Shown here: one piece after another, positions 1-64,000 of the stretch | Numbering within the stretch: position 1 is the stretch's first letter | Layout of the letters: each line of letters starts with the position of its first letter | IMG/VR virus record: IMGVR_UViG_3300024346_000014 | Coordinates: 61,650 to 125,649 of that record | DNA length: 64,000 nt | Direction: 5' to 3' (one strand) | Source: a virus | Program-made: the position numbers and the translations under genes | The notes under the pieces: generated by a model | Database searches by the model: none | What the model saw: only the letters and a program-made list of their open reading frames with translations | Told to the model about the DNA's origin: nothing

Positions 1-107
1 GTTAAGCCTAAGTAATCCATTACTTCATTGTTATGTTGCTCAACTATTTTAGCATACGTTTCGTCTGCATTACCTTCACTTGCGAATTTAAATATTTCTT
101 GAATCAT
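1..107 (-). CDS. hypothetical protein, N-terminal part (cut by window edge)
   Basis: The frame is open from an ATG at 105-107 to the window start and gives 35 residues beginning MIQEIFKFASEGNADETYAK. Its ATG overlaps the TAA of the upstream membrane-protein gene (TAATG), which suggests translational coupling in one transcript. The family is not recognised, and the C-terminus lies outside the window. Confidence 0.6.
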   Translation of the reverse strand, partial: MIQEIFKFASEGNADETYAKIVEQHNNEVMDYLGL

Positions 108-292
108 TACTTAGAGATTTTAGTTACTGACTTATCTAATACCATCATTGTCGCCACCGTCACCGCAGACACTGCGAGAAGAAGAGTTAATCCACTTAAT
201 AGGAAACTTAATACTGCGAAAGAAAGTCTCGCTGCGATCACCATTACTATTACTAGAAATAGAAACTTAAAGAAAAATTTAATTGTTGTCAT
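107..292 (-). CDS. small hydrophobic membrane protein (61 aa)
   Basis: This 61-residue protein is almost entirely hydrophobic. It has two probable membrane segments, at about residues 5-30 and 30-52, and ends in a short charged tail. It lies directly behind a copy of the early promoter element (309-361), with an A-rich leader and no Shine-Dalgarno sequence. Its stop overlaps the start of the next gene. A role in the host envelope during early infection is possible, but nothing in the sequence specifies a function. Confidence 0.65.
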   Translation of the reverse strand: MTTIKFFFKFLFLVIVMVIAARLSFAVLSFLLSGLTLLLAVSAVTVATMMVLDKSVTKISK

Positions 293-308
293 AATTGTTT
301 TGTTTTAA

Positions 309-361
309 TTGTTATAAGTAAATATAACTATTACTTTACACAAATAAAAACTTTTGTGTAA
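309..361 (-). promoter_or_regulatory. early-type composite promoter, copy 1
   Basis: Read on the minus strand, this holds a 7-bp arm inverted repeat (TTACACA..TGTGTAA, 336-361) followed by GTTATATTTACTTATAAC (311-328). The latter contains TATATTTA, close to the Bacteroidota -7 consensus TAnnTTTG. The start codon follows about 18 bases downstream. Nine related copies occur between here and 8.6 kb, always just upstream of a minus-strand gene. Confidence 0.65.
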
Positions 362-404
362 TTATTTTACCTCTATGTTATGTGGATTCAGGATCCATGT
401 AGAC

Positions 405-432
405 CCTAAAAAACCCGGTAGGAAACCGGGTT
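405..432 (-). terminator. rho-independent terminator
   Basis: The 8-bp stem AACCCGGT/ACCGGGTT (412-419, 425-432) has a 5-base loop and is followed on the minus strand by a run of six T. It lies just downstream of the 458-790 gene and upstream of the next promoter, so it separates two transcription units. Confidence 0.8.
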
Positions 433-457
433 AATCTATCTTTTCTTTTTTTAATTA

Positions 458-790
458 TTATTCCCCTATTACATAATTGTCCCAGGCTGTGTATAAATAT
501 AATTCATCGCGGTACATAGCACATCCGTCAACCATATAACTATCATACCCTATTTCTTCACCTGTTATTTTTCCTATGTAACTATCTAATTGAGCATTAG
601 GTCTTTCTTCTAGTATTTTATTCCACTCTTTTTTCCAACTGCTAGCCTTTTTGTGATTTTCTAGATTAAAGAACTCTAATGTTTCTTCGAGGAAATCAAC
701 CTTGTCTTTACTAAATGTTTTGATTTCAGTGTGACCGTCGTATTCGCGACAAAACAATTCTACCGTGGTTTCTACTACTTCGTCTTTCAT
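458..790 (-). CDS. hypothetical protein (110 aa)
   Basis: This soluble, acidic 110-residue protein has no family I recognise. It has an early promoter copy upstream (821-872) and a clear terminator downstream (405-432), so it appears to be a monocistronic early gene. The leader contains AAAAAGGAAAGG just before the ATG, one of the few purine-rich leaders with GG in this block. Confidence 0.75.
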   Translation of the reverse strand: MKDEVVETTVELFCREYDGHTEIKTFSKDKVDFLEETLEFFNLENHKKASSWKKEWNKILEERPNAQLDSYIGKITGEEIGYDSYMVDGCAMYRDELYLYTAWDNYVIGE

Positions 791-820
791 CCTTTCCTTT
801 TTAATTATTATTATTAATTT

Positions 821-872
821 GTTATACAGTAAATATAACTATAATATTACATATAATAATTGTTTTGTGTAA
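821..872 (-). promoter_or_regulatory. early-type composite promoter, copy 2
   Basis: GTTATATTTACTGTATAAC (821-839, minus strand) is preceded by the dyad TTACACA..TATGTAA (847-872). The arrangement matches the other copies. The distance to the ATG of the 458-790 gene is about 30 bases. Confidence 0.6.
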
Positions 873-980
873 TAAAGTTAACCTTCTTAAATAGGGATCG
901 GGCTACTAACGCAGAGGTAGTGTAGTAAAGATACCTTCGTATCTAGAGCACGTAGTAAAGTCACAGAGGTATTGCACCTG

Positions 981-1250
981 CTAATTGGGAAAAATCTTTG
1001 GGTTAATATCAAAACCGTGTTTTTCTTGGATTTCTTCTAACATTTTAATTGCTTCCTCTATGTTACCATCTTTTATGGAAAGTATAGCAATCTCTATGTC
1101 TTCTATTAAATCTATATTCATAGCTTTGTTTTTATTATATATCCCTACAACCCCCGAAAAGCCTACGGTTAAGTAGACTAAACAGGTAACATAAAAACAA
1201 GTCTTAAATACTTTACTACGGAGTGGCTGTTTGTTTCTCTGGAAACGCAA
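981..1250 (-). CDS. small membrane-anchored protein (up to 89 aa)
   Basis: The frame encodes a basic N-terminus, one membrane segment (about residues 16-37) and a soluble helical tail ending in KHGFDINPKIFPN. With the first ATG it overlaps the end of the peptidase gene by 35 bases. A second in-frame ATG would leave only the soluble tail of 46 residues. I favour the longer form because the membrane segment looks genuine, but the start is uncertain. The function is unknown. Confidence 0.55.
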   Translation of the reverse strand: MRFQRNKQPLRSKVFKTCFYVTCLVYLTVGFSGVVGIYNKNKAMNIDLIEDIEIAILSIKDGNIEEAIKMLEEIQEKHGFDINPKIFPN

Positions 1251-1989
1251 CCTTTAATTTAATATCATTTACTAATTCTTTTGCAAGTTCTAAAGTATTA
1301 TTAACCTCATCAATAACTACATACTCATCTTTGGTATGATAACTATGATACCCTGCTGCAAGATTCAAGCAAGGAAATCCAAACTTAATCATTAATTGAT
1401 ACACATCTGTATAAGGGTGACGTTGCCATTTAGTAATTCCTCTTTCTTTTAAGATAGGTTCTACTGTTCTTCCAAACGGGCTATCAATTTCAAAGAGAGC
1501 CTTGTTCATTAGAGTCATACTCATAGTGTCACCTTCTGGACTATCAAATTGTATTGCGTAATCTACATTACTGAAAAATTCAGGATCTGCTTCTTTACTT
1601 CCAATCATTCCAAACTCTTCGCCTACAAAGAATGCTACCTTCACGTTATCTAGCTGGTCTAGCATTTCAAGACAAAGATAAACTCCACATTTATCATCGC
1701 CTCCAATTCCAAGTTTAGAATGATCAACGCAATCTCTACCTTGAAGATGTCCTGCTGGGTTTATGTAAACTTCTAATCTTTCGTTTACTTTATGTACAGT
1801 GTCAGTATGACTAATAAAGCAGGGATACTGTTCAGCATCACCCTTAGTGACATAGATGCTCCCTAATTTATCTACTGTATAATTTAGCTTGGCTTCTTTT
1901 AAATACTCCTCTAGGAAGTTTATCATTTTGTCTTCTTCACCAAAATATGTGGGAATAGATAATACTTTTGTTAGTAATTCTTGATTCAT
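1216..1989 (-). CDS. M20-like zinc metallopeptidase (peptidase T-like)
   Basis: This 257-residue protein carries the ordered metal and catalytic motifs of the M20/M28 co-catalytic metallopeptidases: H61-T-D63, GGDDK (D98), GEE (E124/E125), QFDSPEGD (D149) and a C-terminal HSYH (H215/H218). Such enzymes trim peptides in the cytoplasm. The protein is shorter than typical M20 dipeptidases of 350-450 residues and seems to lack a full dimerisation domain. It lies behind an early promoter copy (2006-2024). A peptidase of this kind is unusual in a phage. It may process a host peptide or recycle amino acids; the substrate is not readable from sequence. Confidence 0.8.
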   Translation of the reverse strand: MNQELLTKVLSIPTYFGEEDKMINFLEEYLKEAKLNYTVDKLGSIYVTKGDAEQYPCFISHTDTVHKVNERLEVYINPAGHLQGRDCVDHSKLGIGGDDKCGVYLCLEMLDQLDNVKVAFFVGEEFGMIGSKEADPEFFSNVDYAIQFDSPEGDTMSMTLMNKALFEIDSPFGRTVEPILKERGITKWQRHPYTDVYQLMIKFGFPCLNLAAGYHSYHTKDEYVVIDEVNNTLELAKELVNDIKLKVAFPEKQTATP

Positions 1990-2005
1990 TGTTTTTGTTT
2001 TTAAT

Positions 2006-2024
2006 GTTATACTATAAATATAAT
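2006..2024 (-). promoter_or_regulatory. early-type promoter box, copy 3 (right half only)
   Basis: TTATATTTATAGTATAAC lies 16 bases upstream of the peptidase ATG. The usual TTACACA/TGTGTAA dyad is replaced here by AAACCTGCTCT and an A-rich stretch, so this copy may be regulated differently. Confidence 0.5.
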
Positions 2025-2055
2025 ACTAAAACCTGCTCTAAAAAAATAAAACAGG

Positions 2056-2547
2056 TTAAAGTTGACCTCTAAGATAAGATAATATTACCTCTTTTTCCTG
2101 GTTCCAAACCTTAGCGAAATCTGGATTTAAACCAATAGAATCCTGATTATCTTTTATATCAGCAAACTTAATCTGCTTTGCCTCTTTGCTGATACCGCCT
2201 AGTCTTCTGGCTTCAAGTAATTTTCTTGCTTTACGATTTAACAAAGGAAAATCCTGTTTTACAAAAACATCTGTTAATTCTATAACCATCTTTAAGATAT
2301 ACTCTGCATCTTGACTAGTCCATATTTTATGTAAAGCAACTCTTAATTGCTCAATTGTTACCTCCGTATCTTCAATGACATCATGTAACAATGCAGCTGC
2401 AATTTGACATTCACTCCCACCTTCTTCTTCAATACGTTTAGCTACTCTAATAGGATGAGTAATATATAAGTCATTTGAATACTTACGGGTCTGTTCTCCA
2501 TGAGCAGCCGTTGCTAATTCTAAAGTTTTTTGTAATGGTTGAGTCAT
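2056..2547 (-). CDS. SpoT/Mesh1-like HD hydrolase (putative (p)ppGpp hydrolase)
   Basis: The 163 residues cover a single HD domain of the RelA/SpoT hydrolase type. Visible signatures are AAHGEQTRK (14-22), YITHPIRVA with H31, ALLHDVIEDT with H55-D56 and E59-D60, and a C-terminal FADIKDN with D130. There is no synthetase, TGS or ACT domain, so it matches small stand-alone alarmone hydrolases. The expected reaction is removal of the 3'-pyrophosphate from (p)ppGpp, which would blunt the host stringent response. It has its own early promoter (2559-2609). Another nucleotide substrate is possible. Confidence 0.8.
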   Translation of the reverse strand: MTQPLQKTLELATAAHGEQTRKYSNDLYITHPIRVAKRIEEEGGSECQIAAALLHDVIEDTEVTIEQLRVALHKIWTSQDAEYILKMVIELTDVFVKQDFPLLNRKARKLLEARRLGGISKEAKQIKFADIKDNQDSIGLNPDFAKVWNQEKEVILSYLRGQL

Positions 2548-2558
2548 TATTTCTTTTT

Positions 2559-2609
2559 GTTATATAGTAAATATAATAATAAATTACACAATATAAAAAT
2601 CTTGTGTAA
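2559..2609 (-). promoter_or_regulatory. early-type composite promoter, copy 4
   Basis: The minus strand holds a dyad TTACACA..TGTGTAA (2584-2609) with perfect 7-bp arms, then TTATATTTACTATATAAC (2559-2577). It lies 11 bases upstream of the HD hydrolase ATG, so the leader must be very short. Confidence 0.65.
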
Positions 2610-2610
2610 T

Positions 2611-2641
2611 AAAAAAAGGAGAAAGTTACCCTCCTCCTTTT
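2611..2641 (-). terminator. rho-independent terminator
   Basis: AAAAGGAG (2614-2621) pairs with CTCCTTTT (2634-2641), and the minus strand ends in a run of seven T. It follows the small gene at 2663-2830 and insulates it from the HD hydrolase promoter. Confidence 0.7.
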
Positions 2642-2662
2642 AGATCTAATACGGTAGTCTGT

Positions 2663-2830
2663 TTATCTTGGCGTGCCGTTCCAGTCTAAATCCACTGTTG
2701 CTATTAATAAGTATAAGGTAAGTGTCCAATAAGGGTCTTCTTCCGAAGGTTTAATTGTTTGGAACCCTAAACAGAATCTATCGTGTGGCCAATGAAAACT
2801 AATCATTAACCTCCAACCATTTTCTAACAT
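2663..2830 (-). CDS. small hypothetical protein (55 aa)
   Basis: This reading frame starts MLENGWRLMISFHWPHDRFC and is rich in Trp, Phe and Tyr, typical of small phage proteins. The frame is open about 30 codons further upstream but has no better start. A terminator follows directly (2611-2641), which supports a real transcript. I cannot assign a function. Confidence 0.5.
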   Translation of the reverse strand: MLENGWRLMISFHWPHDRFCLGFQTIKPSEEDPYWTLTLYLLIATVDLDWNGTPR

Positions 2831-2898
2831 ATGTTTATTGGTAATTTTATATCTTATACTGAAATGTTTCCTGCTGGTTCTATTAAATAAACCCCCAA

Positions 2899-2920
2899 CA
2901 ACCAGACCTGAGTCTGGTTG
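2899..2920 (-). terminator. hairpin, probable weak terminator
   Basis: A perfect 9-bp stem CAACCAGAC/GTCTGGTTG encloses CTGA. It lies downstream of the 2943-3122 gene. The tract after it on the minus strand is TTGGGGGTTTATTT, so the U-tract is imperfect. Confidence 0.5.
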
Positions 2921-2942
2921 CTACTACGGAGTAAACCTTTTA

Positions 2943-3122
2943 TTACTTTAAGAATTCATATATCTTTTCATCCATCTCTTCGTCATGTTTCATCCAATTC
3001 CAAAAGTAATCTACTTTATCTTTTTCATACCTCTGTCTTGCTTCTTCTAAATCTCTAGTTTCTTTTAGGAAACTTAATATGTGATAATGAAATGCCCAGT
3101 ACTGTGTTGTTAATTCGCTCAT
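2943..3122 (-). CDS. small hypothetical protein (59 aa)
   Basis: This 59-residue helical protein begins MSELTTQYWAFHYHILSFLK and has a charged centre (EARQRYEKDK). It begins 17 bases after the stop of the zinc-ribbon gene and is probably cotranscribed with it from the promoter at 3359-3410. No family is recognised. Confidence 0.65.
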   Translation of the reverse strand: MSELTTQYWAFHYHILSFLKETRDLEEARQRYEKDKVDYFWNWMKHDEEMDEKIYEFLK

Positions 3123-3139
3123 AATTATTTTATTTTATT

Positions 3140-3343
3140 TTAATTGTTATTACCTTTTGGAAAACCTATACCTTTAAAATTAAAGTTTCCTTTTAAACAT
3201 TCTTCTAGCTCTACCTCTTTCGCATGCTTTAGCTCCTTCATCTGTGATTCTTTATAATCACAATCTTTACATATCATTTCAGTATCAAACCAAGACATTG
3301 TAAATACACGTGTTTCTTTATTACATCTTTCGCAATTAGTCAT
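3140..3343 (-). CDS. small zinc-ribbon protein (67 aa)
   Basis: Two CxxC knuckles, C4-ERC7 and C25-KDC28, make a treble-clef or zinc-ribbon-like fold at the N-terminus. A charged helix follows, then a GNFNFKGIGF tail. Such small phage zinc proteins often bind nucleic acid or host proteins, but no specific role can be read here. It sits 15 bases behind early promoter copy 5. Confidence 0.7.
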   Translation of the reverse strand: MTNCERCNKETRVFTMSWFDTEMICKDCDYKESQMKELKHAKEVELEECLKGNFNFKGIGFPKGNNN

Positions 3344-3358
3344 AATTATTTTGTTTTT

Positions 3359-3410
3359 GTTATACTATAAATATAATAATAATTCTTCACAAATAAAAAC
3401 TTCTGTGTAA
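3359..3410 (-). promoter_or_regulatory. early-type composite promoter, copy 5
   Basis: The dyad TTACACA..TGTGAA (3386-3410) precedes TTATATTTATAGTATAAC (3359-3377) on the minus strand. It drives the zinc-ribbon gene and probably the 59-residue gene after it. Confidence 0.65.
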
Positions 3411-3427
3411 CTAATATACCCTTGTCA

Positions 3428-3796
3428 TTATTTAATCCAAGCTGCTGTGATAATACCAGTTACTGATTTTTCCTGAACCTCTTTTATTTTATAGAAATCT
3501 TTTTCTAAATAATAATTACTCTGCTTTGCGGCAACGCCGTCTGCAGTTGAAAGGGTAATGTGAGGATACTTGTTTTTACTCCATGGATTATTAACCAGGA
3601 GAACATCTACTTTATCATTAGTTAATCTTCCAAGTATAGTTAAGTTTACCTCTTTCCCCAGTGGAACTGTTAATTCCTCTGGTTTCCATTCAATAGTTGA
3701 GTGGTGAGTAAATACATTTACATGGATAGGAGGAAAAAGTTTTAGTAACCTTTCCTTATCTATCTTAACCATTGTGTATAGTATATCCTTTTTCAT
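3428..3796 (-). CDS. candidate 2H phosphoesterase-like protein (122 aa)
   Basis: Two H-x-T tetrapeptides, H32-S-T34-I and H79-I-T81-L, lie 47 residues apart, each in a predicted strand (NVFTHHSTIEW and KYPHITLST). This is the signature of 2H phosphoesterases, which act on 2',3'-cyclic or 2'-5' phosphodiesters. The family includes RNA-repair enzymes, LigT and the anti-CBASS nuclease Acb1. The protein is compact, so the assignment rests mainly on the paired motifs. The gene is in the early block, where counter-defence or RNA-repair genes are expected. It could instead be an unrelated beta protein with two chance HxT motifs. Confidence 0.5.
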   Translation of the reverse strand: MKKDILYTMVKIDKERLLKLFPPIHVNVFTHHSTIEWKPEELTVPLGKEVNLTILGRLTNDKVDVLLVNNPWSKNKYPHITLSTADGVAAKQSNYYLEKDFYKIKEVQEKSVTGIITAAWIK

Positions 3797-3805
3797 TTTT
3801 TTAAT

Positions 3806-3967
3806 TTAAGCCTGTGGTCCAATTAAATCCCACGCAGTTTCGCCAGTTCCATTTCCGTTTCGAGTTACCTCGTAGTTCGGGTCCATTCCTGATTCAAGAA
3901 TATTATTTAATAATTCATCGAGCGAGTCGAATTCTTTTTCGTAATAATTACATTTTAAACTATACAT
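3806..3967 (-). CDS. small acidic protein with an ankyrin-like tail (53 aa)
   Basis: The gene starts MYSLKCNYYEKEFDSLDELL and ends GTGETAWDLIGPQA. The segment GMDPN..TGETAWDLI resembles a single ankyrin-repeat helix-turn unit, as found in short phage proteins. It is driven by early promoter copy 6, and the 2H-like gene follows 9 bases after its stop, so the two are probably cotranscribed. Confidence 0.65.
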   Translation of the reverse strand: MYSLKCNYYEKEFDSLDELLNNILESGMDPNYEVTRNGNGTGETAWDLIGPQA

Positions 3968-3982
3968 ATATTTTTGTTTTTT

Positions 3983-4033
3983 GTTATACTATAAATATAA
4001 TACTTTATTACATAAAATAAAAACTCTGTGTAA
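3983..4033 (-). promoter_or_regulatory. early-type composite promoter, copy 6
   Basis: The dyad TTACACA..TATGTAA (4008-4033) precedes TTATATTTATAGTATAAC (3983-4001) on the minus strand, 15 bases before the 53-residue gene. It should also drive the downstream 2H-like gene. Confidence 0.65.
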
Positions 4034-4271
4034 AAAGTTTCGATTTAAATAACCTTTAACAATTCTTTAGATCCACGGTGTACGGAAAAACTTATAATGA
4101 GACCTGAATTTTCATACAAACCATGGAGGTATTTTTAGTATATTGATAATCAATAAGTTGTGTTATATAATATAATCCAATTTCTGGCACGTGTCCATTT
4201 GTTAAATCCATACATCACAGAGGTAACAACGGTATTACTATTACTTAATCCATTTCTACTTATTAAACCCT
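4034..4271. other. intergenic gap without recognisable genes
   Basis: I see no credible reading frame here on either strand. The gap holds one copy of the recurring CACAGAGGTA element (4216-4225) and AT-rich sequence. It separates the terminator at 4272-4302 from promoter copy 6. Confidence 0.5.
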
Positions 4272-4302
4272 AAAAAACCCGTTACATCTTAATTGTAACG
4301 GG
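4272..4302 (-). terminator. rho-independent terminator
   Basis: CCCGTTAC (4278-4285) pairs perfectly with GTAACGGG (4295-4302) and is followed on the minus strand by TTTTTTAG. It ends the small membrane-protein operon at 4322-5057. Confidence 0.8.
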
Positions 4303-4321
4303 TACTCATCTTCTTTGTTTT

Positions 4322-4528
4322 TTAAATTAAATTATAAAATACTATACCCCATAATAAGATGCTAAACGTCATAACTAAATTAGTTCTTAATATACGTGCT
4401 TTTGTAAATTCTATTCTACAATTGTGAGGTGCAATCTTATACACCATCCATGACATTAAATGTCCTAAAAAATAAACACTTGTAGCAAGTGCCAACATAA
4501 AAATTGTTGTTAATAATCCTTCATTCAT
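4322..4528 (-). CDS. small membrane protein (68 aa)
   Basis: There are two membrane segments (about residues 5-30 and 49-67) joined by a basic loop. This is the last gene of a four-gene minus-strand operon behind promoter copy 7, ending in a strong terminator. The function is unknown; three consecutive genes here encode small membrane proteins. Confidence 0.65.
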   Translation of the reverse strand: MNEGLLTTIFMLALATSVYFLGHLMSWMVYKIAPHNCRIEFTKARILRTNLVMTFSILLWGIVFYNLI

Positions 4529-4540
4529 TATCTTTGTTTT

Positions 4541-4693
4541 TTAAATAAATAATATTATCATTTTCAATAGTGCTGAAATAGCCCATAGTATTAATGTAAT
4601 AAACTTTAGTATACCGAGACCTATAAAAAGCCAAGCCCATATACCATGGAGATTTACTTTATTTCTACTTATATGAATTTCGTGCTTTTTCAT
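4541..4693 (-). CDS. small membrane protein (50 aa)
   Basis: I use the ATG at 4693 because it follows the upstream stop by only two bases (TAGAAATG). A longer start at 4750 would overlap the upstream gene by 55 bases. The protein has a basic N-terminus (MKKHEIHISRNK) and one long or two short membrane segments. It has no recognised family. Confidence 0.55.
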   Translation of the reverse strand: MKKHEIHISRNKVNLHGIWAWLFIGLGILKFITLILWAISALLKMIILFI

Positions 4694-4695
4694 TT

Positions 4696-4890
4696 CTAAA
4701 CTTTTTTCGATGGTAGACCATTTCGTGCTCGGTCTAAAAAGTGTAACCATACTGCCCCATTAATTCCTATCCAAATGTTGTTTTCAAGGCTGTAAGGTTC
4801 GATCCATTTTGCGTATATAATTACTGGAAGACTGAATAAAGCGATTATTTGTACTAGTATAGATAATTTGTATTTTAAAATGTTTTTCAT
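4696..4890 (-). CDS. small membrane protein (64 aa)
   Basis: The N-terminus MKNILKYK is followed by a strong membrane segment (about residues 9-27). A second amphipathic or membrane region follows at 38-52, with a short basic tail. The start lies 2 bases downstream of the previous stop, consistent with coupled translation in the operon. The function is unknown. Confidence 0.6.
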   Translation of the reverse strand: MKNILKYKLSILVQIIALFSLPVIIYAKWIEPYSLENNIWIGINGAVWLHFLDRARNGLPSKKV

Positions 4891-4892
4891 TT

Positions 4893-5057
4893 TTATTTTG
4901 TTTTTAGTTCTTTAATCTTTTTTCTTACTTGGTATTCTTTTTCAAGTAAACTATCAGACATAGTACCATCCAACCAAGGATTGTTTTGTAACTCTATGAT
5001 AGACTCTAATACTTTTTCAAAATCTTCTAATGTTTTTGGTGGTTCTATTATACTCAT
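4893..5057 (-). CDS. small helical protein (54 aa)
   Basis: This charged 54-residue protein starts MSIIEPPKTLEDFEKVLESI and has a coiled-coil-like C-terminus (LLEKEYQVRKKIKELK). It is the first gene behind promoter copy 7 and is followed closely by the small membrane-protein genes. No function can be assigned. Confidence 0.65.
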   Translation of the reverse strand: MSIIEPPKTLEDFEKVLESIIELQNNPWLDGTMSDSLLEKEYQVRKKIKELKTK

Positions 5058-5071
5058 CTTAGTTTTAATTT

Positions 5072-5122
5072 GTTATAGTATAAATATAATCATAACTATA
5101 CACAATAGGAAATATTTATGTA
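5072..5122 (-). promoter_or_regulatory. early-type composite promoter, copy 7
   Basis: TTATATTTATACTATAAC (5072-5090) lies 14 bases before the ATG. The upstream dyad (5099-5122) is degenerate (TACATAAA..TGTGTA), so this copy may be under weaker control. Confidence 0.55.
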
Positions 5123-5142
5123 GCGAGTATACCTTTATCCGG

Positions 5143-5271
5143 TTACCCGTTCCGGTGCTTGGTTTTTCTGGTATATTTTTTACGGTTACGTTGCACTTGC
5201 TGGCGTGTAGCCTGCCACCATTCTTGTAAGGTAAGTGTTACCCGTTCCAGTTTTTTAGATTCTTTTTTCAT
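5143..5271 (-). CDS. small basic protein (42 aa)
   Basis: This 42-residue, strongly basic protein begins MKKESKKLERVTLTLQEWWQ and ends RKKYTRKTKHRNG. Its base composition is more GC-rich than that of its neighbours. It may bind nucleic acid, but this is only an inference from charge. The repeated terminator element lies upstream of it. Confidence 0.5.
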   Translation of the reverse strand: MKKESKKLERVTLTLQEWWQATRQQVQRNRKKYTRKTKHRNG

Positions 5272-5286
5272 CTCTAGTTATTTATT

Positions 5287-5316
5287 AAAACAAAAGGCCA
5301 ACTGTTTAAGTGGCCT
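5287..5316 (-). terminator. terminator within repeated element, copy A
   Basis: AGGCCA (5295-5300) pairs with TGGCCT (5311-5316); on the minus strand TTTTGTTTT follows the stem. It lies downstream of the 5366-5566 gene. Confidence 0.7.
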
Positions 5317-5346
5317 CTCGTTAACTTAATTAATTCTTGGTTATTA
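5288..5346. repeat. 59-bp direct repeat, copy A
   Basis: This is near-identical, with one mismatch visible, to 5611-5669. Each copy contains the same terminator hairpin plus CTCGTTAACTTAATTAATTC. The repeats bracket the 66-residue gene at 5366-5566 as a cassette that could be gained or lost by recombination. Confidence 0.85.
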
Positions 5347-5365
5347 TCCAAACCGTTATCTACAA

Positions 5366-5566
5366 TTAAACGCTTCTTAGTTGTTCTATCTCGCTTTCAA
5401 GATATTCTGTAGCTTGGTAGTTTATTTCTTCATCGTGTAGTTGTAAATTCATTCCGTTTTCAAGTTCTATAAATAAACCTTGTTCGCTTTGAAATACTCT
5501 TTTTATTTCTCCCATTTCAGATCTAAGAAATTCCATTCTTTTTTCTGCGTATTTTAAATTTTTCAT
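5366..5566 (-). CDS. small helical protein (66 aa)
   Basis: This charged protein begins MKNLKYAEKRMEFLRSEMGE, with a central beta-like ELENGMNLQLHDEEINY and an acidic helix at the end. It is bracketed by the 59-bp repeats. A purine-rich AAAAAAGGAAG lies before its ATG. The family is unknown. Confidence 0.7.
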   Translation of the reverse strand: MKNLKYAEKRMEFLRSEMGEIKRVFQSEQGLFIELENGMNLQLHDEEINYQATEYLESEIEQLRSV

Positions 5567-5610
5567 AATCTTCCTTTTTTTTGATTAAATTGTTTTCTTC
5601 CCTCGTTAAT

Positions 5611-5639
5611 AAACAAAAGGCCAACTGTTTAGGTGGCCT
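5611..5639 (-). terminator. terminator within repeated element, copy B
   Basis: AGGCCA (5618-5623) pairs with TGGCCT (5634-5639), and TTTTGTTT follows on the minus strand. It lies just downstream of the stop of the 44-residue membrane protein gene. Confidence 0.7.
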
Positions 5640-5669
5640 CTCGTTAACTTAATTAATTCTTGGTTATTA
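5611..5669. repeat. 59-bp direct repeat, copy B
   Basis: This is the second copy of the element at 5288-5346. Its end overlaps the stop codon of the 5667-5801 gene. Confidence 0.85.
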
Positions 5670-5801
5670 ACTAACTATAGTTTCTATAAGTTTAAATACC
5701 ATAAATCCTATAGCATAACTCAATACTACACCTTGTAATACTAATACTGATTTTCCAATTGCAGCGATTCTGCTGTTTCTTTTTCTTGCTCTTGCGTTCA
5801 T
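5667..5801 (-). CDS. small single-span membrane protein (44 aa)
   Basis: A very basic N-terminus (MNARARKRNSR) precedes one membrane span (about residues 17-40). The gene sits 18 bases behind early promoter copy 8 and ends at repeat copy B. The positive-inside rule puts the N-terminus in the cytoplasm. The function is unknown. Confidence 0.65.
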   Translation of the reverse strand: MNARARKRNSRIAAIGKSVLVLQGVVLSYAIGFMVFKLIETIVS

Positions 5802-5819
5802 AATTATTTTGTTTTAATT

Positions 5820-5869
5820 GTTATAAGTAAATATAACTATTTATTACATAAAATAAAAATTCTGTGTAA
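5820..5869 (-). promoter_or_regulatory. early-type composite promoter, copy 8
   Basis: The dyad TTACACA..TATGTAA (5844-5869) precedes GTTATATTTACTTATAAC (5820-5837) on the minus strand. This is one of the best-conserved copies. Confidence 0.65.
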
Positions 5870-6023
5870 TTATTCTTGATAAAGTTTACCCTTCTGTTCT
5901 GGATACCAACACAGTCTAGACCGGGCCTGTTGTACTTATTTAACAGCTAACCTTTTTAAAGCGGGTCAGTGCTACATGGGAGAGGGTATTTTTTCACTCG
6001 TCTAGACACAGAGCCCCTTCCCC

Positions 6024-6050
6024 CAAAAAGCCGGCATAGAAGCCGGCTTT
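6024..6050 (-). terminator. rho-independent terminator
   Basis: AAAGCCGGC (6027-6035) pairs with GCCGGCTTT (6042-6050) around a 6-base loop, with a T-run on both strands. It ends the 6067-6570 gene. Confidence 0.8.
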
Positions 6051-6066
6051 CTGTCCGTCTCTCCTG

Positions 6067-6570
6067 TTAAAGGTTATTGGCCATAATAGCAGCAAGCGTG
6101 AACGTCCATATTAAACCCAATACAAGTACAATCCCGGTCATTACACTACTCCAACCCTGTAGATGAGGTTTAACTATCTGCTGCTTAATCACATGACCAG
6201 TATTGTAATTTAAATAATTCTGCTGGCTACAGTGGATCCATAAACAGGAATCTTGTTTTACCCATTGATTATCCTGTTCCACATAACCGGTTTCAACCTG
6301 AATAAAACAAGAGTTATATACCTTGCCTTTGCTTCCCTCCTCCTGTAGCATCTTCTTTGCAACAACTTGCTGTTCCACTTCTACATACCAGAAAGCTGGC
6401 TTAACATGAAAACACCAAGCCCCAATTACAAGTACAGTTACTATAAGTAATAATTTTCCTAAACCCTTAGGTTTATCATCCTGTTCCTGAGGTCCGGATC
6501 CTCCGCCCTTCATCATATTAGTATTGTTTCTCATTAAAATTGCTGCTGCACCCATTGTTCCTATATTCAT
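6067..6570 (-). CDS. membrane protein with two spans (167 aa)
   Basis: A Met/Asn/Gly-rich cytoplasmic N-terminus is followed by a membrane span at about residues 38-56. Next comes an extracytoplasmic loop with cysteines (NSCFIQVE, SCLWIHCS), and a second span lies at about 143-163. The paired cysteines suggest a disulfide in the periplasm. It is monocistronic, between promoter copy 9 and a strong terminator. No family is recognised; superinfection exclusion or another envelope role is conceivable but unsupported. Confidence 0.7.
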   Translation of the reverse strand: MNIGTMGAAAILMRNNTNMMKGGGSGPQEQDDKPKGLGKLLLIVTVLVIGAWCFHVKPAFWYVEVEQQVVAKKMLQEEGSKGKVYNSCFIQVETGYVEQDNQWVKQDSCLWIHCSQQNYLNYNTGHVIKQQIVKPHLQGWSSVMTGIVLVLGLIWTFTLAAIMANNL

Positions 6571-6584
6571 TATTTTTGTTTTTT

Positions 6585-6603
6585 GTTATACTATAAATAT
6601 AAG
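6585..6603 (-). promoter_or_regulatory. early-type promoter box, copy 9
   Basis: TTATATTTATAGTATAAC lies 14 bases upstream of the membrane protein ATG. The upstream dyad is not conserved here. Confidence 0.5.
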
Positions 6604-6914
6604 CATTTTATCTGGGTCTATAAAATAAAGTTAACCTTCCTTAATCGCGCTCAACCCCAGTCAGCCATGCAGCAGTATGCTCTATCTGACTCTGGAACCT
6701 GGCGGTAAAACGGGTTTATACTACCGTTGCTAAATGGTACAAAAAGGTTACACGTGCCGGATATGGATTAAATCATATTATGTAACTGGTTGACATGCAA
6801 TACAGTAGCTTTACCTCCCTAGGATCTTTAGCCATTTGCAGGAAAAAACCCACTTTCTGCTACTTTTTCCAATAGCCCCTCGGCTAACCCTGGTGATTAT
6901 TGCCAGTAGACTAG

Positions 6915-6943
6915 ATACAAAGGTACTGATATAACCGGCTAAA
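6915..6943. repeat. 29-bp direct repeat, copy 1
   Basis: This begins ATACAAAGGTACTGATATAA and is identical to 6978-7006. On the minus strand it contains TACCTTTG, a perfect match to the Bacteroidota -7 consensus TAnnTTTG. Confidence 0.85.
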
Positions 6944-6977
6944 CGCACAACCAGCTGAGACATAGGTACTCTATAGA

Positions 6978-7006
6978 ATACAAAGGTACTGATATAACCG
7001 GCTAAA
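6978..7006. repeat. 29-bp direct repeat, copy 2
   Basis: This is identical to 6915-6943, with 34 bp between the copies. Only two copies exist. Confidence 0.85.
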
Positions 7007-7085
7007 ACAGGCTGTTTCACGTCTAGCCAGTATAAACTACACAGAGGTATTATAGCTATATAGCGGAATAACAGCTAAATAACTG

Positions 7086-7159
7086 CCCCTCGAGGGGGCC
7101 TCTCGTGGTAGCATGACCAGCCTGTCCTGGGGCGTCTCGGGGGCCTCTCGAGGGGGCCC
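7086..7159. repeat. GC-rich palindromic cluster
   Basis: CCCCTCGAGGGG (7086-7097) is a perfect 12-bp palindrome. GGGGGCCTCTCG occurs at 7094-7105 and 7139-7150, and CGAGGGGGCC at 7091-7100 and 7150-7159. The composition contrasts sharply with the AT-rich genome. Confidence 0.75.
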
Positions 7160-7311
7160 TGGGCGTCTAGTAGTATATAGCCCTGGATAGGTATATATAG
7201 ACTATATAGGAAAAATGGAGTAAAATAAATTAAGACTATCCCCCTCGAGCCAGGAATTCACCTGGCCCAAAAAAATGTAAATCTCCTCAGGGAAAAAACA
7301 CGGGAAAATTT

Positions 7312-7842
7312 CTAAGTGGTCTCAGGGTCACGCGACTCTTGTATCAGCCAGCCCTCTGCCCGTGCCGCCAGGAGTATCTTTACTAGTCTAGGCCAGTTCT
7401 CACCAAGTTCTAACCGGGTATATTCAACTTGGCGCCTACGTTCTGGGTCAATATCCTGAGTAGGGGCTGCCAAGCAATCTAGAATAAACCTTTGATTATC
7501 CCATATTTCTCTGCCAGCCGGGTCCATTCCACCTCTTGGGTACCATTCTACTACCTGGGTCCCTGGCCAAACTTGGCCTTCCGGGTTTAACAGTACAAAA
7601 AACCGGAAATAACCATGATCACATTCTATGGCATAGAATCTGGTATACTCTGGATCCTGCCCGTCTATTAGGTCATTATTACTTATATTTAAACTGGCTG
7701 TTTCTAAACATTCCAATCGGGTATATTCTGGACTATTACATTTCACTTCAAAGGCTAGGCTAAACAGTCTTTCCCTCTCCTCTGGGGTTTGGTACTGTTC
7801 TATTAAGATTTGGGCTATTTCTTCTTGCTGGTATGTTTCCAT
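7312..7842 (-). CDS. hypothetical protein (176 aa)
   Basis: This soluble acidic protein begins METYQQEEIAQILIEQYQTP and has a repeated S/DPEYTR element (SPEYTRLE, DPEYTRFY, QVEYTRLE). Its codon use is clearly more GC-rich than most of the window, as are the next two genes, which suggests separate acquisition. No family is recognised. Confidence 0.7.
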   Translation of the reverse strand: METYQQEEIAQILIEQYQTPEERERLFSLAFEVKCNSPEYTRLECLETASLNISNNDLIDGQDPEYTRFYAIECDHGYFRFFVLLNPEGQVWPGTQVVEWYPRGGMDPAGREIWDNQRFILDCLAAPTQDIDPERRRQVEYTRLELGENWPRLVKILLAARAEGWLIQESRDPETT

Positions 7843-7859
7843 AATTAATTATTTAAGTT

Positions 7860-8183
7860 TTAAGTTTTTGTTGTCTTGGGTTTTTGCAACCACTCTTTTA
7901 CCAGTTCCCTGCCACTGTAATCCTGTCTACTGCATGCTTCTTTTAAGGTTTTGCCTGGTACATATCCAGCTAGATATTCCATTATTTCCCAGTCTTTGCC
8001 GGCTAGATCATTCCAGAAAACATATATGTCGCTCCCTGTGATATCTAAATGGTCAAGTGTTTGGATTATCTTTATAGAACCTATTAGCTCCTCTGGCGGT
8101 CTGCTTATCATTTCAATCAGGCACTTCATTGCACCCGGGTTTCCTTTTGATCTCTGCGTTATGTCTGCTATTGCTTCAATCAT
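7860..8183 (-). CDS. conserved-type phage hypothetical protein (107 aa)
   Basis: I start at the ATG at 8183, one base after the upstream stop (TAACATG), giving MIEAIADITQRSKGNPGAMK. The GNPGA segment followed by LDITGSDIYVFWNDLAGKDW resembles a family of uncharacterised phage proteins that I recall having GNPGAL..L and GSQIW..Y.D motifs. The biochemical role is unknown. It forms a three-gene cluster with its neighbours of higher GC content. Confidence 0.65.
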   Translation of the reverse strand: MIEAIADITQRSKGNPGAMKCLIEMISRPPEELIGSIKIIQTLDHLDITGSDIYVFWNDLAGKDWEIMEYLAGYVPGKTLKEACSRQDYSGRELVKEWLQKPKTTKT

Positions 8184-8184
8184 G

Positions 8185-8592
8185 TTAGTCTCTATTAATA
8201 AAGTATTTTTTACCACTCTTACGGATAAACCCGTTTGTTCTAAGAGAACTTAGGTAATTCAGTATAGTTATTTGTTTATATTGCTTTATAGACTCTCTAA
8301 TAGGTTGGGTACGATTATGTATCTGTTTAAAGGTACACCCGGTTCCAGCACTAGCTTGTAACACAGGTATGATAGAGTCAAAAGCTGCATTTAGGTTTGG
8401 GTCTTTTGTAACCGGCCTCTGTATAGCCTGCTCTGTGATTACGGAGTTTTCCCCTGTTGTGGGTTTTATTGTTACCTGACTGGCTGCTGGTCCCAGTACC
8501 CTTTCAATAGTTATACGGGCTCCTCTTAGTTCTTCTAACTGTTGTGTCAATTCTGTTTCTTTTTGCATTAACTGCTGTAGTACTTCTTTCAT
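8185..8592 (-). CDS. coiled-coil plus winged-helix-like protein (135 aa)
   Basis: The N-terminal 30 residues form a coiled coil (KETELTQQLEELRGARITIE). After a linker, the C-terminal 60 residues look like a winged helix (TFKQIHNRTQP..ILNYLSSLRTNGFIRKSGKKYFIN). This suggests a dimeric DNA-binding regulator. It is the first gene of the GC-richer cluster. Binding is inferred from fold resemblance only. Confidence 0.6.
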   Translation of the reverse strand: MKEVLQQLMQKETELTQQLEELRGARITIERVLGPAASQVTIKPTTGENSVITEQAIQRPVTKDPNLNAAFDSIIPVLQASAGTGCTFKQIHNRTQPIRESIKQYKQITILNYLSSLRTNGFIRKSGKKYFINRD

Positions 8593-8610
8593 CTTTTTTA
8601 AATTTTAATG

Positions 8611-8627
8611 ATTATACAGATATAATA
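8611..8627 (-). promoter_or_regulatory. possible degenerate early promoter box, copy 10
   Basis: GTATTATATCTGTATAAT (minus strand) lies about 18 bases before the 8592 start. It resembles the other boxes but lacks TATATTTA and the upstream dyad. Confidence 0.3.
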
Positions 8628-8802
8628 CTAAAAATACTCAGGGAGTTAACCCTAATAAGTCAAAAATGTGCAATGAGAAATTTTTTTTCGGCGCAAGGCG
8701 CGTGTGGATTCAGAGAGTAGTCATATCAATAGTACCGAGGTATACCCTAAACCCCGCTGTAGAAAACCCAAAAATGACAATCTGAATCGCGCAAAACCGG
8801 CT

Positions 8803-8994
8803 TTATTCTGCCTCAGCTCCAGTTAACGCTTCTATTTGATCTGCTATACGAAGTGCCTCTGCGTATTTTGCATCGCTGGCCGTTCTGTTTACTTTCGAAA
8901 GCGTAAACGCTTCATGAAGAGTTTTCTTGTACTTTTCATCTAGTTTTTCTCGAAGTGACTTGGATCTAAATAGCCTTTTTATTAAATTAATCAT
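8803..8994 (-). CDS. Lacal_2735/DUF6435-like small protein (63 aa)
   Basis: The 63 residues start MINLIKRLFRSKSLREKLDE and contain YKKTLHEAFTLSKVNRTASD. That pattern is characteristic of small helical Lacal_2735/DUF6435-type proteins found in Bacteroidota and marine bacteria. The molecular function of the family is not established. The gene overlaps the upstream 8987-9487 gene by 8 bases, so it is cotranscribed. Confidence 0.65.
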   Translation of the reverse strand: MINLIKRLFRSKSLREKLDEKYKKTLHEAFTLSKVNRTASDAKYAEALRIADQIEALTGAEAE

Positions 8995-9487
8995 ATTTTT
9001 CTTTGTATTGTTGAAAGTCTTTGCTGTTAACTAAATAACCCCAATGTAATAGACTTTGTTGTATTCTAGGAGATATATCCCAATCGCCGGTTTGGTGTAT
9101 CATTTTATATATTCTTCTTCTCCACCTGCCGTTTTCTCCACAAAAATCATTCCACCTCTTTATTTGCCTACTGTCGTCTGGGTGACGCCTTCCGTTGTAA
9201 TATTTTATATACCATTCAAACCAGCCATACGGGTCATCATCGTGTATCCATTTCATTTCTCTCCAATATTCATATGAAGTTCCGCTTTTAACCTTGAATT
9301 TATTAAGTTTAGTAATATAGGTTTTATTTAGGTATAAATCTATAGGCACATCCGGCAAGGCTCTCTTAAATAGAGTAGAATAGTCGCTGTCCCCTTCTAG
9401 AGCCTCTATACCAAAATAAGAACCTCCAAAAACACCTTCTTTAAGCATTTGTATAGGACTTAGTGCTGGGCAAAAATCTTTAATCAT
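8987..9487 (-). CDS. conserved hypothetical protein (166 aa)
   Basis: It begins MIKDFCPALSPIQMLKEGVF and continues GGSYFGIEA. Trp/Tyr-rich motifs follow: YGWFEWYIKYYNGRRHPDDS and RQIKRWNDFCGENGRW. I recall this pattern from widely scattered uncharacterised proteins of phages, bacteria and fungi, but no activity is known to me. It overlaps both neighbours by a few bases and belongs to the minus-strand operon. Confidence 0.65.
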   Translation of the reverse strand: MIKDFCPALSPIQMLKEGVFGGSYFGIEALEGDSDYSTLFKRALPDVPIDLYLNKTYITKLNKFKVKSGTSYEYWREMKWIHDDDPYGWFEWYIKYYNGRRHPDDSRQIKRWNDFCGENGRWRRRIYKMIHQTGDWDISPRIQQSLLHWGYLVNSKDFQQYKEKYD

Positions 9488-9786
9488 TGCATTAATTGTG
9501 TTAATAAAAAAGCCAACTTATATCCCATAAATGCACCAAGTGCAGTTGGTACCGGAAACACTATGAACTTTCCTAAACTTGTTACATACTTGGGTCGGTT
9601 AACAACTCGCCCTAGAAAAAAGTAATAGACCATGTAACCTAATAATACTAAAATGTCTACTCGCTCTGCTATAAACACTACTAAAACTGCCCCAAGTAGT
9701 CCAAATAAAAAGTTGTCAACTACAGCTGAAATTAACTCCTTACTACTAGTTTGTCTAAACTCTTTTTGTATTTTTTTAAGACTCAT
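9484..9786 (-). CDS. membrane protein (100 aa)
   Basis: There are three hydrophobic segments (about residues 26-42, 44-60 and 76-98) after a basic N-terminus. The start and stop overlap adjacent genes by 4 bases (ATGA), a sign of translational coupling. It could be a holin-type or exclusion protein, but the sequence does not decide this. Confidence 0.65.
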   Translation of the reverse strand: MSLKKIQKEFRQTSSKELISAVVDNFLFGLLGAVLVVFIAERVDILVLLGYMVYYFFLGRVVNRPKYVTSLGKFIVFPVPTALGAFMGYKLAFLLTQLMQ

Positions 9787-10013
9787 CTTTGTTTTGGTAT
9801 TTTAATCTCAAACGTATCAACAATAATAGTTTCAATGTCATTAAAGTAAGAACAAATATGTTCTTCTTCAATATGAACGTGTTGAGATTCTATACAAATA
9901 GTATCTCGCTCTATAAATTGAATTACAGAATATGAATCACACATACTATCTTTAGTTTTACAACTAAACAATATAATTATAAATGCGGTGAATATTGTAT
10001 TTCTAAGTAACAT
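9783..10013 (-). CDS. small lipoprotein (76 aa)
   Basis: With the ATG at 10013 the protein starts MLLRNTIFTAFIIILFSCKT, a signal peptide ending in an LFSC lipobox. The Cys at residue 18 would be lipidated. The mature part is acidic and Cys/His-containing (IESQHVHIEEEHICSYF). Earlier in-frame starts at 10040 and 10058 would overlap the upstream gene and weaken the signal peptide. It is probably an envelope protein; the function is unknown. Confidence 0.65.
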   Translation of the reverse strand: MLLRNTIFTAFIIILFSCKTKDSMCDSYSVIQFIERDTICIESQHVHIEEEHICSYFNDIETIIVDTFEIKIPKQR

Positions 10014-10023
10014 ATTGTTACGC

Positions 10024-10209
10024 TTATTTATTTTTAGCATTTTGGTAACTAAAATCATTTTTTTTAATGGTTCTTTGGTATGCTAGTTCATAGATATCCA
10101 ACAGTAACATATTAGGTTTTTCAATTCTAATTAATGAAACATTGTTAAATAATTCTTTGTGTTTATTTAAATCATAAGCACTGTATACTAAATCTTCTAT
10201 TCTACTCAT
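10024..10209 (-). CDS. hypothetical protein (61 aa)
   Basis: This small soluble protein starts MSRIEDLVYSAYDLNKHKEL. Its ATG overlaps the stop of the upstream gene (ATGAGTAG), so it is coupled. No family is recognised. Confidence 0.55.
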   Translation of the reverse strand: MSRIEDLVYSAYDLNKHKELFNNVSLIRIEKPNMLLLDIYELAYQRTIKKNDFSYQNAKNK

Positions 10210-10333
10210 TTTTATTTTGATCTATATTATTCATCCAATCCCATTCCCTTTTCCTGTATGCAAGGGTATCCATTTCATAAGTCTTTTCAAAAAATAATAT
10301 AGCTAATTTAATAAACTTTTTTAATAATTTCAT
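10202..10333 (-). CDS. very small membrane-associated protein (43 aa)
   Basis: MKLLKKFIKLAILFFEKTYE gives a basic amphipathic or membrane-dipping N-terminus followed by a charged tail. The stop lies inside the start region of the next gene. The coding call is based on composition and the ATG/stop overlap. Confidence 0.5.
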   Translation of the reverse strand: MKLLKKFIKLAILFFEKTYEMDTLAYRKREWDWMNNIDQNKNE

Positions 10334-10360
10334 ATTTACTAGTATCGTCTGAATTTAAAT

Positions 10361-10519
10361 TTAAAAATCTTTAATTTTGTCTATCTTCTTTTTTAAGTCT
10401 TCTATTTCCATAGCTCTTAATTTAAGAGGTCCAATAATTGCTACATAACAATTATTTTCTTTAATGATCTCATATCCTCTATGTGATATATCAAATTTTT
10501 TAAAAATTTTATTTTTCAT
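10361..10519 (-). CDS. small hypothetical protein (52 aa)
   Basis: It starts MKNKIFKKFDISHRGYEIIK and ends in a lysine-rich helix. It has an A-rich leader and follows the 10523-10723 gene at close spacing, as expected for an operon member. No function is assigned. Confidence 0.55.
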   Translation of the reverse strand: MKNKIFKKFDISHRGYEIIKENNCYVAIIGPLKLRAMEIEDLKKKIDKIKDF

Positions 10520-10522
10520 ATT

Positions 10523-10723
10523 TTATATTTTTTTATTTATCATATGCCAAGTACTGACTACATCTAAAAAAAGGTCAGTGTGACTATGAACGGTATTTGG
10601 AAAAATAGATTTGGTTCTTTTTGACCATTCCCATGCCCATTTGTGAGCGCTGTTTTTTTGTTCTTTAGTTTTACAGCTCATCACTATTTTATTTACATAT
10701 TTAAATTGATCTGTTAAATTCAT
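10523..10723 (-). CDS. small hypothetical protein (66 aa)
   Basis: A basic, Trp-rich protein (AHKWAWEWSKRTKSIFPNT). The gene is separated by one base from the upstream gene's stop, so it is part of the operon running from 11419 leftward. No family is recognised. Confidence 0.6.
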   Translation of the reverse strand: MNLTDQFKYVNKIVMSCKTKEQKNSAHKWAWEWSKRTKSIFPNTVHSHTDLFLDVVSTWHMINKKI

Positions 10724-10724
10724 T

Positions 10725-10982
10725 TTAATCTAATAATATCATATATGCTTTCGCGTTATTATTTCTAAACCAAGATATTCCTTTTGCCATTTCACCTTGA
10801 AACTTAACAGTTCTAGGATCCATTACTCCTCCCATTTCTTGTATAATAGTATTTAACCCTAATACGTAGTCGTAAATGCTAAGTTCTAATGCGTTTAGTT
10901 CAAATTGCATTCCACTATATGGGTTTTTTACAATACTGCCTTTTTCGTATAACTCTCCTGTAAACCAACTCGGTGTTTTCAT
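10725..10982 (-). CDS. conserved-looking hypothetical protein (85 aa)
   Basis: It starts MKTPSWFTGELYEKGSIVKN and continues PYSGMQFELNALELSIYDYV, ending ISWFRNNNAKAYMILL. This pattern (TGELYEKG..V.NPYSG..ELN..ELSIYD) recurs in marine phage proteins that I recall without annotated function. It overlaps the 146-residue gene by 4 bases. Confidence 0.65.
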   Translation of the reverse strand: MKTPSWFTGELYEKGSIVKNPYSGMQFELNALELSIYDYVLGLNTIIQEMGGVMDPRTVKFQGEMAKGISWFRNNNAKAYMILLD

Positions 10983-11419
10983 GATTTTATTTTTTTCCAG
11001 AGGACTCCATTTTCTGAAGCACCTATATAATAATATATTCCATACCCTAAATAATGAGGCTCTTTTTCTTCTTTAACAAATAATCTAATTATTAAACCTT
11101 TTTTACTCTTTTTCCATTGAAGTATTTCTTCTTTTTTTGAAATATCTTTCCATGTCTCTATAAATTTATCATCTACAAATATATTACTCCATTTTCCATC
11201 ATCTTTAGCTAAATCTATAAATTGGTTGTATATTTCATTTTTACATACAAAACCTGCTTTAGAACCTCTTCCCATATATGTTTTATCTTTGTCTTTCATA
11301 TTAGAAGTATATTCAGTAGTCTTTTCTATAATATTACGACCTTGGGCTATGGTTTTAAATTTTTTATTTTCAAAGGACTCATATTCATTTTTAGATATCT
11401 TTTCAAGTAAAGTTTTCAT
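10979..11419 (-). CDS. hypothetical protein (146 aa)
   Basis: This basic soluble protein begins MKTLLEKISKNEYESFENKK. It is the first gene of the leftward operon and faces the rightward late-type unit at 11541 across a 120-bp divergent region. No early composite promoter is visible upstream. The family is unknown. Confidence 0.6.
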   Translation of the reverse strand: MKTLLEKISKNEYESFENKKFKTIAQGRNIIEKTTEYTSNMKDKDKTYMGRGSKAGFVCKNEIYNQFIDLAKDDGKWSNIFVDDKFIETWKDISKKEEILQWKKSKKGLIIRLFVKEEKEPHYLGYGIYYYIGASENGVLWKKIKS

Positions 11420-11519
11420 ATATTAATTTTTTAGTTTTTCAATATTAAATATATTATACTAAATAATATCGATAACATTACATATTACTACGTTTACATA
11501 ATATTAATTGGTAAATTTT

Positions 11520-11536
11520 TATAAATAAAAATAAAA
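11520..11536 (+). promoter_or_regulatory. T4-type late promoter box
   Basis: TATAAATAAAAATAAAA contains the exact T4 late consensus TATAAATA and lies 5-21 bases upstream of the ATG at 11541. Confidence 0.65.
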
Positions 11537-11540
11537 AGCT

Positions 11541-12242
11541 ATGATACAAGAAATAACCCTTTATAGATCGGAAGTTACTGGAGAATTATTTGAATCACAA
11601 AGTGCTGCCACTAATAGAGATAATATGCTTCTTAAAGAATATAACGGCGTTTTACTTGAAGAAAACTGGGGATATGCCAATTCATATATAAGAAAAGTAT
11701 TATTAAGCGAAATCAAGGATCCTAAAAGCGATAATGCTAAATTAGCAAAAGATCTTTATGATGCTCTATATAGTAAAGCAGATGTAAATAATAGATTTTA
11801 CAATGTAAATCCTTTTGAAATAATTTGGCAAATGGAATATGTCTATTCATTTAATTCAGAAATTTCTCAAGGAACTAATAAATCTTACTTTGACTATAAA
11901 CACGCAGCACAAGCATGGGCAAAAGATAATGCAGGCGGTGGCTTTGATCAGCCAGTGAACTGGTTGGTAGAAAAAGGATTTGAATGGACAGCTACATCCA
12001 TAACTGGCGGACCGGCTCAGTCTTTTAAAAATAGCATGGATGGTGATATTCTAATAGCACTTGATGGAGTAGAAGTAGTAGGTAAAGCTAACGCAACTGA
12101 TGAGTTTATCATAGATGAAGAGGATACAGCAGAAATACGATGGGATTCAGCAGAAACTGCAGTATTTTCATTCCAAAATTCAAAAGGAGGTATAGTAACT
12201 TTTAATCTAGCTTATCAAGCAGCATTATTTGGAACAAAGTAG
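11541..12242 (+). CDS. hypothetical late protein (233 aa)
   Basis: This acidic protein starts with SEVTGELFESQSAATNRDNM. That resembles the TEDGTLFSSLEAAKKHEKER of the next gene, so both share a small N-terminal domain. The C-terminal half is beta-rich. It lies directly behind a T4-type late box, which suggests a virion or late function. No family is recognised. Confidence 0.7.
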   Translation: MIQEITLYRSEVTGELFESQSAATNRDNMLLKEYNGVLLEENWGYANSYIRKVLLSEIKDPKSDNAKLAKDLYDALYSKADVNNRFYNVNPFEIIWQMEYVYSFNSEISQGTNKSYFDYKHAAQAWAKDNAGGGFDQPVNWLVEKGFEWTATSITGGPAQSFKNSMDGDILIALDGVEVVGKANATDEFIIDEEDTAEIRWDSAETAVFSFQNSKGGIVTFNLAYQAALFGTK

Positions 12243-12307
12243 CTTTTGCAATAAGAGGTAATGTGTTATTTAATTAACGTTAAAAGATAAAAAATAATAT
12301 TATAAAA

Positions 12308-12598
12308 ATGGCAGAAAAAATAAAAGGATTTAAAACAGAAGATGGAACATTGTTTTCATCACTAGAAGCGGCTAAAAAACACGAAAAAGAACGAGAAAAC
12401 AGCGAGGCTTTTCTAAAAGAAATTTTTCTTAAAGAAATGTCAGGTGTACCTAAATATGGAAAATATGTTAATGCGTCTAACTCATCTTTTCGCAGAAATG
12501 TTGGCAATGCAGGCGCTTTGGATATATTAAAAGATTTAAGCATTAATTATCCAACTCAATATATAAATTCTTCTGGAGAAGGTGATAGAGAGCGATAA
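12308..12598 (+). CDS. small hypothetical protein (96 aa)
   Basis: The N-terminus MAEKIKGFKTEDGTLFSSLE matches the small domain at the start of the preceding gene (an F/Y..DG.LF.S..A pattern followed by a charged helix). Its stop abuts the ATG of the lipoprotein gene. The function is unknown; a shared adaptor or assembly domain is plausible. Confidence 0.65.
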   Translation: MAEKIKGFKTEDGTLFSSLEAAKKHEKERENSEAFLKEIFLKEMSGVPKYGKYVNASNSSFRRNVGNAGALDILKDLSINYPTQYINSSGEGDRER

Positions 12599-13315
12599 AT
12601 GATTTTTTATACAAAAAACATATTACTTTTCTTCATATGCATATGCCTCTTGAGTTGTCAAAAAGAGGAATTACTGCCTATTGAACCAGCTGCTGCTGTT
12701 GTTGCTCAGTCTCCACCATGTTATACATCAACTGATCTCAATAGCTTTTTGACTCAGTATGGAACACATGCAGCTGATATAGTTCCATTAGTACCAAGCG
12801 ACTATTTTCAAGACGCTAATTGCGGTGTAGCTAAGTGGAAGGCAGATGTGCGAATACTTGATACTAGCGGTACACTTATTGCAACCGACCTTCAACCTAT
12901 TTCTATTAATTGGACGTTAGATGATGACATTCCTATTGTAACTGAAGACTGGACGCTTCCTTTCTATACATACGTAAACGAGGAAATTAATACCGATTGT
13001 CCTGGAATCTTTCAACCTACATGTAACGGTTTTCATGAACTACAAATTACGATGGAATTTGCAGACGGCACTATTTATAGTAGAAATGGAACGGCGTACG
13101 GACAAGTAAACAATGCACCAGTCTCTCTTTGCGAATTAGGTTCAGAAAGCTACGAAGCCTCTGACTTGAATATATTTGACTTTGATTGCTTATGTCCTAT
13201 TGAATTCGAATCTTACGAGTTTTTGGTACAGGGTTTAGAATGGGACTTAAATAACGATGGATCCGTTAATGTGTCAGATTTAAATATATTTCTAGCAGGG
13301 TTTGGTGATTGCTAG
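12599..13315 (+). CDS. secreted lipoprotein with dockerin-like repeats (238 aa)
   Basis: A signal peptide with lipobox LLSC (Cys about residue 20) predicts an outer-membrane lipoprotein. The body is beta-rich with several cysteines. The C-terminus LNNDGSVNVSDLNIFLAGFG is a dockerin/EF-hand type calcium-binding repeat, and two weaker copies occur (DLNSFLTQYG near residue 47 and ASDLNIFDFD). Such proteins are typical of Bacteroidota cell surfaces rather than phages, so the gene was probably acquired from a host. Its TAG shares the palindrome CTAG with the stop of the convergent GIY-YIG gene. Confidence 0.75.
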   Translation: MIFYTKNILLFFICICLLSCQKEELLPIEPAAAVVAQSPPCYTSTDLNSFLTQYGTHAADIVPLVPSDYFQDANCGVAKWKADVRILDTSGTLIATDLQPISINWTLDDDIPIVTEDWTLPFYTYVNEEINTDCPGIFQPTCNGFHELQITMEFADGTIYSRNGTAYGQVNNAPVSLCELGSESYEASDLNIFDFDCLCPIEFESYEFLVQGLEWDLNNDGSVNVSDLNIFLAGFGDC

Positions 13316-13590
13316 TTTGAGTTGTATTTTGCAAGACGATTAGCTCTCCATTTATGTATGAGCTTTTCTTTCTTACCTCTGGATAATTTTTTTATACTTA
13401 ATTCTTCTTTAGTTGCTAATGATCTATTTTCAAAGTATGTATATTCTTCTAATCTAACAGGAGTTCTGCTTCTAGTATATTTAGCACCTTTTCCACTATT
13501 ATGTTCATTTAATCTTCTTTCAATATCAGTGGTTATTCCAGTGTAATATGTTCCATCTGAACAAGACAATATGTATACTTTCCAATCCAT
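13312..13590 (-). CDS. GIY-YIG nuclease-domain protein (92 aa)
   Basis: The sequence WKVYILSCSDGTYYTGIT followed by DIERRLNEHNSGKGAKYTR is the stand-alone GIY-YIG domain of the YhbQ/UPF0213 type. Catalytic-type residues are visible: Y6, Y16, R25/R26, H30 and E62/E63. Family members are small nucleases or nuclease-like DNA-repair proteins. No DNA-binding extension of a homing endonuclease is present. Its stop overlaps that of the convergent lipoprotein gene. Confidence 0.85.
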   Translation of the reverse strand: MDWKVYILSCSDGTYYTGITTDIERRLNEHNSGKGAKYTRSRTPVRLEEYTYFENRSLATKEELSIKKLSRGKKEKLIHKWRANRLAKYNSN

Positions 13591-13602
13591 TGTTTTATGT
13601 AA

Positions 13603-14496
13603 TTAAACTAACATGTTTTTTGTTTTGCGTATTGATTCTATCCACTCTTCTAGGCTCTCTTGGGGTTCCCATTGAAGTACTTCATTAGTATCAGATGGAA
13701 ACTCCTCAGATGTAAACCTTTCACCTCTGCGTTCAGGTATTAAGTGCCAATCTCCTTTATTATATAAGTTTGCAACATCTATTATAGATACGTTTTTACC
13801 AGACCTTAGGTGCCATTCTTTATTCATTCCTATACATGCGGCTTTACTTACTCCTCTAACTACATCACGTACATGAGTAAAATCTCTAGTCTGAGTACCT
13901 GGGCTTACTACGGTCATGGTTTCTCCATTTAAATACTGATTTTGAAATATTCCAATAACCGTTGCGTAATCTCCGGATGTTATTTGACCTGGTCCATATA
14001 CATTAAAAAAGTAACATATTTCATATTGTAGATCATACCAACTATTGTAGTTTTTAATTAATTCTACTATTTTTGATTTGGCCCATGAATATGGGCTTAG
14101 ATTTTCATCTTTTCCTTCGTTTCCAAATTTTGAACTACTTGCTGAGTATATTAATTTAGCTCCCCATAATCTACACATTTCTAATATTCTAGTTGTTCCA
14201 TGTAAATTTGTTTTCATTACATAATTAACATCATCAAACGATTTAACTATCCTGGAGTATTCACCAAAATGAAAAACTGTATCGAAATCTTCTTTATCTG
14301 AAAATATTTCTTCTACGTCCCATGTAGAACCCGTGATGTACTTTACTTTAAAATTATCTATTTCGTTTTCTTTTTTACCTGTAAAGTAATTATCTAACAC
14401 TACAATCTTTTCTATTTCAAGATGATCTTTTAGTAATTGGTTAATTAAATTAGAGCCAACGAAACCTGCTCCGCCTGTTATTAGTACACTTTTCAT
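13603..14496 (-). CDS. NAD-dependent sugar epimerase/dehydratase
   Basis: This 297-residue extended short-chain dehydrogenase has a Rossmann motif TGGAGFVG (7-14), a serine cluster SASSS near 118-122 and the catalytic pair Y136-x3-K140 (SPYSWAK). It matches UDP-glucose 4-epimerase-like or dehydratase enzymes, which act on nucleotide sugars. With the nucleotide-sugar dehydrogenase at 22383 it could supply sugars for glycosylation of DNA, virion or host surface. The exact substrate cannot be read. Confidence 0.85.
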   Translation of the reverse strand: MKSVLITGGAGFVGSNLINQLLKDHLEIEKIVVLDNYFTGKKENEIDNFKVKYITGSTWDVEEIFSDKEDFDTVFHFGEYSRIVKSFDDVNYVMKTNLHGTTRILEMCRLWGAKLIYSASSSKFGNEGKDENLSPYSWAKSKIVELIKNYNSWYDLQYEICYFFNVYGPGQITSGDYATVIGIFQNQYLNGETMTVVSPGTQTRDFTHVRDVVRGVSKAACIGMNKEWHLRSGKNVSIIDVANLYNKGDWHLIPERRGERFTSEEFPSDTNEVLQWEPQESLEEWIESIRKTKNMLV

Positions 14497-14544
14497 ATAT
14501 GTTAACTATTTTAACTATTATACGAAATAAACAAAATAGGGTTT

Positions 14545-14561
14545 TAAATAAATAATTAAAA
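14545..14561 (+). promoter_or_regulatory. T4-type late promoter box
   Basis: TAAATAAATAATTAAAA lies about 12 bases upstream of the histidine kinase ATG. It fits the ATAAATAAnnAAAA consensus found before other late genes. Confidence 0.55.
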
Positions 14562-14572
14562 TATCATACGCT

Positions 14573-16234
14573 ATGCTTAAGAGGCTAACTTTATTATCGA
14601 AAATATCAATAGTTTTACTTTTTTTATTAATGACATTTATATTTGTACTAAATATCACTTTGATATTTGAATTAATAGAAGTTACTTATATGACTTCTTC
14701 AATGTGTTTTATATGCATGCTATTATCAATACCGTTTATACTTATTATAATCAAGGATGCTTTAAAAAACCAAAGACTAGAAGCGGTTAAAAGAAATACA
14801 ATTGAAAACATATTAAACGAGTCATCTTTGATTTCAAAAACAGATAAAGAAGGAACGATAACTCACGTCAATAAATTGTTCTGTGATTCATCTGGATATA
14901 AACCCCATGAGTTACTAGGTAAGAATCATTCTATGTTAAGTTCAGGTAAGCACGACATTAACTTTTGGAAAAAAATGTATAATGCCACGGTTGACCACAA
15001 AACAATATGGAATGAAATAGTGACAAATAAAAGAAAAAATGGAAAAACTTATACAGTAGATTCATGGATAATGGCAGAATTTGATAACAAGGGAAATCAT
15101 ATAGGCTTTATGGCAGTCAGGCATAATTTAACTGGATTGTACGAGTCTTTAGAAAAACTAAAGAATAAAGAAGATGAAATGACAGGTATCATGAATGCAA
15201 TAAATCAATCTAGCGCTACTGTAGAATTTTGCACAAATGGATTTGTTATAGATGCAAATAACAAGTTTTTAGAAATGACAGGTTATCCTACTCTTCATGA
15301 AATACAGGGAAAGCATCATACTATATTCATGGATGAGAGAGAATATGATAATAATAACGAGTATGAAATGTTTTGGAAAAGCATAAAAGAAGGAGTCATT
15401 AAATATGGAGAATATATGAGAATACGAAAAGATGGCTCTATTATTTGGGTAGCAGGTACGTATACGCCTATAATAGATTCTAAAGGTAAAACTGTTAAAA
15501 TTCTTAAGATAGCGAACGACATTACAGGCTCAATAAATCAAAAAATAGAATTAGAAAGAAAAAATTCATATTTAGAACATGCATCTAAAATATTAAGACA
15601 TGATATGCATAGTGGTATAAATACATATATTCCTCGAGGCATATCTTCATTTGAAAGAAGGCTTATCAAGTTTTCTGAAGAAAACGATATACACCCTGAG
15701 GCTTTAGAAAAAATGTTTGAAGGACCTATGAAATTACTTAAAGGTGGTTTAGCTCATTCTCAAAAAGTATACAACGGAGTTAAAGAATTTACTAACTTAG
15801 TAAAAAAAGAATCTACTATGGAAATAGAAAAGGCAGATTTAACACATATACTTAAAATTTATTTAAAAAACACTGCATATTCAAGCAGTGTTTCAATATC
15901 TGAATTAGGAAACGAAATTGTAAATGTTTCATTATTCTGCACGGCAGTAGATAACTTAATAAGAAATGGATTAAAATATAACGATAGTAATACTAAATTA
16001 GTTAAAGTGTATAGAAAAAAAGAAAATATAATAGTAGAAGATAATGGAAGAGGAATGACGAAATCAGAATTTGAAGAATATTCAAAGCCATATACTAGAA
16101 AGCGCAATAATACTGAATCTGGAAGTGGACTGGGATTAAATATATGTATAGCTATTATGAAAGAACATGGATGGAAATTAAACCTCTTAAAAGCGCGAAA
16201 AGGAACTAAACTGGAAATATCTCTAGATAAATAA
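14573..16234 (+). CDS. membrane PAS histidine kinase
   Basis: The 553-residue protein has two membrane spans (about 10-32 and 43-62) and two PAS domains (about 75-190 and 205-325, each with a GY..E..GK.H motif). A dimerisation helix follows with phospho-acceptor H343 (LRHDMHS). The ATPase domain has an N-box (DNLIRNGLKYND, N461/N465), G1 DNGRGM (490-495) and G2 SGSGLGLNI (516-524). All catalytic boxes are present. A late-type box precedes it, and a receiver gene follows. The ligand of the PAS domains is unknown, and a sensor kinase of this kind is very unusual in a phage genome. Confidence 0.9.
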   Translation: MLKRLTLLSKISIVLLFLLMTFIFVLNITLIFELIEVTYMTSSMCFICMLLSIPFILIIIKDALKNQRLEAVKRNTIENILNESSLISKTDKEGTITHVNKLFCDSSGYKPHELLGKNHSMLSSGKHDINFWKKMYNATVDHKTIWNEIVTNKRKNGKTYTVDSWIMAEFDNKGNHIGFMAVRHNLTGLYESLEKLKNKEDEMTGIMNAINQSSATVEFCTNGFVIDANNKFLEMTGYPTLHEIQGKHHTIFMDEREYDNNNEYEMFWKSIKEGVIKYGEYMRIRKDGSIIWVAGTYTPIIDSKGKTVKILKIANDITGSINQKIELERKNSYLEHASKILRHDMHSGINTYIPRGISSFERRLIKFSEENDIHPEALEKMFEGPMKLLKGGLAHSQKVYNGVKEFTNLVKKESTMEIEKADLTHILKIYLKNTAYSSSVSISELGNEIVNVSLFCTAVDNLIRNGLKYNDSNTKLVKVYRKKENIIVEDNGRGMTKSEFEEYSKPYTRKRNNTESGSGLGLNICIAIMKEHGWKLNLLKARKGTKLEISLDK

Positions 16235-16240
16235 ACATAA
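16226..16240 (+). promoter_or_regulatory. T4-type late promoter box
   Basis: GATAAATAAACATAA overlaps the end of the kinase gene, about 34 bases before the receiver start. It is followed by the tandem AACAAACAAT repeat. It may give the receiver extra expression. Confidence 0.5.
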
Positions 16241-16273
16241 CAAACAATAACAAACAATAATATTTAAATCCAT

Positions 16274-16711
16274 ATGATTGACTCAATAATGTTAATAGAC
16301 GATGAAGATCTATTTCACCTAGTATTTGAAGATGCATGCAGTTTATTAGATATAACATTATCTTTACGTGCAATTAACAGTGCTGATAGTGCTGAAAAAA
16401 TGTTTAAAAAATGGTTCGATGGAATAGAAAAACATGAAAAACCATCATGTGTTTTCGTAGACTTAAATATGATAGGTTCTTCTTTCGATGGAATAGAACT
16501 AATTAGAAGAATAAATTTTAATTACGGTAATCATGTGGTTATTGGAATAATATCATCTAGCGATGAAGAAGAAGAACAAGCAAGAGCAATAAGCGCAGGT
16601 GCACAATTCTGGATAATTAAATCAGATGAAATAGAACCTAGGCTGGAAGTTTTTCTAAAGGATTATCCAGGATATGTAGATAGATCGAATTCTTTTAAGA
16701 TATACAAATGA
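16274..16711 (+). CDS. single-domain response regulator (CheY-like)
   Basis: The 145 residues form one receiver domain with acidic pair D9-D10 (LIDDED), phospho-acceptor D63 (FVDLNM), S95 in IISSSD and K116 (IIKSD). No output domain is present, so it should act by protein contact, like CheY or Spo0F. It lies 39 bases after the kinase gene and overlaps the next gene by 4 bases (ATGA), forming a kinase-receiver-membrane protein operon. Confidence 0.9.
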   Translation: MIDSIMLIDDEDLFHLVFEDACSLLDITLSLRAINSADSAEKMFKKWFDGIEKHEKPSCVFVDLNMIGSSFDGIELIRRINFNYGNHVVIGIISSSDEEEEQARAISAGAQFWIIKSDEIEPRLEVFLKDYPGYVDRSNSFKIYK

Positions 16712-17286
16712 TGAAAATAACTTTTTGTAAAGAAACTAAAAATAGGCTTTTAGAAATAGGCAGTGAAAAGGGCATATATATCGAGGGAAATATCTTAAAG
16801 TTAATAGAGTTCGAAGGCGATGAGGAAGTAGAGGCGTATGTGAAAAAAGCGACTAAGTTACAAAAGGAAAAACAACGAAAGCGCTTAGATGTAACTAAAC
16901 AGGTTCAAACTCAAAATAAGCAATTGATAATTGTCAAGGAAGAAATTCAAGAAGCAAACTCTAAATTAGAAGCAGCTTTAACCAACGCTGAACATTCTAA
17001 AGAAAGCGCTTTAAAAGATTTAGATATTCTTCAGAAAAAAACTCAATTTGAATTAGTTACAGTTATTGTAAAAATATCATTAGCTATCATAATAGGAGTT
17101 GGCGTTTTTACAACTGCTTTGTATATGTTTTCTATATACTATGGAAAAGAAACTCAATTAATAGGAAATACCTGGAGTAACATGTTTGGTATATTATTAA
17201 CTAACGCATTTAGCATAATAGGAACTATTATGGGAGTCAAATACGCTACTGGTGAAAATAGAAAGTCTTCACAGAAATACGATTAG
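16708..17286 (+). CDS. coiled-coil membrane protein of the two-component operon (192 aa)
   Basis: An N-terminal small domain (about 1-45) precedes a long charged coiled coil (about 50-110) and two membrane spans (about 115-137 and 150-172). The tail is short and basic. It overlaps the receiver gene by 4 bases and is probably translationally coupled. This architecture would suit a membrane partner of the receiver, but no family is recognised. Its stop shares TTAG with the convergent gene. Confidence 0.7.
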   Translation: MMKITFCKETKNRLLEIGSEKGIYIEGNILKLIEFEGDEEVEAYVKKATKLQKEKQRKRLDVTKQVQTQNKQLIIVKEEIQEANSKLEAALTNAEHSKESALKDLDILQKKTQFELVTVIVKISLAIIIGVGVFTTALYMFSIYYGKETQLIGNTWSNMFGILLTNAFSIIGTIMGVKYATGENRKSSQKYD

Positions 17287-17657
17287 AAATCTATTTCTAA
17301 ATCATCATATTCCTGCGCGTCATCTGATGGAATATCATCAACATAGTTGTCATTCCCTGTATCTAAATCATCCAGTGTTGAATCTAATATATCTTTACCG
17401 AACCTATTATAAAAGGGATATAGTAAATCTTCAATGTACAAAGAACGTGTATTGTCTGTTTTTACAAGTTTCATTGAATTTACTATGTCATTATGATTTT
17501 TTTGGAGAAAATCATTTATTAACCTAGCTCCGTCTACGTAATTATCCATAGTAGCAGCTTGAATAGCTATCTTCTTAAGACTTATTAATGGAATTAGTAT
17601 ACTATTTGAATCTTCATTAGATTCAAATATCTCTATATGTTTATGCTTCAGATTCAT
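17283..17657 (-). CDS. acidic protein with capsid-targeting-like N-terminus (124 aa)
   Basis: The N-terminus MNLKHKHIEIFESNEDSN is short and basic, with an I-F-E site that fits the (I/L)-x-E cleavage pattern of T4-type prohead proteases. The C-terminus is strongly acidic (DDLDTGNDNYVDDIPSDDAQ). The gene overlaps the upstream 424-residue gene by 17 bases. A core or internal head protein is plausible; the family is unknown. Confidence 0.65.
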   Translation of the reverse strand: MNLKHKHIEIFESNEDSNSILIPLISLKKIAIQAATMDNYVDGARLINDFLQKNHNDIVNSMKLVKTDNTRSLYIEDLLYPFYNRFGKDILDSTLDDLDTGNDNYVDDIPSDDAQEYDDLEIDF

Positions 17658-18915
17658 CTTCGTCGAATGGATTTTCTAAATCAAAATCGAAATCTAACAT
17701 ATCTTCAAAGTCATCTCCTAATTCTTCTTCAGGTGCTTCAATAGCTTTTTCCATTTCTTTGTTGATATCATTGACATCTCCTGTTAAGATAAATTCTGCA
17801 AAACTATATAAAGCTTTCGATTTACCGTGTATTTTAATTACATCAGCAATAGATGCATATTGGCTTAAATTTCCTCCATATATATTAAAAATATCACCTA
17901 TTTCGTTTAAGTCAGCATCTTCATAATCTCCGTTAGCTTTAAGGTATGTTAAAAATGCTTTATAGTACTTATTAACAGTTTCAGCAACATCAGGGTTAGA
18001 TGAGATGATATTAGACAAATCAGCTATTTCACTAGGATCTGCGTCATCTCTTATTATTAACTGGGCATATTTCTCTGCAGCTTTTTGTTTTCTTTTTCCA
18101 AAAAGTTCATTTAATATTTTAGTAAATCTATCTGAAAAATCGGCAATGAAATTTCCACCTGTAATTTCTCTAGATTTTACTCTTTTTCTTTTAAGAGCTC
18201 TTGCTTTACCAACTCCAACTCTTCTTGGAACAGGTACCTCTCTACCTCCCATATCTTGATAAGTAGTTTCGTAATCCTCTATTTCAGGATCTAGTATATA
18301 AACGTCTATTTTTCCATCAGCTGCTGTTGGAAAATTCTTAAAGTCATTTCTTTTTCTTCTAGGCGCATCTCTATTGTTAGGATCTACTGGATATGTCAAA
18401 TCTCCTTGATAAGCTTGCCAGTCTCTCAAGATTCTTCCTTCTGCGTCCATTGTAAGTACTCTGTATTTTTTACCTCCACCTTGAGCTTTTTTACCCCATG
18501 CGCTTTCTTTACTATAAATATAATCGAAACGAGGAGCATGACCAGCATATTTACCACCTGGTTCAGGCACAGCGAGTAATATTCTGCAATCTCCCCAAGG
18601 AAGTTTTTCAAGATCTGCTAAGTAACCAGGTTGTTTATATGGATGAACTCCATAATTGTTACCTAGTAATTCTGTTTTTTTCATTCTAAAATGATCTAGT
18701 ACGTCTACAGCGTGTGTAGGTCTATTTTGTGCAATAGGAGGAAGTTCAGCTTGTCTTTGCGACCCTCCTTTAAACGTAAATGGTTTTATTTTTTCTATCG
18801 CATCTGGTAAATTATGTATTACCTTTATTAGTTTTTTAGGCACGCCTAACTTACTGAGAGTGCTTGCCATTTCGTTTATTGAAAACTCACTAAATCCTTT
18901 TAAATAGTTCTTCAT
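17641..18915 (-). CDS. probable virion-internal protein (424 aa)
   Basis: It begins MKNYLKGFSEFSINEMASTL, with a candidate (I/L)-x-E cut after FSINE. A central segment is beta-rich (PWGDCRILLAVPEPGGKYAG), a basic stretch follows (KARALKRKRVKSRE), and the C-terminal 40 residues are very acidic. A second LNE site lies in the middle (RFTKILNE). A late-type box precedes it. No enzyme family is recognised. Confidence 0.65.
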   Translation of the reverse strand: MKNYLKGFSEFSINEMASTLSKLGVPKKLIKVIHNLPDAIEKIKPFTFKGGSQRQAELPPIAQNRPTHAVDVLDHFRMKKTELLGNNYGVHPYKQPGYLADLEKLPWGDCRILLAVPEPGGKYAGHAPRFDYIYSKESAWGKKAQGGGKKYRVLTMDAEGRILRDWQAYQGDLTYPVDPNNRDAPRRKRNDFKNFPTAADGKIDVYILDPEIEDYETTYQDMGGREVPVPRRVGVGKARALKRKRVKSREITGGNFIADFSDRFTKILNELFGKRKQKAAEKYAQLIIRDDADPSEIADLSNIISSNPDVAETVNKYYKAFLTYLKANGDYEDADLNEIGDIFNIYGGNLSQYASIADVIKIHGKSKALYSFAEFILTGDVNDINKEMEKAIEAPEEELGDDFEDMLDFDFDLENPFDEDESEA

Positions 18916-18927
18916 TTGTAAAAAAAT

Positions 18928-18945
18928 TCTTTTTATTATTTATAA
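18928..18945 (-). promoter_or_regulatory. T4-type late promoter box
   Basis: On the minus strand TTATAAATAATAAAAAGA lies about 13 bases upstream of the 18915 start. Confidence 0.65.
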
Positions 18946-18955
18946 CCAGAAATAG

Positions 18956-19663
18956 TTATATTTTTATAGTATACGCAGTAACCTTACCAATGCCTTTCAA
19001 TTTAGTTAAAGGTTCACATGTATGTAGTTGTAATTCAGATAACATTCTTCCAGATCTCTTTCTTTTACCTGAATAACACTTATGACTATAGTCAGTTATA
19101 TCTATTTTAAATTTATTATCTTCTAAATATTTTACTATTTTTTCTTCCTGAGGTTTATCTAAAGAATCTGTAAAACTAAAAGCTAGTTCACCGGCCTTTG
19201 AAACAGTTGATTCCATTCGAGAAGCAGTATTGACAGTGTTTCCAAAATAATCCCATAATTTTTTATTTTGAATATTAACCTTCTTTTTATACAAAGGTCC
19301 CCATGATATCCCCATTCTAATAGACATGATTTGACCTTTTATTTTAATTGGATTCTTAACTAAATCTTTTTGTATTTCAATACCTGTTAAAATAGCTTTG
19401 TATAACGAATCTGTTCCATCCCATCCAAGCATATAACTATCGCCTATTGTTTTTATTATGTCACCTCCATTTTTTGGAACTATCTTTTCCATTCTTTTTT
19501 CATGTTCTTCTAACGCGTCAAACATTCCGTCTTTGTGTAAATTCCATAATTTAGAACTAGACTTTACATCTGTAAATAGTATGGCTTGATTTTTCTGTTG
19601 TAGTTTATCTAAATCAGATACGCTTTCAAATAATTCAAACTGAGTAATTAGGCTATTATACAT
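18956..19663 (-). CDS. class III adenylate cyclase with capsid-targeting-like N-terminus
   Basis: Residues 26-190 form a class III nucleotidyl cyclase domain. The metal ligands are D32 (LFTDVKSSSKLW) and D75 (KTIGDSYM), and the transition-state pair is N145 and R149 (FGNTVNTASRM). The base-selecting positions K71 and D138 match adenylate rather than guanylate cyclases (K/D instead of E/C). The end LKGIGKVTAYTI is the usual last strand of the domain. There is no membrane or sensor domain; the N-terminus MYNSLITQFELFE instead resembles a capsid-targeting peptide ending in L-F-E. The expected product is cAMP. cCMP or cUMP, as made by Pycsar cyclases, is an alternative. Confidence 0.88.
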   Translation of the reverse strand: MYNSLITQFELFESVSDLDKLQQKNQAILFTDVKSSSKLWNLHKDGMFDALEEHEKRMEKIVPKNGGDIIKTIGDSYMLGWDGTDSLYKAILTGIEIQKDLVKNPIKIKGQIMSIRMGISWGPLYKKKVNIQNKKLWDYFGNTVNTASRMESTVSKAGELAFSFTDSLDKPQEEKIVKYLEDNKFKIDITDYSHKCYSGKRKRSGRMLSELQLHTCEPLTKLKGIGKVTAYTIKI

Positions 19664-19675
19664 ATAAAATATAAT

Positions 19676-19692
19676 TTATATTATTTATAAAA
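19676..19692 (-). promoter_or_regulatory. T4-type late promoter box
   Basis: On the minus strand TTTATAAATAATATAAA lies about 13 bases before the cyclase ATG and contains the exact TATAAATA. Confidence 0.65.
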
Positions 19693-19730
19693 ATACTTTT
19701 ATAGTAATATGGTACTAAGTCTATATAGTC

Positions 19731-19755
19731 AAAAAGTACTATATGAGTATAGTAC
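19731..19755 (-). terminator. rho-independent terminator
   Basis: GTACTATA/TATAGTAC (19736-19743, 19748-19755) is a perfect 8-bp stem with TGAG loop, followed by TTTTT on the minus strand. It ends the transcript of the 19788-20855 gene before the cyclase promoter. Confidence 0.7.
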
Positions 19756-19787
19756 AGTGCTCCTTTTATTACATGTTTTTAGATATA

Positions 19788-20855
19788 TTATTTTAAGTAC
19801 TCTCTAGAAAAAGTACCATCTTTATATAGTATTATTACTATTCCAGAAAAATAACTAGGGTTTATTTCTTGCCCACTAATGTTTAAGTACCTAACTACTT
19901 CTTTTTCTCTTTGTCTATTATCTACGTATATTGGACCGAATATTTCAAAGTTACCGTCCCAATCTCTTTGAATTAGTCTGTAATAGTTTATTTCATGAAG
20001 TGGATTCATTTGAACACATGAATAATACTGTTGTGTATTTGAATTACCTGCGGCCGTTTGTGAATCTATTAAATTCCATTCATATGCATCTATACTCCAT
20101 TCTACATCAAATGCATCACTGTTAGATTCAGACATAGTCGACCAACTTAAAATATTATAATCATTTTTTTGTTCACCTCTAAAATATATTAATTCAACCG
20201 GTAAAGGATTGTTAACTGATCCTAACAGATATATGTCGTCTATCCACCATTCTTCGCCTGGCCTATCTACCAATGATAAAATATCAACAGCCACTTGAGT
20301 AGTTCCAAAAGGTAGAATTAATTCTAAAACGGAATATCCATCCCCCGTTAGCGTTCTATTTCCTCCTCCAGCTGGTGTAAATATATCTAAATTTCCATCT
20401 ACATTTACTGAAGCAATTTGTGAATTATAATCCCAATAAGCATTGTTAAAACCAGTGACTCTTAGTTCAGAAGAATAGTTAGAACCTCCATCGGTAGATA
20501 TTTGTACTTCTACATAATCGCTAGCATCTACGCCAGACGATCCTCCCGTTGATGTAAATCTATATGCTCCTAAATTAATTTGTATTTTATATTCCTTAAA
20601 TGGATCTAATCCTGTTATGTTTGGTAAAGAATACCAATCATATTCGTCTGTACCGCCGCCAGTTCCATAAATAACAGCTGATGTAGGTGCTGATTTTGAA
20701 GCGTTTGTAAAAAATCCAGTAGTCGGTTCTGAAAAGTACCAATTTCCATTCCAATCAAAATCTTCCATACGATCAAATTTAACAGTATCAGTATATGATT
20801 GGGAATAAAAAAATTGAGATAGTGATAAGGTTAAAAGTAAAACTAACTTATTCAT
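19788..20855 (-). CDS. secreted Bacteroidota-type surface protein with T9SS-like C-terminus
   Basis: A Sec signal peptide (MNKLVLLLTLSLSQFFYSQS) precedes a beta-sandwich region with aspartates and glycines. Then come the linker NPLPVELIYFRGE and a fibronectin-like module (ILSWSTMSESNSDAFDVEWS..AGNSN..YYRLIQRDWDGN). The last 45 residues (VVRYLNISGQEI..GIVIILYKDGTFSREYLK) look like a type A sorting domain of the type IX secretion system. This architecture is common in Flavobacteriia surface adhesins and unusual for phages. It is flanked by late genes and its own terminator. Confidence 0.75.
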   Translation of the reverse strand: MNKLVLLLTLSLSQFFYSQSYTDTVKFDRMEDFDWNGNWYFSEPTTGFFTNASKSAPTSAVIYGTGGGTDEYDWYSLPNITGLDPFKEYKIQINLGAYRFTSTGGSSGVDASDYVEVQISTDGGSNYSSELRVTGFNNAYWDYNSQIASVNVDGNLDIFTPAGGGNRTLTGDGYSVLELILPFGTTQVAVDILSLVDRPGEEWWIDDIYLLGSVNNPLPVELIYFRGEQKNDYNILSWSTMSESNSDAFDVEWSIDAYEWNLIDSQTAAGNSNTQQYYSCVQMNPLHEINYYRLIQRDWDGNFEIFGPIYVDNRQREKEVVRYLNISGQEINPSYFSGIVIILYKDGTFSREYLK

Positions 20856-20881
20856 AATATATTAAAAGTTTATTTTATATA

Positions 20882-21313
20882 TTACACTAGCTTTTCTAGT
20901 TTTATTATTAGATTAGGAGTAACTGTTTTTTCTATATTAAAATTAGTATCAATATTTGAATTTACTATAGAAGATTGACTTTTTGAATTCATCCATCCAT
21001 CTACTATTTTTCCATCTAGGCTTGATTTTACATGAGAGGCTAAGTCTGAATTTTTCTTAACCGTTATGTTCCTGGTATATTTAATTTCTATTTCATTAGG
21101 TCCCTTCTCGTGAAATATTTTAGTTTTACCAAATTTCCAACTGTTATCATTTATAAGATTAAATAGACGTCTCCCGAGAGCCCCCTTGAATATTAATTCG
21201 TTAGGTATTTCGTTATATTCAACATATAGGGAATTTATCTTGGATAAAATAAATTTTTTAAATTGTATATTAAAAAAAATATCTTCTACTAAAGGAACTT
21301 TAACAACTTGCAT
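20882..21313 (-). CDS. hypothetical protein (143 aa)
   Basis: This basic soluble protein starts MQVVKVPLVEDIFFNIQFKK. It is part of a tight run of small minus-strand genes (20882-23342) with few gaps. No family or motif is recognised. Confidence 0.6.
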   Translation of the reverse strand: MQVVKVPLVEDIFFNIQFKKFILSKINSLYVEYNEIPNELIFKGALGRRLFNLINDNSWKFGKTKIFHEKGPNEIEIKYTRNITVKKNSDLASHVKSSLDGKIVDGWMNSKSQSSIVNSNIDTNFNIEKTVTPNLIIKLEKLV

Positions 21314-21315
21314 AT

Positions 21316-21633
21316 TTACTCTTTTAATATATAAGCTATTAAACTATTTGCTTTATTTTGAATGGCTATTGATTTTAAAAAAACATCCATAGAAGCACCT
21401 TCTTTACAATTGAATTGTAGTATTTCGTCTTCGTATATTGAAAATTTCCAATTTACTTTAAGGGAATCGTGCGTTTTAAGGTTATAATTTCTAATTTCAT
21501 GAGATACTACAGAATGATGATATATAAATGATTCTTTTTCATAAAAATTAGAAGAGCATTTTAGCAATTTTACAAGTACATCATATATTGCCTCTGATTT
21601 AGAAGATTTTATTTTAACTTTCTTTCCATTCAT
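21316..21633 (-). CDS. hypothetical protein (105 aa)
   Basis: This beta-rich protein starts MNGKKVKIKSSKSEAIYDVL. It overlaps the upstream zinc-binding gene by 20 bases and is spaced 2 bases from the next gene, so it is cotranscribed. The function is unknown. Confidence 0.6.
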   Translation of the reverse strand: MNGKKVKIKSSKSEAIYDVLVKLLKCSSNFYEKESFIYHHSVVSHEIRNYNLKTHDSLKVNWKFSIYEDEILQFNCKEGASMDVFLKSIAIQNKANSLIAYILKE

Positions 21634-21913
21634 CTATTTCAGCTTGACTTGCATATCCTATAGGAGAACCGCATGTTTTACACACTTTTCTTAACCCTCC
21701 TGTATTCAGGTTAGTTGCGTTTAATAGCTTTATATCGTATCCATTTTGATGACCACATGATGCTACTAATTCGTCTAATTCTTTTAAAAGTTCCTGTAGG
21801 GTACTTCTTATTTCGGAAACCCTTTTTGAAATTACATCTTTATCAGCCAATTCTTTTTGATTTAGGTCAATGTCTATATTATTAATTTCGATATTGCTTA
21901 TGAAATGCTGCAT
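21614..21913 (-). CDS. putative zinc-binding coiled-coil protein (99 aa)
   Basis: A coiled-coil region (about 25-50) is followed by C53-G-H55 and a CKTC knuckle near residues 78-81, which together could bind zinc. The ATG overlaps the stop of the DUF4494-like gene by one base. No enzymatic role is apparent. Confidence 0.65.
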   Translation of the reverse strand: MQHFISNIEINNIDIDLNQKELADKDVISKRVSEIRSTLQELLKELDELVASCGHQNGYDIKLLNATNLNTGGLRKVCKTCGSPIGYASQAEIDEWKES

Positions 21914-22113
21914 TAATCCACAATTCCCATTATTTTAGATTCAGATACACTTGATACTGAAAATTCAGACATACCTTCTCCAAATTTAGTGTTTAGCTTT
22001 TCTTCTACTTCAGTGACAGATTCCGCTGAAACTAGATATTCTTCCTTAGTCGTTTGTACTTTACCGTTGTTGTCGTTTATTGATTCGAATTTAACTTTTG
22101 CTACCCAATACAT
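21913..22113 (-). CDS. DUF4494-like protein (66 aa)
   Basis: It starts MYWVAKVKFESINDNNGKVQ and continues TTKEEYLVSAESVTEVEEKL. That is the pattern of DUF4494-type proteins from Bacteroidota and their phages (short beta strands, E.YLV.A.S.TEAE). The family has no known function. Its presence supports a Bacteroidota host. Confidence 0.65.
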   Translation of the reverse strand: MYWVAKVKFESINDNNGKVQTTKEEYLVSAESVTEVEEKLNTKFGEGMSEFSVSSVSESKIMGIVD

Positions 22114-22393
22114 ATTTTATATTTTTTTTTAGTTTATAATTTATATTACTTATTATTCCTTTTACACCAAGCTCTTTGAGTCTATAGATGAATTGATTTA
22201 TTTCATATATACCTAATTTATAAGGTTTTTCATTATACATTACCCAATTTATAAAATATGAGTTAGTATAATTACCTACGAAATAAGCATCGTATGAACT
22301 ATATTTTTTAACAAATTTATCGTGTCCTATTTCAAGATACTCTTTTTTTAAGTAGTTCTTTTTATTAGGTATTATCTTCTTATTAAAGCTCAC
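22091..22393 (-). CDS. hypothetical basic protein (100 aa)
   Basis: Lysine- and tyrosine-rich throughout, starting MSFNKKIIPNKKNYLKKEYL. It overlaps both neighbours by 10-23 bases. No motif is recognised. Confidence 0.6.
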   Translation of the reverse strand: MSFNKKIIPNKKNYLKKEYLEIGHDKFVKKYSSYDAYFVGNYTNSYFINWVMYNEKPYKLGIYEINQFIYRLKELGVKGIISNINYKLKKNIKYVLGSKS

Positions 22394-23342
22394 TTGAAAT
22401 AGTATTTTCTGTTTTTTCTAAGTTTTCGTTTTCAGAAACTGCTCTTCCTTTCATTTCTTCCCAGTCTCTGTTTTGTCTAACAATAGCGTTCGTAGTAGAC
22501 GCTCCAAATAAAGTAGGTAATGATGTACTTAATTCATCTGCAACATTTAATATAGCTGCCATATCTTTAGGAAAACAATGGCCTCCGTAACCAAAATCTC
22601 CATCTGGACCCGGTACCATAGTATGAGTATTTCCTATTCTAGGATCAAGTAATGTCGCTGATACTACTGAATTAAAATCTATATCATGAGAAACTGTTTT
22701 ATCTTTATTAATTGAATTAGTTAATACGTACATATCATTGAAAAAACTAACTTTAGTAGCTAAAAATAAATTAGTCATGTATTTAGTTAATTCAGCTTCT
22801 GCTGTATTTAATACTGATATATTGGCCTTTGGAAAAACCTTTTTGAAAAGATTAGTAATAGGTTTAATGTGTTCTGCCCAGTCTATTCCTAATATTATTC
22901 TATCTTGGTTTTCAAAATCTTCTACTGAATTGGCTTCAGTTAAAAATTCTGGACTAAAACTAATGCCAACTCGTCTATACTTTCTATTTAAGGACTCGGT
23001 TGTTCCAGGAGGAACAGTTGACTTAAGTACAGCTATTGTATTTTTATCTAAGCCTATGCTTGCGTCATCTATTTGACAAATAACATCTTCTACTATATTG
23101 AGATCGCATTTACCACTTTTAAACATGGGTGTAGGTACACATACAAATACAATATCACATTTTTCTACTATATTAGAAATTTCTAATTTCTCAATAACGT
23201 AATTATCCTTAGTGAATAATCCACATTTAGATTCATCTAAATCACATGTGTAAACATTATGAGTTTGTTTAAATTTTTCCCTGACGGCGGTGCCAACAAA
23301 GCCTTGACCTATTATTCCTACATTCATATCCCGTAATTCCAT
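22383..23342 (-). CDS. UDP-glucose/GDP-mannose dehydrogenase family protein
   Basis: The 319 residues hold the NAD-binding GQGFVG (12-17), the FSPEF segment with E132, the central-domain K187/K197/N202 and the catalytic cysteine C256 in GYGGHCFPKD. This is the core of enzymes that oxidise nucleotide sugars to uronic acids. It is shorter than the usual 400-450 residues and lacks the C-terminal UDP-binding domain. A reduced or altered specificity is therefore possible. The second ATG (MNVGIIGQG, 23327) is an equally good start. Confidence 0.85.
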   Translation of the reverse strand: MELRDMNVGIIGQGFVGTAVREKFKQTHNVYTCDLDESKCGLFTKDNYVIEKLEISNIVEKCDIVFVCVPTPMFKSGKCDLNIVEDVICQIDDASIGLDKNTIAVLKSTVPPGTTESLNRKYRRVGISFSPEFLTEANSVEDFENQDRIILGIDWAEHIKPITNLFKKVFPKANISVLNTAEAELTKYMTNLFLATKVSFFNDMYVLTNSINKDKTVSHDIDFNSVVSATLLDPRIGNTHTMVPGPDGDFGYGGHCFPKDMAAILNVADELSTSLPTLFGASTTNAIVRQNRDWEEMKGRAVSENENLEKTENTISSEL

Positions 23343-23416
23343 TTAAATAAATATTTTATAATATAATTTATTATACCGGGATTCAGTTAACGGTTTTAAA
23401 AAAGAATAAAAAATAT

Positions 23417-23881
23417 TTAATTCCTTTTATCTAGTATGTTATCAAAAGAATCAGGAAGTAAATTTATTTTACCGTTGGATTTCTTTTTGAGAAAATAAGC
23501 AAAGACAGTATACATAGTAGAGGAACCAGGTATCGGAGTAGTTAACATAACTAAAACAAATGGTAACATCTTAGGAACATCTTTTAATTGATGTAATGCT
23601 TCGTCTAACTCCTGCTTGGTTGGCATATCACTTCTAGTTTTTAAATTCAACTTGTTACGTAAGCGCCTATTAAATACATTTAACATATTGGAAGTTTCAG
23701 ATCCTTCTTTTTTAAATGCAACAATTACATTTTTGGATATTTCCTTTACTCTGCTTGCTTTATTTAGAATAAATTTTTTAAATGTTTTGTGTTCGGATTG
23801 TTTAGAATATTCCTCTAATAATAATTCATAATAGTCATTAGTAAATGATTTATACAATTCTATATGTTTATTATTCTTCAT
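23417..23881 (-). CDS. LETM1-like C-terminal domain protein (154 aa)
   Basis: I start at the ATG at 23881 (MKNNKHIELYKSF), which overlaps the stop region of the upstream zinc-ribbon gene. The C-terminus TKQELDEALHQLKDVPKMLP..IPGSSTMYTVFAYFLKKKS..LLPDSF resembles the short hydrophobic LETM1-type tail found in phage and Bacteroidota proteins. A membrane-associated role is suggested by the hydrophobic segment at about residues 110-135. The function is unknown. Confidence 0.6.
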   Translation of the reverse strand: MKNNKHIELYKSFTNDYYELLLEEYSKQSEHKTFKKFILNKASRVKEISKNVIVAFKKEGSETSNMLNVFNRRLRNKLNLKTRSDMPTKQELDEALHQLKDVPKMLPFVLVMLTTPIPGSSTMYTVFAYFLKKKSNGKINLLPDSFDNILDKRN

Positions 23882-24047
23882 TTTCTTTGTGATCAATATC
23901 GTCTTCTGAAATAGAAATGGGCATTCCTTTTAGTTGATCGTTTACGCATTTCCAACAAGTAACAGCCGTTGCTTCAGAGCTAACGTTTTTTACGGTTTCT
24001 TCGCATATTTTACAATCTAAATCTTTTCTACTGTATGATTTTTTCAT
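23871..24047 (-). CDS. small zinc-ribbon protein (58 aa)
   Basis: C12-KIC15 and C31-WKC34 form a typical two-knuckle zinc ribbon, followed by an acidic tail. It overlaps the next gene's ATG and the upstream DUF192 gene's stop, so it is part of the operon. A nucleic-acid or protein-binding adaptor role is possible. Confidence 0.7.
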   Translation of the reverse strand: MKKSYSRKDLDCKICEETVKNVSSEATAVTCWKCVNDQLKGMPISISEDDIDHKENEE

Positions 24048-24460
24048 ATTGAAAGTTTAATACTTTTATTTCCATGCCTAGCATACCATCCTGATCTAGT
24101 CTCAACTGCGTATTGTGCAGGCTTTTTGCATGTAAAAATTTTTGGGTAACTATCAGGAGACATTGTCATAGAATCTATTAATTCTTTATTTGAATTAAAA
24201 AAAAGTATGTCTAAGGGAAAACTAACATCTTTCATCCAAAAAGATGCCTGTATCTCTGAAGGATACACGAATAGAATACCTTCATTATCAGAAGGCTCTT
24301 TTTCATCTTGATATCCTTTAAGTTGAGATTGAGGAGTAGACGCTATTTTTAGCTTCATTGGACATTTTCCTAAATTACAATCAATTGTCTTGTTGTCTAC
24401 TGTATCCTGTTTACAGTAGTTTTCAAATAGAAGAATTGATCTTTTGTAATTAGAGTCCAT
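24044..24460 (-). CDS. DUF192 protein with capsid-targeting-like N-terminus (138 aa)
   Basis: Residues 30-138 match DUF192/UPF0127: GILFVYP, SFWMKDVSFPLDILFFN and the terminal YAVETRSGWYARHG. The family is small and beta-rich, with no proven activity. The first 14 residues (MDSNYKRSILLFEN) resemble the (I/L)-x-E terminated N-peptides of neighbouring proteins. A cysteine-containing linker (NYCKQ..DCNLGKC) follows. Confidence 0.75.
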   Translation of the reverse strand: MDSNYKRSILLFENYCKQDTVDNKTIDCNLGKCPMKLKIASTPQSQLKGYQDEKEPSDNEGILFVYPSEIQASFWMKDVSFPLDILFFNSNKELIDSMTMSPDSYPKIFTCKKPAQYAVETRSGWYARHGNKSIKLSI

Positions 24461-24541
24461 TTAAAAGCTGAATAAGCATAGATATCTATTATTAAAATAA
24501 CAGTTACCTATGCTTTAATATATTTTTAGCAAGGTTGAATT

Positions 24542-24895
24542 TTAAATTTCTTCTTCTTCCTCTTCTTCGTCTTCTTCAACTTCTTCGTCCTCGTCTTCGT
24601 CTTCTTCTTCGACTTCTTCGTCCTCGTCTTCTTCCTCTTCGTCTTCTCCACCTTCTAATGCAGATAATCTTTCTTCGAGGTCATCAACTACAGCTTTAAG
24701 ATCTTCCATGGTAAGTTCTTCTTCGTCTTCGCCTTCTTCCATATCTAGATCTGGATCTTCATCCATTTCATCCATATCTTCTTCAGGTGCTTCTGAATAA
24801 TTATCCATGCTCATAGCGAATTGGTTATCAGTTTCTTCCATTTCATTCAGTCTATTCTTCATGAAGGAATTAAAGTTAGCAATTTTTCTTTTCAT
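24542..24895 (-). CDS. highly acidic probable prohead core protein (117 aa)
   Basis: The N-terminus MKRKIANFNSFMKNRLNE is basic and ends in an L-N-E site. The rest is overwhelmingly Glu/Asp, with a short coiled coil (MEDLKAVVDDLEERLSALEG). T4 head core proteins such as gp67 are similarly small, acidic and processed. A late-type box lies upstream. I infer a scaffold/core role; sequence identity to gp67 is not evident. Confidence 0.65.
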   Translation of the reverse strand: MKRKIANFNSFMKNRLNEMEETDNQFAMSMDNYSEAPEEDMDEMDEDPDLDMEEGEDEEELTMEDLKAVVDDLEERLSALEGGEDEEEEDEDEEVEEEDEDEDEEVEEDEEEEEEEI

Positions 24896-24905
24896 TTTAC
24901 TAATG

Positions 24906-24922
24906 TTTATTTTATTTATATA
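24906..24922 (-). promoter_or_regulatory. T4-type late promoter box
   Basis: On the minus strand TATATAAATAAAATAAA lies about 11 bases upstream of the acidic core protein start. Confidence 0.6.
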
Positions 24923-24953
24923 TCTGCTTTAAACAAATAAAAAACTAAAAAAA

Positions 24954-25460
24954 TTATTTAGAATTATTTAATTTATTTTCTAATTCAGATATTTGACTAT
25001 CTATCATTTGCAATTGTTGTATTCCATTTTGTAATACTAGAAACATTCCCAATTGACTTTGAGCAGAATGAGAATTTTTACCATTCATTGATCCTATAAA
25101 TACACTCATTGCTTCTATTGCATCATTCCTAACGCTCATTTTCTGTGATTCTGTAGATTTACTATCTAGTGAAGCTAAAGATGCTTCTAATGTAAGCATA
25201 AGGATACTTAATAAATAAGCTTGATTAGGACCAGACCAAGGAGTATCATTCTTAAAAGTATTTCTAATTCTTTTAAATACATCATATGTTGCATCTAAAG
25301 TAACACTTCCATTTTTTCTAAATTCCTTTAATTGAGTTAATCTTTCGTCATCCGTTAGTTCCTTTTCAGGTACATCCGGTGTTTCTGTTATTGTTTCTTT
25401 CGCGGTATTTTCTTTTTCTTCTACCGTTTCAGTTTGTTGATTTGAATTTAATTCCATCAT
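24954..25460 (-). CDS. hypothetical helical late protein (168 aa)
   Basis: An acidic, disordered N-terminus of about 50 residues (TVEEKENTAKETITETPDVP) precedes a helical domain and a C-terminal coiled coil (QLQMIDSQISELENKLN). It is located between the core-like and annexin-like genes, so a virion function is likely. No family is recognised. Confidence 0.65.
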   Translation of the reverse strand: MMELNSNQQTETVEEKENTAKETITETPDVPEKELTDDERLTQLKEFRKNGSVTLDATYDVFKRIRNTFKNDTPWSGPNQAYLLSILMLTLEASLASLDSKSTESQKMSVRNDAIEAMSVFIGSMNGKNSHSAQSQLGMFLVLQNGIQQLQMIDSQISELENKLNNSK

Positions 25461-25512
25461 AGCTAAAATTTTATTATTATTATACCTATTACTTTTAAGT
25501 AGTTTTAAAATT

Positions 25513-27126
25513 TTATTTCTTAGCTGCTGCTAGTTTTGTTTTAACTTGGTTTACATAAGGACCTGTTCCAGTCATGGCTGCCCAATAGCATCCTACTATT
25601 TCTTCCATTGTTGCTTCTAATTCACTCGCAATAACATCTTCGTAAAAATTACTTCCTGCGTAAGCACTTTCATATTCTTTTTTAGTAGCAATAGCAGTTT
25701 CTTTATCCATACTTAGTATCATCAAAGCAATAGCCATTTCGTCTGAATTATCTGTCCATCCATCCATTGCATCGTATAACATAGCTGCTAATTCAGCGGC
25801 TGCTAATTGTTTATATTGGCTCATTGCTTTTGCTGGATCAGCGTTAGTTTGATCATAATATCCCATCAATTCAGCTGGGTTATATGGATTGAACATATCG
25901 TCCATTTGTTCATCTGATCCCGCTATACCTTCTAGATTTCCAGTTTCAGCTTTACTAATTGCTCCTGTTAATCCAGCAGCTACTGCTAGTTTAGTAGCAG
26001 TTTTCATGCTCATTCCACCTGCTTTACCTGCGTTAAGTAAAAGACTATCTACGCCAACATTGAATACGAGTGTACCTGTTCCGGTACTGGTTACCTGTTG
26101 AAGTTTTACCATGCTTTTACCGGCTGCGTTTGTAAAGTATTTAGTAATTTTTACATTTGAAACGTTTTTAGCTTTTGATAACCATTCAACTGTTTTACCA
26201 ACTGGCATAAAAGCTTTGGCTTTAGCAAGTCTACCTGCTGCGCCCAATGCTTTCCAGGCCTTTGTCATAGTTGGAGTTACTCTAGCGAAAACCTTACCTG
26301 CTTTTAAAGCTTTACCGGCAGCCTTTGCAGTATTAGCGGCTTTAGCTAATTTTTTAGACTTAGAAACAGCTTTCCCTATTTTAGTGGCAGCTTTTCCTGC
26401 TCCAATAGCAGCTCGGCCTGCAGAAGTTGCTGCTAAAGATGCTCCTAAAGTAGGAACGGCAAGGATTAATAATCCTAAATCGGTAAAAATAGTTCCCCAA
26501 CTAATTCCTCTAATAATAGATTTAGGTATAGGTCTTTTAGCAAGTGCCATTGCACATGCTTCATCTCTCCCGTCAAAATCTCCATCAATCCATTCATCTA
26601 ATGTATATCCTTCGTACTTAGTTCCAAAAGCATCAGCATTAAAAATATCAAAAACTCTTTGTGTACCTCTTTCTGATACATTCCTTTCACATAAATCCAT
26701 ATGAATAGCTGCAACGGCAGAAGCATATTGAAGTTCATCTGTTCCCATACCGTCCATTGATTTATATACATAACCGGCAATAGTCGAAAGATTTAAATCA
26801 CCAACTAATGTTTTTTCATTTTCTAAAGATACCATTATTCTAGGTTCACCTGAATTAGATCTATCTATTGTTAGGGCCATTTCATCTCCGGGTTTTACTT
26901 TGAATTTAGAGCCATCGAGAATAATAGATGCTTCGGATATCGAACCATCGGCTACTTTTTGATATGCTGTATTTATTTCTTCTAATAAATTTTCGTTTGA
27001 ATCTAGATATTGTTTTAATCTCTCATTAGCATCTTCTGAAAAAACAGCAATTGTGGTATTTTGCTCAACTATCATTTTTCCATAGTTACTATACCAAGTT
27101 GGAAGTGAATTATTTTTATTTGACAT
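25513..27126 (-). CDS. annexin-repeat-like protein with hydrophobic core (537 aa)
   Basis: Two segments resemble annexin repeats: about 118-198 (YKSMDGMGTDELQYASAV) and about 450-512 (LYDAMDGWTDNSDEMAIAL, then YEDVIASELEATMEEIV). Between them lie a strongly hydrophobic stretch (about 207-245) and a long Ala/Lys/Gly-rich helical region (about 235-320). That region resembles the pretoxin or pore-associated segments of polymorphic toxins. An internal virion protein that contacts or crosses membranes during DNA delivery would fit. This is inferred from architecture; no close relative is known to me. Confidence 0.65.
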   Translation of the reverse strand: MSNKNNSLPTWYSNYGKMIVEQNTTIAVFSEDANERLKQYLDSNENLLEEINTAYQKVADGSISEASIILDGSKFKVKPGDEMALTIDRSNSGEPRIMVSLENEKTLVGDLNLSTIAGYVYKSMDGMGTDELQYASAVAAIHMDLCERNVSERGTQRVFDIFNADAFGTKYEGYTLDEWIDGDFDGRDEACAMALAKRPIPKSIIRGISWGTIFTDLGLLILAVPTLGASLAATSAGRAAIGAGKAATKIGKAVSKSKKLAKAANTAKAAGKALKAGKVFARVTPTMTKAWKALGAAGRLAKAKAFMPVGKTVEWLSKAKNVSNVKITKYFTNAAGKSMVKLQQVTSTGTGTLVFNVGVDSLLLNAGKAGGMSMKTATKLAVAAGLTGAISKAETGNLEGIAGSDEQMDDMFNPYNPAELMGYYDQTNADPAKAMSQYKQLAAAELAAMLYDAMDGWTDNSDEMAIALMILSMDKETAIATKKEYESAYAGSNFYEDVIASELEATMEEIVGCYWAAMTGTGPYVNQVKTKLAAAKK

Positions 27127-27151
27127 TTTAAATAGCTTTTATTTTTTTAAA

Positions 27152-28261
27152 TTATAAACCCGCATCTACTGAGGTTCTATCTGCTGGATCTTGTTTTTCA
27201 GCTTGATATATTTGATTACCATCTGTGTAGAATAATATATCCTTTACGGTCCAATCTCCTCCATTAGGGTATTTTGCTTCATAAGCAGCAATTAATTGTT
27301 TAAGGTATTCAGTATCAGTATATATTCTTTTAAAGAATTCCCTATCCTTAGCATTAGTTATCGCAGTAGTTGAACCGTTTTTATTAATCCAAAATGGTTC
27401 TCCATCTTTTAAAGATATCCAACCTTCATTGGAACCATCTCTACTTACTGCCCAGAATTTTAATTCTCCTTTTTCTCCTTCGTCAATTGTAATCGTATAT
27501 AAAAGACCGTCTGCTCCACTTTGATATTCAAATTTCTTACCTATTAAAGAATCATCAGGTAAAGGTATATCATCCACTATCTCATCTTCAATTTCTTCTA
27601 CTTCTACATCATCATCTACTACTACATCATCTACTACTTCAGTTTCATCTTCAACCTTAATAATTGTATTTGAAAGAGCTTGCTGATTTATAGCTAGTTG
27701 GTTATCGATTGCCATTATAGCTTTTATATTTATGTAATTTACTCCATCTATTGAAACTAATTCAGTACCGTCTGTTGCGATAGCATCCTGTTTTTTCAAA
27801 AGCTCAGCCCTATTTAGTATAGTAAACTGTATTTTTTGTTTTCTGTCATTGTCTATTCTAACAGAGTAGGCTATGATTTTATTCTGAAAAAATAATTGGT
27901 CTAATTTACCATATTGATTTACGAATGAATTTTCACCATTTAAAAATTGAGTTAGAGCATTTTGCCCTTCAGCATTTAAATTTGAGTTTTTATCTAACCA
28001 GTTATAATCATTTACTAGTTTTACTATAAAATTAGAGGTATCTTGAGCTTTCCATACTACTTTATGTTTTACTCCAGTTGCATCTCTATATACTTCCTTT
28101 CCTCTTACTCCTGTTATCTTATCGCTACCTTGCCCTAACGAAGAGCCGGCTTTCTTTAAAGCCTTTTTTTCTTTTCTTTTTTCACGAGCCTTTTTAAAAA
28201 GTTGTTCGTCTACGTGATTAGATGATTTGTCAAAATCACTAAAGCTTTTAATAGTCTTCAT
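27152..28261 (-). CDS. probable virion-internal protein (369 aa)
   Basis: The N-terminus MKTIKSFSDFDKSSNHVDEQ resembles the other targeting-like peptides, although the cut site (VDE) is less canonical. A lysine-rich segment, a mixed domain, an acidic Val/Asp/Glu linker (about 205-235) and a beta-rich C-terminal domain follow. Head-internal location is suggested by the N-terminus and neighbours only. The family is unknown. Confidence 0.6.
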   Translation of the reverse strand: MKTIKSFSDFDKSSNHVDEQLFKKAREKRKEKKALKKAGSSLGQGSDKITGVRGKEVYRDATGVKHKVVWKAQDTSNFIVKLVNDYNWLDKNSNLNAEGQNALTQFLNGENSFVNQYGKLDQLFFQNKIIAYSVRIDNDRKQKIQFTILNRAELLKKQDAIATDGTELVSIDGVNYINIKAIMAIDNQLAINQQALSNTIIKVEDETEVVDDVVVDDDVEVEEIEDEIVDDIPLPDDSLIGKKFEYQSGADGLLYTITIDEGEKGELKFWAVSRDGSNEGWISLKDGEPFWINKNGSTTAITNAKDREFFKRIYTDTEYLKQLIAAYEAKYPNGGDWTVKDILFYTDGNQIYQAEKQDPADRTSVDAGL

Positions 28262-28293
28262 GTAGTGAAATGTATTTTATTTTATATATATGA

Positions 28294-28313
28294 CAAATAA
28301 ATAAAAAAAATAG
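28294..28313 (+). promoter_or_regulatory. T4-type late promoter box
   Basis: CAAATAAATAAAAAAAATAG lies 15 bases upstream of the ATG at 28328 and heads the plus-strand unit that runs to 33926. Confidence 0.55.
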
Positions 28314-28327
28314 CCTTTACTTGTAAA

Positions 28328-29095
28328 ATGAATATTAGATCATTTAATGAATATGAACAATATATAAATGGAAACGACAAAGATATTGTCAATAAAATAC
28401 ACATTTTGAAAGAAGGAAACTTTAATTATACGTCTCCTTTTATAAAAATAAATTCAGTACAGGAAGCAGCTGATATGCCTGTATTAATATGTAATGATTT
28501 TAAAATATCTAATTTAAACGAGTCTAATGTTTCTAATGTATATAATTCATTTAATTTTAAAAAGGGTAGTAATTACATTAAGAAACATATAGGAGAATCT
28601 TTTATACCTAAAGCAGTTAACAACAGAAATAATGTAAAAAGATTAAAATTTCCTATAGTAGCTTCTAGTAAAAGTAGATCCACTACATATAATTCATTAT
28701 ACAAATTCAATAAGTCGGAAAATGATTATAGTAAATTTCAAGAAAAAATAATACCTAAAACTAAGTATGAAGCGTTGATGTTCAATAATGAACTTGTTTC
28801 AGTTTATGAAAAAATAAACGATAAGCTTTACGAAAAAAATAATTTAGGTAATTTAAAAAAGGCTATTGAAAACATAACTAATAAAGTATCTGAAAGTCAC
28901 GGTTTCAATGCCTACTATCTTAGTATATACGAGTCTACTGATGGAAGATATTATTTAAATAAAATAAAGAAATGTAAATCTTTTAATGAAAAACAATCAT
29001 ATCAATTGTATGTAAAAGTATATGAACATCACTATGGATATAAGATACCTACATGGTTTAAAAATAAAATAAAAGATATAGATGCTGATAATTAA
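28328..29095 (+). CDS. hypothetical protein with targeting-like N-terminus (255 aa)
   Basis: It begins MNIRSFNEYEQYINGNDKDI with a HILKEG site at about residues 27-32, a good (I/L)-x-E|G match. The remainder is basic and rich in Asn, Ser and Tyr, with no recognised domain. It is the first gene of the plus-strand late cluster and overlaps the bS21 gene by 14 bases. Confidence 0.65.
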   Translation: MNIRSFNEYEQYINGNDKDIVNKIHILKEGNFNYTSPFIKINSVQEAADMPVLICNDFKISNLNESNVSNVYNSFNFKKGSNYIKKHIGESFIPKAVNNRNNVKRLKFPIVASSKSRSTTYNSLYKFNKSENDYSKFQEKIIPKTKYEALMFNNELVSVYEKINDKLYEKNNLGNLKKAIENITNKVSESHGFNAYYLSIYESTDGRYYLNKIKKCKSFNEKQSYQLYVKVYEHHYGYKIPTWFKNKIKDIDADN

Positions 29096-29261
29096 AGTCA
29101 TTGATGGAAAAATAGAATATGCTTTAAAGAAGTATAAAAAGAAAAATAGAGATACTCAAGTTTTAAAACAACTACGAGATAGGATGACGTATACTAAAAA
29201 GTCTGAATATAAACGAAATATTAAAAATAAAGCTATACGAAAAAACAATTATGAAAAATAG
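29082..29261 (+). CDS. rpsU: ribosomal protein bS21 homologue
   Basis: The 59 residues start MLIIKVIDGKIEYALKKYKK and continue KNRDTQVLKQLRDRMTYTKK. This matches the bS21 pattern of a VK.G..IE.ALK..K strand-helix followed by L..LR.R..Y.K and a basic tail. It overlaps both neighbouring genes, so it is expressed with late virion genes. bS21 sits near the anti-Shine-Dalgarno end of 16S rRNA, which in Flavobacteriia is masked by bS21/bS18/bS6. A phage version could therefore change message choice. Confidence 0.85.
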   Translation: MLIIKVIDGKIEYALKKYKKKNRDTQVLKQLRDRMTYTKKSEYKRNIKNKAIRKNNYEK

Positions 29262-29832
29262 AATCAAATCATTTAGTCAATATATAGGTAGCTCTTTGAT
29301 ATCTGAAAATCTACAATATCACATATCTAATTCAATATCTATAGTAGAGACAGTATTTAGACCAGGCAGTGTTTCTCACATAGAACTTCTTAATGAAGCT
29401 AGATCATTATATAAATCAGGAGAATTACAACTGAGCGGAGATGATGCTTTTCTTTTTGATACAACAGATCTAGGTAGAACAGGAATCTATGAAGGAGTTG
29501 TGGTTCCACTTGACTTACCACTTGAAGATTTTATTTTAAATGAAGCAAAATATAAAGGACGAGAAGTTAAACTTAACTATCCTACTAGAGGAGGATCCAA
29601 AAAGTTCAAAGTATATGTTAAAAATCCTAAGACTGGAAATGTTAAGATGTTACAAATAGGTGATACCACAGGTTTAAAAGCGAAAGTAAGTAACCCTAAA
29701 GCTAGAAAGAGTTTTGCTGCAAGACATAAATGTCACTTAAAGAAAGATAAAACAACAGCTGGATATTGGTCCTGTAGAATTAACAAATATGCTCATCTTT
29801 GGGGAGGAAAAACGTATCCAGGATATTGGTAA
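29251..29832 (+). CDS. probable virion protein with targeting-like N-terminus (193 aa)
   Basis: The N-terminus MKNRIKSFSQYIGSSLISEN ends in an L-I-S-E site. The C-terminal 75 residues (FKVYVKNPKTGNVKMLQIGD..ARKSFAARHKC..KDKTTAGYWSCR) match a module seen at the end of several marine T4-like phage structural proteins. I recall it as DUF5872-like. The module is basic with conserved Cys/His, so it may bind DNA or metal. The exact function is not established. Confidence 0.7.
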   Translation: MKNRIKSFSQYIGSSLISENLQYHISNSISIVETVFRPGSVSHIELLNEARSLYKSGELQLSGDDAFLFDTTDLGRTGIYEGVVVPLDLPLEDFILNEAKYKGREVKLNYPTRGGSKKFKVYVKNPKTGNVKMLQIGDTTGLKAKVSNPKARKSFAARHKCHLKKDKTTAGYWSCRINKYAHLWGGKTYPGYW

Positions 29833-30116
29833 ACACTGACCCATATATTGAGCATGAAATCGACAATGACGTAGTCATTAGAACGTTTAAAGAATCTACC
29901 GATTCAGAGGATTTTATGTGGCATAGGGATTTAGAAGACAGGGAAATAGAATCCCTTAACAAGAACAATTGGCAAATTCAATTAGAGAATGAATTACCAA
30001 AGAATATAGATCCTGGGCAAACTATCAAAATTCCAAATGGAAAGTGGCATAGGGTCATAAAAGGAACAGGAATCGCGATATATAAAATAAAAAAGAATTA
30101 TAATGGGACATCATAA
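29826..30116 (+). CDS. small conserved-type phage protein, TTG start (96 aa)
   Basis: No ATG suits this frame. A TTG at 29826 overlaps the preceding TAA (TTGGTAA) and gives a coupled start, and another TTG lies at 29799. The sequence FMWHRDLEDREIESLNKNNW..IPNGKWHRVIKGTG is cupin-like and resembles small proteins conserved in T4-like cyanophages. The WHRD and WHRVIKG histidines could bind a metal. The function is unknown. Confidence 0.65.
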   Translation: MVNTDPYIEHEIDNDVVIRTFKESTDSEDFMWHRDLEDREIESLNKNNWQIQLENELPKNIDPGQTIKIPNGKWHRVIKGTGIAIYKIKKNYNGTS

Positions 30117-30129
30117 ACAAAAAAACTAT

Positions 30130-30663
30130 ATGTTTTTTAAGAATTTGCAACAAATAATGAGACAAGCAACTTTGCTTTATCAAATGGATCCTGATATGTT
30201 AGATGATATATTACAACAAGGCCATGATTGGGCAGATGATCATGTATCGGTAGCTAAAGAAAATATGGATCAAGTATTTGATTTTATTATGAATACAACA
30301 AAGGAGGTTCCTGTACCAAATAATGATATGCAAACTGATAGTATTTCAAAAAATTTAGATTTTGATTTTATGGCATCTGAAAGTGTAGTAGTTGGCTTTA
30401 ACGATTTTATAAAAGTAAATGAGAAAAAAAAACTAGAATTTCATCATTCTGATGCTCCGGATGCCAATGGAAAATTTAAAAAACTAGGAATAAAAGCATT
30501 AGCTGAATGGTTGATTAAAACAAGAAAAGGTGACATGAGAAAAATAACCGGAAGTCTTAATCAACAAATAAACTTTAATAAAAAGTCAGATCCAGCATAT
30601 GCTAAAAAGATGGAAAAAGTTAGAGATAAAGTCTTGATTTTATTAAAAAAAGATAAAGATTAA
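30130..30663 (+). CDS. phage structural-type protein (177 aa)
   Basis: I start at the ATG at 30130 (MFFKNLQQIMRQATLLYQMD), 13 bases after the previous stop with an A-rich leader. An in-frame ATG at 30103 would overlap. The N-terminal helical part, including LDDILQQGHDWADDHVSVAK, resembles small proteins found among T4-like virion genes. The C-terminal part is lysine-rich. The role is not known. Confidence 0.6.
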   Translation: MFFKNLQQIMRQATLLYQMDPDMLDDILQQGHDWADDHVSVAKENMDQVFDFIMNTTKEVPVPNNDMQTDSISKNLDFDFMASESVVVGFNDFIKVNEKKKLEFHHSDAPDANGKFKKLGIKALAEWLIKTRKGDMRKITGSLNQQINFNKKSDPAYAKKMEKVRDKVLILLKKDKD

Positions 30664-30667
30664 AGAT

Positions 30668-31438
30668 ATGGAACGAATTAAAGATTATAATGAGTACTTA
30701 AAAGAAGCACACCCAACTGAATACAAGGCCCCTAAAGGAAGCTCCAGGGATGCTAAATTAAATAAAGCTAAGAAACTATTAAAGGGATCTGAAGCCGATA
30801 AGAAAAAAGCTTATAAACTTAGAGATGAGATGGAAGCTGAAGAGAGAACAAATGAAACAATAGACCCTAAGGTGGATTTAAAAGAATTCGCTGAAAAAAG
30901 AGGAGACGGAGCAAAAAGCACAGTGGATAGCTCTAAAGAAAAAGGAGGCCTTTCAATGCTTTCATATGATCATTTTAAAGTTAAACTTCCATATTATAAA
31001 AAAGCAGCTAGTGGAAAATTTGATATGTCAGATTTTAAAGATGAATATGATGAATTATTGAACGAACTAATAGAAGCTACTTCTAAAGATATGAACATTA
31101 CCCAAAAGAAATTTCAAGAAATAGTAGGTAAAATAGAAGTATTAGGAGAACTTTGTATAAGAAATAAAGACACTGAACCTATTAATGAAGCTAAAAAAGC
31201 AAAGAAAAAGAAAAAGACTTTAAGTAAAGCAACTGAAGCAAAAATAAGAAAAGTCGCAAATAAAAAAGGATATACCTTTGGTAGTTTAAGAGCAGAGTAC
31301 ATTAAGGGCCTTGGAGCATTTTACAGTTCTGGGTCAAGACCAGGCATGACTGCACATGGATGGGCAATGGCTAGAGTAAATAAAGCAACACCTAGTAAAC
31401 CATGGGCAAACGTTAAAAAAAGTAAATCTAAAAAGTGA
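30668..31438 (+). CDS. basic virion-type protein with targeting-like N-terminus (256 aa)
   Basis: MERIKDYNEYLKEAHPTEYK contains L-K-E|A, the best match to a T4 gp21-type site. Two lysine-rich regions flank a helical domain. The C-terminal GLGAFYSSGSRPGMTAHGWA and MARVN match a short module seen in DNA virus and phage proteins of unknown function. DNA association in the head is likely from charge and context. Confidence 0.7.
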   Translation: MERIKDYNEYLKEAHPTEYKAPKGSSRDAKLNKAKKLLKGSEADKKKAYKLRDEMEAEERTNETIDPKVDLKEFAEKRGDGAKSTVDSSKEKGGLSMLSYDHFKVKLPYYKKAASGKFDMSDFKDEYDELLNELIEATSKDMNITQKKFQEIVGKIEVLGELCIRNKDTEPINEAKKAKKKKKTLSKATEAKIRKVANKKGYTFGSLRAEYIKGLGAFYSSGSRPGMTAHGWAMARVNKATPSKPWANVKKSKSKK

Positions 31439-31935
31439 AAACCTTCAAAAATTTAAAATCTATATTGAACGAAGAATGGAAAGATGTCATTGATTCATTA
31501 GAAAAAAAGGTAGCGGGCGTGTGTATAATATATGAAAATAAAATATTATTAGTTCACCCAACAAACGCGAGCTGGCAAAAAAGAACGTTAGGCATACCTA
31601 AAGGAAAAGTAGAAACTGGAGAAGATGTTTTAACAGGAGCAATTAGAGAATTGAAAGAGGAAACTGGAATATCACTGAATCCTTCTATTCTATCTAGATC
31701 TGAGCCATATGTATGTAACACCTATAATAAAAAAGGAGATATAGAAAAGCAACTTATTTATTTTTTACATGAAGTAACAAGTCTGTCTGAAATAGGAATG
31801 ACGAGTTTAAGAATATCAAATGATAACTTACAAAAAGAAGAAATAGATTGGGCAGGTTTCTTAAGTGCAGATGAGGCCTATCCAAAAATAAGTAAGTGGC
31901 AGTTAATAGTTTTAGATCGTCACCTGAACAAATAA
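31435..31935 (+). CDS. NUDIX hydrolase with capsid-targeting-like N-terminus
   Basis: The NUDIX box G57-x5-E63-x7-R71-E72-x2-E75-E76-x-G78 is complete, in the usual beta-alpha-beta context (VAGVCIIYENKILLVHP). The gene starts with GTG overlapping the previous TGA. The first 14 residues, MKTFKNLKSILNEE, precede the domain and end in a L-N-E site, like neighbouring putative injected proteins. NUDIX enzymes cleave nucleoside diphosphates linked to another moiety; candidates are alarmones, NAD-type molecules, ADP-ribose or RNA caps. The substrate cannot be read. Confidence 0.85.
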   Translation: MKTFKNLKSILNEEWKDVIDSLEKKVAGVCIIYENKILLVHPTNASWQKRTLGIPKGKVETGEDVLTGAIRELKEETGISLNPSILSRSEPYVCNTYNKKGDIEKQLIYFLHEVTSLSEIGMTSLRISNDNLQKEEIDWAGFLSADEAYPKISKWQLIVLDRHLNK

Positions 31936-31945
31936 ATAACTATAA
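31929..31945 (+). promoter_or_regulatory. possible T4-type late promoter box
   Basis: CAAATAAATAACTATAA lies just before the ATG at 31950. It overlaps the NUDIX stop codon, so it may only partly serve as a promoter. Confidence 0.4.
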
Positions 31946-31949
31946 TATT

Positions 31950-33926
31950 ATGAAATCTTTTAAGGACATATTAAACGAAGACTCAATTGAAGGAAAACCA
32001 GATCAAATGGCTGTTCCGTATGCAGATACTCTCGCACAAAATGTAAATGTAAGAGAAATACCGGCCGGATCAAATAGAAGCCCTGAAATAGACAGATATT
32101 TTGATTTAGTAGGATTGAACAATAGAAAAAAAGGAAAGAATGGTTATCCATGGTGTGCTGCTTTTGTTTACGCAATGTTTGATGATTTTTGTAAAAAACT
32201 AGGATTAAAAAATCCAGTTATTAAAACAGCCGGTGTAATGAAACACTGGAATAAGGCAGATTCTTCTTTAAAAATACCCATTGCTAAGGCTAGAAATAAC
32301 CCTGGTTTAGTAAAACCTGGACAGGTTTTTATTCAAAGCAGAGATGGCGGAGGTCATACTGGTATAGTAACCGCGGTGGACTCAAAAAATAAAACTTTTA
32401 CCACAATAGAAGGAAATACAAACGATAAACTTTCAGGAGAAGGTCATCGTGTAGGTAGAAATACCAGAAAACTTTCACAGGGAAGTTTAATAGGTTTCAT
32501 AGATTATTTTAAAGGACATAGAAGTGAAAAATTTGAAAAGACAATATCTACTGTTGTTGCAGATGCTCCTACTGATTATTCTAGTGAAGAATACATCGGA
32601 GGTCTTTCTAAAAACGATATTAAAAAGATACAATTAGTCTTAATAAAATTAAACTACGATTTAGGCACCTTTGGACCTAATAAGGATGGAGTCGATGGTG
32701 AGATAGGTACTAAAACAACTGATGCAGTTAATGATTGGAAATTAAAAAATAACATGAAAGCTGATTCTATCATAGACAAAGATTTATACACTTTAATGAC
32801 TAAGGATAGTAAATTTAAAGATAAGTTAACATCAGGTGGAAATAGACAAATTGACATAGGATTAGATAATTATACAAGCCCAGTGCAAAAAATGGTTAAT
32901 AAACCTATCAAAGTGATAATGCCGGGTTTATTTCCAAATAAAATAATAACAGTTGATGCTACCAATGTTTCAAAGGATCCAGACCTCGTAATAAAACGAG
33001 CTATTATAGAGAATACAGGAACGGCTAGTAAATTTTCTGATTTGATTCTTGAAAGGAACATATTTAAGAGAATACGAGATGCTAAAAGAGCAAATGATAC
33101 AAAATTAGCCGATTATTACAGAGATGGTAGAGTAAAAACCAGTCCAATAGATGGGACTGGACCATCTAACACGGCTGATATCAAGAACATAGTTAGTTCT
33201 AAACCTGAAGTTGATATAATTTATAACAAAGAATTAAACGTTTTTTATCTAAAAGCCTTTAATTCAAGCGCAATAGAGGCTTTAGGAACAGCTGATATTA
33301 TTAAAATGGAGCCTAAGGATTTTAAAGAATTACAAATCGCATTTAAAGATGCGGCACCTAATAAAACGCAGACACCTAGTCCTGAAGCAAATACACTAAC
33401 TGCTAATGTAAATTCTACATTATCGAGCGTTAAGTCTATTCCAATGAACGATAGAGAAAAAACAATTAAAGGAGCGGCTATAGCCAATGCTTTAGTAAAA
33501 GACTTAAATGTTACTAAAGAAGTTGCAGCAGGTGTGGTTGGAAATTTATGGGCAGAAAGCGGACTAATACCGGATAGAATACAAGGATCCGGCGTAAAAA
33601 GAGGAACTCTTCCTCAAGCAAATAATGGAGGTTACGGATGGGCTCAATATACTCATCCTAGTTTAAAGACTGACTTAATAGCGTTTGCTAAGAAAAAAGG
33701 AGTAGATCTAAATACCCAACCGATGACAGATGAATTAAATTATGAATATTTGAAACATTGGATATCTAAAAACAGCAGTAAATTCTCTACGCTAAAATCG
33801 CAATCTGATGTTAGAAACGCAACTAATTATTTTTTAACTAAATATGAAAGACCTGCTGATCAATCTGAAAGAGCCTTGGATAAAAGAGCAAATTTCGCAA
33901 ACACTGTCTATTCAGAAATGGCTTAG
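31950..33926 (+). CDS. CHAP amidase / peptidoglycan-binding / tail-lysozyme enzyme (658 aa)
   Basis: I choose the ATG at 31950, giving MKSFKDILNEDSIEG, a short peptide with an I-L-N-E site. A CHAP domain follows (about 45-200) with C69 (PWCAAFVYA), H136 (GGGHTGIV) and N156 (EGNTN). A peptidoglycan-binding module lies at about 228-300 (IQLVLIKLNY..DGEIGTKT). The C-terminus (about 510-650) resembles phage tail lysozymes (AAGVVGNLWAESGL, GYGWAQYTHPS). The enzyme should cut both peptide and glycan bonds of peptidoglycan. The targeting-like N-terminus suggests it travels in the virion for entry rather than only for lysis. Confidence 0.85.
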   Translation: MKSFKDILNEDSIEGKPDQMAVPYADTLAQNVNVREIPAGSNRSPEIDRYFDLVGLNNRKKGKNGYPWCAAFVYAMFDDFCKKLGLKNPVIKTAGVMKHWNKADSSLKIPIAKARNNPGLVKPGQVFIQSRDGGGHTGIVTAVDSKNKTFTTIEGNTNDKLSGEGHRVGRNTRKLSQGSLIGFIDYFKGHRSEKFEKTISTVVADAPTDYSSEEYIGGLSKNDIKKIQLVLIKLNYDLGTFGPNKDGVDGEIGTKTTDAVNDWKLKNNMKADSIIDKDLYTLMTKDSKFKDKLTSGGNRQIDIGLDNYTSPVQKMVNKPIKVIMPGLFPNKIITVDATNVSKDPDLVIKRAIIENTGTASKFSDLILERNIFKRIRDAKRANDTKLADYYRDGRVKTSPIDGTGPSNTADIKNIVSSKPEVDIIYNKELNVFYLKAFNSSAIEALGTADIIKMEPKDFKELQIAFKDAAPNKTQTPSPEANTLTANVNSTLSSVKSIPMNDREKTIKGAAIANALVKDLNVTKEVAAGVVGNLWAESGLIPDRIQGSGVKRGTLPQANNGGYGWAQYTHPSLKTDLIAFAKKKGVDLNTQPMTDELNYEYLKHWISKNSSKFSTLKSQSDVRNATNYFLTKYERPADQSERALDKRANFANTVYSEMA

Positions 33927-33932
33927 TAAAGC

Positions 33933-35612
33933 TTATGTATGAAAAGGCTTAATGTACTTTAGTTTATTTGAATAAGAAATGCTTTCTAAAGCAGAAGAAC
34001 CTGATCCTTGTATTCCCATTATTTCATTATACTTTTCATCTGATATTTGATGATTAGTGTATAATTCTTGAATTTCCCTTTCATTTTCTTCTTTAGCTCT
34101 AGCATATACATATGCAGGAAAACTAGGAAGACCCATTCGTTCAGCGTTGTAATTTAAATGTCTTTGTAAATCGTACACTAACTCGTCTTCTTTTAATTCA
34201 GTTTCAGGCCTATCCTTTAACTGTTGATCTATATAAGGTACGTCTATAACTGAACCTTTTCTTTTCCTTTCATTAGACGAATGTTCTTCCATTCTGTCAT
34301 TTAGTTCTTGAGTAGATATGAGATCTTCTATGCCTTCTTTTTCGAAATCCGAGAGAGCATCAGCTGAAGATCCTAGTAATTTAATTATTTGTTTAGCTAT
34401 GAAAGAACTGAATTTACCGAGAACAAGCCCTCTCATTATAACAACACCAGAATTCTTCTTTAGGAATTTTCTAGCCTGCCCTCCTCTTTTAGATATAAAC
34501 GTGTAGTACGTAGCTAAATCATCTGAATTTTTTAGAACGGACTTCATTGGCCCATTTGGAAATTTTGCAGATATATTAGAAAACGTAGATAAATCTGCTA
34601 TTGGTATTTCTTTAATTACCTTTCCTCCTTTTTTAATTATTAACTTATCTCCTTTTTTAACAACTTTTCCACCTGCTTGTAAAGTTTCTTCCATTAACTT
34701 AAAATTCTTAGCTGCCTTTTTAGAAATAGCTTGAGCTATAGGTTTATCTACTTCTTTAGCGAATACTAATAAGTTGTCAGCTACGTTTTTTGCCATGTCA
34801 GCTATTTTAGTCAAAAACTTTCGTAAAGGTTTTCCGATAAAAGGAACCCAACCAACTGCTTTACCTACAACGTCTTTCAATAGAAAAGAAATTACACCAG
34901 TTATAGAAGCTGCTATTTTGGCAGCTGATTTCTTGATAAATTCTAGAAACCTTTTACTTTTACTGAATGTTTTTCCTTCCTGTTTCATTAAAACCTCAGC
35001 TGACTCTTTTGCTATTGTTTTACCAGCTCCTTTTGTTGCTATTTTTGAAAATGGTTTTGAAAAATTATGAGCCACACCTTTAAAGCCTTTTGCAACGTCT
35101 CCTCCAAAAGGAATCATTGCAATCAAAGATATCAAACCTAATATGTACTTTCCTCTGAACATGTATATGATACCGTTTATTAAATCGGCAGCCATCCCAA
35201 GAGGAATACCTACTACTAAAAAAGCATCTCCAACAATACCTATGAAATCTAAAACCAACTGAAGTATTCCAATAGGCGAACCTCCTTCTGTTAATGAACT
35301 TAATAGACTTTTCAACATGCCTAATATACCTCCATCCGGGGCCGGTAGGATACCTGCTCCATCTACTACACTATCGATTGCCGAAGCATCGGAAGCAATA
35401 GCGGCTTCGGCCTGTTCATTTATAACTGCCACTTCTCTTCTAAGTAGAGGGCTTTGAAAAAATTCTTTTTCGGTTAAAGATCGTATATCAGGTATTAGAT
35501 TATCGAAATCTAAAGCTTCTTCTAAAACATGCATTTTGTTTTTTAAAGCTTCTAAGATCATTAAACCTTCTTTAGATCTTAAATCATTTTCATATTGTAT
35601 TGATAAATCCAT
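33933..35612 (-). CDS. large membrane-active virion protein, pretoxin-like (559 aa)
   Basis: Residues about 120-180 hold hydrophobic segments (LQLVLDFIGIVGDAFLVVGI and YILGLISLIAMIPFGGDVAK). These strongly resemble the pretoxin/membrane region of polymorphic toxins. Long Ala/Lys-rich helices follow. The C-terminus is soluble. A small MILE|A site near residue 20 could be cleaved in the prohead. It converges on the lysozyme gene with 6 bases between stops. I infer an internal head protein that acts on the host membrane at entry; this is unproven. Confidence 0.6.
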   Translation of the reverse strand: MDLSIQYENDLRSKEGLMILEALKNKMHVLEEALDFDNLIPDIRSLTEKEFFQSPLLRREVAVINEQAEAAIASDASAIDSVVDGAGILPAPDGGILGMLKSLLSSLTEGGSPIGILQLVLDFIGIVGDAFLVVGIPLGMAADLINGIIYMFRGKYILGLISLIAMIPFGGDVAKGFKGVAHNFSKPFSKIATKGAGKTIAKESAEVLMKQEGKTFSKSKRFLEFIKKSAAKIAASITGVISFLLKDVVGKAVGWVPFIGKPLRKFLTKIADMAKNVADNLLVFAKEVDKPIAQAISKKAAKNFKLMEETLQAGGKVVKKGDKLIIKKGGKVIKEIPIADLSTFSNISAKFPNGPMKSVLKNSDDLATYYTFISKRGGQARKFLKKNSGVVIMRGLVLGKFSSFIAKQIIKLLGSSADALSDFEKEGIEDLISTQELNDRMEEHSSNERKRKGSVIDVPYIDQQLKDRPETELKEDELVYDLQRHLNYNAERMGLPSFPAYVYARAKEENEREIQELYTNHQISDEKYNEIMGIQGSGSSALESISYSNKLKYIKPFHT

Positions 35613-35673
35613 TATTTATAGATGTTTCTTTTTTTTATATATCTACAAAATATAGCTTATGTTTACGTACTAT

Positions 35674-36018
35674 TTAAAAGGGTAGGTCTGAGCCATCGCC
35701 TGTCATGTCAATAGGTTCTTTTACTTCCTCAGTATTTATCTTGACTGATATTGCTCTAACATCATTGATATAAACTGTTTCGTTTTCAGGATTAACCCAT
35801 TCCCTAGCTTTTACTTCATATGAAACATTTAAATTATCATTTATTTCAAATGAATCTATTTTAGAACACCCTTCTTGAACCAAAGAGAATTTTAAATATT
35901 CATTGGCTCCAGAATATCCTTTAGATGAAAGTTCTATTACGAATTCTCTTTTTTTAAACTTATCTGTTATTTGAATGGTGTCGTATTTCTTTACTAATTT
36001 TCCTAACTGAGTATTCAT
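35674..36018 (-). CDS. DUF3127 OB-fold protein, possible ssDNA-binding protein (114 aa)
   Basis: The body fits the DUF3127 pattern known from Bacteroidota: TDKFKKREFVIEL, then EINDNLNVSYEVKAREWVNP and INDVRAISVKI. The fold is OB-like. The last residues, DMTGDGSDLPF, resemble the acidic DDIPF tip of single-stranded DNA-binding proteins, which recruits repair and replication partners. Four bases separate it from the glucosyltransferase gene. The ssDNA-binding role is inference. Confidence 0.75.
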   Translation of the reverse strand: MNTQLGKLVKKYDTIQITDKFKKREFVIELSSKGYSGANEYLKFSLVQEGCSKIDSFEINDNLNVSYEVKAREWVNPENETVYINDVRAISVKINTEEVKEPIDMTGDGSDLPF

Positions 36019-36021
36019 ATA

Positions 36022-37446
36022 TTATATGTTTTTTAATTGATTCATTAATGACTCATAGTCTGCACTATCATTATCTGTTTTTCTAAGTTCGTCTTGTGTT
36101 GTCTCCTTTGGTTTTTCCTTTACTTCAGGTGTATCTTCTATTTCATCGAAAATACTCAATTGATTATCATCTACTATTGCATTAGATGATGCTTGTGCAC
36201 CTATCTTTCCGTTCTCAATAATTATATTTTCTAAATTTGTAATTATTTCATTTGTACATATATCGGCATTTGAATGCTTTTTCCAATATGTAAATGCCAT
36301 TTCTCTCCATTCGTCTCTCATTACTGGGTCATTTGACAATTTGACCATTAATTTTTTAGTTTCTTCAAAGTTAGTATGATCTAAACCAATAGTTCCGCTA
36401 TGGGAATCCTTAGTCACAGGATTACCTGTTATTCTATGAATTACATTATCACAAAAGTGTTTATGAAAAATAGGAATGGTACCTGAAGCAACAACTTCGG
36501 CGTGACAGTTTTCTATATTATTACCATACATATGAGCCTTTAAGTGATATAGATCAGAACCAAAAGCACTTTTAGCCATTCTTTCCATACAGTCTACGTT
36601 AGTGTAAGGTGGATACAAATAAGAACCTGATCCAGGAGTTTCTTTTCCATGTAAATCTTCTGTAAATTTTACCTCATTTAATTCTTTTCTAGGTCTAAAA
36701 TGATTTACTATTTCATGATCTTTATAGAAAGGCTTTCCATTTTTATTATCTCCTTTTTCATATAAGATACCTGCCCATCCTATGCTTGCTTCTAATCCTT
36801 CAAGAATAGTTATGTAATTTTCTTCCATCAATTGTTGAGCATGGAAATCCATCATTAAATTAGGACCTTTCCAACCTGATAGTCTACCTATCCATCTAAC
36901 TGTTTTATGATCCTGTTCGTCTATAGGCAACCAATATTTTTCACGATGATCATCATATGTAAAACCTAACGCCATTTTCTTGAAAGGAGTATTTACATTC
37001 TCTCTTTTAGCCCATCTAGTAAAGTCTGATTCTAATGAATGAGTCATCAATACATCTACACTATTACATATTTCATCAAATTTACCATTTCTACTTAGAG
37101 ATTGCATTTTATGATCTAATTGAACAATAGCTTTGGGTAAAGTAATACCTTGTACAAGCTTAACAAAGTTGATTTGACAATCTTCTGGATGCTTTTTAGA
37201 AGGAACAGAATAGACAAGAACCATATCAAAGTTTTCATTTACTTCATCCAAAACTCTGGTCATTTCTTCAGATTTTCCACAAGTAAACTCATCTTTATCA
37301 AAGACCATAGTGTCTCTACGAGCCCATTTCTTATCTAAAGTTGCAAATATTTTAGTATTAGGTGTTGCTTTTTGAAATTCTACAGCACATCTTGTTACGC
37401 CACAGCCTTCTACTCCTCTGCCTAATATTATAGCTATCTTTTTCAT
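36022..37446 (-). CDS. T4 AGT-like DNA glucosyltransferase
   Basis: The 474-residue GT-B protein aligns by eye with T4 alpha-glucosyltransferase along its length: ILGRGVEGCGVTR at the N-terminus, VRWIGRLSGWKGPNLMMDFH, TILEGLEASIGW, MERMAKSAFG and VASGTIPIFHK. T4 AGT transfers glucose from UDP-glucose to hydroxymethylcytosine in DNA. An acidic, disordered tail of about 70 residues is extra. Its presence implies modified bases in this phage genome. The base and sugar are not determined here, and no hydroxymethylase gene is in the window. Confidence 0.8.
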   Translation of the reverse strand: MKKIAIILGRGVEGCGVTRCAVEFQKATPNTKIFATLDKKWARRDTMVFDKDEFTCGKSEEMTRVLDEVNENFDMVLVYSVPSKKHPEDCQINFVKLVQGITLPKAIVQLDHKMQSLSRNGKFDEICNSVDVLMTHSLESDFTRWAKRENVNTPFKKMALGFTYDDHREKYWLPIDEQDHKTVRWIGRLSGWKGPNLMMDFHAQQLMEENYITILEGLEASIGWAGILYEKGDNKNGKPFYKDHEIVNHFRPRKELNEVKFTEDLHGKETPGSGSYLYPPYTNVDCMERMAKSAFGSDLYHLKAHMYGNNIENCHAEVVASGTIPIFHKHFCDNVIHRITGNPVTKDSHSGTIGLDHTNFEETKKLMVKLSNDPVMRDEWREMAFTYWKKHSNADICTNEIITNLENIIIENGKIGAQASSNAIVDDNQLSIFDEIEDTPEVKEKPKETTQDELRKTDNDSADYESLMNQLKNI

Positions 37447-37474
37447 ATTTTATTTTTAAATTTTTGTTTTGTAT

Positions 37475-37759
37475 TTAATCTTTTCTTTCATTCATATAGT
37501 TTTCTAACCCCTGTATGTAAGATATAGCATCTAATAAGTTATCTTTTTTATGGTTATAAGACTCTCTTGAAAACTTTAAAGCTATCATTGCTATAAACAT
37601 TTCTTTACCTGATATGTTTAAACCAGACATTCCGTTGAATATACTAGCTGCTCTATCCATACCTTCGCTAAAGGGTCCATACATTCTTTCTTTTTCCTCA
37701 TCTCTTTCATTTACTATAGAGTGAGCTTCTTGAGAAATAGATTTTTTATTTTTATTCAT
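37475..37759 (-). CDS. conserved-type phage protein (94 aa)
   Basis: I use the ATG at 37759 (MNKNKKSISQEAHSIVNERD), which overlaps the stop of the upstream small gene (ATGAATAA). The helical pattern ..RMYGPFSEGMDRAASIFNGM..MIALKFSRES..KDNLLDAISYI resembles a DUF6378-like domain from phages. The role of that family is not established. Confidence 0.65.
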   Translation of the reverse strand: MNKNKKSISQEAHSIVNERDEEKERMYGPFSEGMDRAASIFNGMSGLNISGKEMFIAMIALKFSRESYNHKKDNLLDAISYIQGLENYMNERKD

Positions 37760-37883
37760 GATTAGACTTTTTAAATTCATTTGGATATTTGTTTTTAAGG
37801 TATTTTATCCAGTGTTTTTGTTTTCTTCCATTTACAAAAAACCAGCCTACTTTTAAATCCATCCATTTTATTATACTGCGCAT
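37752..37883 (-). CDS. very small basic protein (43 aa)
   Basis: It starts MRSIIKWMDLKVGWFFVNGR and ends KYPNEFKKSNHE. Its stop overlaps the ATG of the next gene, which supports coupled translation. No family is recognised. Confidence 0.55.
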   Translation of the reverse strand: MRSIIKWMDLKVGWFFVNGRKQKHWIKYLKNKYPNEFKKSNHE

Positions 37884-37981
37884 TGCGGTTAAGTTTAAGA
37901 TTATTCTAATATATTATACTAAAAAAATCCATTAAGTTCACTAAATGACCTAATGGATTTTAAAATTTAAAAATATATTTA

Positions 37982-38245
37982 TTATTTGGCTTTACCTAGA
38001 AAAGATTTCTTTTTAATCTTCTTTTTAAGTTTAGTATTAATTCTTTTCTTTTTAAGTTGTTTGATTTCTGATATATCGTCTGCTTTATATGACTTAGATA
38101 TTCCATTTATCATTATTTGATACTCGTTGATAGCGGTGTTTATACCTATTATAGTTCCTATTTTTTCCTTAATAGAAACCCGCTGACCTATTTTATAGGA
38201 GCGGGTATTCTTATAATTTCCATCAAAGCTTTCGCGTATTAAGCT
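37982..38245 (-). CDS. possible -1 frameshift extension of the 38239-39816 protein (about 87 aa)
   Basis: This long open frame has no usable start codon at its beginning. It continues the upstream coding sequence in the -1 frame from a run of nine A (38251-38259). The encoded part (RESFDGNYKNTRSYKIGQRV and onward) looks like a KOW/SH3-like beta domain with a very basic tail (KKKRINTKLKKKIKKKS). A hairpin (38178-38206) is internal to it. It could be reached by programmed frameshifting, or the A-run could be a real or sequencing indel. A start at an internal ATG is less likely. Confidence 0.5.
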   Translation of the reverse strand, partial: SLIRESFDGNYKNTRSYKIGQRVSIKEKIGTIIGINTAINEYQIMINGISKSYKADDISEIKQLKKKRINTKLKKKIKKKSFLGKAK

Positions 38246-39816
38246 ATTTCTTTTTTTTTAAGATCTTTTTCTACAAATTCCTCTCTTAACGAGTTTATTT
38301 TAATTTCTAATTGTTCTTTAATATCTTCTAGTTGGCTGAAAAACTTGGAGTCTATATCTCCTGATTCTAAGTTTGTATTTATTTTAGTTACTTCATTTTC
38401 TAACTTAGTGATATTTGTTTCTATTTCAGACTTTCTTGAATCTAGAGCGGCAATAGATGCAGTTTGTTCATCAATCTTAACTTGAAAAATAGAGCTAATA
38501 TCATAATTAAAGTTTTCTAAAATATAATTATGTAATTTGTATTCGTTTATATCATTCTTCCAAACTCTTTCTACTTGATTCAACATTTCACAGATATGAT
38601 AATCTCCTTCTAATTCTATTACCATTACTTTTTTTCCGGTATGGTCATTTGTTAAAGTTTTCGCAAATTCTAAATTAAAAATACTAGATGTTTCATTTAA
38701 AACTTTACTAACGTCTGTTTTAACAGTGTTGCTTTCTAAAGTAAGTATTTCACTAAAATTAAATTTAGAAGGCTCTTTAATTAAACTTTCATTTATGTAT
38801 ATATCTAATTTTCCAAATTCATCTGATCTAAACTCTAATACTAGATTCCTAAGGGATGTTGATTTAATACCATGTTGAGATTTAACAAATCCTAATTTAT
38901 AAAAAGATTCACATAGCGTGTAATACGAGTTATATTTTTCTTTAACATAATTAGAATCCATTTCATACAATTTGGAAGATTCAGATTCAGATAATAAAGA
39001 TCCTTTATTCAAGTCCTTAGTACTAATTGCTATAAACTTGTTATCTATAAAACTTAATACTGTATTCTTACCGGTTTTTAAAGTAGGAGTGATTGTATTA
39101 TCAATAGTACATGTAGCTCCGCCTTGTCCTAAAGTAAAAGAAGAAGAATTTCTAGACTCAACTACTGATAATCTAGTATAAAGATTCTTAAGAATAGGCA
39201 ATTCTCCATTTAATCTATGTTTAATAGCCTCGCTTGAATAAGATTCTGAAATTAACATTTTACTAAGGCCTTCTATATCTTTTTCATAGCCTTTAGCGCT
39301 TTTCATTGAATTTATAGAATCTAATACCATTAATTTTTCAGTATTATTATTGATGTAGTTTAATATCCTATCAACTGACTCTTTAACTACACTGTCGTAA
39401 TTAAATTCTTTAAATGAATCTACAAATTTTCCATATAACACAAATTCAGGATTATTACGTAATGATTCTTCTAAAACTATTACTCTTTGGAGAACTACTG
39501 GATTAGAATAAGAATTGCTTTCTTTGATGTTATTTAATTCAGATAAAAGATTAGCTTCTTTATTCATCTCGTCTATTAAATTACTATCTGAATATTCAAA
39601 TTTTTCAAACTGTTCTAGTATATTTATTATAGTTTCATTTTGTAAATGGTTGTTTAGTTCAACCAATCCACTTTTTAGTGAGTTATATGTCGAAGATACA
39701 CCAGTATTTGCTTTCAAAGCATTTTTAGTGGATTCAGTTAGTATTTTTACTAATGAATTATTAGAAACGTCACTATTAGATAACGTGTCAAGTGTTTTAT
39801 TTATAAAAGTCTTCAT
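38239..39816 (-). CDS. large late structural-type protein (525 aa)
   Basis: The protein is helical at the N-terminus (MKTFINKTLDTLSNSDVSNN, then LVKILTE|ST) and beta-rich in the middle. It ends in a coiled coil (IAALDSRKSEIETNITKLENE) and LKKKEIA. A late box lies upstream at 39826-39847. The last codons sit on a slippery A9 run, so a longer form is possible. No family is recognised. A head-internal or neck location would fit the neighbours and the N-terminal ILTE site. Confidence 0.65.
   Translation of the reverse strand: MKTFINKTLDTLSNSDVSNNSLVKILTESTKNALKANTGVSSTYNSLKSGLVELNNHLQNETIINILEQFEKFEYSDSNLIDEMNKEANLLSELNNIKESNSYSNPVVLQRVIVLEESLRNNPEFVLYGKFVDSFKEFNYDSVVKESVDRILNYINNNTEKLMVLDSINSMKSAKGYEKDIEGLSKMLISESYSSEAIKHRLNGELPILKNLYTRLSVVESRNSSSFTLGQGGATCTIDNTITPTLKTGKNTVLSFIDNKFIAISTKDLNKGSLLSESESSKLYEMDSNYVKEKYNSYYTLCESFYKLGFVKSQHGIKSTSLRNLVLEFRSDEFGKLDIYINESLIKEPSKFNFSEILTLESNTVKTDVSKVLNETSSIFNLEFAKTLTNDHTGKKVMVIELEGDYHICEMLNQVERVWKNDINEYKLHNYILENFNYDISSIFQVKIDEQTASIAALDSRKSEIETNITKLENEVTKINTNLESGDIDSKFFSQLEDIKEQLEIKINSLREEFVEKDLKKKEIA
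38251..38259 (-). other. A9 slippery run, candidate -1 frameshift site
   Basis: On the minus strand the frame reads CTT AAA AAA AAA GAA, which contains the slippery pattern A AAA AAA. Five bases downstream AGCTT can pair with AAGCT (loop AATACGCGA), a weak but well-placed stem. The -1 frame stays open for 87 codons. Confidence 0.45.
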
Positions 39817-39825
39817 CTATTAGAT

Positions 39826-39847
39826 AATTATTTTTTTTTATTTATCT
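39826..39847 (-). promoter_or_regulatory. T4-type late promoter box
   Basis: On the minus strand GATAAATAAAAAAAAATAAT lies about 10 bases upstream of the 39816 start. Confidence 0.6.
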
Positions 39848-39886
39848 TAAAATATGTATTTAAATTCTACAATTTTAGAGTATTAG

Positions 39887-41878
39887 TTAGCTATTATTTC
39901 TATTTGTTGTTATTTTAGTGGAGTCTTTCACACCAAACGTATTAACAGTAGATACGGATTTAGATTCTTTTCTATTTACATATCCTGGTATTCTAGCTTT
40001 TTTAGATACAAGGCGAGGTCTTTTTCTAGCTTGCTTTTCAGCTAGCCCTTTATATTTGTCTACTATTTCATTTATTTTAGAAGTAGTTTTATTCTGAGCT
40101 TCAGCCTCCGCTTTAGCCTCAGCAATAGCTGCATCTACATCAGATTGTTCAGATGTCTTCCTCCATTCTCCATTGTACATCAGTGTTTCTGTTCCGTCTT
40201 TAGCAACCGATGTTATATAAAAACTTTTATCAGTTGATTGTAATATACTTTCGCTACTTTCAGTGGGTATATTAAACACAATTTCACCAGATGATAAATT
40301 TTCTTTAGACTGATCGTTTAAGTTGTCTATTTTTATTTTTCCGCTAGACGTTTGAAAAACAGCTCGATAAATGGCATCGCCTATATTTAAATCCAATGCC
40401 GTTGTTTTATTTTTAACTTCAGTGTAAAATTTAAACTTTAAATAATTATCGAATGGAGATATTACAAATTTTAATTTGCCATCTTTAAATACAACCTCAT
40501 CTTGATCGTTATTTTCTTTGACAATTGAGCTTTTCTTTGAGACTGATATGTTTGACTTAGTAAAAAAGATTGGAACATATTGAGTTGAACTAGACATGGT
40601 AGATGATGTAACTATACTACCTATAGACTTAGTTACGTTTTGAGCAGGGTCTATGAATAATTCAGTTGCTTCAAAATTATTTTTATATATTTTATTTATT
40701 ATATTTTGAGATTGAGGCTTATCTTCCAATTCTAACTTTAGAAGTGTTTTTCCATATTTCTTAGGTGAAGTTACTATCAAAGAACCTTCTCTAATAACTT
40801 GATCTCCATTTAATCTATTAATAAGTCTAACAATATAATCAATTGACATTGTTATTGCAGTATTCGCATTTTTTAAGACCGGCCTAAACAAATTAGGTTC
40901 ATCATAATCTTTATCTTGAAAAAAGGCTAATCTTGAGCTTTCAACAAAGGAAGATCCTATTTGTTCAAAAATAGTTAGTTCATGTGCTATGATATAGTCA
41001 TTCAATGGGTTCCTTCTATTTAATATAGATATTAATTCTTCTGGAAAACCTCCATTGTATGTTAAAAAGAATTCAATAAAGTCACCTTGACTAGATTCTT
41101 GTACATATGCTCCTACTGAATCAAACTCATTACTTTGAGATACAACCGCTTCGTAATGTTCTGTAATTTCAAAAGTATCATATTCTACGCCAACTGGTGT
41201 ATCTAATTTATCTTGAGTTCCACATTCATCTAAAGATACTATAATAGGATTATTTGTTATAAAACCTGTATATGAACCATTGTTAGGAGTAATATCTGCT
41301 GCAAAAGTAGAAGCTGGAGTAGGAGAAGTGTCAAATTCTTCATTTATATTTTTTATAGAAGGAACATATACGTCTATGTATCTATCGTACATGGCATTGG
41401 TTATGTACAATGGTTTCGGATTAAATGAAAGTATAGTTGATTCAGTATCTTTACTAAAAAGAATGTTTGCGAATATATTTGTTTTTTGATCATTTTCTAT
41501 ATTTCTTACACTAAGAACAAGTGCTCTAAAACTATCAAAATCAAACCCAGAAATAAAATGAAATCTTACTTTGTCTAAAGTTACATTATTTCCTGATATA
41601 GTGGTTTCAGTTATTTTATCATCGTAGTCTATATAATTAGGAACCTTTTCACTATCTAAGTATACATACCTGTTTCCATCTATTGAAGTAACGGTTATAT
41701 CTTGTATATTCCTAGTTTCACTAAACGAACCATCGTTGTTGAATATCTGATGAGCATCTATATGATCGTTTTGTAACAATTTAAAATCATCATTTGTATA
41801 GTCTAAAGATCCTAGGTCTTCTAGCATATACTCAACTATGCAATAATTGGTTAAGTTTACAAATCTACTTTCTCTCAT
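39887..41878 (-). CDS. large structural protein, probably tail or baseplate (663 aa)
   Basis: This beta-rich protein starts MRESRFVNLTNYCIVEYMLE. Its C-terminus has an Ala/Glu helix (SDVDAAIAEAKAEAEAQN) and a basic tail (KQARKRPRLVSKKARIPGYV). Size and beta composition, and its place among morphogenesis genes, suggest a virion part. I recall YCIVEYM-type starts from marine T4-like phage structural proteins but cannot name the T4 counterpart. Confidence 0.65.
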   Translation of the reverse strand: MRESRFVNLTNYCIVEYMLEDLGSLDYTNDDFKLLQNDHIDAHQIFNNDGSFSETRNIQDITVTSIDGNRYVYLDSEKVPNYIDYDDKITETTISGNNVTLDKVRFHFISGFDFDSFRALVLSVRNIENDQKTNIFANILFSKDTESTILSFNPKPLYITNAMYDRYIDVYVPSIKNINEEFDTSPTPASTFAADITPNNGSYTGFITNNPIIVSLDECGTQDKLDTPVGVEYDTFEITEHYEAVVSQSNEFDSVGAYVQESSQGDFIEFFLTYNGGFPEELISILNRRNPLNDYIIAHELTIFEQIGSSFVESSRLAFFQDKDYDEPNLFRPVLKNANTAITMSIDYIVRLINRLNGDQVIREGSLIVTSPKKYGKTLLKLELEDKPQSQNIINKIYKNNFEATELFIDPAQNVTKSIGSIVTSSTMSSSTQYVPIFFTKSNISVSKKSSIVKENNDQDEVVFKDGKLKFVISPFDNYLKFKFYTEVKNKTTALDLNIGDAIYRAVFQTSSGKIKIDNLNDQSKENLSSGEIVFNIPTESSESILQSTDKSFYITSVAKDGTETLMYNGEWRKTSEQSDVDAAIAEAKAEAEAQNKTTSKINEIVDKYKGLAEKQARKRPRLVSKKARIPGYVNRKESKSVSTVNTFGVKDSTKITTNRNNS

Positions 41879-41895
41879 TTAATGTTTAATGTTTT

Positions 41896-42735
41896 TTACC
41901 ATTGCAAAAATTTAGGAGAATAATTTAAGCCCAATCCGAAGTATGGTGAAGTAGATATATTATTACCACTTACACTTATGCCATACCCAACTTGAAAGCC
42001 TAGACTCCAATTTTTTCTAAGTTCTCTTAATGCTTTTTTATTCTTAGGATTATCCAATATGCTAGCTCCTTCTATTTGAGTAAAACTAACTCCTGGGTAA
42101 TCTGTATCTACTAGTATATTTATCTTTTTAGTTTCTCTATCTTTAACTAGTGCTAAATCTAAATTCATAGCTAATTCTAAAGAAAAATTACCCATACCTG
42201 GAATAACTTTAGGAATAGTATCAGTGGTGTCTACTGTAAATGGAATAATACCTGATAATATTCTGTAATTATTTTTACTATGATTCAAACTATCTAAAAA
42301 GGATAATTTATTTCCAGAACTATCAGCTATTACTAATACAGGTACTTGTGTTAAAATTTCTTTAACTACATATTCTGTTTTAATAATTACCTTTGGCAGT
42401 TTATTTTTTTCAATTGTTAATTTTCCTAGTAAACTATTATATTCTGTCTTAAGTTCACTTATTGTCAATTCATAACCCTGTTTTTCAGACCTCATTGTTT
42501 TATTATCTAAGGCATAAGTTTTTATAGAATCATTAGACGCTTCATAATTGTTCTTTACCCTGACAACTTGCTCTTTAACTTTCTTTGTTTCTATTTTTGC
42601 CTCGCTGGTTTTACCACATTGTCTAAATAATAATAGTATTAATATAACTATTGACCCCAACAACAACATTCTTGTATTTTTAGGATCGGTTATGAATTTT
42701 ATTACACTACCTAATATGTTCATTATATTTATCAT
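41896..42735 (-). CDS. candidate unimolecular spanin-like protein (279 aa)
   Basis: An N-terminal membrane span (about 22-40, LLLGSIVILILLLF) is followed by a long periplasmic coiled coil (about 45-115). A C-terminal beta-rich domain ends in aromatic strands (WSLGFQVGYGISVSGNN..YFGLGLNYSPKFLQW), as in outer-membrane-interacting proteins. This resembles Bacteroidota phage proteins thought to link inner and outer membranes at lysis. It overlaps a coiled-coil gene by 4 bases. The spanin assignment is inference from topology. Confidence 0.55.
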   Translation of the reverse strand: MINIMNILGSVIKFITDPKNTRMLLLGSIVILILLLFRQCGKTSEAKIETKKVKEQVVRVKNNYEASNDSIKTYALDNKTMRSEKQGYELTISELKTEYNSLLGKLTIEKNKLPKVIIKTEYVVKEILTQVPVLVIADSSGNKLSFLDSLNHSKNNYRILSGIIPFTVDTTDTIPKVIPGMGNFSLELAMNLDLALVKDRETKKINILVDTDYPGVSFTQIEGASILDNPKNKKALRELRKNWSLGFQVGYGISVSGNNISTSPYFGLGLNYSPKFLQW

Positions 42736-42947
42736 ATATAATCTGTTATATTTAGTTTTTCTCCAGTTTCTTGCTCTATATTATTTATTATTTGTTTTTC
42801 TCTTTCTCGAATTGAATCTAATTTATTTTTCAAATCATTATGTATAGACATCTGTTGGACTATTTGTTTTTCAAGAACATTTAAACCATGATGAACTTCT
42901 GAGTATTCTTTTAATAATGTGCTTAATTCTATTTTTAAATCTTTCAT
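42732..42947 (-). CDS. small coiled-coil protein (71 aa)
   Basis: Nearly the whole length is a charged coiled coil (LEKQIVQQMSIHNDLKNKLD). Its end overlaps the ATG of the spanin-like gene by 4 bases, and it is spaced one base from the upstream gene's stop. It is probably an assembly or lysis partner of its neighbours. Confidence 0.65.
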   Translation of the reverse strand: MKDLKIELSTLLKEYSEVHHGLNVLEKQIVQQMSIHNDLKNKLDSIREREKQIINNIEQETGEKLNITDYI

Positions 42948-42948
42948 T

Positions 42949-44682
42949 TTAATTTTTAATTTTAACCTCTAAGGGTCCCATTAGTAATATTTCAATGTTT
43001 TTAAGTCTTTTTTCTAATGCAGCAGTATCGTTATTTACACTTACGCTGCCTTGTTTTTCATTTTTAGAACCGCTTTGTGAAACAGGAGATTCGCTTGAAC
43101 TAGAAGAAGAAATATCGCCTGAATAAGAAGATTCTGGCATATTGTTTTCTTGAGAAGTAGTTGTTGCTTCCATAGTAGAAGAAAAATCATCTGATATGTT
43201 TTTTCCAACAGAATCTATATCCTTTTTTGTTATAGGATCAGGTTTTATTAAAGAAGATTTTTCAAAAGAACTAAAGTTAGAACTAGTCTGTAAGTCATTA
43301 GTCACATTTTTAACTTTATCTAAGCCTTTAGACAGGCCTGAGGGTACACCAGGTATATCATTTATTTGACTTATATTAGTTACATTAAGATCAGTACTAA
43401 CGTCCCCTAGAGCATCTCCAAGTTGTGTATTGGCTTGATTACTAATATCTCCAGTATTATTGACATTATTTATAGTAGATTCTTGCGAACTGTTTGTTAA
43501 AGTGTTAAGTTCATCTGTACTTAAACCCGTCATGCTACTTAAAAAGCTTGTTATAAAACTATCACCTTGGCTTTTTTTACCACCGCTATTGGCAACACCT
43601 TTAGAACCAGCTACCTGGTTATTTATAGAATTGTTGTTTTCAGTAGATGTATTATCGTTAACACTTTCACTCGTGTTAGTTATATTATTTACTACACTAG
43701 CTGATTGGTTATCTTGAATATCATTTTCACTAGAAGACTCTTCATCTAAAATATCCTGATTAGATTCAATAGAAATAGTGTCTTCGGTAACATTAGGTTT
43801 TTCTATTTCATCTTTACTTTCGCTAACTGTGTTTACAGTTGATGTTGCTGTTGTTTCTTCTTCCGGTTCAGCCGGTTCTTCTTCAACTTCTTTATTTATT
43901 GAAAGAGAAGCTAACGGATCTTTTTCTGGAATTTCTAAAGCATTTGATGTTTCTACTTCTATTTCAGAAAAGTCTTCATCCTGTTCGATGGGCTCAGCTA
44001 ACTCAGAAGATTCTTCTTCTTGGGTTTTATCCTCAGTTTCTTTATTTATGGGAGAAGTTTCTTCTGAATCATCGCTTTCAGATGATTCGGCATCTTCTGA
44101 AACCTTGCCGTCTACCATCTCTTTTAAAACCGCAAACGTAATGGGATTAGTTTTAAGCCCGCTAGGCCCATCTACTTCAACAGCGGCATACTCTATTAAC
44201 TCATCATATGTGTCCTGATCTTCAAAAGCTTTTATAGCACCTGCACCTAAGCTAGATGCTTTAGAAAGTCTACTCATTAGTGCCATATAAAGTTCACCTA
44301 AATACTCTTCAGGATCTCTAACATATAAATCAGCTTCTGCATATTCTAAATATTCCTCTGCTACTTTTAACCTGCTAGGTGCCCTATCTATCTTATTAAA
44401 TGCTTTAAGTTGCTTTGAATCATCTACAGATTCAAGCATACTAGAATAAGTCATTATATCAGCTTGAGAAAAGATTGGACCTTCGCCATTTTCTGGAAAA
44501 AGTCTTTCGAAGTCTTCTAGAAAACCAAGAGTTTTGAGCTCTTCTAAAAGAGGAGGTCTCAGCGCATTAAATGATTCAAGTTGGCCCTGTCTTTTTTCAA
44601 GGTTTTTAGCTGCTTTATCCAGTGATAATTGCGCCTTTTCCTTGTATAAAGAGATAAATGAGTTTAAATATTCGGAAGCCAT
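42949..44682 (-). CDS. late protein with long Ser/Glu/Asn-rich disordered region (577 aa)
   Basis: An ordered helical N-terminal domain (about 1-190) begins MASEYLNSFISLYKEKAQLS. A long low-complexity tail follows, first acidic then Ser/Asn/Thr-rich, and ends in a short coiled coil (TAALEKRLKNIEILL). It is located between a small tail-assembly-like gene and the lysis-like genes. A tail or baseplate accessory role is plausible. No family is recognised. Confidence 0.65.
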   Translation of the reverse strand: MASEYLNSFISLYKEKAQLSLDKAAKNLEKRQGQLESFNALRPPLLEELKTLGFLEDFERLFPENGEGPIFSQADIMTYSSMLESVDDSKQLKAFNKIDRAPSRLKVAEEYLEYAEADLYVRDPEEYLGELYMALMSRLSKASSLGAGAIKAFEDQDTYDELIEYAAVEVDGPSGLKTNPITFAVLKEMVDGKVSEDAESSESDDSEETSPINKETEDKTQEEESSELAEPIEQDEDFSEIEVETSNALEIPEKDPLASLSINKEVEEEPAEPEEETTATSTVNTVSESKDEIEKPNVTEDTISIESNQDILDEESSSENDIQDNQSASVVNNITNTSESVNDNTSTENNNSINNQVAGSKGVANSGGKKSQGDSFITSFLSSMTGLSTDELNTLTNSSQESTINNVNNTGDISNQANTQLGDALGDVSTDLNVTNISQINDIPGVPSGLSKGLDKVKNVTNDLQTSSNFSSFEKSSLIKPDPITKKDIDSVGKNISDDFSSTMEATTTSQENNMPESSYSGDISSSSSSESPVSQSGSKNEKQGSVSVNNDTAALEKRLKNIEILLMGPLEVKIKN

Positions 44683-44692
44683 TGCACTACGC

Positions 44693-44710
44693 GTGTTTTT
44701 ATTATTTATC
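44693..44710 (-). promoter_or_regulatory. T4-type late promoter box
   Basis: On the minus strand GATAAATAATAAAAACAC lies about 11 bases upstream of the 44682 start and overlaps the end of the preceding gene. Confidence 0.6.
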
Positions 44711-44909
44711 TACCTTGTTTTAGATTATCGGGTATTCCAAGTTTAGTAGGTTTACTATTGTCAAAATGTATAGTATCAGTAGCTTTGGCATTTTCTTCGT
44801 TTTTCTTTATAATTTTTCTTTTTATAGAAGCGACTAGCATAGAATATTCTAAAAAGTCTAATTCATAAAGGGTATCAAAGCTTTGGTTAAGCTTCACCGC
44901 TAATTCCAT
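44706..44909 (-). CDS. small protein next to the gp26-like gene (67 aa)
   Basis: I use the ATG at 44909 (MELAVKLNQSFDTLYELDFL), just past the gp26-like stop. The frame is open upstream through a 104-base overlap. Size and position suit a tail assembly chaperone. The frame lies +1 to the gp26-like gene, so fusion by frameshift is possible but not indicated by a clear signal. Confidence 0.5.
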   Translation of the reverse strand: MELAVKLNQSFDTLYELDFLEYSMLVASIKRKIIKKNEENAKATDTIHFDNSKPTKLGIPDNLKQGR

Positions 44910-44916
44910 GTTTATA

Positions 44917-45918
44917 TCAAATAAGATCTCTAAGTCTAGTTGAAACAATGAAAATATCTTTTGCAGTGAAGCTTCCTCCCAAAAAAATTGAAGAAGCCAT
45001 TTTAGTACTACATTTTTCACAAATTCCTAAGACTTTATTCTTTGAATTTTTTTCAAGCATTTCGCATGCTTTATGTAAAAAAATAAATTTATTTTCATGC
45101 CATCTAGAAGCTTGACTTCTTAAGTCTATAAGGTCGTTTGCTCCAAATTCTCTCCAATTAGGTACAAGGTACGGGGCTATTTTATTAAATGCTTTATCCT
45201 CACCTATACCTCTTCTTTTACAGAGAGCATTGTAATCATTCATTATTTTAGTAGTTCCAATAGTTGGAAGATATATTTTAAATGTTTCCATTAATTTTTC
45301 AGAAGCAATTACAAAACATTTTTCTTCTTGAGAGTACCATTCCATTAACTCTTCTGGAAAATCAAACCCTTTAAGGTTAGTGTCGCTTACTGGAACATGA
45401 TTAACATGACCACACTTTTTATTTGAACATTTAATATTTGCTTTTAAAGTGTTTTCGTTATTTGGAAAAGTCAACCTGTGTATTTTAAATAATATTTGAT
45501 ATTTATCAATCTCTAATATGTCATTAGAGTTTAAATTTTTAATTACACCTTTTACGTTTAATCTACAACAAGAGTCTGTTATAAATGCTATTTTATCGGA
45601 AACATCTATTGGATCATATTCATCTATAGTAGACCAATGACGTATTTCTTTTGTTTTGGCTGATTTTATTAAAATTTCAATATTATCGTCGTATAATAAA
45701 CCGTTAGAAGGTAGCGTATTAAGAGCCACTAATTTCCAACCAGATTCATTAGCCATTGTATCCACGGTTTTTGAAGTAGAAGCTTTTCCTAAACTAGTTT
45801 TCTTCTTAGGTTCTTCTGTTTGTTCTTCTGTTTGTTCTTCAGATTTATCATATTCTATTTCACTATTAGATTCAATGTGATTTAACGCATCTTTAAATGC
45901 TTCATCTTGATTGTTCAT
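44917..45918 (-). CDS. T4 gp26-like baseplate protein (333 aa)
   Basis: After an acidic disordered N-terminus (about 1-55), LVALNTLPSNGLLYDDNIEI opens the fold of the T4 baseplate family (PF12322-type). A zinc-knuckle pair follows (CSNKKC near 165-170), and another CxxC lies near the end (CEKCSTK). T4 gp26 takes part in baseplate hub assembly. The pattern of LPS.G..Y, the RHWSTIDEYD segment and the central Cys pair support the match. Confidence is moderate because the family is divergent. Confidence 0.65.
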   Translation of the reverse strand: MNNQDEAFKDALNHIESNSEIEYDKSEEQTEEQTEEPKKKTSLGKASTSKTVDTMANESGWKLVALNTLPSNGLLYDDNIEILIKSAKTKEIRHWSTIDEYDPIDVSDKIAFITDSCCRLNVKGVIKNLNSNDILEIDKYQILFKIHRLTFPNNENTLKANIKCSNKKCGHVNHVPVSDTNLKGFDFPEELMEWYSQEEKCFVIASEKLMETFKIYLPTIGTTKIMNDYNALCKRRGIGEDKAFNKIAPYLVPNWREFGANDLIDLRSQASRWHENKFIFLHKACEMLEKNSKNKVLGICEKCSTKMASSIFLGGSFTAKDIFIVSTRLRDLI

Positions 45919-46006
45919 ATTTAAGCGTTTTTTTATTATCTATAAAGATATTATACAAAAATGATTAGGTAAAGTTTTTGCTAAGATATATAAACATATA
46001 CATTAC

Positions 46007-46816
46007 ATGAAATATATTAGAAAAATATTTGAAGAAAGTAAACCGCTTTCTAATGCTTGGAAAACAAATTGTATTAAGTTTTTAAAAAGAGGAGATACAG
46101 TAGATTCAGGAGAATTATCTAAGATGGGTAAAAGAGATGTTATATTGAAACATTTTCCAATGGCAGATCCTAATTTTAGTAACTTTAAACCATCCGATGT
46201 TGGTAGATATTTACAAAACAATCCTGGGCTAATGGAATCTGTTAAAAACAATACTAATATATTATTAAGTAAAAAAACTCCTAAAACTGTTGTTAGTAAT
46301 AGACATAGTAAGAAAGTAAACGTGGCAGGCTTCGACGCTGGTTATCTAAATATAGATTATAAAGCTATTTTAACAAAGGCTAAGCTTTTATCCTTTGGAG
46401 AAAAAAACGTAAAAGGAGAAGCTAATTTTAAAATTTCATGTTCTATACCGGACGGTGTATTCGATGGAGCATCATTAAGTATTAATGTAAATGCTAAATT
46501 TGTAGCAAACTATACTATTTCCTTGAATGATAAAGAAGCAGTGATTAATATAGTTCCAAAATCTATCGTTCTAAATAGCCCTTCTTATAAAATAGGAGCA
46601 AGAGTCAGAATACAAATAGTTAATAATAAGGTAAAGATTCATTGGGGAACCTATATGAACAACCCTTTAGGAAGCAGTGTCATCTATACTATAAAACCCT
46701 TAAGTGAATTGAAAAAAGTGGCAGGTTCGGATATAAGTTTTGTAATCCCTAGAGAATCGTTAAGAATATCAACAGTTCCTTTAAACGCTGATCAAATTAA
46801 AAAAGTAATAGGCTAA
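46007..46816 (+). CDS. hypothetical protein with targeting-like N-terminus (269 aa)
   Basis: This lone plus-strand gene among minus-strand late genes starts MKYIRKIFEESKPLSNAWKT, with an I-F-E site. The C-terminal two thirds are beta-rich and basic. Its stop shares CTAA with the convergent 46813-47310 gene. No domain is recognised. Confidence 0.65.
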   Translation: MKYIRKIFEESKPLSNAWKTNCIKFLKRGDTVDSGELSKMGKRDVILKHFPMADPNFSNFKPSDVGRYLQNNPGLMESVKNNTNILLSKKTPKTVVSNRHSKKVNVAGFDAGYLNIDYKAILTKAKLLSFGEKNVKGEANFKISCSIPDGVFDGASLSINVNAKFVANYTISLNDKEAVINIVPKSIVLNSPSYKIGARVRIQIVNNKVKIHWGTYMNNPLGSSVIYTIKPLSELKKVAGSDISFVIPRESLRISTVPLNADQIKKVIG

Positions 46817-47310
46817 ATATTAGATATAAAAGATTCGAAATCAGGTATTAATCTAGAATAAGTAGGTGTGTATTTTGAATTTTCCATTAAACGTTCCATT
46901 GTATCTGGATACACTTCTTTAGTCTTTAATGTAGACGGATCTTTTACAAAAGCTCTAATTTGTTCGTTTTTATAATCTACTTTAATCTTATCAAATTTTC
47001 CTACTACTTGAGTTCCATCTTCATTCCTATCGCTTAGCATAGAATTCATCTCAATACCTCTTATTCTATCTCCCGGTTTAAACATATTATTAATAGTATT
47101 TACATACTGTCTAAAATCAGTTACACCTACATCTGCGTTTCTAGATAGATCGCTAAGAGGAAGTATTTTAATAGATATACCTGGCGTAAACTGGCTTCTA
47201 CCCATTACAAAATTAAAGTCTCCCTTTTCTCCGTAAAAAGGTAAACCTTTTGAGAAGTTTCTGTGCTGTGCAGCAGTCATCACTATGTTATTTTCGTATA
47301 TAAAGTCCAT
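46813..47310 (-). CDS. hypothetical late protein (165 aa)
   Basis: This soluble mixed protein begins MDFIYENNIVMTAAQHRNFS and has GKFDKIKVDYKNEQIRAFVK in the second half. It is adjacent to the beta-structural genes 47310-48746 and shares one base with the upstream stop. No function is assigned. Confidence 0.65.
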   Translation of the reverse strand: MDFIYENNIVMTAAQHRNFSKGLPFYGEKGDFNFVMGRSQFTPGISIKILPLSDLSRNADVGVTDFRQYVNTINNMFKPGDRIRGIEMNSMLSDRNEDGTQVVGKFDKIKVDYKNEQIRAFVKDPSTLKTKEVYPDTMERLMENSKYTPTYSRLIPDFESFISNI

Positions 47311-48293
47311 TAGTAATTAATAGGATGTTTTATTTTTTTATATCCAGTTATATTGTAAAACTGACGTGTATCTACTCCTTCACCGTTGATATCAACAAAT
47401 TGAAGCTGTTTTAAATATATATCTAGAATAGGATGCTCTAAAAGGTATGTTAGTGGAAATATTGGAGCATCTTCGCCTTCATTACTTATTCCCCATATTT
47501 TTATACCCGTTATGCCGTCAGTTGATAAGTCGGATATGTTATCGAAGGAAACTCGATAGACGGGAGAGTAAGTAACTCCATGCTGTATAGTTGATCCCGT
47601 TTGCCAGTACCCAATTGAAGTACTTTCTCCTCGTTTATCCGTGCTTATCCATGTTGGAATATAATCTATGGTATCTATTCTTTCAATAGAACTATTAGAA
47701 TTTTTAGGAGTAGGAACAGCGTTGCTTAAGAAGTCATCTCCAGATTTATCAGTTTGATAGCCATTTCCTTGTCCTTCTACATATCCCGAAGAATTACTTT
47801 TTCTTTTTAAAGATCGCCCAGCCGATACATCAATAGCAAAGCTAGTCCCAGGGTTTCCAGTATTATCAGGTAAGTTATTAGTATTAGGAGAATCATATAA
47901 TAATGTATCTACTATTTGATCAGATGAATCTAATATTCTAATACCATCAGTTGAGGATCCTCCGTTTTGAAAGTCCATTGCTCCTGTTACAAAATCTGCA
48001 TTGATTCCGGAACCTGTTAAAGTCTCTGCTATTAAAAAATAAGAATAGGGTTTTATTGAATTATTAGAAGATATGATACTTTGAGTATTAAAAGAAGATC
48101 CGGCAGTTTGAACTTTATAATTAGATATATCAACTGTTGTGTTAGTTGGGTTGTATAAAACTATCCATTCTAAATTAGTATCAGTACCTACTGCATCATA
48201 TAATACTTCCGCAATAACTAAATTAGAAGAAGTACCCTGGTTCGCAGGGATTGGGTTTAAACTAATTAACTCAGAGGCAGATTTGCTTATCAT
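47310..48293 (-). CDS. virion-type protein with inserted lamin-tail-like domain (327 aa)
   Basis: Residues about 22-190 match a lamin-tail domain: VIAEVLYDAVGTDTNLEWIV, LYNPTNTTVDISNYKV, DGIRILDSSDQIVD and AGRSLKRKSNSSG. The C-terminal about 120 residues (YIPTWISTDKRGESTSIGYW and onward) are a paralogue of the whole 48309-48746 protein, and both start with S.SA.ELI.L. The lamin-tail module therefore seems inserted into a duplicated copy. These modules mediate adhesion in bacterial surface proteins. A host-binding decoration or tail protein is plausible. Confidence 0.75.
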   Translation of the reverse strand: MISKSASELISLNPIPANQGTSSNLVIAEVLYDAVGTDTNLEWIVLYNPTNTTVDISNYKVQTAGSSFNTQSIISSNNSIKPYSYFLIAETLTGSGINADFVTGAMDFQNGGSSTDGIRILDSSDQIVDTLLYDSPNTNNLPDNTGNPGTSFAIDVSAGRSLKRKSNSSGYVEGQGNGYQTDKSGDDFLSNAVPTPKNSNSSIERIDTIDYIPTWISTDKRGESTSIGYWQTGSTIQHGVTYSPVYRVSFDNISDLSTDGITGIKIWGISNEGEDAPIFPLTYLLEHPILDIYLKQLQFVDINGEGVDTRQFYNITGYKKIKHPINY

Positions 48294-48308
48294 ATTATTA
48301 ATCTTATT

Positions 48309-48746
48309 TTAATAGCTGATAGGCATTGACTTTTTCTTACAGCCTATGATAGAATAAGTTCCTCCAGGAACTACCACATTTCCCGTTGCGTCTGTAAATT
48401 CAAATTTATTTAAGTAAATATCAAGAACAGGATTACCATGATTAGGCGCTACTGATCCTTTAAAAAAGTTTATTGGAAAAATAGCGGCATCGTCAGTGGT
48501 ATTACTTATTCCCCATACTTTTACATGAGTCGCAGTGACTAATGATAAATCAGCAAATATAACCTTGTACACTGGAGAATATGTGAGACCTTGTTGGTTT
48601 GTTGAACCTATCTGCCAATAGCCAATCGATGTACTGTGACCTCTTTTATCTGTGCTTATCCAGGTTGGGATATAATCAACATTTGCTCCTCCTGAACTAT
48701 AGTGTTCTAATTGTATTAATTCTGTTGCGCTTTCTATAGATACCAT
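48309..48746 (-). CDS. virion-type protein, paralogue of 47310-48293 (145 aa)
   Basis: YIPTWISTDKRGHSTSIGYW, then TYSPVYKVIF and HPVLDIYL-type strands, match the neighbour's C-terminal domain closely. It represents the uninserted form. The short N-terminus MVSIESATELIQLEHY matches too. The domain looks beta-rich and virion-associated. No family name is known to me. Confidence 0.7.
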   Translation of the reverse strand: MVSIESATELIQLEHYSSGGANVDYIPTWISTDKRGHSTSIGYWQIGSTNQQGLTYSPVYKVIFADLSLVTATHVKVWGISNTTDDAAIFPINFFKGSVAPNHGNPVLDIYLNKFEFTDATGNVVVPGGTYSIIGCKKKSMPISY

Positions 48747-48761
48747 TTACTTAATATTTTT

Positions 48762-49322
48762 TTATAACGTACTTGTTTTAGTATAGATTAAAAGAGCGTC
48801 TACTTTAAAGCTATATCTAGTACTAGGGTTACTAATAACTATTTTATTTATAAAATCAGAAGGGTCATTAGTAACAGGGTTAGTAAAGATACTAAAGAAA
48901 TTATATAAAGGGTACGTAGATTCTTTACCAGATGCATCTGTAATAGTTATATATGACTTTTTATATTTCAAAGGCACTTCTTCTAAATTTTCATCTTCAT
49001 GTTCATACATTACTTTTAATACAATACCTCTTACGTAAGAAATATTAGGATCTAAATCTTCAGAAGGAGATGCTAGTATTATTTTATTATCAAATAAAGT
49101 TAACGAATTCCACTCAGCTCCAACTTCAGCTTTAGGTATTTCAAGTTGCATGCACTGTTTTCCATCTACTGGATATGCAAAATCATCTAAGCATATTTTA
49201 CCTATTGTTTTTTCACAATCTCCTATTGCAAAACAACTATCCTTTAATGTAAGTAAAGCCTTAGTTGCAACAGTTGAACATGCACATAAACCATTGACAC
49301 AATCTCCTTTACAGTTACCCAT
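48762..49322 (-). CDS. Cys-rich N-terminus structural-type protein (186 aa)
   Basis: Eight cysteines occur in the first 60 residues (MGNCKGDCVNGLCACSTVAT), followed by a beta-rich domain. The head of the protein could bind metal or form disulfides outside the cell. It is 16 bases from the paralogous beta-protein gene, suggesting one operon and a virion surface or tail role. The family is unknown. Confidence 0.65.
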   Translation of the reverse strand: MGNCKGDCVNGLCACSTVATKALLTLKDSCFAIGDCEKTIGKICLDDFAYPVDGKQCMQLEIPKAEVGAEWNSLTLFDNKIILASPSEDLDPNISYVRGIVLKVMYEHEDENLEEVPLKYKKSYITITDASGKESTYPLYNFFSIFTNPVTNDPSDFINKIVISNPSTRYSFKVDALLIYTKTSTL

Positions 49323-49333
49323 TAGTTACTATT

Positions 49334-50062
49334 TTATTTTCCCCAATTCTTTTGAGGACGTTCATCTGATTTTTTATGAGTACCTTTAGATACTTTTAAA
49401 TCATGATCCGTTTTATTTATATATCTGTTTGGATCCGATACATTGCTAGTTTCAAATAAAGTATCTTCATATTGTTTTTTAGATGAAACTTTTTCTGTAA
49501 CTTCAGCATGCAAATTGGAGCCAGACGCTAGATCTGTGGTTTCATCGGGTTCTGATTCTTCTGTTTTAGACAGATTTGATTCTTCGTCTATTAAATTGTC
49601 TTTATCTTGAATGTTTTCATTAAATTGTATATAGAAATGCAAAGAGGTAAGAGACATTATAGGTAAAGTACCGCCCTGTATAAGAGCTAAAAGTCTCCTA
49701 TGATCTAGTAATTCCCAATCCTCAAACCAGGGAGAAACTAATTCAACCCATGATAGAAAACCAGATTCATTTAACGATATTTCCTTAAACTCATAAAACA
49801 CATTTCCAATGATTTGAATTAATGTAACCATTATAAACAAAAACCATATGCTTCCTTTGCTAATCTTAATAGACGCAGCAGATACTGACGCAAGCGCAAA
49901 AATTTCTATAGCAACCGATAGATAAATGGCCCATGATAAAGGATTACCTATGTCATACCAACTTACGACATGACTAATAGACATTATAACTACAAGTAAT
50001 ATAGGTAGTAAAAAGGAATTTCTAATTAACGTAATTTTATTATTTTTAATCCATTCAATCAT
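49334..50062 (-). CDS. four-span membrane protein with acidic tail (242 aa)
   Basis: Membrane segments lie at about residues 16-34, 43-63, 72-92 and 130-150. A hydrophilic tail of about 90 residues ends HKKSDERPQKNWGK. It overlaps the single-span coiled-coil gene by 8 bases. Holin-like or ion-channel roles are possible from topology; nothing diagnostic is visible. Confidence 0.65.
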   Translation of the reverse strand: MIEWIKNNKITLIRNSFLLPILLVVIMSISHVVSWYDIGNPLSWAIYLSVAIEIFALASVSAASIKISKGSIWFLFIMVTLIQIIGNVFYEFKEISLNESGFLSWVELVSPWFEDWELLDHRRLLALIQGGTLPIMSLTSLHFYIQFNENIQDKDNLIDEESNLSKTEESEPDETTDLASGSNLHAEVTEKVSSKKQYEDTLFETSNVSDPNRYINKTDHDLKVSKGTHKKSDERPQKNWGK

Positions 50063-50378
50063 TTAATTCTATCTTATTTTTTATTTCAGATAGGCTTGTT
50101 TTTCCTTTATCTAAATCATCTTCATATATCAAATAGTCTAACATTACACTTTCCATAATATTTGTTACTTCTTTTTTAGTAGCAGATGACCCCTTAAGAT
50201 TTCCTATTTCAGTAGTTAAAGAGTCTACTGAGTTTATCAATTCAAGATTAGTTTTATCTATTTTAGAATTAACTTTAGATATTTTTTTACTAGTACAGCC
50301 TTTGCCTAAATATAACATTACAAATAAAATAGTTAGTATTTGCCAAATCCATTTAGAAACAATTTCCTTAATTTTCAT
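50055..50378 (-). CDS. single-span membrane coiled-coil protein (107 aa)
   Basis: A membrane segment at about 9-26 ends in GKGCTSKK and is followed by a coiled coil (VNSKIDKTNLELINSVDSLT). The topology resembles phage Rz-type or lysis-accessory proteins. A late box lies just upstream (50384-50405). The function is inferred from shape only. Confidence 0.6.
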   Translation of the reverse strand: MKIKEIVSKWIWQILTILFVMLYLGKGCTSKKISKVNSKIDKTNLELINSVDSLTTEIGNLKGSSATKKEVTNIMESVMLDYLIYEDDLDKGKTSLSEIKNKIELND

Positions 50379-50383
50379 ATTAA

Positions 50384-50405
50384 TATTATTTATTTTTATT
50401 TATTA
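50384..50405 (-). promoter_or_regulatory. T4-type late promoter box
   Basis: On the minus strand TAATAAATAAAAATAAATAA lies about 6 bases before the 50378 start, overlapping the end of the upstream gene. Confidence 0.55.
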
Positions 50406-50920
50406 AAAAAAGAGATCACGTATTCATAGATAAAATTGTAAGGAAGCATAAAAAGAATTAATGTCCATAATATTATATGAAAAAATGTTCTTAGAAAATT
50501 ATATAATGAAGCGTTTTTCCAATTAAAGGATATTTCTACCATATATCCATAGAAATCGCTATCTTTTACCCTAACAGCTTTGGTTTTTATTAATTCTATT
50601 ATGTCAGCTTTAATAAAAATATCATTATGTTTAGAAATTTCTCTACTGATAAAGCTTAATTCTAGTTTTTCAAGTTCTTTTTTTTGATCTTCTTCTAATT
50701 CTTCGTATGGTTTATTAACTAGTGATAGAGTTTCTGCTTTCAAATTAATAGCTTTTACATAAGAAAACCAAGAGTACTTAAATATTTTATTACTAACGAG
50801 TTCACTTTCTATTTTCTTTAACTTTCTTATGTAGAATATAAACAGATAGAATTCTTTAATCATGTATATGATTCTACGTATTATATTAATCGGACTTATG
50901 CTTATTATTATATTTTTCAT
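50396..50920 (-). CDS. membrane protein (174 aa)
   Basis: Hydrophobic N- and C-terminal segments (about 5-30 and 140-170) flank a soluble, charged middle. It overlaps the sigma factor gene by 4 bases (ATGA-type), so both are translated together. A membrane-anchored regulator of the sigma factor is conceivable but unsupported. Confidence 0.6.
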   Translation of the reverse strand: MKNIIISISPINIIRRIIYMIKEFYLFIFYIRKLKKIESELVSNKIFKYSWFSYVKAINLKAETLSLVNKPYEELEEDQKKELEKLELSFISREISKHNDIFIKADIIELIKTKAVRVKDSDFYGYMVEISFNWKNASLYNFLRTFFHIILWTLILFMLPYNFIYEYVISFFNK

Positions 50921-51582
50921 TTTGATTTTATTTTAAAGTCAGGTAAAGAATCTGATAATTTTCTGTTTACGTCTGGATCTTTTTTAATTACTGATTTTCT
51001 TATTTCGAACCTAGCTTTTCTAAGTTTGGTCTTTACTGTGTTTTCTGGCATATCATATTTTAAAGCTATTTCTTTAACCTTTGTATTGTTTACCATTTTA
51101 TCAATAGCTATGTTCTTTAGAAGTTCATCTTCTAAATTAAATATTTCATTTATAGTTCTATTAAAGATTTCAGTAACTTCGTTTTGACTATTCACTTTGT
51201 CAGTTACCGATAGAGAATCGTTATAATTATTGTCTTCATATAAGGAAGATATTTCAATGTATCTTGGGATATCTTTATATTTTCTATCTAAGTAATACAA
51301 AGTTTCATTTCTAGCTATTGTAAAAGCCCATGTGGTAAATCTACCTGAACCTGGATTGTATTTTTCCATGTTATTGAATATCTTTACTAGAGTAAAATGA
51401 AGAGCTTCTTCTGTATCTAAGTCGTTTTTGCAAAATTTCCAAATGTGATATTTTAATTTTGGGTATACTAGTTCGGCTATTTCTTCATATTCCCTATTAG
51501 TATGTTCTTTTCTATATATTAGTACAGCTATTTCTTGTATTCGGTTGTTTATTTTTTTATTGATCTCATCAAAAGCAGGCAT
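50917..51582 (-). CDS. ECF-type sigma factor, candidate late sigma
   Basis: The 221 residues contain sigma region 2 (about 25-100) with YNPGSGRFTTWAFTIARNET and LYYLDRKYKD, and region 4 (about 140-200) with KVKEIALKYDMPENTVKTKL and RKARFEIRKS. Region 3 is absent, as in ECF factors. It sits in the late block, where many genes carry a TATAAATA-like box. T4 uses a small sigma (gp55) for the same box, so this protein is the natural candidate. Its specificity is inferred. Confidence 0.85.
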   Translation of the reverse strand: MPAFDEINKKINNRIQEIAVLIYRKEHTNREYEEIAELVYPKLKYHIWKFCKNDLDTEEALHFTLVKIFNNMEKYNPGSGRFTTWAFTIARNETLYYLDRKYKDIPRYIEISSLYEDNNYNDSLSVTDKVNSQNEVTEIFNRTINEIFNLEDELLKNIAIDKMVNNTKVKEIALKYDMPENTVKTKLRKARFEIRKSVIKKDPDVNRKLSDSLPDFKIKSK

Positions 51583-51631
51583 ATTTATGTTTATTTTTGT
51601 TGTTGTTGTTATGTTAGGTAAAAAGTATTAT

Positions 51632-51934
51632 TTACTGTTTAAGAAGTTCATTAATGATGTTTAGACATCGTTGGCATTTTTCATATTCTTCGATTTCAGG
51701 TTTTTTAAAATAATTAATTGCTTTTTCAAGACCTTTGACCCAATCTTCTCTAGCTAACGTTATATGTGTTGTATCTTCGGTAGCGTTTATTTGTAGAATA
51801 TCAACTGCGAGTGAAGTTTTATTTAGATATTCTTTTTCTATAGAGTCTAGAAGAGCCGTGTAAACAACATCTTTATTTTGTACTAAGAAATCTCCTAGGG
51901 TTTCATCTAATTCTGATAAAATTATTTCTTTCAT
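51632..51934 (-). CDS. hypothetical protein (100 aa)
   Basis: This acidic, helical protein starts MKEIILSELDETLGDFLVQN and ends KCQRCLNIINELLKQ with a CxxC. Upstream, TTATATTTAAACATAATT weakly resembles the early box. No family is recognised. Confidence 0.6.
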   Translation of the reverse strand: MKEIILSELDETLGDFLVQNKDVVYTALLDSIEKEYLNKTSLAVDILQINATEDTTHITLAREDWVKGLEKAINYFKKPEIEEYEKCQRCLNIINELLKQ

Positions 51935-51987
51935 GTGGGTTTATTTTTAATTATGTTTAAATATAAGAATATTATACTTAATTAACG

Positions 51988-53952
51988 CTAAGAATTATAA
52001 AAATTTTTTGAAATTTTATTAATTTTATTTAAATGATTTACGTCAAATACACTTTTTTTATCGGAAGCTTTAAATTCTTTAGGGTTTAATTGATTATTTA
52101 GATCGTTTAGTCTGTCAAAATCAAAAGCCTTTTTTTCTGTTTTTACGTCTAATACTTTTTCGTAAAGTTCATTTTTATACTCTTCTGATGTATTTTCGTA
52201 TACTTCTCCTCCTATTTCCCAAAACTGAGGTGAATCAAAAAGAGGGGAAGTATTTACGCATGTCATAGCTAAGTCATCGTTTCCGCTTTGGCATCTATAA
52301 GAACCTCCTCTAGTTCTTCCAAATGAAGATAGTTCTAAATAAGTTTCATAACAAGTAATCAATATTTTATTAATTGATACGTAATATCTAAATTTTTCAC
52401 AGTACTTTAATTTGTTAGTTGGTCCTAGTCTTACTCCGGCCTTTATGTTTTTAGAAAGTTCTGTATGTTTAGTGTGAACCATTTGACCCCACCAATACTG
52501 TTCATTTAAAGAGAATCTATTATGTAAAATATCACCTTTATGATTTAGTTCTAAAACAATACGCACCTTTTCTGGATTAAATATATCGTATATTATTTTT
52601 TCACATGTTATAGAGAAATCATTAATGTTTAATGTGTTAGACCTAAATTTACCTACTTGAACCATAGACACGCAATCAAGTTCACTTTTAATATTATTTT
52701 TATGCTTGATTAGGTCTTTAATAGGTAATGTTACTATTTTAAAGATATTTAACACTGAGTAATCTTGATCCATTCCATCGGCTGTATCTATTGAAAACAC
52801 ATAATATGAAGGATCATTTTTAAAATCACTAAGTGTAAAATCTTTATATTTCTTATGAAAGCTTAGAAAATCATTTATATAAAAATCTTCTTCTTCTAAG
52901 TCTAGACTAGTATTGACATAATTAGATTGAAATGTTTCTAATTTTTGAAGATCATTTGAAGATAGTAGAAGCTGATCTGATGAAAAGAACTGTAAACCAT
53001 ATTCCTGATTGAAGTCTGTTTCAGATCCCATATTCGCTATGGTTTTTTTCTTCCAATCCTCGTCTCTTCCGGGTACTTGCCACCAATCTACTCTCATGGG
53101 GCTGTAGTCATTTTCTCCATCCACTGCATCTGACCATATATCCCAGAATTTGTTTCTTCCATTTGGAGTAGACGTTATGACTACTTTTGCGTAAGGATCT
53201 TCCGTTATAGTAGGTAAAATAGCTCTATAAAACTTATCTAAGTTAGATTCAGATATATGAGCAAATTCATCTATATACAAAAAGTTTACTGTCATACCAA
53301 TACCAGATTTTTTAGTAGTTGTTCTAAGAACTAATCTACAATCATTATCTAGCCTAATAGAAGACTCGTTTATTTTAACTATTCCAGGTTTCATAAAGAA
53401 AGGCAGATTATCTAAAACTATTCTTAGTTTCTCCATTATCTCCTTAGTGGTTGTCATATTATCGGCAACCATTAGTACGTTCTTTTCTTTATTAAACAAT
53501 AAAAACCATACTATGTATATAGCAGTCGTTACTGTTTTACCTATCTGTCTACTAGCCATTAATATGTTAAACTTGTTGTTGTGCATATTCTTAACTAATT
53601 GCTCTTGAAAATCTCGCAACCCTCCTGCGTCTTCGACTGACATGTCACCTTTCGGGGTTCTAATGAATGCAAACTTTTTAGAAAAATACATTGGGTCTGA
53701 TTTGCACTTTTGCATTTCTTGCCATTCTTCTTTAGTGTATTCAAAAGGTAAATTTGCTCTTTTTAATAAAATATCGTTTTCTTTAAATGGAGTATTTTGC
53801 ATTCCACGTATGTCCATTCCTTCTTGAGAAACTTTATGTATAATATCATTTACTTTTTTAGAATTCCATACATGATTATTATTGCCTTCTGAATTGAGAC
53901 TAGATAGTTTCAAGGAAGTAAAACCTCCTCCTTTTGATAATGGGTTTTGCAT
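51988..53952 (-). CDS. terminase large subunit (gp17-like)
   Basis: The ATPase domain has Walker A ASRQIGKT (133-140), Walker B FLYIDEFAH with D228-E229, and a coupling motif TSTPNGRNKFW near 260. The nuclease domain shows the aspartates of FSIDTADGMDQDYSV and the late GNDDLAM. Length (654 aa) and motif order match T4 gp17, which cuts concatemers and drives DNA packaging. The preceding gene is a probable small subunit. Confidence 0.92.
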   Translation of the reverse strand: MQNPLSKGGGFTSLKLSSLNSEGNNNHVWNSKKVNDIIHKVSQEGMDIRGMQNTPFKENDILLKRANLPFEYTKEEWQEMQKCKSDPMYFSKKFAFIRTPKGDMSVEDAGGLRDFQEQLVKNMHNNKFNILMASRQIGKTVTTAIYIVWFLLFNKEKNVLMVADNMTTTKEIMEKLRIVLDNLPFFMKPGIVKINESSIRLDNDCRLVLRTTTKKSGIGMTVNFLYIDEFAHISESNLDKFYRAILPTITEDPYAKVVITSTPNGRNKFWDIWSDAVDGENDYSPMRVDWWQVPGRDEDWKKKTIANMGSETDFNQEYGLQFFSSDQLLLSSNDLQKLETFQSNYVNTSLDLEEEDFYINDFLSFHKKYKDFTLSDFKNDPSYYVFSIDTADGMDQDYSVLNIFKIVTLPIKDLIKHKNNIKSELDCVSMVQVGKFRSNTLNINDFSITCEKIIYDIFNPEKVRIVLELNHKGDILHNRFSLNEQYWWGQMVHTKHTELSKNIKAGVRLGPTNKLKYCEKFRYYVSINKILITCYETYLELSSFGRTRGGSYRCQSGNDDLAMTCVNTSPLFDSPQFWEIGGEVYENTSEEYKNELYEKVLDVKTEKKAFDFDRLNDLNNQLNPKEFKASDKKSVFDVNHLNKINKISKNFYNS

Positions 53953-53957
53953 AGTTA

Positions 53958-54665
53958 TTAAATTATTTCAGTAACATCTATGAAATCTGAATCTCCACTT
54001 TCTTCTTCTATTTCTATGTTATTTTCTTTCATTAATTCTGTCTTTTTAGAAGGGTCTATTAAATCTGTATCTATTTCATATTCTTCAGAGGATTCAGGCA
54101 AACTTTCTACCATTGTTTTTGTTCCAACCGATATGAAGAATTCTCCTTCTTGATTTGAATTATTCAATGTATTATTAGAGTTTTTAGGATCTTCGTTATT
54201 TATTTTTTTGTAAGTTTCTTCTAGAAATAACATATGATTAGCCTGCGTTTGAACAAGGGTTTTTAATTTATCCTGTAATTGTCCAAATACTTCCATTAAC
54301 CTAGGAGCAGTGTTACCTGTTGTTATCTCCTCCATTATTTTAGTTATAGTAATCTTTAAAGTTTTTATCTGAAAGAAAATGTTTGACATATTAACTGTGT
54401 CCATTTCTTTTTTCAGTTTTATGTAATTGTTTTCTTCTAATACACCTAGTTCTACATAATATTCAAACAAAGAATCTGTTATGTCCTTTGCTTTTTTATT
54501 GAACTCTCTAGTCATTTCATCAAAATCGTAAGGACTTTCAGGTTTAGTTTCTTCAAGTAATTCTGAATCTACGTTTAAATCATTATGTTCTTCGTGATTT
54601 ATTCCACTTAACAAGTTTTCTATTTCGCTTTTTAAAGCTTTTCTATTCTCTTTGTCTTTGAGCAT
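53958..54665 (-). CDS. probable terminase small subunit (gp16-like)
   Basis: The central helical region (about 60-160; DITDSLFEYYVELGVLEENN, then LMEVFGQLQDKLKTLVQTQA) resembles the coiled core of T4-like gp16 proteins. Acidic, disordered ends surround it. It lies 5 bases before the terminase large subunit, the expected order. The assignment rests on position and helical pattern. Confidence 0.65.
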   Translation of the reverse strand: MLKDKENRKALKSEIENLLSGINHEEHNDLNVDSELLEETKPESPYDFDEMTREFNKKAKDITDSLFEYYVELGVLEENNYIKLKKEMDTVNMSNIFFQIKTLKITITKIMEEITTGNTAPRLMEVFGQLQDKLKTLVQTQANHMLFLEETYKKINNEDPKNSNNTLNNSNQEGEFFISVGTKTMVESLPESSEEYEIDTDLIDPSKKTELMKENNIEIEEESGDSDFIDVTEII

Positions 54666-54682
54666 ATTTAAATTTTAATACT

Positions 54683-54928
54683 TTATTTTATATCCCTTTC
54701 GTACTTATCTAAGGCAGGATTTGCAAATACTTTAATGGTTTTTACAGCTTCTATGTTTTCATACACGATATCATTTACGTTTTCTAAAAAAGTATCTAAA
54801 GTATCGTTTACTCCATACATTTGACTAGATAAAGTATTTTTTAAAATAGTATCCTTGTATTGATACCCTTTATTAATTAATTTCTTTTTTCTATTATACG
54901 CTGCTCTATATATGCTATCTTTAGTCAT
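54683..54928 (-). CDS. small hypothetical late protein (81 aa)
   Basis: This basic helical protein starts MTKDSIYRAAYNRKKKLINK. Its ATG overlaps the stop of the gp6-like gene by one base. It may assist baseplate or packaging assembly. No family is recognised. Confidence 0.65.
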   Translation of the reverse strand: MTKDSIYRAAYNRKKKLINKGYQYKDTILKNTLSSQMYGVNDTLDTFLENVNDIVYENIEAVKTIKVFANPALDKYERDIK

Positions 54929-56589
54929 TAGTTATCAAAGGGCCTAGGCACTATTTTTTTAATTTGTATATTAATCGAACCCAATGCCTGATCAGATATA
55001 CCTTGTGAATATTCATTTCCATACCTGTCTTTAAATCCTCCTTGTATAATAGGGAGTTCATATTCTTTTATTATTATATCGTTAAATTCGTCTAGTCCTA
55101 TTAATTCAGAATTAGGATTATCCATAACTGCAATTTCATTAGCTTCTGAAACTATGTTTACATTAACAGAATCTATTCCATTAATGTCTTCTAATGTTCT
55201 TATTAAATCGCTTTTAGGTATTCGGTTCCTTCTTTTATTGGAAATAAAATAGTTTCCTAGATTATTGTAAATATCCCGTTTTATTATTTCAGTGGATACA
55301 TCATCAAATACAATAGTGTTTATATTAAGTACGTATTTTTTTATTAGCGGATCTACTATTCTGGTATCGGTTGATATTAGTTTAGAGCCAGTCATATTTA
55401 AATATCTTAATATTTCATTCTTTCTGAAATCGCTTAATATGAATTTAGAGGAGCTAACGTTAAAATAATCTTGACCTGTGTTAAATAAATTATTGATATC
55501 AGGCACTAAAAATAGATTTAATAATCGATTATCGTTAGTATCCAAAAATACGTTTATAATAGAAAATATTTTAAGCCTAGTTAAAACAGCTATATAATGA
55601 TCTATATTAACTAAAGCGAAACTTTTAGACTGCTTTGGTGCAATAAGTCTAGTTAATTCTGAATCTTCAGGATTTGCTCCAAACTGTGGAGAGTTAATCG
55701 TATTAATTGCAATATACTCATTTAAGTCAACTTCATTTCCTACTAATGTAAAACCAGTGTCTGCCCATTCAAATAAGACCTGTGAAGTTTGTTCTGTTGT
55801 TATGTTTCCAGAAGCTCCACTGTTTACTAAATATTGAACTTTTATCTCAGAGCCTTCTACGGGAATTCTTCCAAAGAAATTGTTTCCAAAGAATACATCA
55901 ACTCCGGTAGTGATTCCTGTTTTTACAATATATCCTTTTTCACCTCTAGGTATATCTAATATAGAATTAAATTTTTTCCACTTTTCTCCATTTACATATA
56001 CGTCAACTAAGTAATTATCAACTAGAAAATTCTGAGCTGAGTTAATAGAAAAACTTTCTATTTCTTCGCCTTTAGCCACTAATGTTTGTGTTTCAATATT
56101 ACCTTGAAGTATTTTCATGGAGAGACCGTTATTAACTCCTTTCATTGAAAACTTAATATCATCTTGTGAAAGGCTTAATACATACATTAGCCCGTTATTG
56201 TTAGACTTTATTTTTGTTAAGTTTGGAATTATCACAGTATCAAAATCGGCAGTTGCTGATTCTGAGGTAGTAGATATACTTATCTGTCCACTTGCAGATA
56301 TAGCTCTACTTGGACTATGTCCAGCTAGTGTAGCTAAAGAATAAATGGAAGATACCCTGGTTGCTTCTTCCATACTCAATTCAGTTATAGCATCTTCTAT
56401 GTAATAAAAAATCATTTGACTTAAATTTTCTAGAACTAAAAGAAGCTGCCCAAAAGGACTGGCCGCGGTAAATACCTGTAGACTTTGACTAAACTTAGTA
56501 GAAAGATATTCTATAGTTTGCTTAAGCATTAACTGTACAGAATAATCTAATGATTTAAATATTTTCCAATTCGATGCCGTTGTAGCCAT
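54928..56589 (-). CDS. T4 gp6-like baseplate wedge protein (553 aa)
   Basis: The N-terminal helical region with LATLAGHSPSRAISASGQIS and the later beta-rich J-type domain match the gp6/baseplate J group of T4-like phages. The segment GIDSVNVNI near the C-terminus is typical of these proteins. gp6 forms the inner ring of the baseplate wedge. It is preceded by a late box. The size is close to T4 gp6 (660 aa) and that of cyanophage relatives. Confidence 0.75.
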   Translation of the reverse strand: MATTASNWKIFKSLDYSVQLMLKQTIEYLSTKFSQSLQVFTAASPFGQLLLVLENLSQMIFYYIEDAITELSMEEATRVSSIYSLATLAGHSPSRAISASGQISISTTSESATADFDTVIIPNLTKIKSNNNGLMYVLSLSQDDIKFSMKGVNNGLSMKILQGNIETQTLVAKGEEIESFSINSAQNFLVDNYLVDVYVNGEKWKKFNSILDIPRGEKGYIVKTGITTGVDVFFGNNFFGRIPVEGSEIKVQYLVNSGASGNITTEQTSQVLFEWADTGFTLVGNEVDLNEYIAINTINSPQFGANPEDSELTRLIAPKQSKSFALVNIDHYIAVLTRLKIFSIINVFLDTNDNRLLNLFLVPDINNLFNTGQDYFNVSSSKFILSDFRKNEILRYLNMTGSKLISTDTRIVDPLIKKYVLNINTIVFDDVSTEIIKRDIYNNLGNYFISNKRRNRIPKSDLIRTLEDINGIDSVNVNIVSEANEIAVMDNPNSELIGLDEFNDIIIKEYELPIIQGGFKDRYGNEYSQGISDQALGSINIQIKKIVPRPFDN

Positions 56590-56594
56590 TAGAG

Positions 56595-56614
56595 TGTATT
56601 TTTTTTTATTTATC
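56595..56614 (-). promoter_or_regulatory. T4-type late promoter box
   Basis: On the minus strand GATAAATAAAAAAAAATACA lies 6-25 bases upstream of the gp6-like ATG. Confidence 0.65.
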
Positions 56615-56652
56615 TTTATTTTTTATTTAGTATAATATATAAAAGTTTTAAA

Positions 56653-56877
56653 ATGAAAATTATAATAAAAGATTATTCTAATAAATTAGATACGCTTCCT
56701 GAATTAATAGTTAAGAAAGAATTTGAATTCGCTTGGAGATATGAAACAGGTGTTTATCAGTTAGCAAACTATCCAACAAAAACACATTTATACGATATAC
56801 TAGACGAACAGGCTTTCGTGTCAGGTAAAGAAGTATGGATTCATAAAGATGAAGTGTCTATACAAATAGTTAATTAG
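56653..56877 (+). CDS. small hypothetical protein (74 aa)
   Basis: It starts MKIIIKDYSNKLDTLPELIV and ends with short beta strands (VWIHKDEVSIQIVN). It is transcribed divergently from the gp6-like gene. No family is recognised. Confidence 0.6.
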   Translation: MKIIIKDYSNKLDTLPELIVKKEFEFAWRYETGVYQLANYPTKTHLYDILDEQAFVSGKEVWIHKDEVSIQIVN

Positions 56878-56898
56878 CAAAAAAAATCACGAGAATAG

Positions 56899-56916
56899 GA
56901 TAAATAATAAAAAACA
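56899..56916 (+). promoter_or_regulatory. T4-type late promoter box
   Basis: GATAAATAATAAAAAACA lies about 7 bases upstream of the GTG start at 56923. Confidence 0.6.
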
Positions 56917-56922
56917 TTACTC

Positions 56923-58251
56923 GTGTATAATAATATAGAAAATAAGTTTCTTTTTGATAATACTAATGTAGGATTTACATTTCAATTTTTCTCACCTTTA
57001 TCTAGAAAAAAGATATCTTCTAAATTAGGAAAATATCTAGGTAAGAACGTAATATCTTTAGATAACAAATCTAAAATAAGATTTGTAGATGAGACTATTT
57101 ATATATCACCTGACTTTGAAGGAGGACATAGGATGAATAGAATAGATACAGATCTAATGCCTTATCATGAGGCCGTTCATATAATGTTAAAATGTCTTAA
57201 TTTTATAAATGAGAATGGGTTTACAAACAGTAGATCTAATATGAATATCAAGGTTTCATTAAACGAAATGGACTTAAATCTTGATAATAAATTAGAAACA
57301 TTAAATAAATTCAAATATATATTAAACATAAACGAAAAAAACATATTTGACATGTGGCCAGAATCTTCATCTGAAAAGCAAAAGATTCATCAAAGTAAAG
57401 CCATTTTTGTTTATCCAAAGGAGTTATACGCAAGTAGACTGACGGGATCTCTTTTAGAGAAAGCTAATCCTATGGAATATAACTTTCCAAGGTCATCTAA
57501 TTTTGGAACAGATTTTTCTAAAATACAAGAAGGTTATCTGTCAATAAAATATGCTGGTGGAAAAAATTACCAAAGAAAGAAGAAAGAGTCTGTTAAATTA
57601 ATAAATTACACGGCTGAGCATTTATATGAAACTTTAAAAAATAACTTTTCTTTTAACATAGATGAAAAGAGAAAAATTCAGAAATTACTTGAAAGATATC
57701 AAAGAGTAATCGACAACACTAAAACGTATGATACTTTTAAACATAATTATCCGGACATACATTTAGTAGTTGATTTGACTAGACATTCTTTTTTAGTAGA
57801 ATCTAATTATCCGGTTATTAGAAACAAGTTATTTGAATTGATATCATGCTGTGAAATGAATAAGGCTATCATAAATTTTGACACAGCTAGAAAAAGAGTC
57901 CAAGTAAAAGATGCTAGGATAAAAAAAGGTTTTTCTTTATCTAATATGGACTTTTTTAACTGTCATATAGAAGCTGATTTAGAAGACTGTTTATTTGAGC
58001 AGTGTATTATTAGGAATTCTAATATAAAAGAAAGTAATTTACATTCAAATAACGATATAAAATATTCTAAAATATTCGACTGCACATATGGAGGATATTT
58101 AAATGAAATAAAGTCTTCATCAATATATAGTAATTTAGATAATATAATAAATGCCGATTTAGAGAATTGTGTAGTTTTCGATGGCAATTTCTCTAAAGAG
58201 TCTCGAATAGACGATAAAACAGAGTTAATAAATAAGTCTCGCAATAATTAA
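56923..58251 (+). CDS. amidoligase-like phage protein with pentapeptide-like tail (442 aa), GTG start
   Basis: The N-terminal about 300 residues (NVGFTFQFFSPLSRKKISSK, GGHRMNRIDTDLMPYHEAVH, INENGFTNSRSNMNIKVS) resemble phage proteins I recall as putative amidoligases of the ATP-grasp-like COOH-NH2 ligase group. The C-terminal about 120 residues contain pentapeptide-like ADLEDCLFEQC and NADLENC repeats. A GTG follows a late box at the right distance. The enzyme reaction and the target are uncertain. Confidence 0.5.
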   Translation: MYNNIENKFLFDNTNVGFTFQFFSPLSRKKISSKLGKYLGKNVISLDNKSKIRFVDETIYISPDFEGGHRMNRIDTDLMPYHEAVHIMLKCLNFINENGFTNSRSNMNIKVSLNEMDLNLDNKLETLNKFKYILNINEKNIFDMWPESSSEKQKIHQSKAIFVYPKELYASRLTGSLLEKANPMEYNFPRSSNFGTDFSKIQEGYLSIKYAGGKNYQRKKKESVKLINYTAEHLYETLKNNFSFNIDEKRKIQKLLERYQRVIDNTKTYDTFKHNYPDIHLVVDLTRHSFLVESNYPVIRNKLFELISCCEMNKAIINFDTARKRVQVKDARIKKGFSLSNMDFFNCHIEADLEDCLFEQCIIRNSNIKESNLHSNNDIKYSKIFDCTYGGYLNEIKSSSIYSNLDNIINADLENCVVFDGNFSKESRIDDKTELINKSRNN

Positions 58252-58263
58252 CTATGTATATTA

Positions 58264-58283
58264 TAATAAATAAAAAAAAATAG
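58264..58283 (+). promoter_or_regulatory. T4-type late promoter box
   Basis: TAATAAATAAAAAAAAATAG lies about 12 bases upstream of the ATG at 58296. Confidence 0.6.
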
Positions 58284-58295
58284 TAGGACTGATAA

Positions 58296-60038
58296 ATGGC
58301 TATATATTCTAAACTTTCAAATATAAGAAAATTAACTAATTCAAGCTTAGGTTCAATTGTAGAGGTTTCTAACCTTAATTTTAATGACTTGTCACTTGCG
58401 TTACTTGAGTTTTTAAATAACGTTTCATATAACGAAAAAACTAATGTTATAGAAGACATAGATGGTATTAATGTTAAACAAATCAATGTTAAAAATAATT
58501 TTAGTTTAAAATTAAACGGAGCAACTACATTTAATATAGATTCTCAAGGTAGAGCTGAGGGTAATTCCTTTTTAGTGGAAATAGCTGAAGCTAAGCGGTA
58601 TAGACATACTGACTTTATAAACTGGCCCGATGTAGGCATACCTGGAGAAATAATATACACAGGTATTCAAAATCAAAAGCCTGCGTTTGGAGAAGACTTC
58701 ATAGGCTACTTAGATGGAAAAGGCTGGGTAAGCTTAACAGGCGAAGGAGGAGCCTCATATGCTCTTACGTTATTACAAAACACGGGTAGTCCAGGTTTAC
58801 CGCCAACGCCATCTACTGGATCAGGCATTGTATGGATTGGAGACCCAGGTTTAGCAACTACATATACACCAACTACACAAGATTTATATTTTACAGATGA
58901 AAGTGGTGAAATATTTAAACTCACATGTTGCGACGGAAGTGGCGGAGGAGGTTCGGTAACTACCAAAGATATGCTATGGGGACTAATTACTAATTTCGCA
59001 GTTGGATCAGTTCCTGAATATGTAGATTGGGCAGGTACTTTAAGTCCTACCGGAACACATAATTCAGTACTGCCTATTCCTTTTGATTTAAAAATAAAAG
59101 GTATAGTTTTAAAATACTTAGATACAACAGCGGCTAGTGTAGATGCTTTATTTGACTATGACGTAAGTATAGGTAAATTAATCGACCCAAATGGCGTAGC
59201 TGACGATACTAATTATGTTGACTTAGTAGGTGGTTCTAATGTTTTAACGTTAAATACGGCTAATGTTGATGGAAATCACTTTCTTATAGAAACAAGTGGA
59301 TTAGATATAGATGTCAGTAGCGGAGATATTCTTGTAGTGAAAGGTACCGTTTTAGCAGGAAGCAGTACAGGTGGATCAAATGAAGAAATAATGGTATCTT
59401 TAGAATATGAAAAAACATATTCAGGAGGAGGAGGAGGAAGCACTGAAAACGTATCTTATGTAGAAATAACAAATTTTAACGCAAATATAACTAAGACTAT
59501 AACACATGGATTAGGAACAAATGCAGTTGTCGTAGATTTAATAGATACAGTAACCGGAGATAGAATAGATGGTGATATAGATGCGTATGGAGTAAACTCT
59601 ATAGATATAACTTTTACTCAAACACTATCTAGTGTAAGAATAGTTGTAGTATCTGCTGGAGGCTCTATTATTTCACCTAGTGCTACTTATACATATAATT
59701 CAGCCGATATACTAGCAAACAATACAGTAGATTTACTACCCGCTCCTTTATCAAATGAGTACTATGAATTCGAAATTACATGGGAATACCATTTTGGAAC
59801 TACTGCATATATTGTAGGTGGAGGAATTGGGGCTGGAGGTTTTCAAGTACCTAGTTCTCAACAAGTTTTTGTTTCAGGAATCATGTCAAGCGGAGGTGCA
59901 GATGCAATAGTAGGATACGCTACAGGTACGAATAACTTAGGTTCTGCTTTACAGTTTCAAATGTGGCCAGGAACTGCATGTACTGGAGGAGATGGGCAAT
60001 TGGTTATTAAAATTAGCTACAATACAATTACATTTTAA
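58296..60038 (+). CDS. tail fibre or other appendage protein (580 aa)
   Basis: The N-terminal about 110 residues would attach to the virion. Gly/Ser-rich linkers (GSGGGGS, YSGGGGGSTENVSYVE) separate several beta modules. The C-terminus is a Gly-rich beta domain (IVGGGIGAGGFQVPSSQQVF). This modular layout and the position before two more fibre genes suggest a receptor-binding fibre or appendage. A late box precedes it. Confidence 0.7.
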   Translation: MAIYSKLSNIRKLTNSSLGSIVEVSNLNFNDLSLALLEFLNNVSYNEKTNVIEDIDGINVKQINVKNNFSLKLNGATTFNIDSQGRAEGNSFLVEIAEAKRYRHTDFINWPDVGIPGEIIYTGIQNQKPAFGEDFIGYLDGKGWVSLTGEGGASYALTLLQNTGSPGLPPTPSTGSGIVWIGDPGLATTYTPTTQDLYFTDESGEIFKLTCCDGSGGGGSVTTKDMLWGLITNFAVGSVPEYVDWAGTLSPTGTHNSVLPIPFDLKIKGIVLKYLDTTAASVDALFDYDVSIGKLIDPNGVADDTNYVDLVGGSNVLTLNTANVDGNHFLIETSGLDIDVSSGDILVVKGTVLAGSSTGGSNEEIMVSLEYEKTYSGGGGGSTENVSYVEITNFNANITKTITHGLGTNAVVVDLIDTVTGDRIDGDIDAYGVNSIDITFTQTLSSVRIVVVSAGGSIISPSATYTYNSADILANNTVDLLPAPLSNEYYEFEITWEYHFGTTAYIVGGGIGAGGFQVPSSQQVFVSGIMSSGGADAIVGYATGTNNLGSALQFQMWPGTACTGGDGQLVIKISYNTITF

Positions 60039-60103
60039 ATAAAGTTTAAACTATATCTAATTTAAACGTTAGTATTATGTCATAAACTTTAAAGGCATAT
60101 TTA

Positions 60104-60122
60104 GATAAATAAACTAAATAAG
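60104..60122 (+). promoter_or_regulatory. T4-type late promoter box
   Basis: GATAAATAAACTAAATAAG lies about 10 bases upstream of the ATG at 60133. Confidence 0.6.
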
Positions 60123-60132
60123 TCTTATACGT

Positions 60133-62598
60133 ATGCCAGCTAAAATCACTAGAAAATACATAAATCTATCGGTAGATAAACTAACCATTGGAAATGGAGC
60201 ATTTACTTTGCCTATAACTGATGGAAGTTTAGGTCAAATTTTGGTAACAGACGGAGTTGGAAACTTAACATGGGAAAATGCATCCAGTTCTTTTCAAAGT
60301 TTAGAAGACACATTAACTATAGGAAACATAACTGGTGCTCAAGACATTGACATATCACTAGGAACAGAAATATCATTTGACGGAGGCCCTGTTAAAATTT
60401 ATAGAGACACCGACCCTGCATTAAACATATTAAATTTAGAAGGAGCAAAAGAGATTAATGCGACCACATCATTGATTTCTCTAGTATTAGGCGTTCAAGC
60501 TAATTTTAGAGATGATTCTTCACCGACAGGCCATCGTATAATGTTAGAAATGATAGGAGCTACTGGTCCTTTCATAAGAGGTGTTAATGGAACCACTGGT
60601 TTTCAAGGAAGACTTGAATTAGCACAATCAACATCTCCTTATGATCTAACTGCTAATAGAAGATGGTACATGCCAGACGAAAACGGAACAGTGATGGTTG
60701 GAGAAGCTTTTAATACACTAGTTGCAAATCCAACCTCTTCAGAAAACGGATATTCTTTAATTTGGAATGATTCAGCAGGTGAATTTACTTTAGCGAACGT
60801 TTCAGGTGGAGGATTAGTTATAGGAAGCACTATAACAGGTGGTACAGCTAACTCTGTTTTATTCGTAGGAGCAATGGGAGAGCTGCAACAAGACAATGCT
60901 AATTTTGCATATAACGATACTTTAAATAGATTGGGTGTTGGAACAAATACGCCTCAACAAGAAGTTCATATAAAAGGGGATTCGGCCATACTTAGATTAG
61001 AGACAGTGAGCACGTTAGGTAAAAATTTCATAGACTTTTATGATAACGTTGGTGAAAAAGGATATATTGGGTATGGAAGTACCGTTAACGATAATTTTGT
61101 AATAGCTAATAAAGAAAACGGAGGAAAAATTCAATTTCTTAGCACAGATGCTTTAGGATCAACAAGTACCGGGCTAGTAATAGATGAAGATAGTGAAATT
61201 GAAATGTCAGCGCTCTCAGGGATAGGAACTAGAATGGTAACAGCAGATGCAACCGGTATTCTTTCAACACAAGCAATACCGTCGGGAATTGCTATAGGAG
61301 ATTTAGTATCTGGAAGCAATCAATTAAGGAACCTTACAATAGATACAAGCAATAACCTAGCAGTAGGCCGTTTAATGGACAATGGATCAACGTTAGGTAT
61401 AAACAGTTTAGCCAGTAACATTTATTTTTTAATAGCAAACAATGGACAAGTAGACACAACCATGCAGCTAAGTCAAAATTCTACTATAAGCACTGCGAAT
61501 AGTGTAGGTTTAAACGTATCTTCTAATGGAATTAGTTCTACGTCAATGACTGGTATAAAAATTGGATTACATGGAAATGCAAATGTTAATAACTCCGATA
61601 TAGGCTTACTTAGTTGTATACAAAATCATCCTAATAATAAAACATCAAGCGCTGGAAACTGGACAATTATGAATAATGCTACTAATGTAAGCAATAAATC
61701 AGGTTCAATAATTCAATCAGGCGGTACTCACGTAACAAGTGGAAGTTTACCAAAAGTATACGGAATACAAGCAGCAATAAACGATATAAACACAACATCT
61801 TTATTTGGATCGCTTATTACTGTTAACGGAGATGGTGTAAATAACACTGGATCTAGAATTTATATGAACCCAGGGTCTACTGGAACTAATATGACAGGTA
61901 CTGAAACTGAGTTAGTAAGCACTAGCGGAGCTTCTTTAACAAGTGTATTAGGTGGAAATATTGCTATAAATACAAATTCTACCCTTAACATTGGAATGAA
62001 AATAAATGTTCAAGGAGGATCTAACAATTATTCTTTAAAATTAGAAGATGGAAAAGAAGGAAGTGGTAAAATTCTTACGTCAGATTCTCAGGGTAACGCT
62101 AGTTGGGAAAGAAATAAAGGGTTAATATCAACGATAGGAATAGAAATATGGCAAGGAAAAAAGATAAGTTACGCAGGCACTGGTCGAATATTTTTTATAA
62201 ACTACACAATACCCGCTGATATAACGATCGCTACTGCTAAAATGGCATTTGCAGTTACCGGAAATGGTATCACATGTTGTGCAATATATAGAGGATCAGG
62301 ACCGACTGCTGTGTTAGTAGGACAGAGCAATCAAGTAACTAATCCCAATGATGTGCAATCATATACAATGACAGCTGAAGTAGGACAAAACCTATCATTT
62401 ACCGGAGGAGAAGATGCGGTATTAGCAGTTTCATTAGACTCAAATGTTTCTACGCCATATGGTATAGAGTGTCCAGATACCCTTTCAGTAGCATGGTTTG
62501 AAGAAACAGAAGTAATTAGTGGAGGATCTTTTCCAGCAACAGCTTCACAGCAAGATGGGGAAATAGACGAAATGCCAGTTATACAATTTTTTGCTTAA
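60133..62598 (+). CDS. tail fibre protein (821 aa)
   Basis: It starts MPAKITRKYINLSVDKLTIG and has LGQILVTDGVGNLTWENAS-type repeats typical of Bacteroidota phage fibres, then long stretches of Asn/Ser/Thr-rich beta-helix-like sequence. The C-terminal 150 residues form a separate domain with GITCCAIYRGSGPTAV. Its first about 225 residues are paralogous to the next gene, with clear identity at DNA level. A trimeric receptor-binding fibre is expected. Confidence 0.75.
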   Translation: MPAKITRKYINLSVDKLTIGNGAFTLPITDGSLGQILVTDGVGNLTWENASSSFQSLEDTLTIGNITGAQDIDISLGTEISFDGGPVKIYRDTDPALNILNLEGAKEINATTSLISLVLGVQANFRDDSSPTGHRIMLEMIGATGPFIRGVNGTTGFQGRLELAQSTSPYDLTANRRWYMPDENGTVMVGEAFNTLVANPTSSENGYSLIWNDSAGEFTLANVSGGGLVIGSTITGGTANSVLFVGAMGELQQDNANFAYNDTLNRLGVGTNTPQQEVHIKGDSAILRLETVSTLGKNFIDFYDNVGEKGYIGYGSTVNDNFVIANKENGGKIQFLSTDALGSTSTGLVIDEDSEIEMSALSGIGTRMVTADATGILSTQAIPSGIAIGDLVSGSNQLRNLTIDTSNNLAVGRLMDNGSTLGINSLASNIYFLIANNGQVDTTMQLSQNSTISTANSVGLNVSSNGISSTSMTGIKIGLHGNANVNNSDIGLLSCIQNHPNNKTSSAGNWTIMNNATNVSNKSGSIIQSGGTHVTSGSLPKVYGIQAAINDINTTSLFGSLITVNGDGVNNTGSRIYMNPGSTGTNMTGTETELVSTSGASLTSVLGGNIAINTNSTLNIGMKINVQGGSNNYSLKLEDGKEGSGKILTSDSQGNASWERNKGLISTIGIEIWQGKKISYAGTGRIFFINYTIPADITIATAKMAFAVTGNGITCCAIYRGSGPTAVLVGQSNQVTNPNDVQSYTMTAEVGQNLSFTGGEDAVLAVSLDSNVSTPYGIECPDTLSVAWFEETEVISGGSFPATASQQDGEIDEMPVIQFFA

Positions 62599-62640
62599 AT
62601 AATAATGTTATTAGAAAAATAAATTAAATGAATTTTAAAT

Positions 62641-64000
62641 ATGCCAATCAAAACAACTAGAAAATACATAAATCTATCAGTAGATAGATTAACTATTGGA
62701 AATGGAGCATTTACTCTACCTATAACCGACGGAAGTTTAGGTCAAATTTTAGCAACTGATGGAGCAGGGAACGTAACATGGGAAAATGCGTCCGGTGCTT
62801 CTCAAAGTTTAGAAGACACTTTAATTATAGGAAACACAACAGGTACTCGAAATATTGATATTTCAACAGGAACAGAAATATTATTCAATGGAGGCCCTGT
62901 TAAAATTCATGAAGATATAAGCTCTGTTTTAGAAAAATTATACTTAGAGGCTCCGGAAGCAATTGAGATGCTCTCTAGATCAATGCTTCTAGAGGATACT
63001 TCAATTGGAGGTCATCGTATAATGTTTGGAGTAGAACAAGGTACTCATACTCCTTTCATACAAAGTCGCAATGGAGCAACAGGTTTTTCAGGAACTATAG
63101 ATTTAGCACAAGGAGCATTTCCGTATTATTTAACTGCTAATAGAACATGGCGCATGCCTGATGAAAACGGAACAGTAATGGTTGGAGAAGCATTTAATAC
63201 ATTAGTTGCAAATCCTACTTCTTCGGAGGACGGGTACTCTTTAGTCTGGAATAATTCAGCAAGCGAATTTACTCTAGCAGCAACGTCTATTGGAGCACAA
63301 GGCGCAACTGGTATTCAGGGAATAATGGGAAGTCAAGGCGCAACTGGTATTCAGGGAATAATGGGAAGTCAAGGTACAACTGGTACTAATGGAGCTCAAG
63401 GTACTACAGGTGCTAATGGTTCTCAAGGTACAACTGGTACTAATGGAGCTCAAGGTACAACTGGTACTAATGGAGCTCAAGGTACTACAGGTGCTAATGG
63501 AGCTCAAGGTACAACTGGTACTAATGGAGCTCAAGGTACAACTGGTACTAACGGAAGTCAAGGTACTCAAGGTACTAACGGAAGTCAAGGTACTCAAGGT
63601 ACTAACGGAAGTCAAGGTACTTCAGGTACTAATGGTACAAATGGAGCTCAAGGTACTTCAGGTACTAATGGAAGTCAGGGAATAGCAGGTACTCAAGGTA
63701 CTAACGGAAGTCAAGGTACTACAGGTACTAATGGAGCTCAAGGTACTCAAGGTGCTAATGGTACTCAAGGTACTCAAGGTACTAACGGAAGTCAAGGTAC
63801 TACAGGTGCTAATGGAGCTCAAGGTACTCAAGGTGCTAATGGTACTCAAGGTACTACAGGTACTAATGGTACAAATGGAGCTCAAGGTACTCAAGGTACT
63901 AACGGAAGTCAAGGTACTACAGGTACTAATGGAGCTCAAGGTACTCAAGGTGCTAATGGTACTCAAGGTACTACAGGTACTAATGGAGCTCAAGGTACTC
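62641..64000 (+). CDS. tail fibre protein with collagen-like repeats, cut by window edge
   Basis: The frame is open from ATG 62641 to the window end (453 codons). Residues 1-217 are a paralogue of the start of the 60133-62598 fibre, including IGNGAFTLPITDGSLGQIL and DENGTVMVGEAFNTLVANPT. From residue 218 on, the sequence is uninterrupted Gly-X-Y (GAQGTTGTNGAQGTQGANG-type), a collagen-like triple helix shaft. The receptor-binding tip lies outside the window. Confidence 0.85.
   Translation, partial: MPIKTTRKYINLSVDRLTIGNGAFTLPITDGSLGQILATDGAGNVTWENASGASQSLEDTLIIGNTTGTRNIDISTGTEILFNGGPVKIHEDISSVLEKLYLEAPEAIEMLSRSMLLEDTSIGGHRIMFGVEQGTHTPFIQSRNGATGFSGTIDLAQGAFPYYLTANRTWRMPDENGTVMVGEAFNTLVANPTSSEDGYSLVWNNSASEFTLAATSIGAQGATGIQGIMGSQGATGIQGIMGSQGTTGTNGAQGTTGANGSQGTTGTNGAQGTTGTNGAQGTTGANGAQGTTGTNGAQGTTGTNGSQGTQGTNGSQGTQGTNGSQGTSGTNGTNGAQGTSGTNGSQGIAGTQGTNGSQGTTGTNGAQGTQGANGTQGTQGTNGSQGTTGANGAQGTQGANGTQGTTGTNGTNGAQGTQGTNGSQGTTGTNGAQGTQGANGTQGTTGTNGAQGT
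63292..64000 (+). repeat. coding Gly-X-Y tandem repeat
   Basis: Units of 9-18 bases such as GGAGCTCAAGGTACT and GGTACTAACGGAAGTCAA repeat for at least 700 bp and continue past the edge. Long minus- and other-frame openings in this stretch are by-products of the repeat. Confidence 0.9.

Follow-up and report, generated by a model that had tools for sequence, protein, structure and literature searches.

A membrane histidine kinase, a single-domain response regulator and a coiled-coil membrane protein are encoded in one operon of a phage that is, by its terminase, baseplate wedge, tail-lysozyme protein and T4-type alpha-glucosyltransferase, a T4-like tailed phage, and by its distribution this triad is a virus-restricted, obligate three-gene family. 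The reading we favour, with confidence a little short of even, is a two-component system peculiar to viruses, in which the receiver acts on the dedicated membrane partner and the output most likely times or licenses lysis. Two-component chemistry is already known, as are isolated phage parts such as stray kinases and quorum-sensing parts, and in the open-access literature searched we found no two-component system that is complete, virus-restricted and strongly conserved and that brings a membrane effector of its own. If the cassette controls lysis, T4-type lytic phages make signal-driven decisions during infection, and point mutations of a single residue, H343 or D63, could test how they choose the time of lysis.

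The operon and its phage

The source record is a virus of 125,649 bases, and the window analysed here, 64,000 nucleotides long, covers positions 61,650 to 125,649 of IMGVR_UViG_3300024346_000014; coordinates below are those of the window. The features of the operon are as follows.

14573..16234, plus strand: membrane histidine kinase (HK), 553 aa, with N-terminal membrane hairpin, PAS1, PAS2, H-box helix and HATPase_c
14816..15133, plus strand: PAS1, aa 82-187; nearest solved structures MmoS 3ewk (5e-19), Aer 8dik and NifL 2gj3
15230..15526, plus strand: PAS2, aa 220-318, from the Pfam domain search
15599..15601, plus strand: H343, presumed phospho-acceptor, in the invariant motif RHDMHSG
15938..16228, plus strand: ATP-binding domain, aa 456-552, with N461/N465, DNGRGM and SGSGLGLNI
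16274..16711, plus strand: single-domain response regulator (RR), 145 aa, without output domain; Response_reg 7.5e-10
16460-16462, 16556-16558 and 16619-16621, plus strand: receiver active-site codons D63, S95 and K116
16708..17286, plus strand: dedicated membrane partner, 192 aa, with small N-terminal domain, cytosolic coiled coil and two TM spans
17053-17127, plus strand: partner TM1
17173-17247, plus strand: partner TM2, 94% mean conservation

All three genes are intact and lie exactly where the initial annotation had placed them. The overlaps it described hold for the response regulator and the third ORF, which share 4 bp, and not for kinase and response regulator, which stand 39 bp apart. 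It had also assigned the operon to the late regulon on the basis of late-type promoter boxes, a placement that the counts do not bear out, since TATAAATA stands 5' of 5 of about 81 ORFs where 3.0 are expected after shuffling. Neither this motif nor Bacteroidota-type and other promoter motifs clearly exceeded the shuffled expectation upstream of the ORFs.

Distribution and constraint

Relatives of the receiver are encoded on 526 IMG/VR stretches, the best 80 of which show 73-100% identity over nearly all residues; the partner as query recovered 465 stretches, and its alignment at least 484. Wherever the flank suffices the triad is complete, with order and strand kept (79/79 and 68/68 distinct loci), and the kinase adjoins the receiver in all 68 of the latter. 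Spacing is tight, with a median RR-partner overlap of 1 bp, and one extra gene is occasionally inserted between members. The search of related phages that had been proposed as a check thus returns hundreds of viral stretches rather than an isolated insertion.

Outside such contigs the triad is virtually absent. Signature peptides of the partner gave a single match in 84,980 bacterial and archaeal genomes (species), in a scan for exact conserved peptides that diverged cellular relatives could escape and that covered Bacteroidota by peptides only. The match, L160, lies in an uncultured bin, on a contig of 16.8 kb whose remaining genes read as phage, including a terminase-like gene (9437-11302) and a PhoH-like gene (5566-6285), both assigned by reading the sequence; 245 genomes of the same phylum held no further copy. 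The response regulator had zero matches in 50,697 annotated phage records and 72,556 plasmids, the partner none in the same phage records, and the kinase gave only partial matches among annotated phages. A single database relative, A0A6J5RMP2, belongs to an uncultured Caudovirales phage and is 72% identical. A chromosomal host origin was considered and set aside, as nothing in the genome scan, the plasmids or the 245 genomes pointed to one. None of the three proteins matched a PADLOC defence model.

The triad is also constrained. In phages whose TerL is only 24-39% identical, the response regulator retains 65-79% identity, the partner 50-57% and the kinase core 49-59%, and the three proteins diverge together (Mantel r 0.34-0.56, exceeding all 1000 permutations). 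Estimates of dN/dS, with synonymous sites near saturation in some pairs, are 0.01-0.07 for the response regulator, 0.04-0.27 for the kinase and 0.08-0.18 for the partner, values that point to strong purifying selection on the triad. That the genes are ordinary host-derived two-component genes carried as mere passengers would fit the membership of kinase and receiver in ubiquitous bacterial superfamilies, but the lone cellular match on a phage-like contig, the absence of the response regulator from the plasmids and annotated phages searched, the purifying selection and a triad that is intact in each distinct locus of sufficient flank make it very improbable. The statement of the initial annotation that this is no random host insert is strongly supported by these results.

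Kinase and receiver

Pfam matches to PAS_9 (1e-21, two PAS stretches) and HATPase_c (2.7e-13), together with the invariance of H343, N461/N465, D490-x-G492-x-G494 and G519-x-G521 across 46 relatives, confirm the two PAS domains and the intact H, N, G1 and G2 boxes first read from the sequence. HATPase_c was found in 46/46 kinase relatives. The window kinase had no HisKA match in the Pfam search, and the phospho-acceptor helix is therefore deduced from the invariant H-box; H343 sits 118 residues ahead of N461, a spacing that fits a DHp.

The kinases of relatives range from 293 to 740 aa around the same RHDMHS core, and their sensor parts differ: some lack PAS altogether, others have one or two PAS domains, a GAF domain or what looks like a periplasmic region. 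A variable sensor over one constant core is what would be expected of varied inputs feeding one fixed output. The window kinase itself has almost no periplasmic loop, and both PAS domains are cytosolic. The PAS domains of MmoS, Aer and NifL bind FAD, and PAS1 resembles by sequence these flavin-type redox sensor domains.

Some phages carry two tandem kinases with a secreted protein between them. The secreted coiled-coil family concerned (L036:5938-6540, L071:5958-6563, L074:1572-2186) is a possible periplasmic accessory sensor. In L036 and L071 the second kinase has an apparent periplasmic domain, and such an arrangement fits an envelope signal; the cassette could be read as sensing superinfection or the envelope through its kinase, so as to keep out a second phage or to govern lysis inhibition, in a role like that of T4 RI/T. 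The kinase of the window, however, is nearly devoid of periplasmic loop and has its PAS domains in the cytosol, and a sequence relation to RI or T was not found; we regard this reading as decidedly unlikely.

The receiver was described as CheY-like with intact D63, S95 and K116, and this stands: D9, D10, D63, S94-S96 and K116 show no change in 44 relatives, and the predicted structure (pLDDT 89) has the receiver fold. The receiver domain fills the 145 aa, leaving no DNA-binding domain, LytTR included. Conservation spreads past the active site to alpha1 (0.96) and beta5 (0.96). A fixed target would demand such hyperconservation, and a CheY-like receiver makes a good docking module, both of which would suit a cassette whose receiver or partner acts on a conserved host protein and so redirects the physiology of the host, be it stress, energy, envelope or motility. 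Alpha1 is, however, the usual kinase-docking helix of receivers, and kinase docking explains its conservation too; further, an obligate, dedicated membrane partner implies a phage-encoded target. We return to host rewiring with the gene neighbourhood.

The membrane partner

A long helix (residues 39-145) and two spans are predicted for the third protein, in agreement with its first description as a coiled-coil, two-span membrane protein, and two membrane spans occur in 67/67 representatives. Its most conserved part is TM2, WSNMFGILLTNAFSIVGTIMGVKYA, at 94% against 53% for the whole protein. Here N158, T165, S169, G172 and G176 recur about every 3.5 residues and form a polar/small face, whose pattern suggests helix packing or pore lining; for its conservation and this face TM2 looks like more than an anchor. 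No significant match to Pfam, PHROG or structures, and none to a described holin family, was found for the partner, for which reason we do not file it as a holin. It is longer than typical holins, and some relatives carry separate holin-like genes. A known fold was also sought: the model is a helical hairpin, to which the PDB holds no meaningful match.

A proposed signalling route

With an obligate triad and a receiver that lacks an output domain, the order kinase to receiver to partner is the simplest reading, and a receiver without DNA-binding part would act by docking on the coiled coil of the partner. From its anchorage in the inner membrane of the host, the kinase would read an intracellular or membrane state with its PAS domains and phosphorylate the free receiver on D63. 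One of the two receiver states would then dock on the cytosolic coiled coil and change the state of the two membrane helices, and the output would set when, or whether, the infected cell lyses, the partner being a putative holin-like, antiholin-like or holin-regulating effector. The signal may be redox, via the flavin-type PAS1. In its full form, as a virus-only phosphorelay in which a phage receiver directly gates a phage membrane protein and lytic phages license lysis post-translationally according to the energy or redox status of the infected cell, we advance the proposal tentatively, as a possibility well below even. Redox sensing and lysis timing had both been raised in the initial annotation; they are plausible, with indirect support from the flavin-type PAS likeness and from the lysis-gene neighbours of relatives.

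Lysis genes as neighbours

Clustering of neighbouring genes in relatives showed endolysins to be the commonest family, with GH19/PG-binding proteins in 65 loci, of which 32 have them immediately downstream. The operon is adjoined in addition by phage lysozyme, holin_4_1 and a phrog_33083-like endolysin. In L112 the order is lysozyme, PG-binding protein, holin_4_1, kinase, receiver and partner, and in L050 small membrane protein, lysozyme, M15-peptidase-like protein (read from sequence), kinase, receiver and partner. A multi-span membrane family of about 115 aa lies beside the operon in several phages (L050:9046-9393, L112:8576-8956, L130:4300-4674), and Pfam gave nothing above cut-off for it.

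Among 50 records searched with phrog_181 or PF00959, 32 (41-304 kb long) had a strong endolysin match, and in 28 of these the endolysin lies within 5 kb of the response regulator, where random placement in 20,000 trials gave a mean of 3.8 such records and a maximum of 12. TerL, as a control, was within 5 kb of a strong endolysin in 0/9 records with both. Grouping at 90% partner identity left 21 of 25 groups near an endolysin, while at 60% all groups merge into one and full phylogenetic independence is thus not established; in favour of repeated association, the endolysins are of several families and stand now on one side of the operon, now on the other.

Not every phage follows this pattern. 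The window phage and its nearest relative G001 are exceptions, with the operon beside a sugar epimerase and not beside lysis genes; in the window a nucleotide-sugar epimerase flanks it on one side and genes without assigned function on the other, and about 15 kb separate it from the nearest lysozyme-type gene detected (31896-33926, CHAP and tail lysozyme), the search beyond the window having covered phrog_181 and PF00959. Other relatives have the operon beside dnaK, hsp20-groES-groEL, or replication or recombination genes. The chaperone neighbours, and here the epimerase and a class III cyclase, lend some weight to the rewiring of host physiology, against which stand the lysis enzymes and holin as strongest recurrent neighbours; with the arguments given for the receiver and partner, we judge host rewiring unlikely, although it deserves attention. 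Rewired gliding, suggested at first, found nothing in support.

The cassette's commonest site, among lysis genes, suggests that its output controls lysis. A shared late region can make neighbours without common function, and we treat the lysis role as a hypothesis, founded on gene neighbourhood and on the two-span, polar-faced membrane part of the partner, with about an even chance against its alternatives taken together.

Relation to known systems

Like bacterial two-component systems with HK853-type kinases, the phage proteins keep an intact receiver pocket and intact H, N and G boxes; HK853 aligns with the catalytic domain (1.3e-11), and the receiver fold is nearest to the single-domain bacteriophytochrome regulators of R. 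palustris and Deinococcus. Unlike those systems, the triad is restricted to viruses, has an obligate third membrane gene, lacks a HisKA Pfam match and a DNA-binding output, and possesses its own H-box, RHDMHSGINTY.

LytR-type regulators act through transcription. In Gram-positive bacteria LytSR/LytST-LrgAB is a two-component system governing holin-like membrane proteins, and in S. mutans it responds to oxygenation and glucose (PMC2996381, PMC3507848, PMC8805020). The phage system differs in being phage-encoded, in having a receiver free of any DNA-binding domain, and in showing no sequence relation that we could find. Phage phiCDHM1 encodes and transcribes the histidine kinase AgrC among its agr genes, but these serve peptide quorum sensing, are host-derived and come with no response regulator in the phage genome (PMC3901668). 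A pelagiphage curli cluster contains a phage-borne histidine kinase and an adenylate cyclase, so that a kinase lies near a cyclase as in the window; that kinase is part of a curli (T8SS) cluster, and the available part of the report holds no receiver-plus-coiled-coil triad (PMC9599517). The unrelated cREC of jumbo phages is a receiver-like domain linked to NAD/ADPr enzymes and never found with histidine kinases (PMC7824862), whereas the receiver here is always paired with one.

Other genes in the window

Near the operon, a class III nucleotide cyclase (18956-19663, minus strand; Guanylate_cyc 1.4e-21, weak PycC match 9e-9), a phage-encoded maker of cyclic nucleotides, is 84% conserved in the sister record L003. 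Beside it, the 355 aa protein at 19788-20855 (minus strand) has a signal peptide, and its C-terminal region looks, on inspection by eye, like that of Bacteroidota type IX secretion (T9SS) proteins, a likeness left unproven by Pfam and NCBIfam searches, which gave no match. A T4-type DNA alpha-glucosyltransferase (AGT, 2e-29) at 36022-37446 (minus strand) suggests that the phage DNA is glucosylated. Many window proteins, the cyclase included, open with a similar leader (MK.F..F....NE-like) that recalls T4 capsid-targeting sequences; their ORFs are 17641-18915, 18956-19663, 24542-24895, 27152-28261, 28328-29095, 29251-29832, 30668-31438, 31435-31935, 31896-33926 and 46007-46816, and their products may enter the head during packaging and be injected.

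Follow-up and report, generated by a model that had tools for sequence, protein, structure and literature searches.

The cyclase gene and its neighbourhood

The window analysed here is a stretch of 64,000 nt (bases 61650-125649 of a virus record of 125,649 bases), which carries on its minus strand, at 18956-19663, the entire gene of a free-standing class III adenylate-type cyclase of 235 amino acids. The gene is preceded by a late-promoter-like box (TATAAATA, 19682-19689, minus strand), located 18 nt upstream of the ATG; its codons 1-13 (MYNSLITQFELFE, 19625-19663, minus strand) form a putative capsid-targeting propeptide with a predicted cleavage after E13, and residues 23-235 (18959-19597, minus strand) form the catalytic domain. 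The start codon is secure, since the reading frame is closed by a TAA five codons before the only plausible ATG and the following Met already falls within the catalytic domain.

The assignment to class III rests on a profile match, on active-site residues and on a predicted fold. The Pfam model Guanylate_cyc (PF00211) matches residues 23-155 with an E value of 1.4e-21 (77.3 bits, cut-off 21.9), and the protein has a single domain, without any sensor domain. Class III cyclases were also the matches among PDB sequences. The residues expected of such enzymes are present: two metal-binding Asp (D32, D75), the transition-state residues N145 and R149, and the adenine-binding residues K71 and D138. 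The pair K/D is the adenine-selecting pair of class III cyclases, and ATP is therefore the predicted substrate. Among 22 distinct phage cyclases, D32, K71, D75, D138 and R149 are invariant, and N145 is found in 21. The C-terminus, LTKLKGIGKVTAYTIKI, is the usual last class III strand (L-K-G-x-G-K-x-x-A-Y); a Pfam helix-hairpin-helix match to residues 219-233 (E 0.03) falls on this ordinary strand and was rejected as an indication of DNA binding. An AlphaFold2 model built with 11 phage sequences reached a mean pLDDT of 75 and a pTM of 0.75, with the catalytic core mostly between 80 and 95 and residues 1-16 mostly below 50, and Foldseek searches with this model returned class III cyclases, the best being 5oyh (E 1.6e-12), a guanylyl cyclase converted to ATP specificity. 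The ORF thus encodes a class III cyclase with a complete ATP-type active site, while activity on ATP itself is inferred. In six homologous cyclase pairs with measurable dS, dN/dS was about 0.03-0.2 (one pair was saturated), and the protein is therefore under purifying selection.

The next gene (17641-18915, minus strand) encodes 424 amino acids of unknown function and has both its own TATAAATA box and a start, MKNYLKGFSEFSINE, that resembles a classic capsid-targeting sequence (CTS) of phage T4. It adjoins the cyclase also in the related contig L003, and a resembling ORF with a CTS-like start lies near the cyclase in G005. A further protein of unknown function (17283-17657, minus strand, 124 aa) begins with the CTS-like MNLKHKHIEIFES, or with MKHIKLFEN in L003. 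On the plus strand, 14573-17286 holds a two-component set, consisting of a membrane PAS-PAS histidine kinase (553 aa) and a stand-alone response regulator (145 aa), together with a 2-TM protein (192 aa); L003 retains the three genes, and the regulator is found in G005 as well. A 355-aa protein (19788-20855, minus strand) has a signal peptide and a C-terminal part like secreted proteins of Bacteroidota; L003, in which the cyclase is inverted, lacks it between the corresponding neighbours. Farther away, a DUF192 protein (24044-24460, minus strand) with the CTS-like start MDSNYKRSILLFEN is kept in L003 and L004. Peptidoglycan hydrolases with CTS-like starts (MKSFKDILNEDS; MYIKNYNNWNRLFENK) are encoded at 31950-33926 (plus strand) and, outside the window, at G000:C1:37026-37826, as CHAP plus phage tail lysozyme and as cell wall hydrolase; it is possible that they are ejected enzymes which open the wall. 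A SpoT-like HD domain standing alone (2056-2547, minus strand, 163 aa) may be a phage ppGpp hydrolase, and would then be a second gene touching host nucleotide signalling.

The late-type box

The 7-mer ATAAATA is the one most enriched before genes with CTS-type starts (25/50 against 70/401, P 1e-6, in three related genomes). Such a box precedes the cyclase in G000, G002 and G007; in G002 the cyclase runs opposite to the adjacent genes and still has a box of its own. Over the genome as a whole, the exact TATAAATA shows no enrichment (43 occurrences, 39 expected) except upstream of CTS genes, and in the phage group L022-L034 no TATAAATA box lies before the cyclase, which has a different upstream sequence.

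The N-terminal tag of the phage cyclases

The N-terminus of the window cyclase (MYNSLITQFELFE, followed by S) resembles the CTS of T4, with L-F-E as residues 11-13. The reading of these residues as a propeptide draws on the 22 homologues, on the low pLDDT of the segment and on the cleavage rule of the T4 protease, which cuts after L/I-x-E (PMC9026906). All 22 distinct phage cyclases have a CTS-like start, followed by a linker of very variable length before the catalytic domain. On these homologous enzymes, two types of tag can be found, one of LFE/IWE type and one of the type MKTFIEFINES or MKSFKEFINES. The window protein starts with MYNSLITQFELFES; the corresponding starts are MNMITSFKLFES in L003, MKYLVSYPIWES in L014, MKHLLSYPIWES in L016, MSNYINSYAIWEN in L169, MKWINEFKFFES in L029, MKRISGFRLFEA in L032, MKHINNFRLFEA in L035 and MRWINDFRVFES in L184, MKRFTTYINES in L174, MKSFKEFINES in L176 and MKTFIEFINES in L196, as well as MKYLSNWKQINEA in L197 and MQHLDKYKYFQINEA in L010. 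Most of the tags end in I/L-x-E, a few in V-F-E or F-F-E. For L022, L029 and L033 an internal ATG was used as the start, because the preceding stretch is promoter-like and close relatives start there.

Both IPII and IPIII of T4 begin with MKTYQEFIAE, as found by pattern search and annotation, and the tags of L196 and L176 are nearly identical to it. In IPIII the first 10 residues are enough for packaging; positions 4 and 7 are important for targeting, and 8 and 10 for trimming (PMC9026906). Most phage cyclases have hydrophobic and aromatic residues at the positions corresponding to 4 and 7 (I4 and F7 in L013 and L028-L035). The window protein contains the I-x-x-F core as well, shifted by two residues relative to these positions; it is an outlier among the 22, being two residues longer and lacking Lys2. 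An anchored N-terminal profile gave its tag only a modest score, reached by 1.7% of internal segments; this profile is dominated by CTS of the FINES type, and several other LFE-type cyclase tags score lower than that of the window.

Is the tag more than a chance resemblance?

Two fixed patterns, [FYWI]..[FYW][ILV].E and [ILVF][FW]E[SADNT], were searched within residues 2-23, with the cyclases excluded from the protein counts. In four phage contigs they match 27/562 and 21/562 proteins, where internal segments give expectations of 4.4 and 3.9. As both patterns were chosen after inspecting four phage genomes, four further contigs were held out, in which each pattern matches 13/345 proteins against 3.5 and 2.5 expected (P 8e-5 and 2e-6, shared N-termini removed); this answers the objection only in part. 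Among proteins encoded next to the bacterial cyclases, the patterns match 1/815 and 4/815. Dozens of unrelated proteins in the cyclase-bearing phages, held-out contigs included, thus carry the motif. De novo motif discovery on all N-termini of the genome returned a general Lys-rich start, with the cyclase ranked low, and was discarded as not specific.

The fixed patterns match 20 of the 22 phage cyclases; the exceptions, L010 and L197, end nevertheless in INE, followed by A. When only cyclases first seen after the patterns had been fixed are considered, 6/7 match, while none of the 75 bacterial ORFs read does (P 2e-8). It should be noted that the 22 phage cyclases are related sequences, so these counts exaggerate how many independent events there were; that the CTS type has switched among homologous cyclases argues better for selection on the tag than the counts do. 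Taken as a whole, the comparison makes a strong case that the N-terminus of the window cyclase is a T4-type CTS, which we regard as likely; packaging and cleavage remain inferences drawn from sequence and comparison.

The original prediction, made from sequence alone, had described a class III adenylate cyclase with D32, K71, D75, D138, N145 and R149 and without a sensor domain, a targeting-like N-terminus ending in L-F-E, and a T4-type late box before the gene. The cyclase held with respect to profile, residues and predicted fold, and the N-terminus with respect to the 22 homologues, the held-out enrichment, the bacterial controls and the comparison with T4 IPII and IPIII. The box held for the window gene and two relatives; late expression is inferred, as there are no transcript data.

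The phage clade and its bacterial relatives

Scans of IMG/VR revealed many contigs with a free-standing homologue of 210-240 aa, and another one is encoded by the 634-kb uncultured phage LR745206. All cyclase-bearing contigs are metagenomic; MT838110 was excluded, as it looks like a GC-rich bacterial contig. The 22 distinct phage cyclases, which are 32-84% identical, group together in one clade with a support of 99/98, and a long branch sets them apart from the 86 other catalytic domains of the tree (85 bacterial and one from Pelagibacter phage HTVC008M); the bootstrap of this tree was not fully settled. The bacterial sequences come from one scan of 84,980 species, from which 75 ORFs were read; in nearly all of these, several domains are present and the catalytic part starts after residue 100. 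The three bacterial rows nearest to the phage clade (L117, L121, L131) could have been phage contigs binned by mistake, but a check showed that they are bacterial.

Proposed mechanism and alternative readings

The sequence and its comparison support the cyclase family, the ATP-type active site, the clade-wide CTS-like N-terminus, the late-type box and purifying selection. Beyond these, we consider it likely that the window gene encodes a cyclase which is made late, packed into the head, trimmed, injected and active in cAMP synthesis at once, with packaging, activity and benefit being inferred. In such a scheme, a T4-type capsid-targeting propeptide would stand in place of the sensor or membrane part usual in bacterial cyclases. 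The gene would be transcribed late in infection, and the enzyme, presumably a homodimer, would be directed by its first 11-13 residues into the prohead core, where a gp21-type protease would trim it after E13. It would then be stored in the mature head without ATP, be ejected alongside the DNA and start at once to synthesise cAMP in the new host. No cyclic-nucleotide receptor domain (PF00027) was found in 14 phage records, and a host receptor is therefore the likely target; cAMP would most likely act on host cAMP receptors (CRP-type regulators), thereby preparing the cell for the phage. Dimerisation, packaging, cleavage, ejection, activity and the effect of cAMP are all inferred, and neither virion proteomics nor an enzyme assay exists. 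A bolder reading, which we hold to be somewhat more likely than not, extends this to a whole clade of T4-like and some huge phages: these would package and inject a ready-made adenylate cyclase and, ahead of all phage gene expression, reset the cAMP signalling of the host or disarm its cyclic-nucleotide immunity. Injection, a rise of host cAMP and disturbed cyclic-nucleotide defence had already been proposed in the original prediction, and they still are inference only.

The simplest objection, that an ordinary cyclase happens to carry a random LFE near its start, can draw on the shortness of the motif and on the occurrence of the LFE type at about 0.5% of bacterial N-termini. The comparison has largely refuted it, with CTS-like starts on 22/22 phage and 0/75 bacterial cyclases and the later-seen cyclases behaving alike, and we hold it to be very unlikely. 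Alternatively, the enzyme might act late and only within the producing cell, raising cAMP there, the N-terminal peptide being, for example, a membrane-binding helix or a relic. The late box would agree with this, as would the known pelagiphage cyclases without a CTS, which presumably act inside the producing cell (PMC9599517). On the other hand, motif and spacing match the T4 IPIII tag and recur in unrelated proteins of the same phages, the tag is kept while the linker changes and the CTS type switches, and an L/I-x-E end is unnecessary for a role at the membrane; such a purely intracellular function therefore seems unlikely to us.

The main rival, which remains possible, is counter-defence: an injected cyclase would flood or compete in cyclic-nucleotide immunity (CBASS, Pycsar, Panoptes-like systems) rather than act on host regulation. 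This reading is compatible with packaging. T4 internal proteins have been described as diverse defence proteins against host attack enzymes, IPI acting when injected (PMC3012670), and the principle of decoy cyclic nucleotides is known from bacterial immunity (PMC12657218). Against it stand the ATP-type active site and the absence of direct evidence; 3',5'-cAMP is, to our knowledge, not a signal of CBASS, Pycsar or Panoptes-like systems. A phage-borne Pycsar-like system stopping competing phages finds some support in PADLOC PycC models, which match the window cyclase weakly (9e-9). The match is unspecific, because the membrane-type cyclase of HTVC008M matches these models far better (1e-24). 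Moreover, K71/D138 is of the ATP type, no PycTM or PycTIR partner lies next to the cyclase (the nearby 2-TM protein has no notable PADLOC match), and PF00027 is absent from the 14 phage records mentioned above. We consider this option very unlikely, and the comparison with Pycsar cyclases suggested at the outset accordingly found no support, the base-choosing residues being K/D and no effector gene having been found.

Comparison with known systems

Injection of proteins which block restriction or modify RNA polymerase is known from T4. Its IPI-IPIII and Alt have, like the phage cyclases, an N-terminal propeptide ending in L/I-x-E; Alt is an enzyme injected for host takeover (PMC9026906), and the packaging route is established for enzymes, naturally for Alt and by engineering for a nuclease and beta-galactosidase (PMC9026906, PMC3012670). 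The cargo proposed here differs in being a second-messenger synthase instead of an internal protein or an ADP-ribosyltransferase, and packaging of the cyclase has not been demonstrated.

Adenylate cyclases have been reported in pelagiphages (PMC9599517). Those of HTVC008M (AGE60353) and other pelagiphages share with the window protein the class III domain and the phage origin, and the pelagiphage cyclase lies near a histidine kinase, as in the window. The HTVC008M protein, in contrast, has 611 aa, a long N-terminal region with membrane segments (which we take to be CHASE2-type), no CTS and a position in a curli gene cluster; in the catalytic part, the identity is 27%. A membrane N-terminus of this kind is excluded in the window protein, as its catalytic domain starts at about residue 23. 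Bacterial class III adenylate cyclases (the nearest mostly from Bacteroidota; solved examples are CyaC, CyaB and Ma1120) have the same catalytic fold and residues, but nearly all are multidomain, and the N-terminal motif was not found in the 75 ORFs read. With Pycsar PycC the window cyclase has the class III catalytic domain in common, and differs in its ATP-type residues, its CTS, the lack of an effector partner and its phage-borne location.

The open-access literature searched (subscription papers and preprints were not covered) yielded no paper that describes a cyclase as CTS-tagged or injected. The initial statement that no described phage injects a cyclase agrees with this, although phage adenylate cyclases as such had already been reported (PMC9599517). 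Phage cyclases and injected phage enzymes are known; what is likely new is the CTS-tagged second-messenger synthase, i.e. an ejected takeover enzyme of T4 type with a new activity. That phages can degrade or sequester second messengers of the host is known. If our reading is true, the cAMP level at time zero would be a direct target of infection, raising the question of how cAMP affects the success of the phage, in particular in marine Bacteroidota, whose cAMP biology is little known. The sequence rule of a CTS placed before an enzyme could also be used to search uncultured phages for injected takeover enzymes.

The phage and its head genes

By its terminase, portal, baseplate, helicase, primase, DNA polymerase part and two sigma factors, the virus is a distant relative of T4; it is a marine virus of bacteria, probably a T4-like phage. 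The host phylum still is a guess, as the promoter of Bacteroidota type is only slightly over-represented (20 against 13); marine Bacteroidota are the probable hosts.

A gp21-type protease and gp23 were searched in the window's own record, and neither was found. The first genes of this record align with the G007 genes directly after the block of gp23, protease and tail genes, and both are likely missing because the record is cut at this block. Among the related contigs, gp23 is above the cut-off in G007, G010, G014 and G016, and the S77 (gp21-type) prohead protease in G007, G014 and G022 (weak in others, G010 included), so that both occur together in G007 and G014, and in the latter contig the cyclase and gp23 are about 5 kb apart.

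The record ends (63274-63993, minus strand) in frames made up of short repeats (STLSTLTSVSTL...), which may reflect an assembly end or belong to a repetitive fibre gene. In several contigs of the groups L041-L045 and L205-L207, a protein of 660-740 aa has the S77 prohead protease at its N-terminal side; in L041 and L043 it also carries NIAYSEYLAENLDK-like repeats in tandem, giving the impression of a protease fused to a scaffold.
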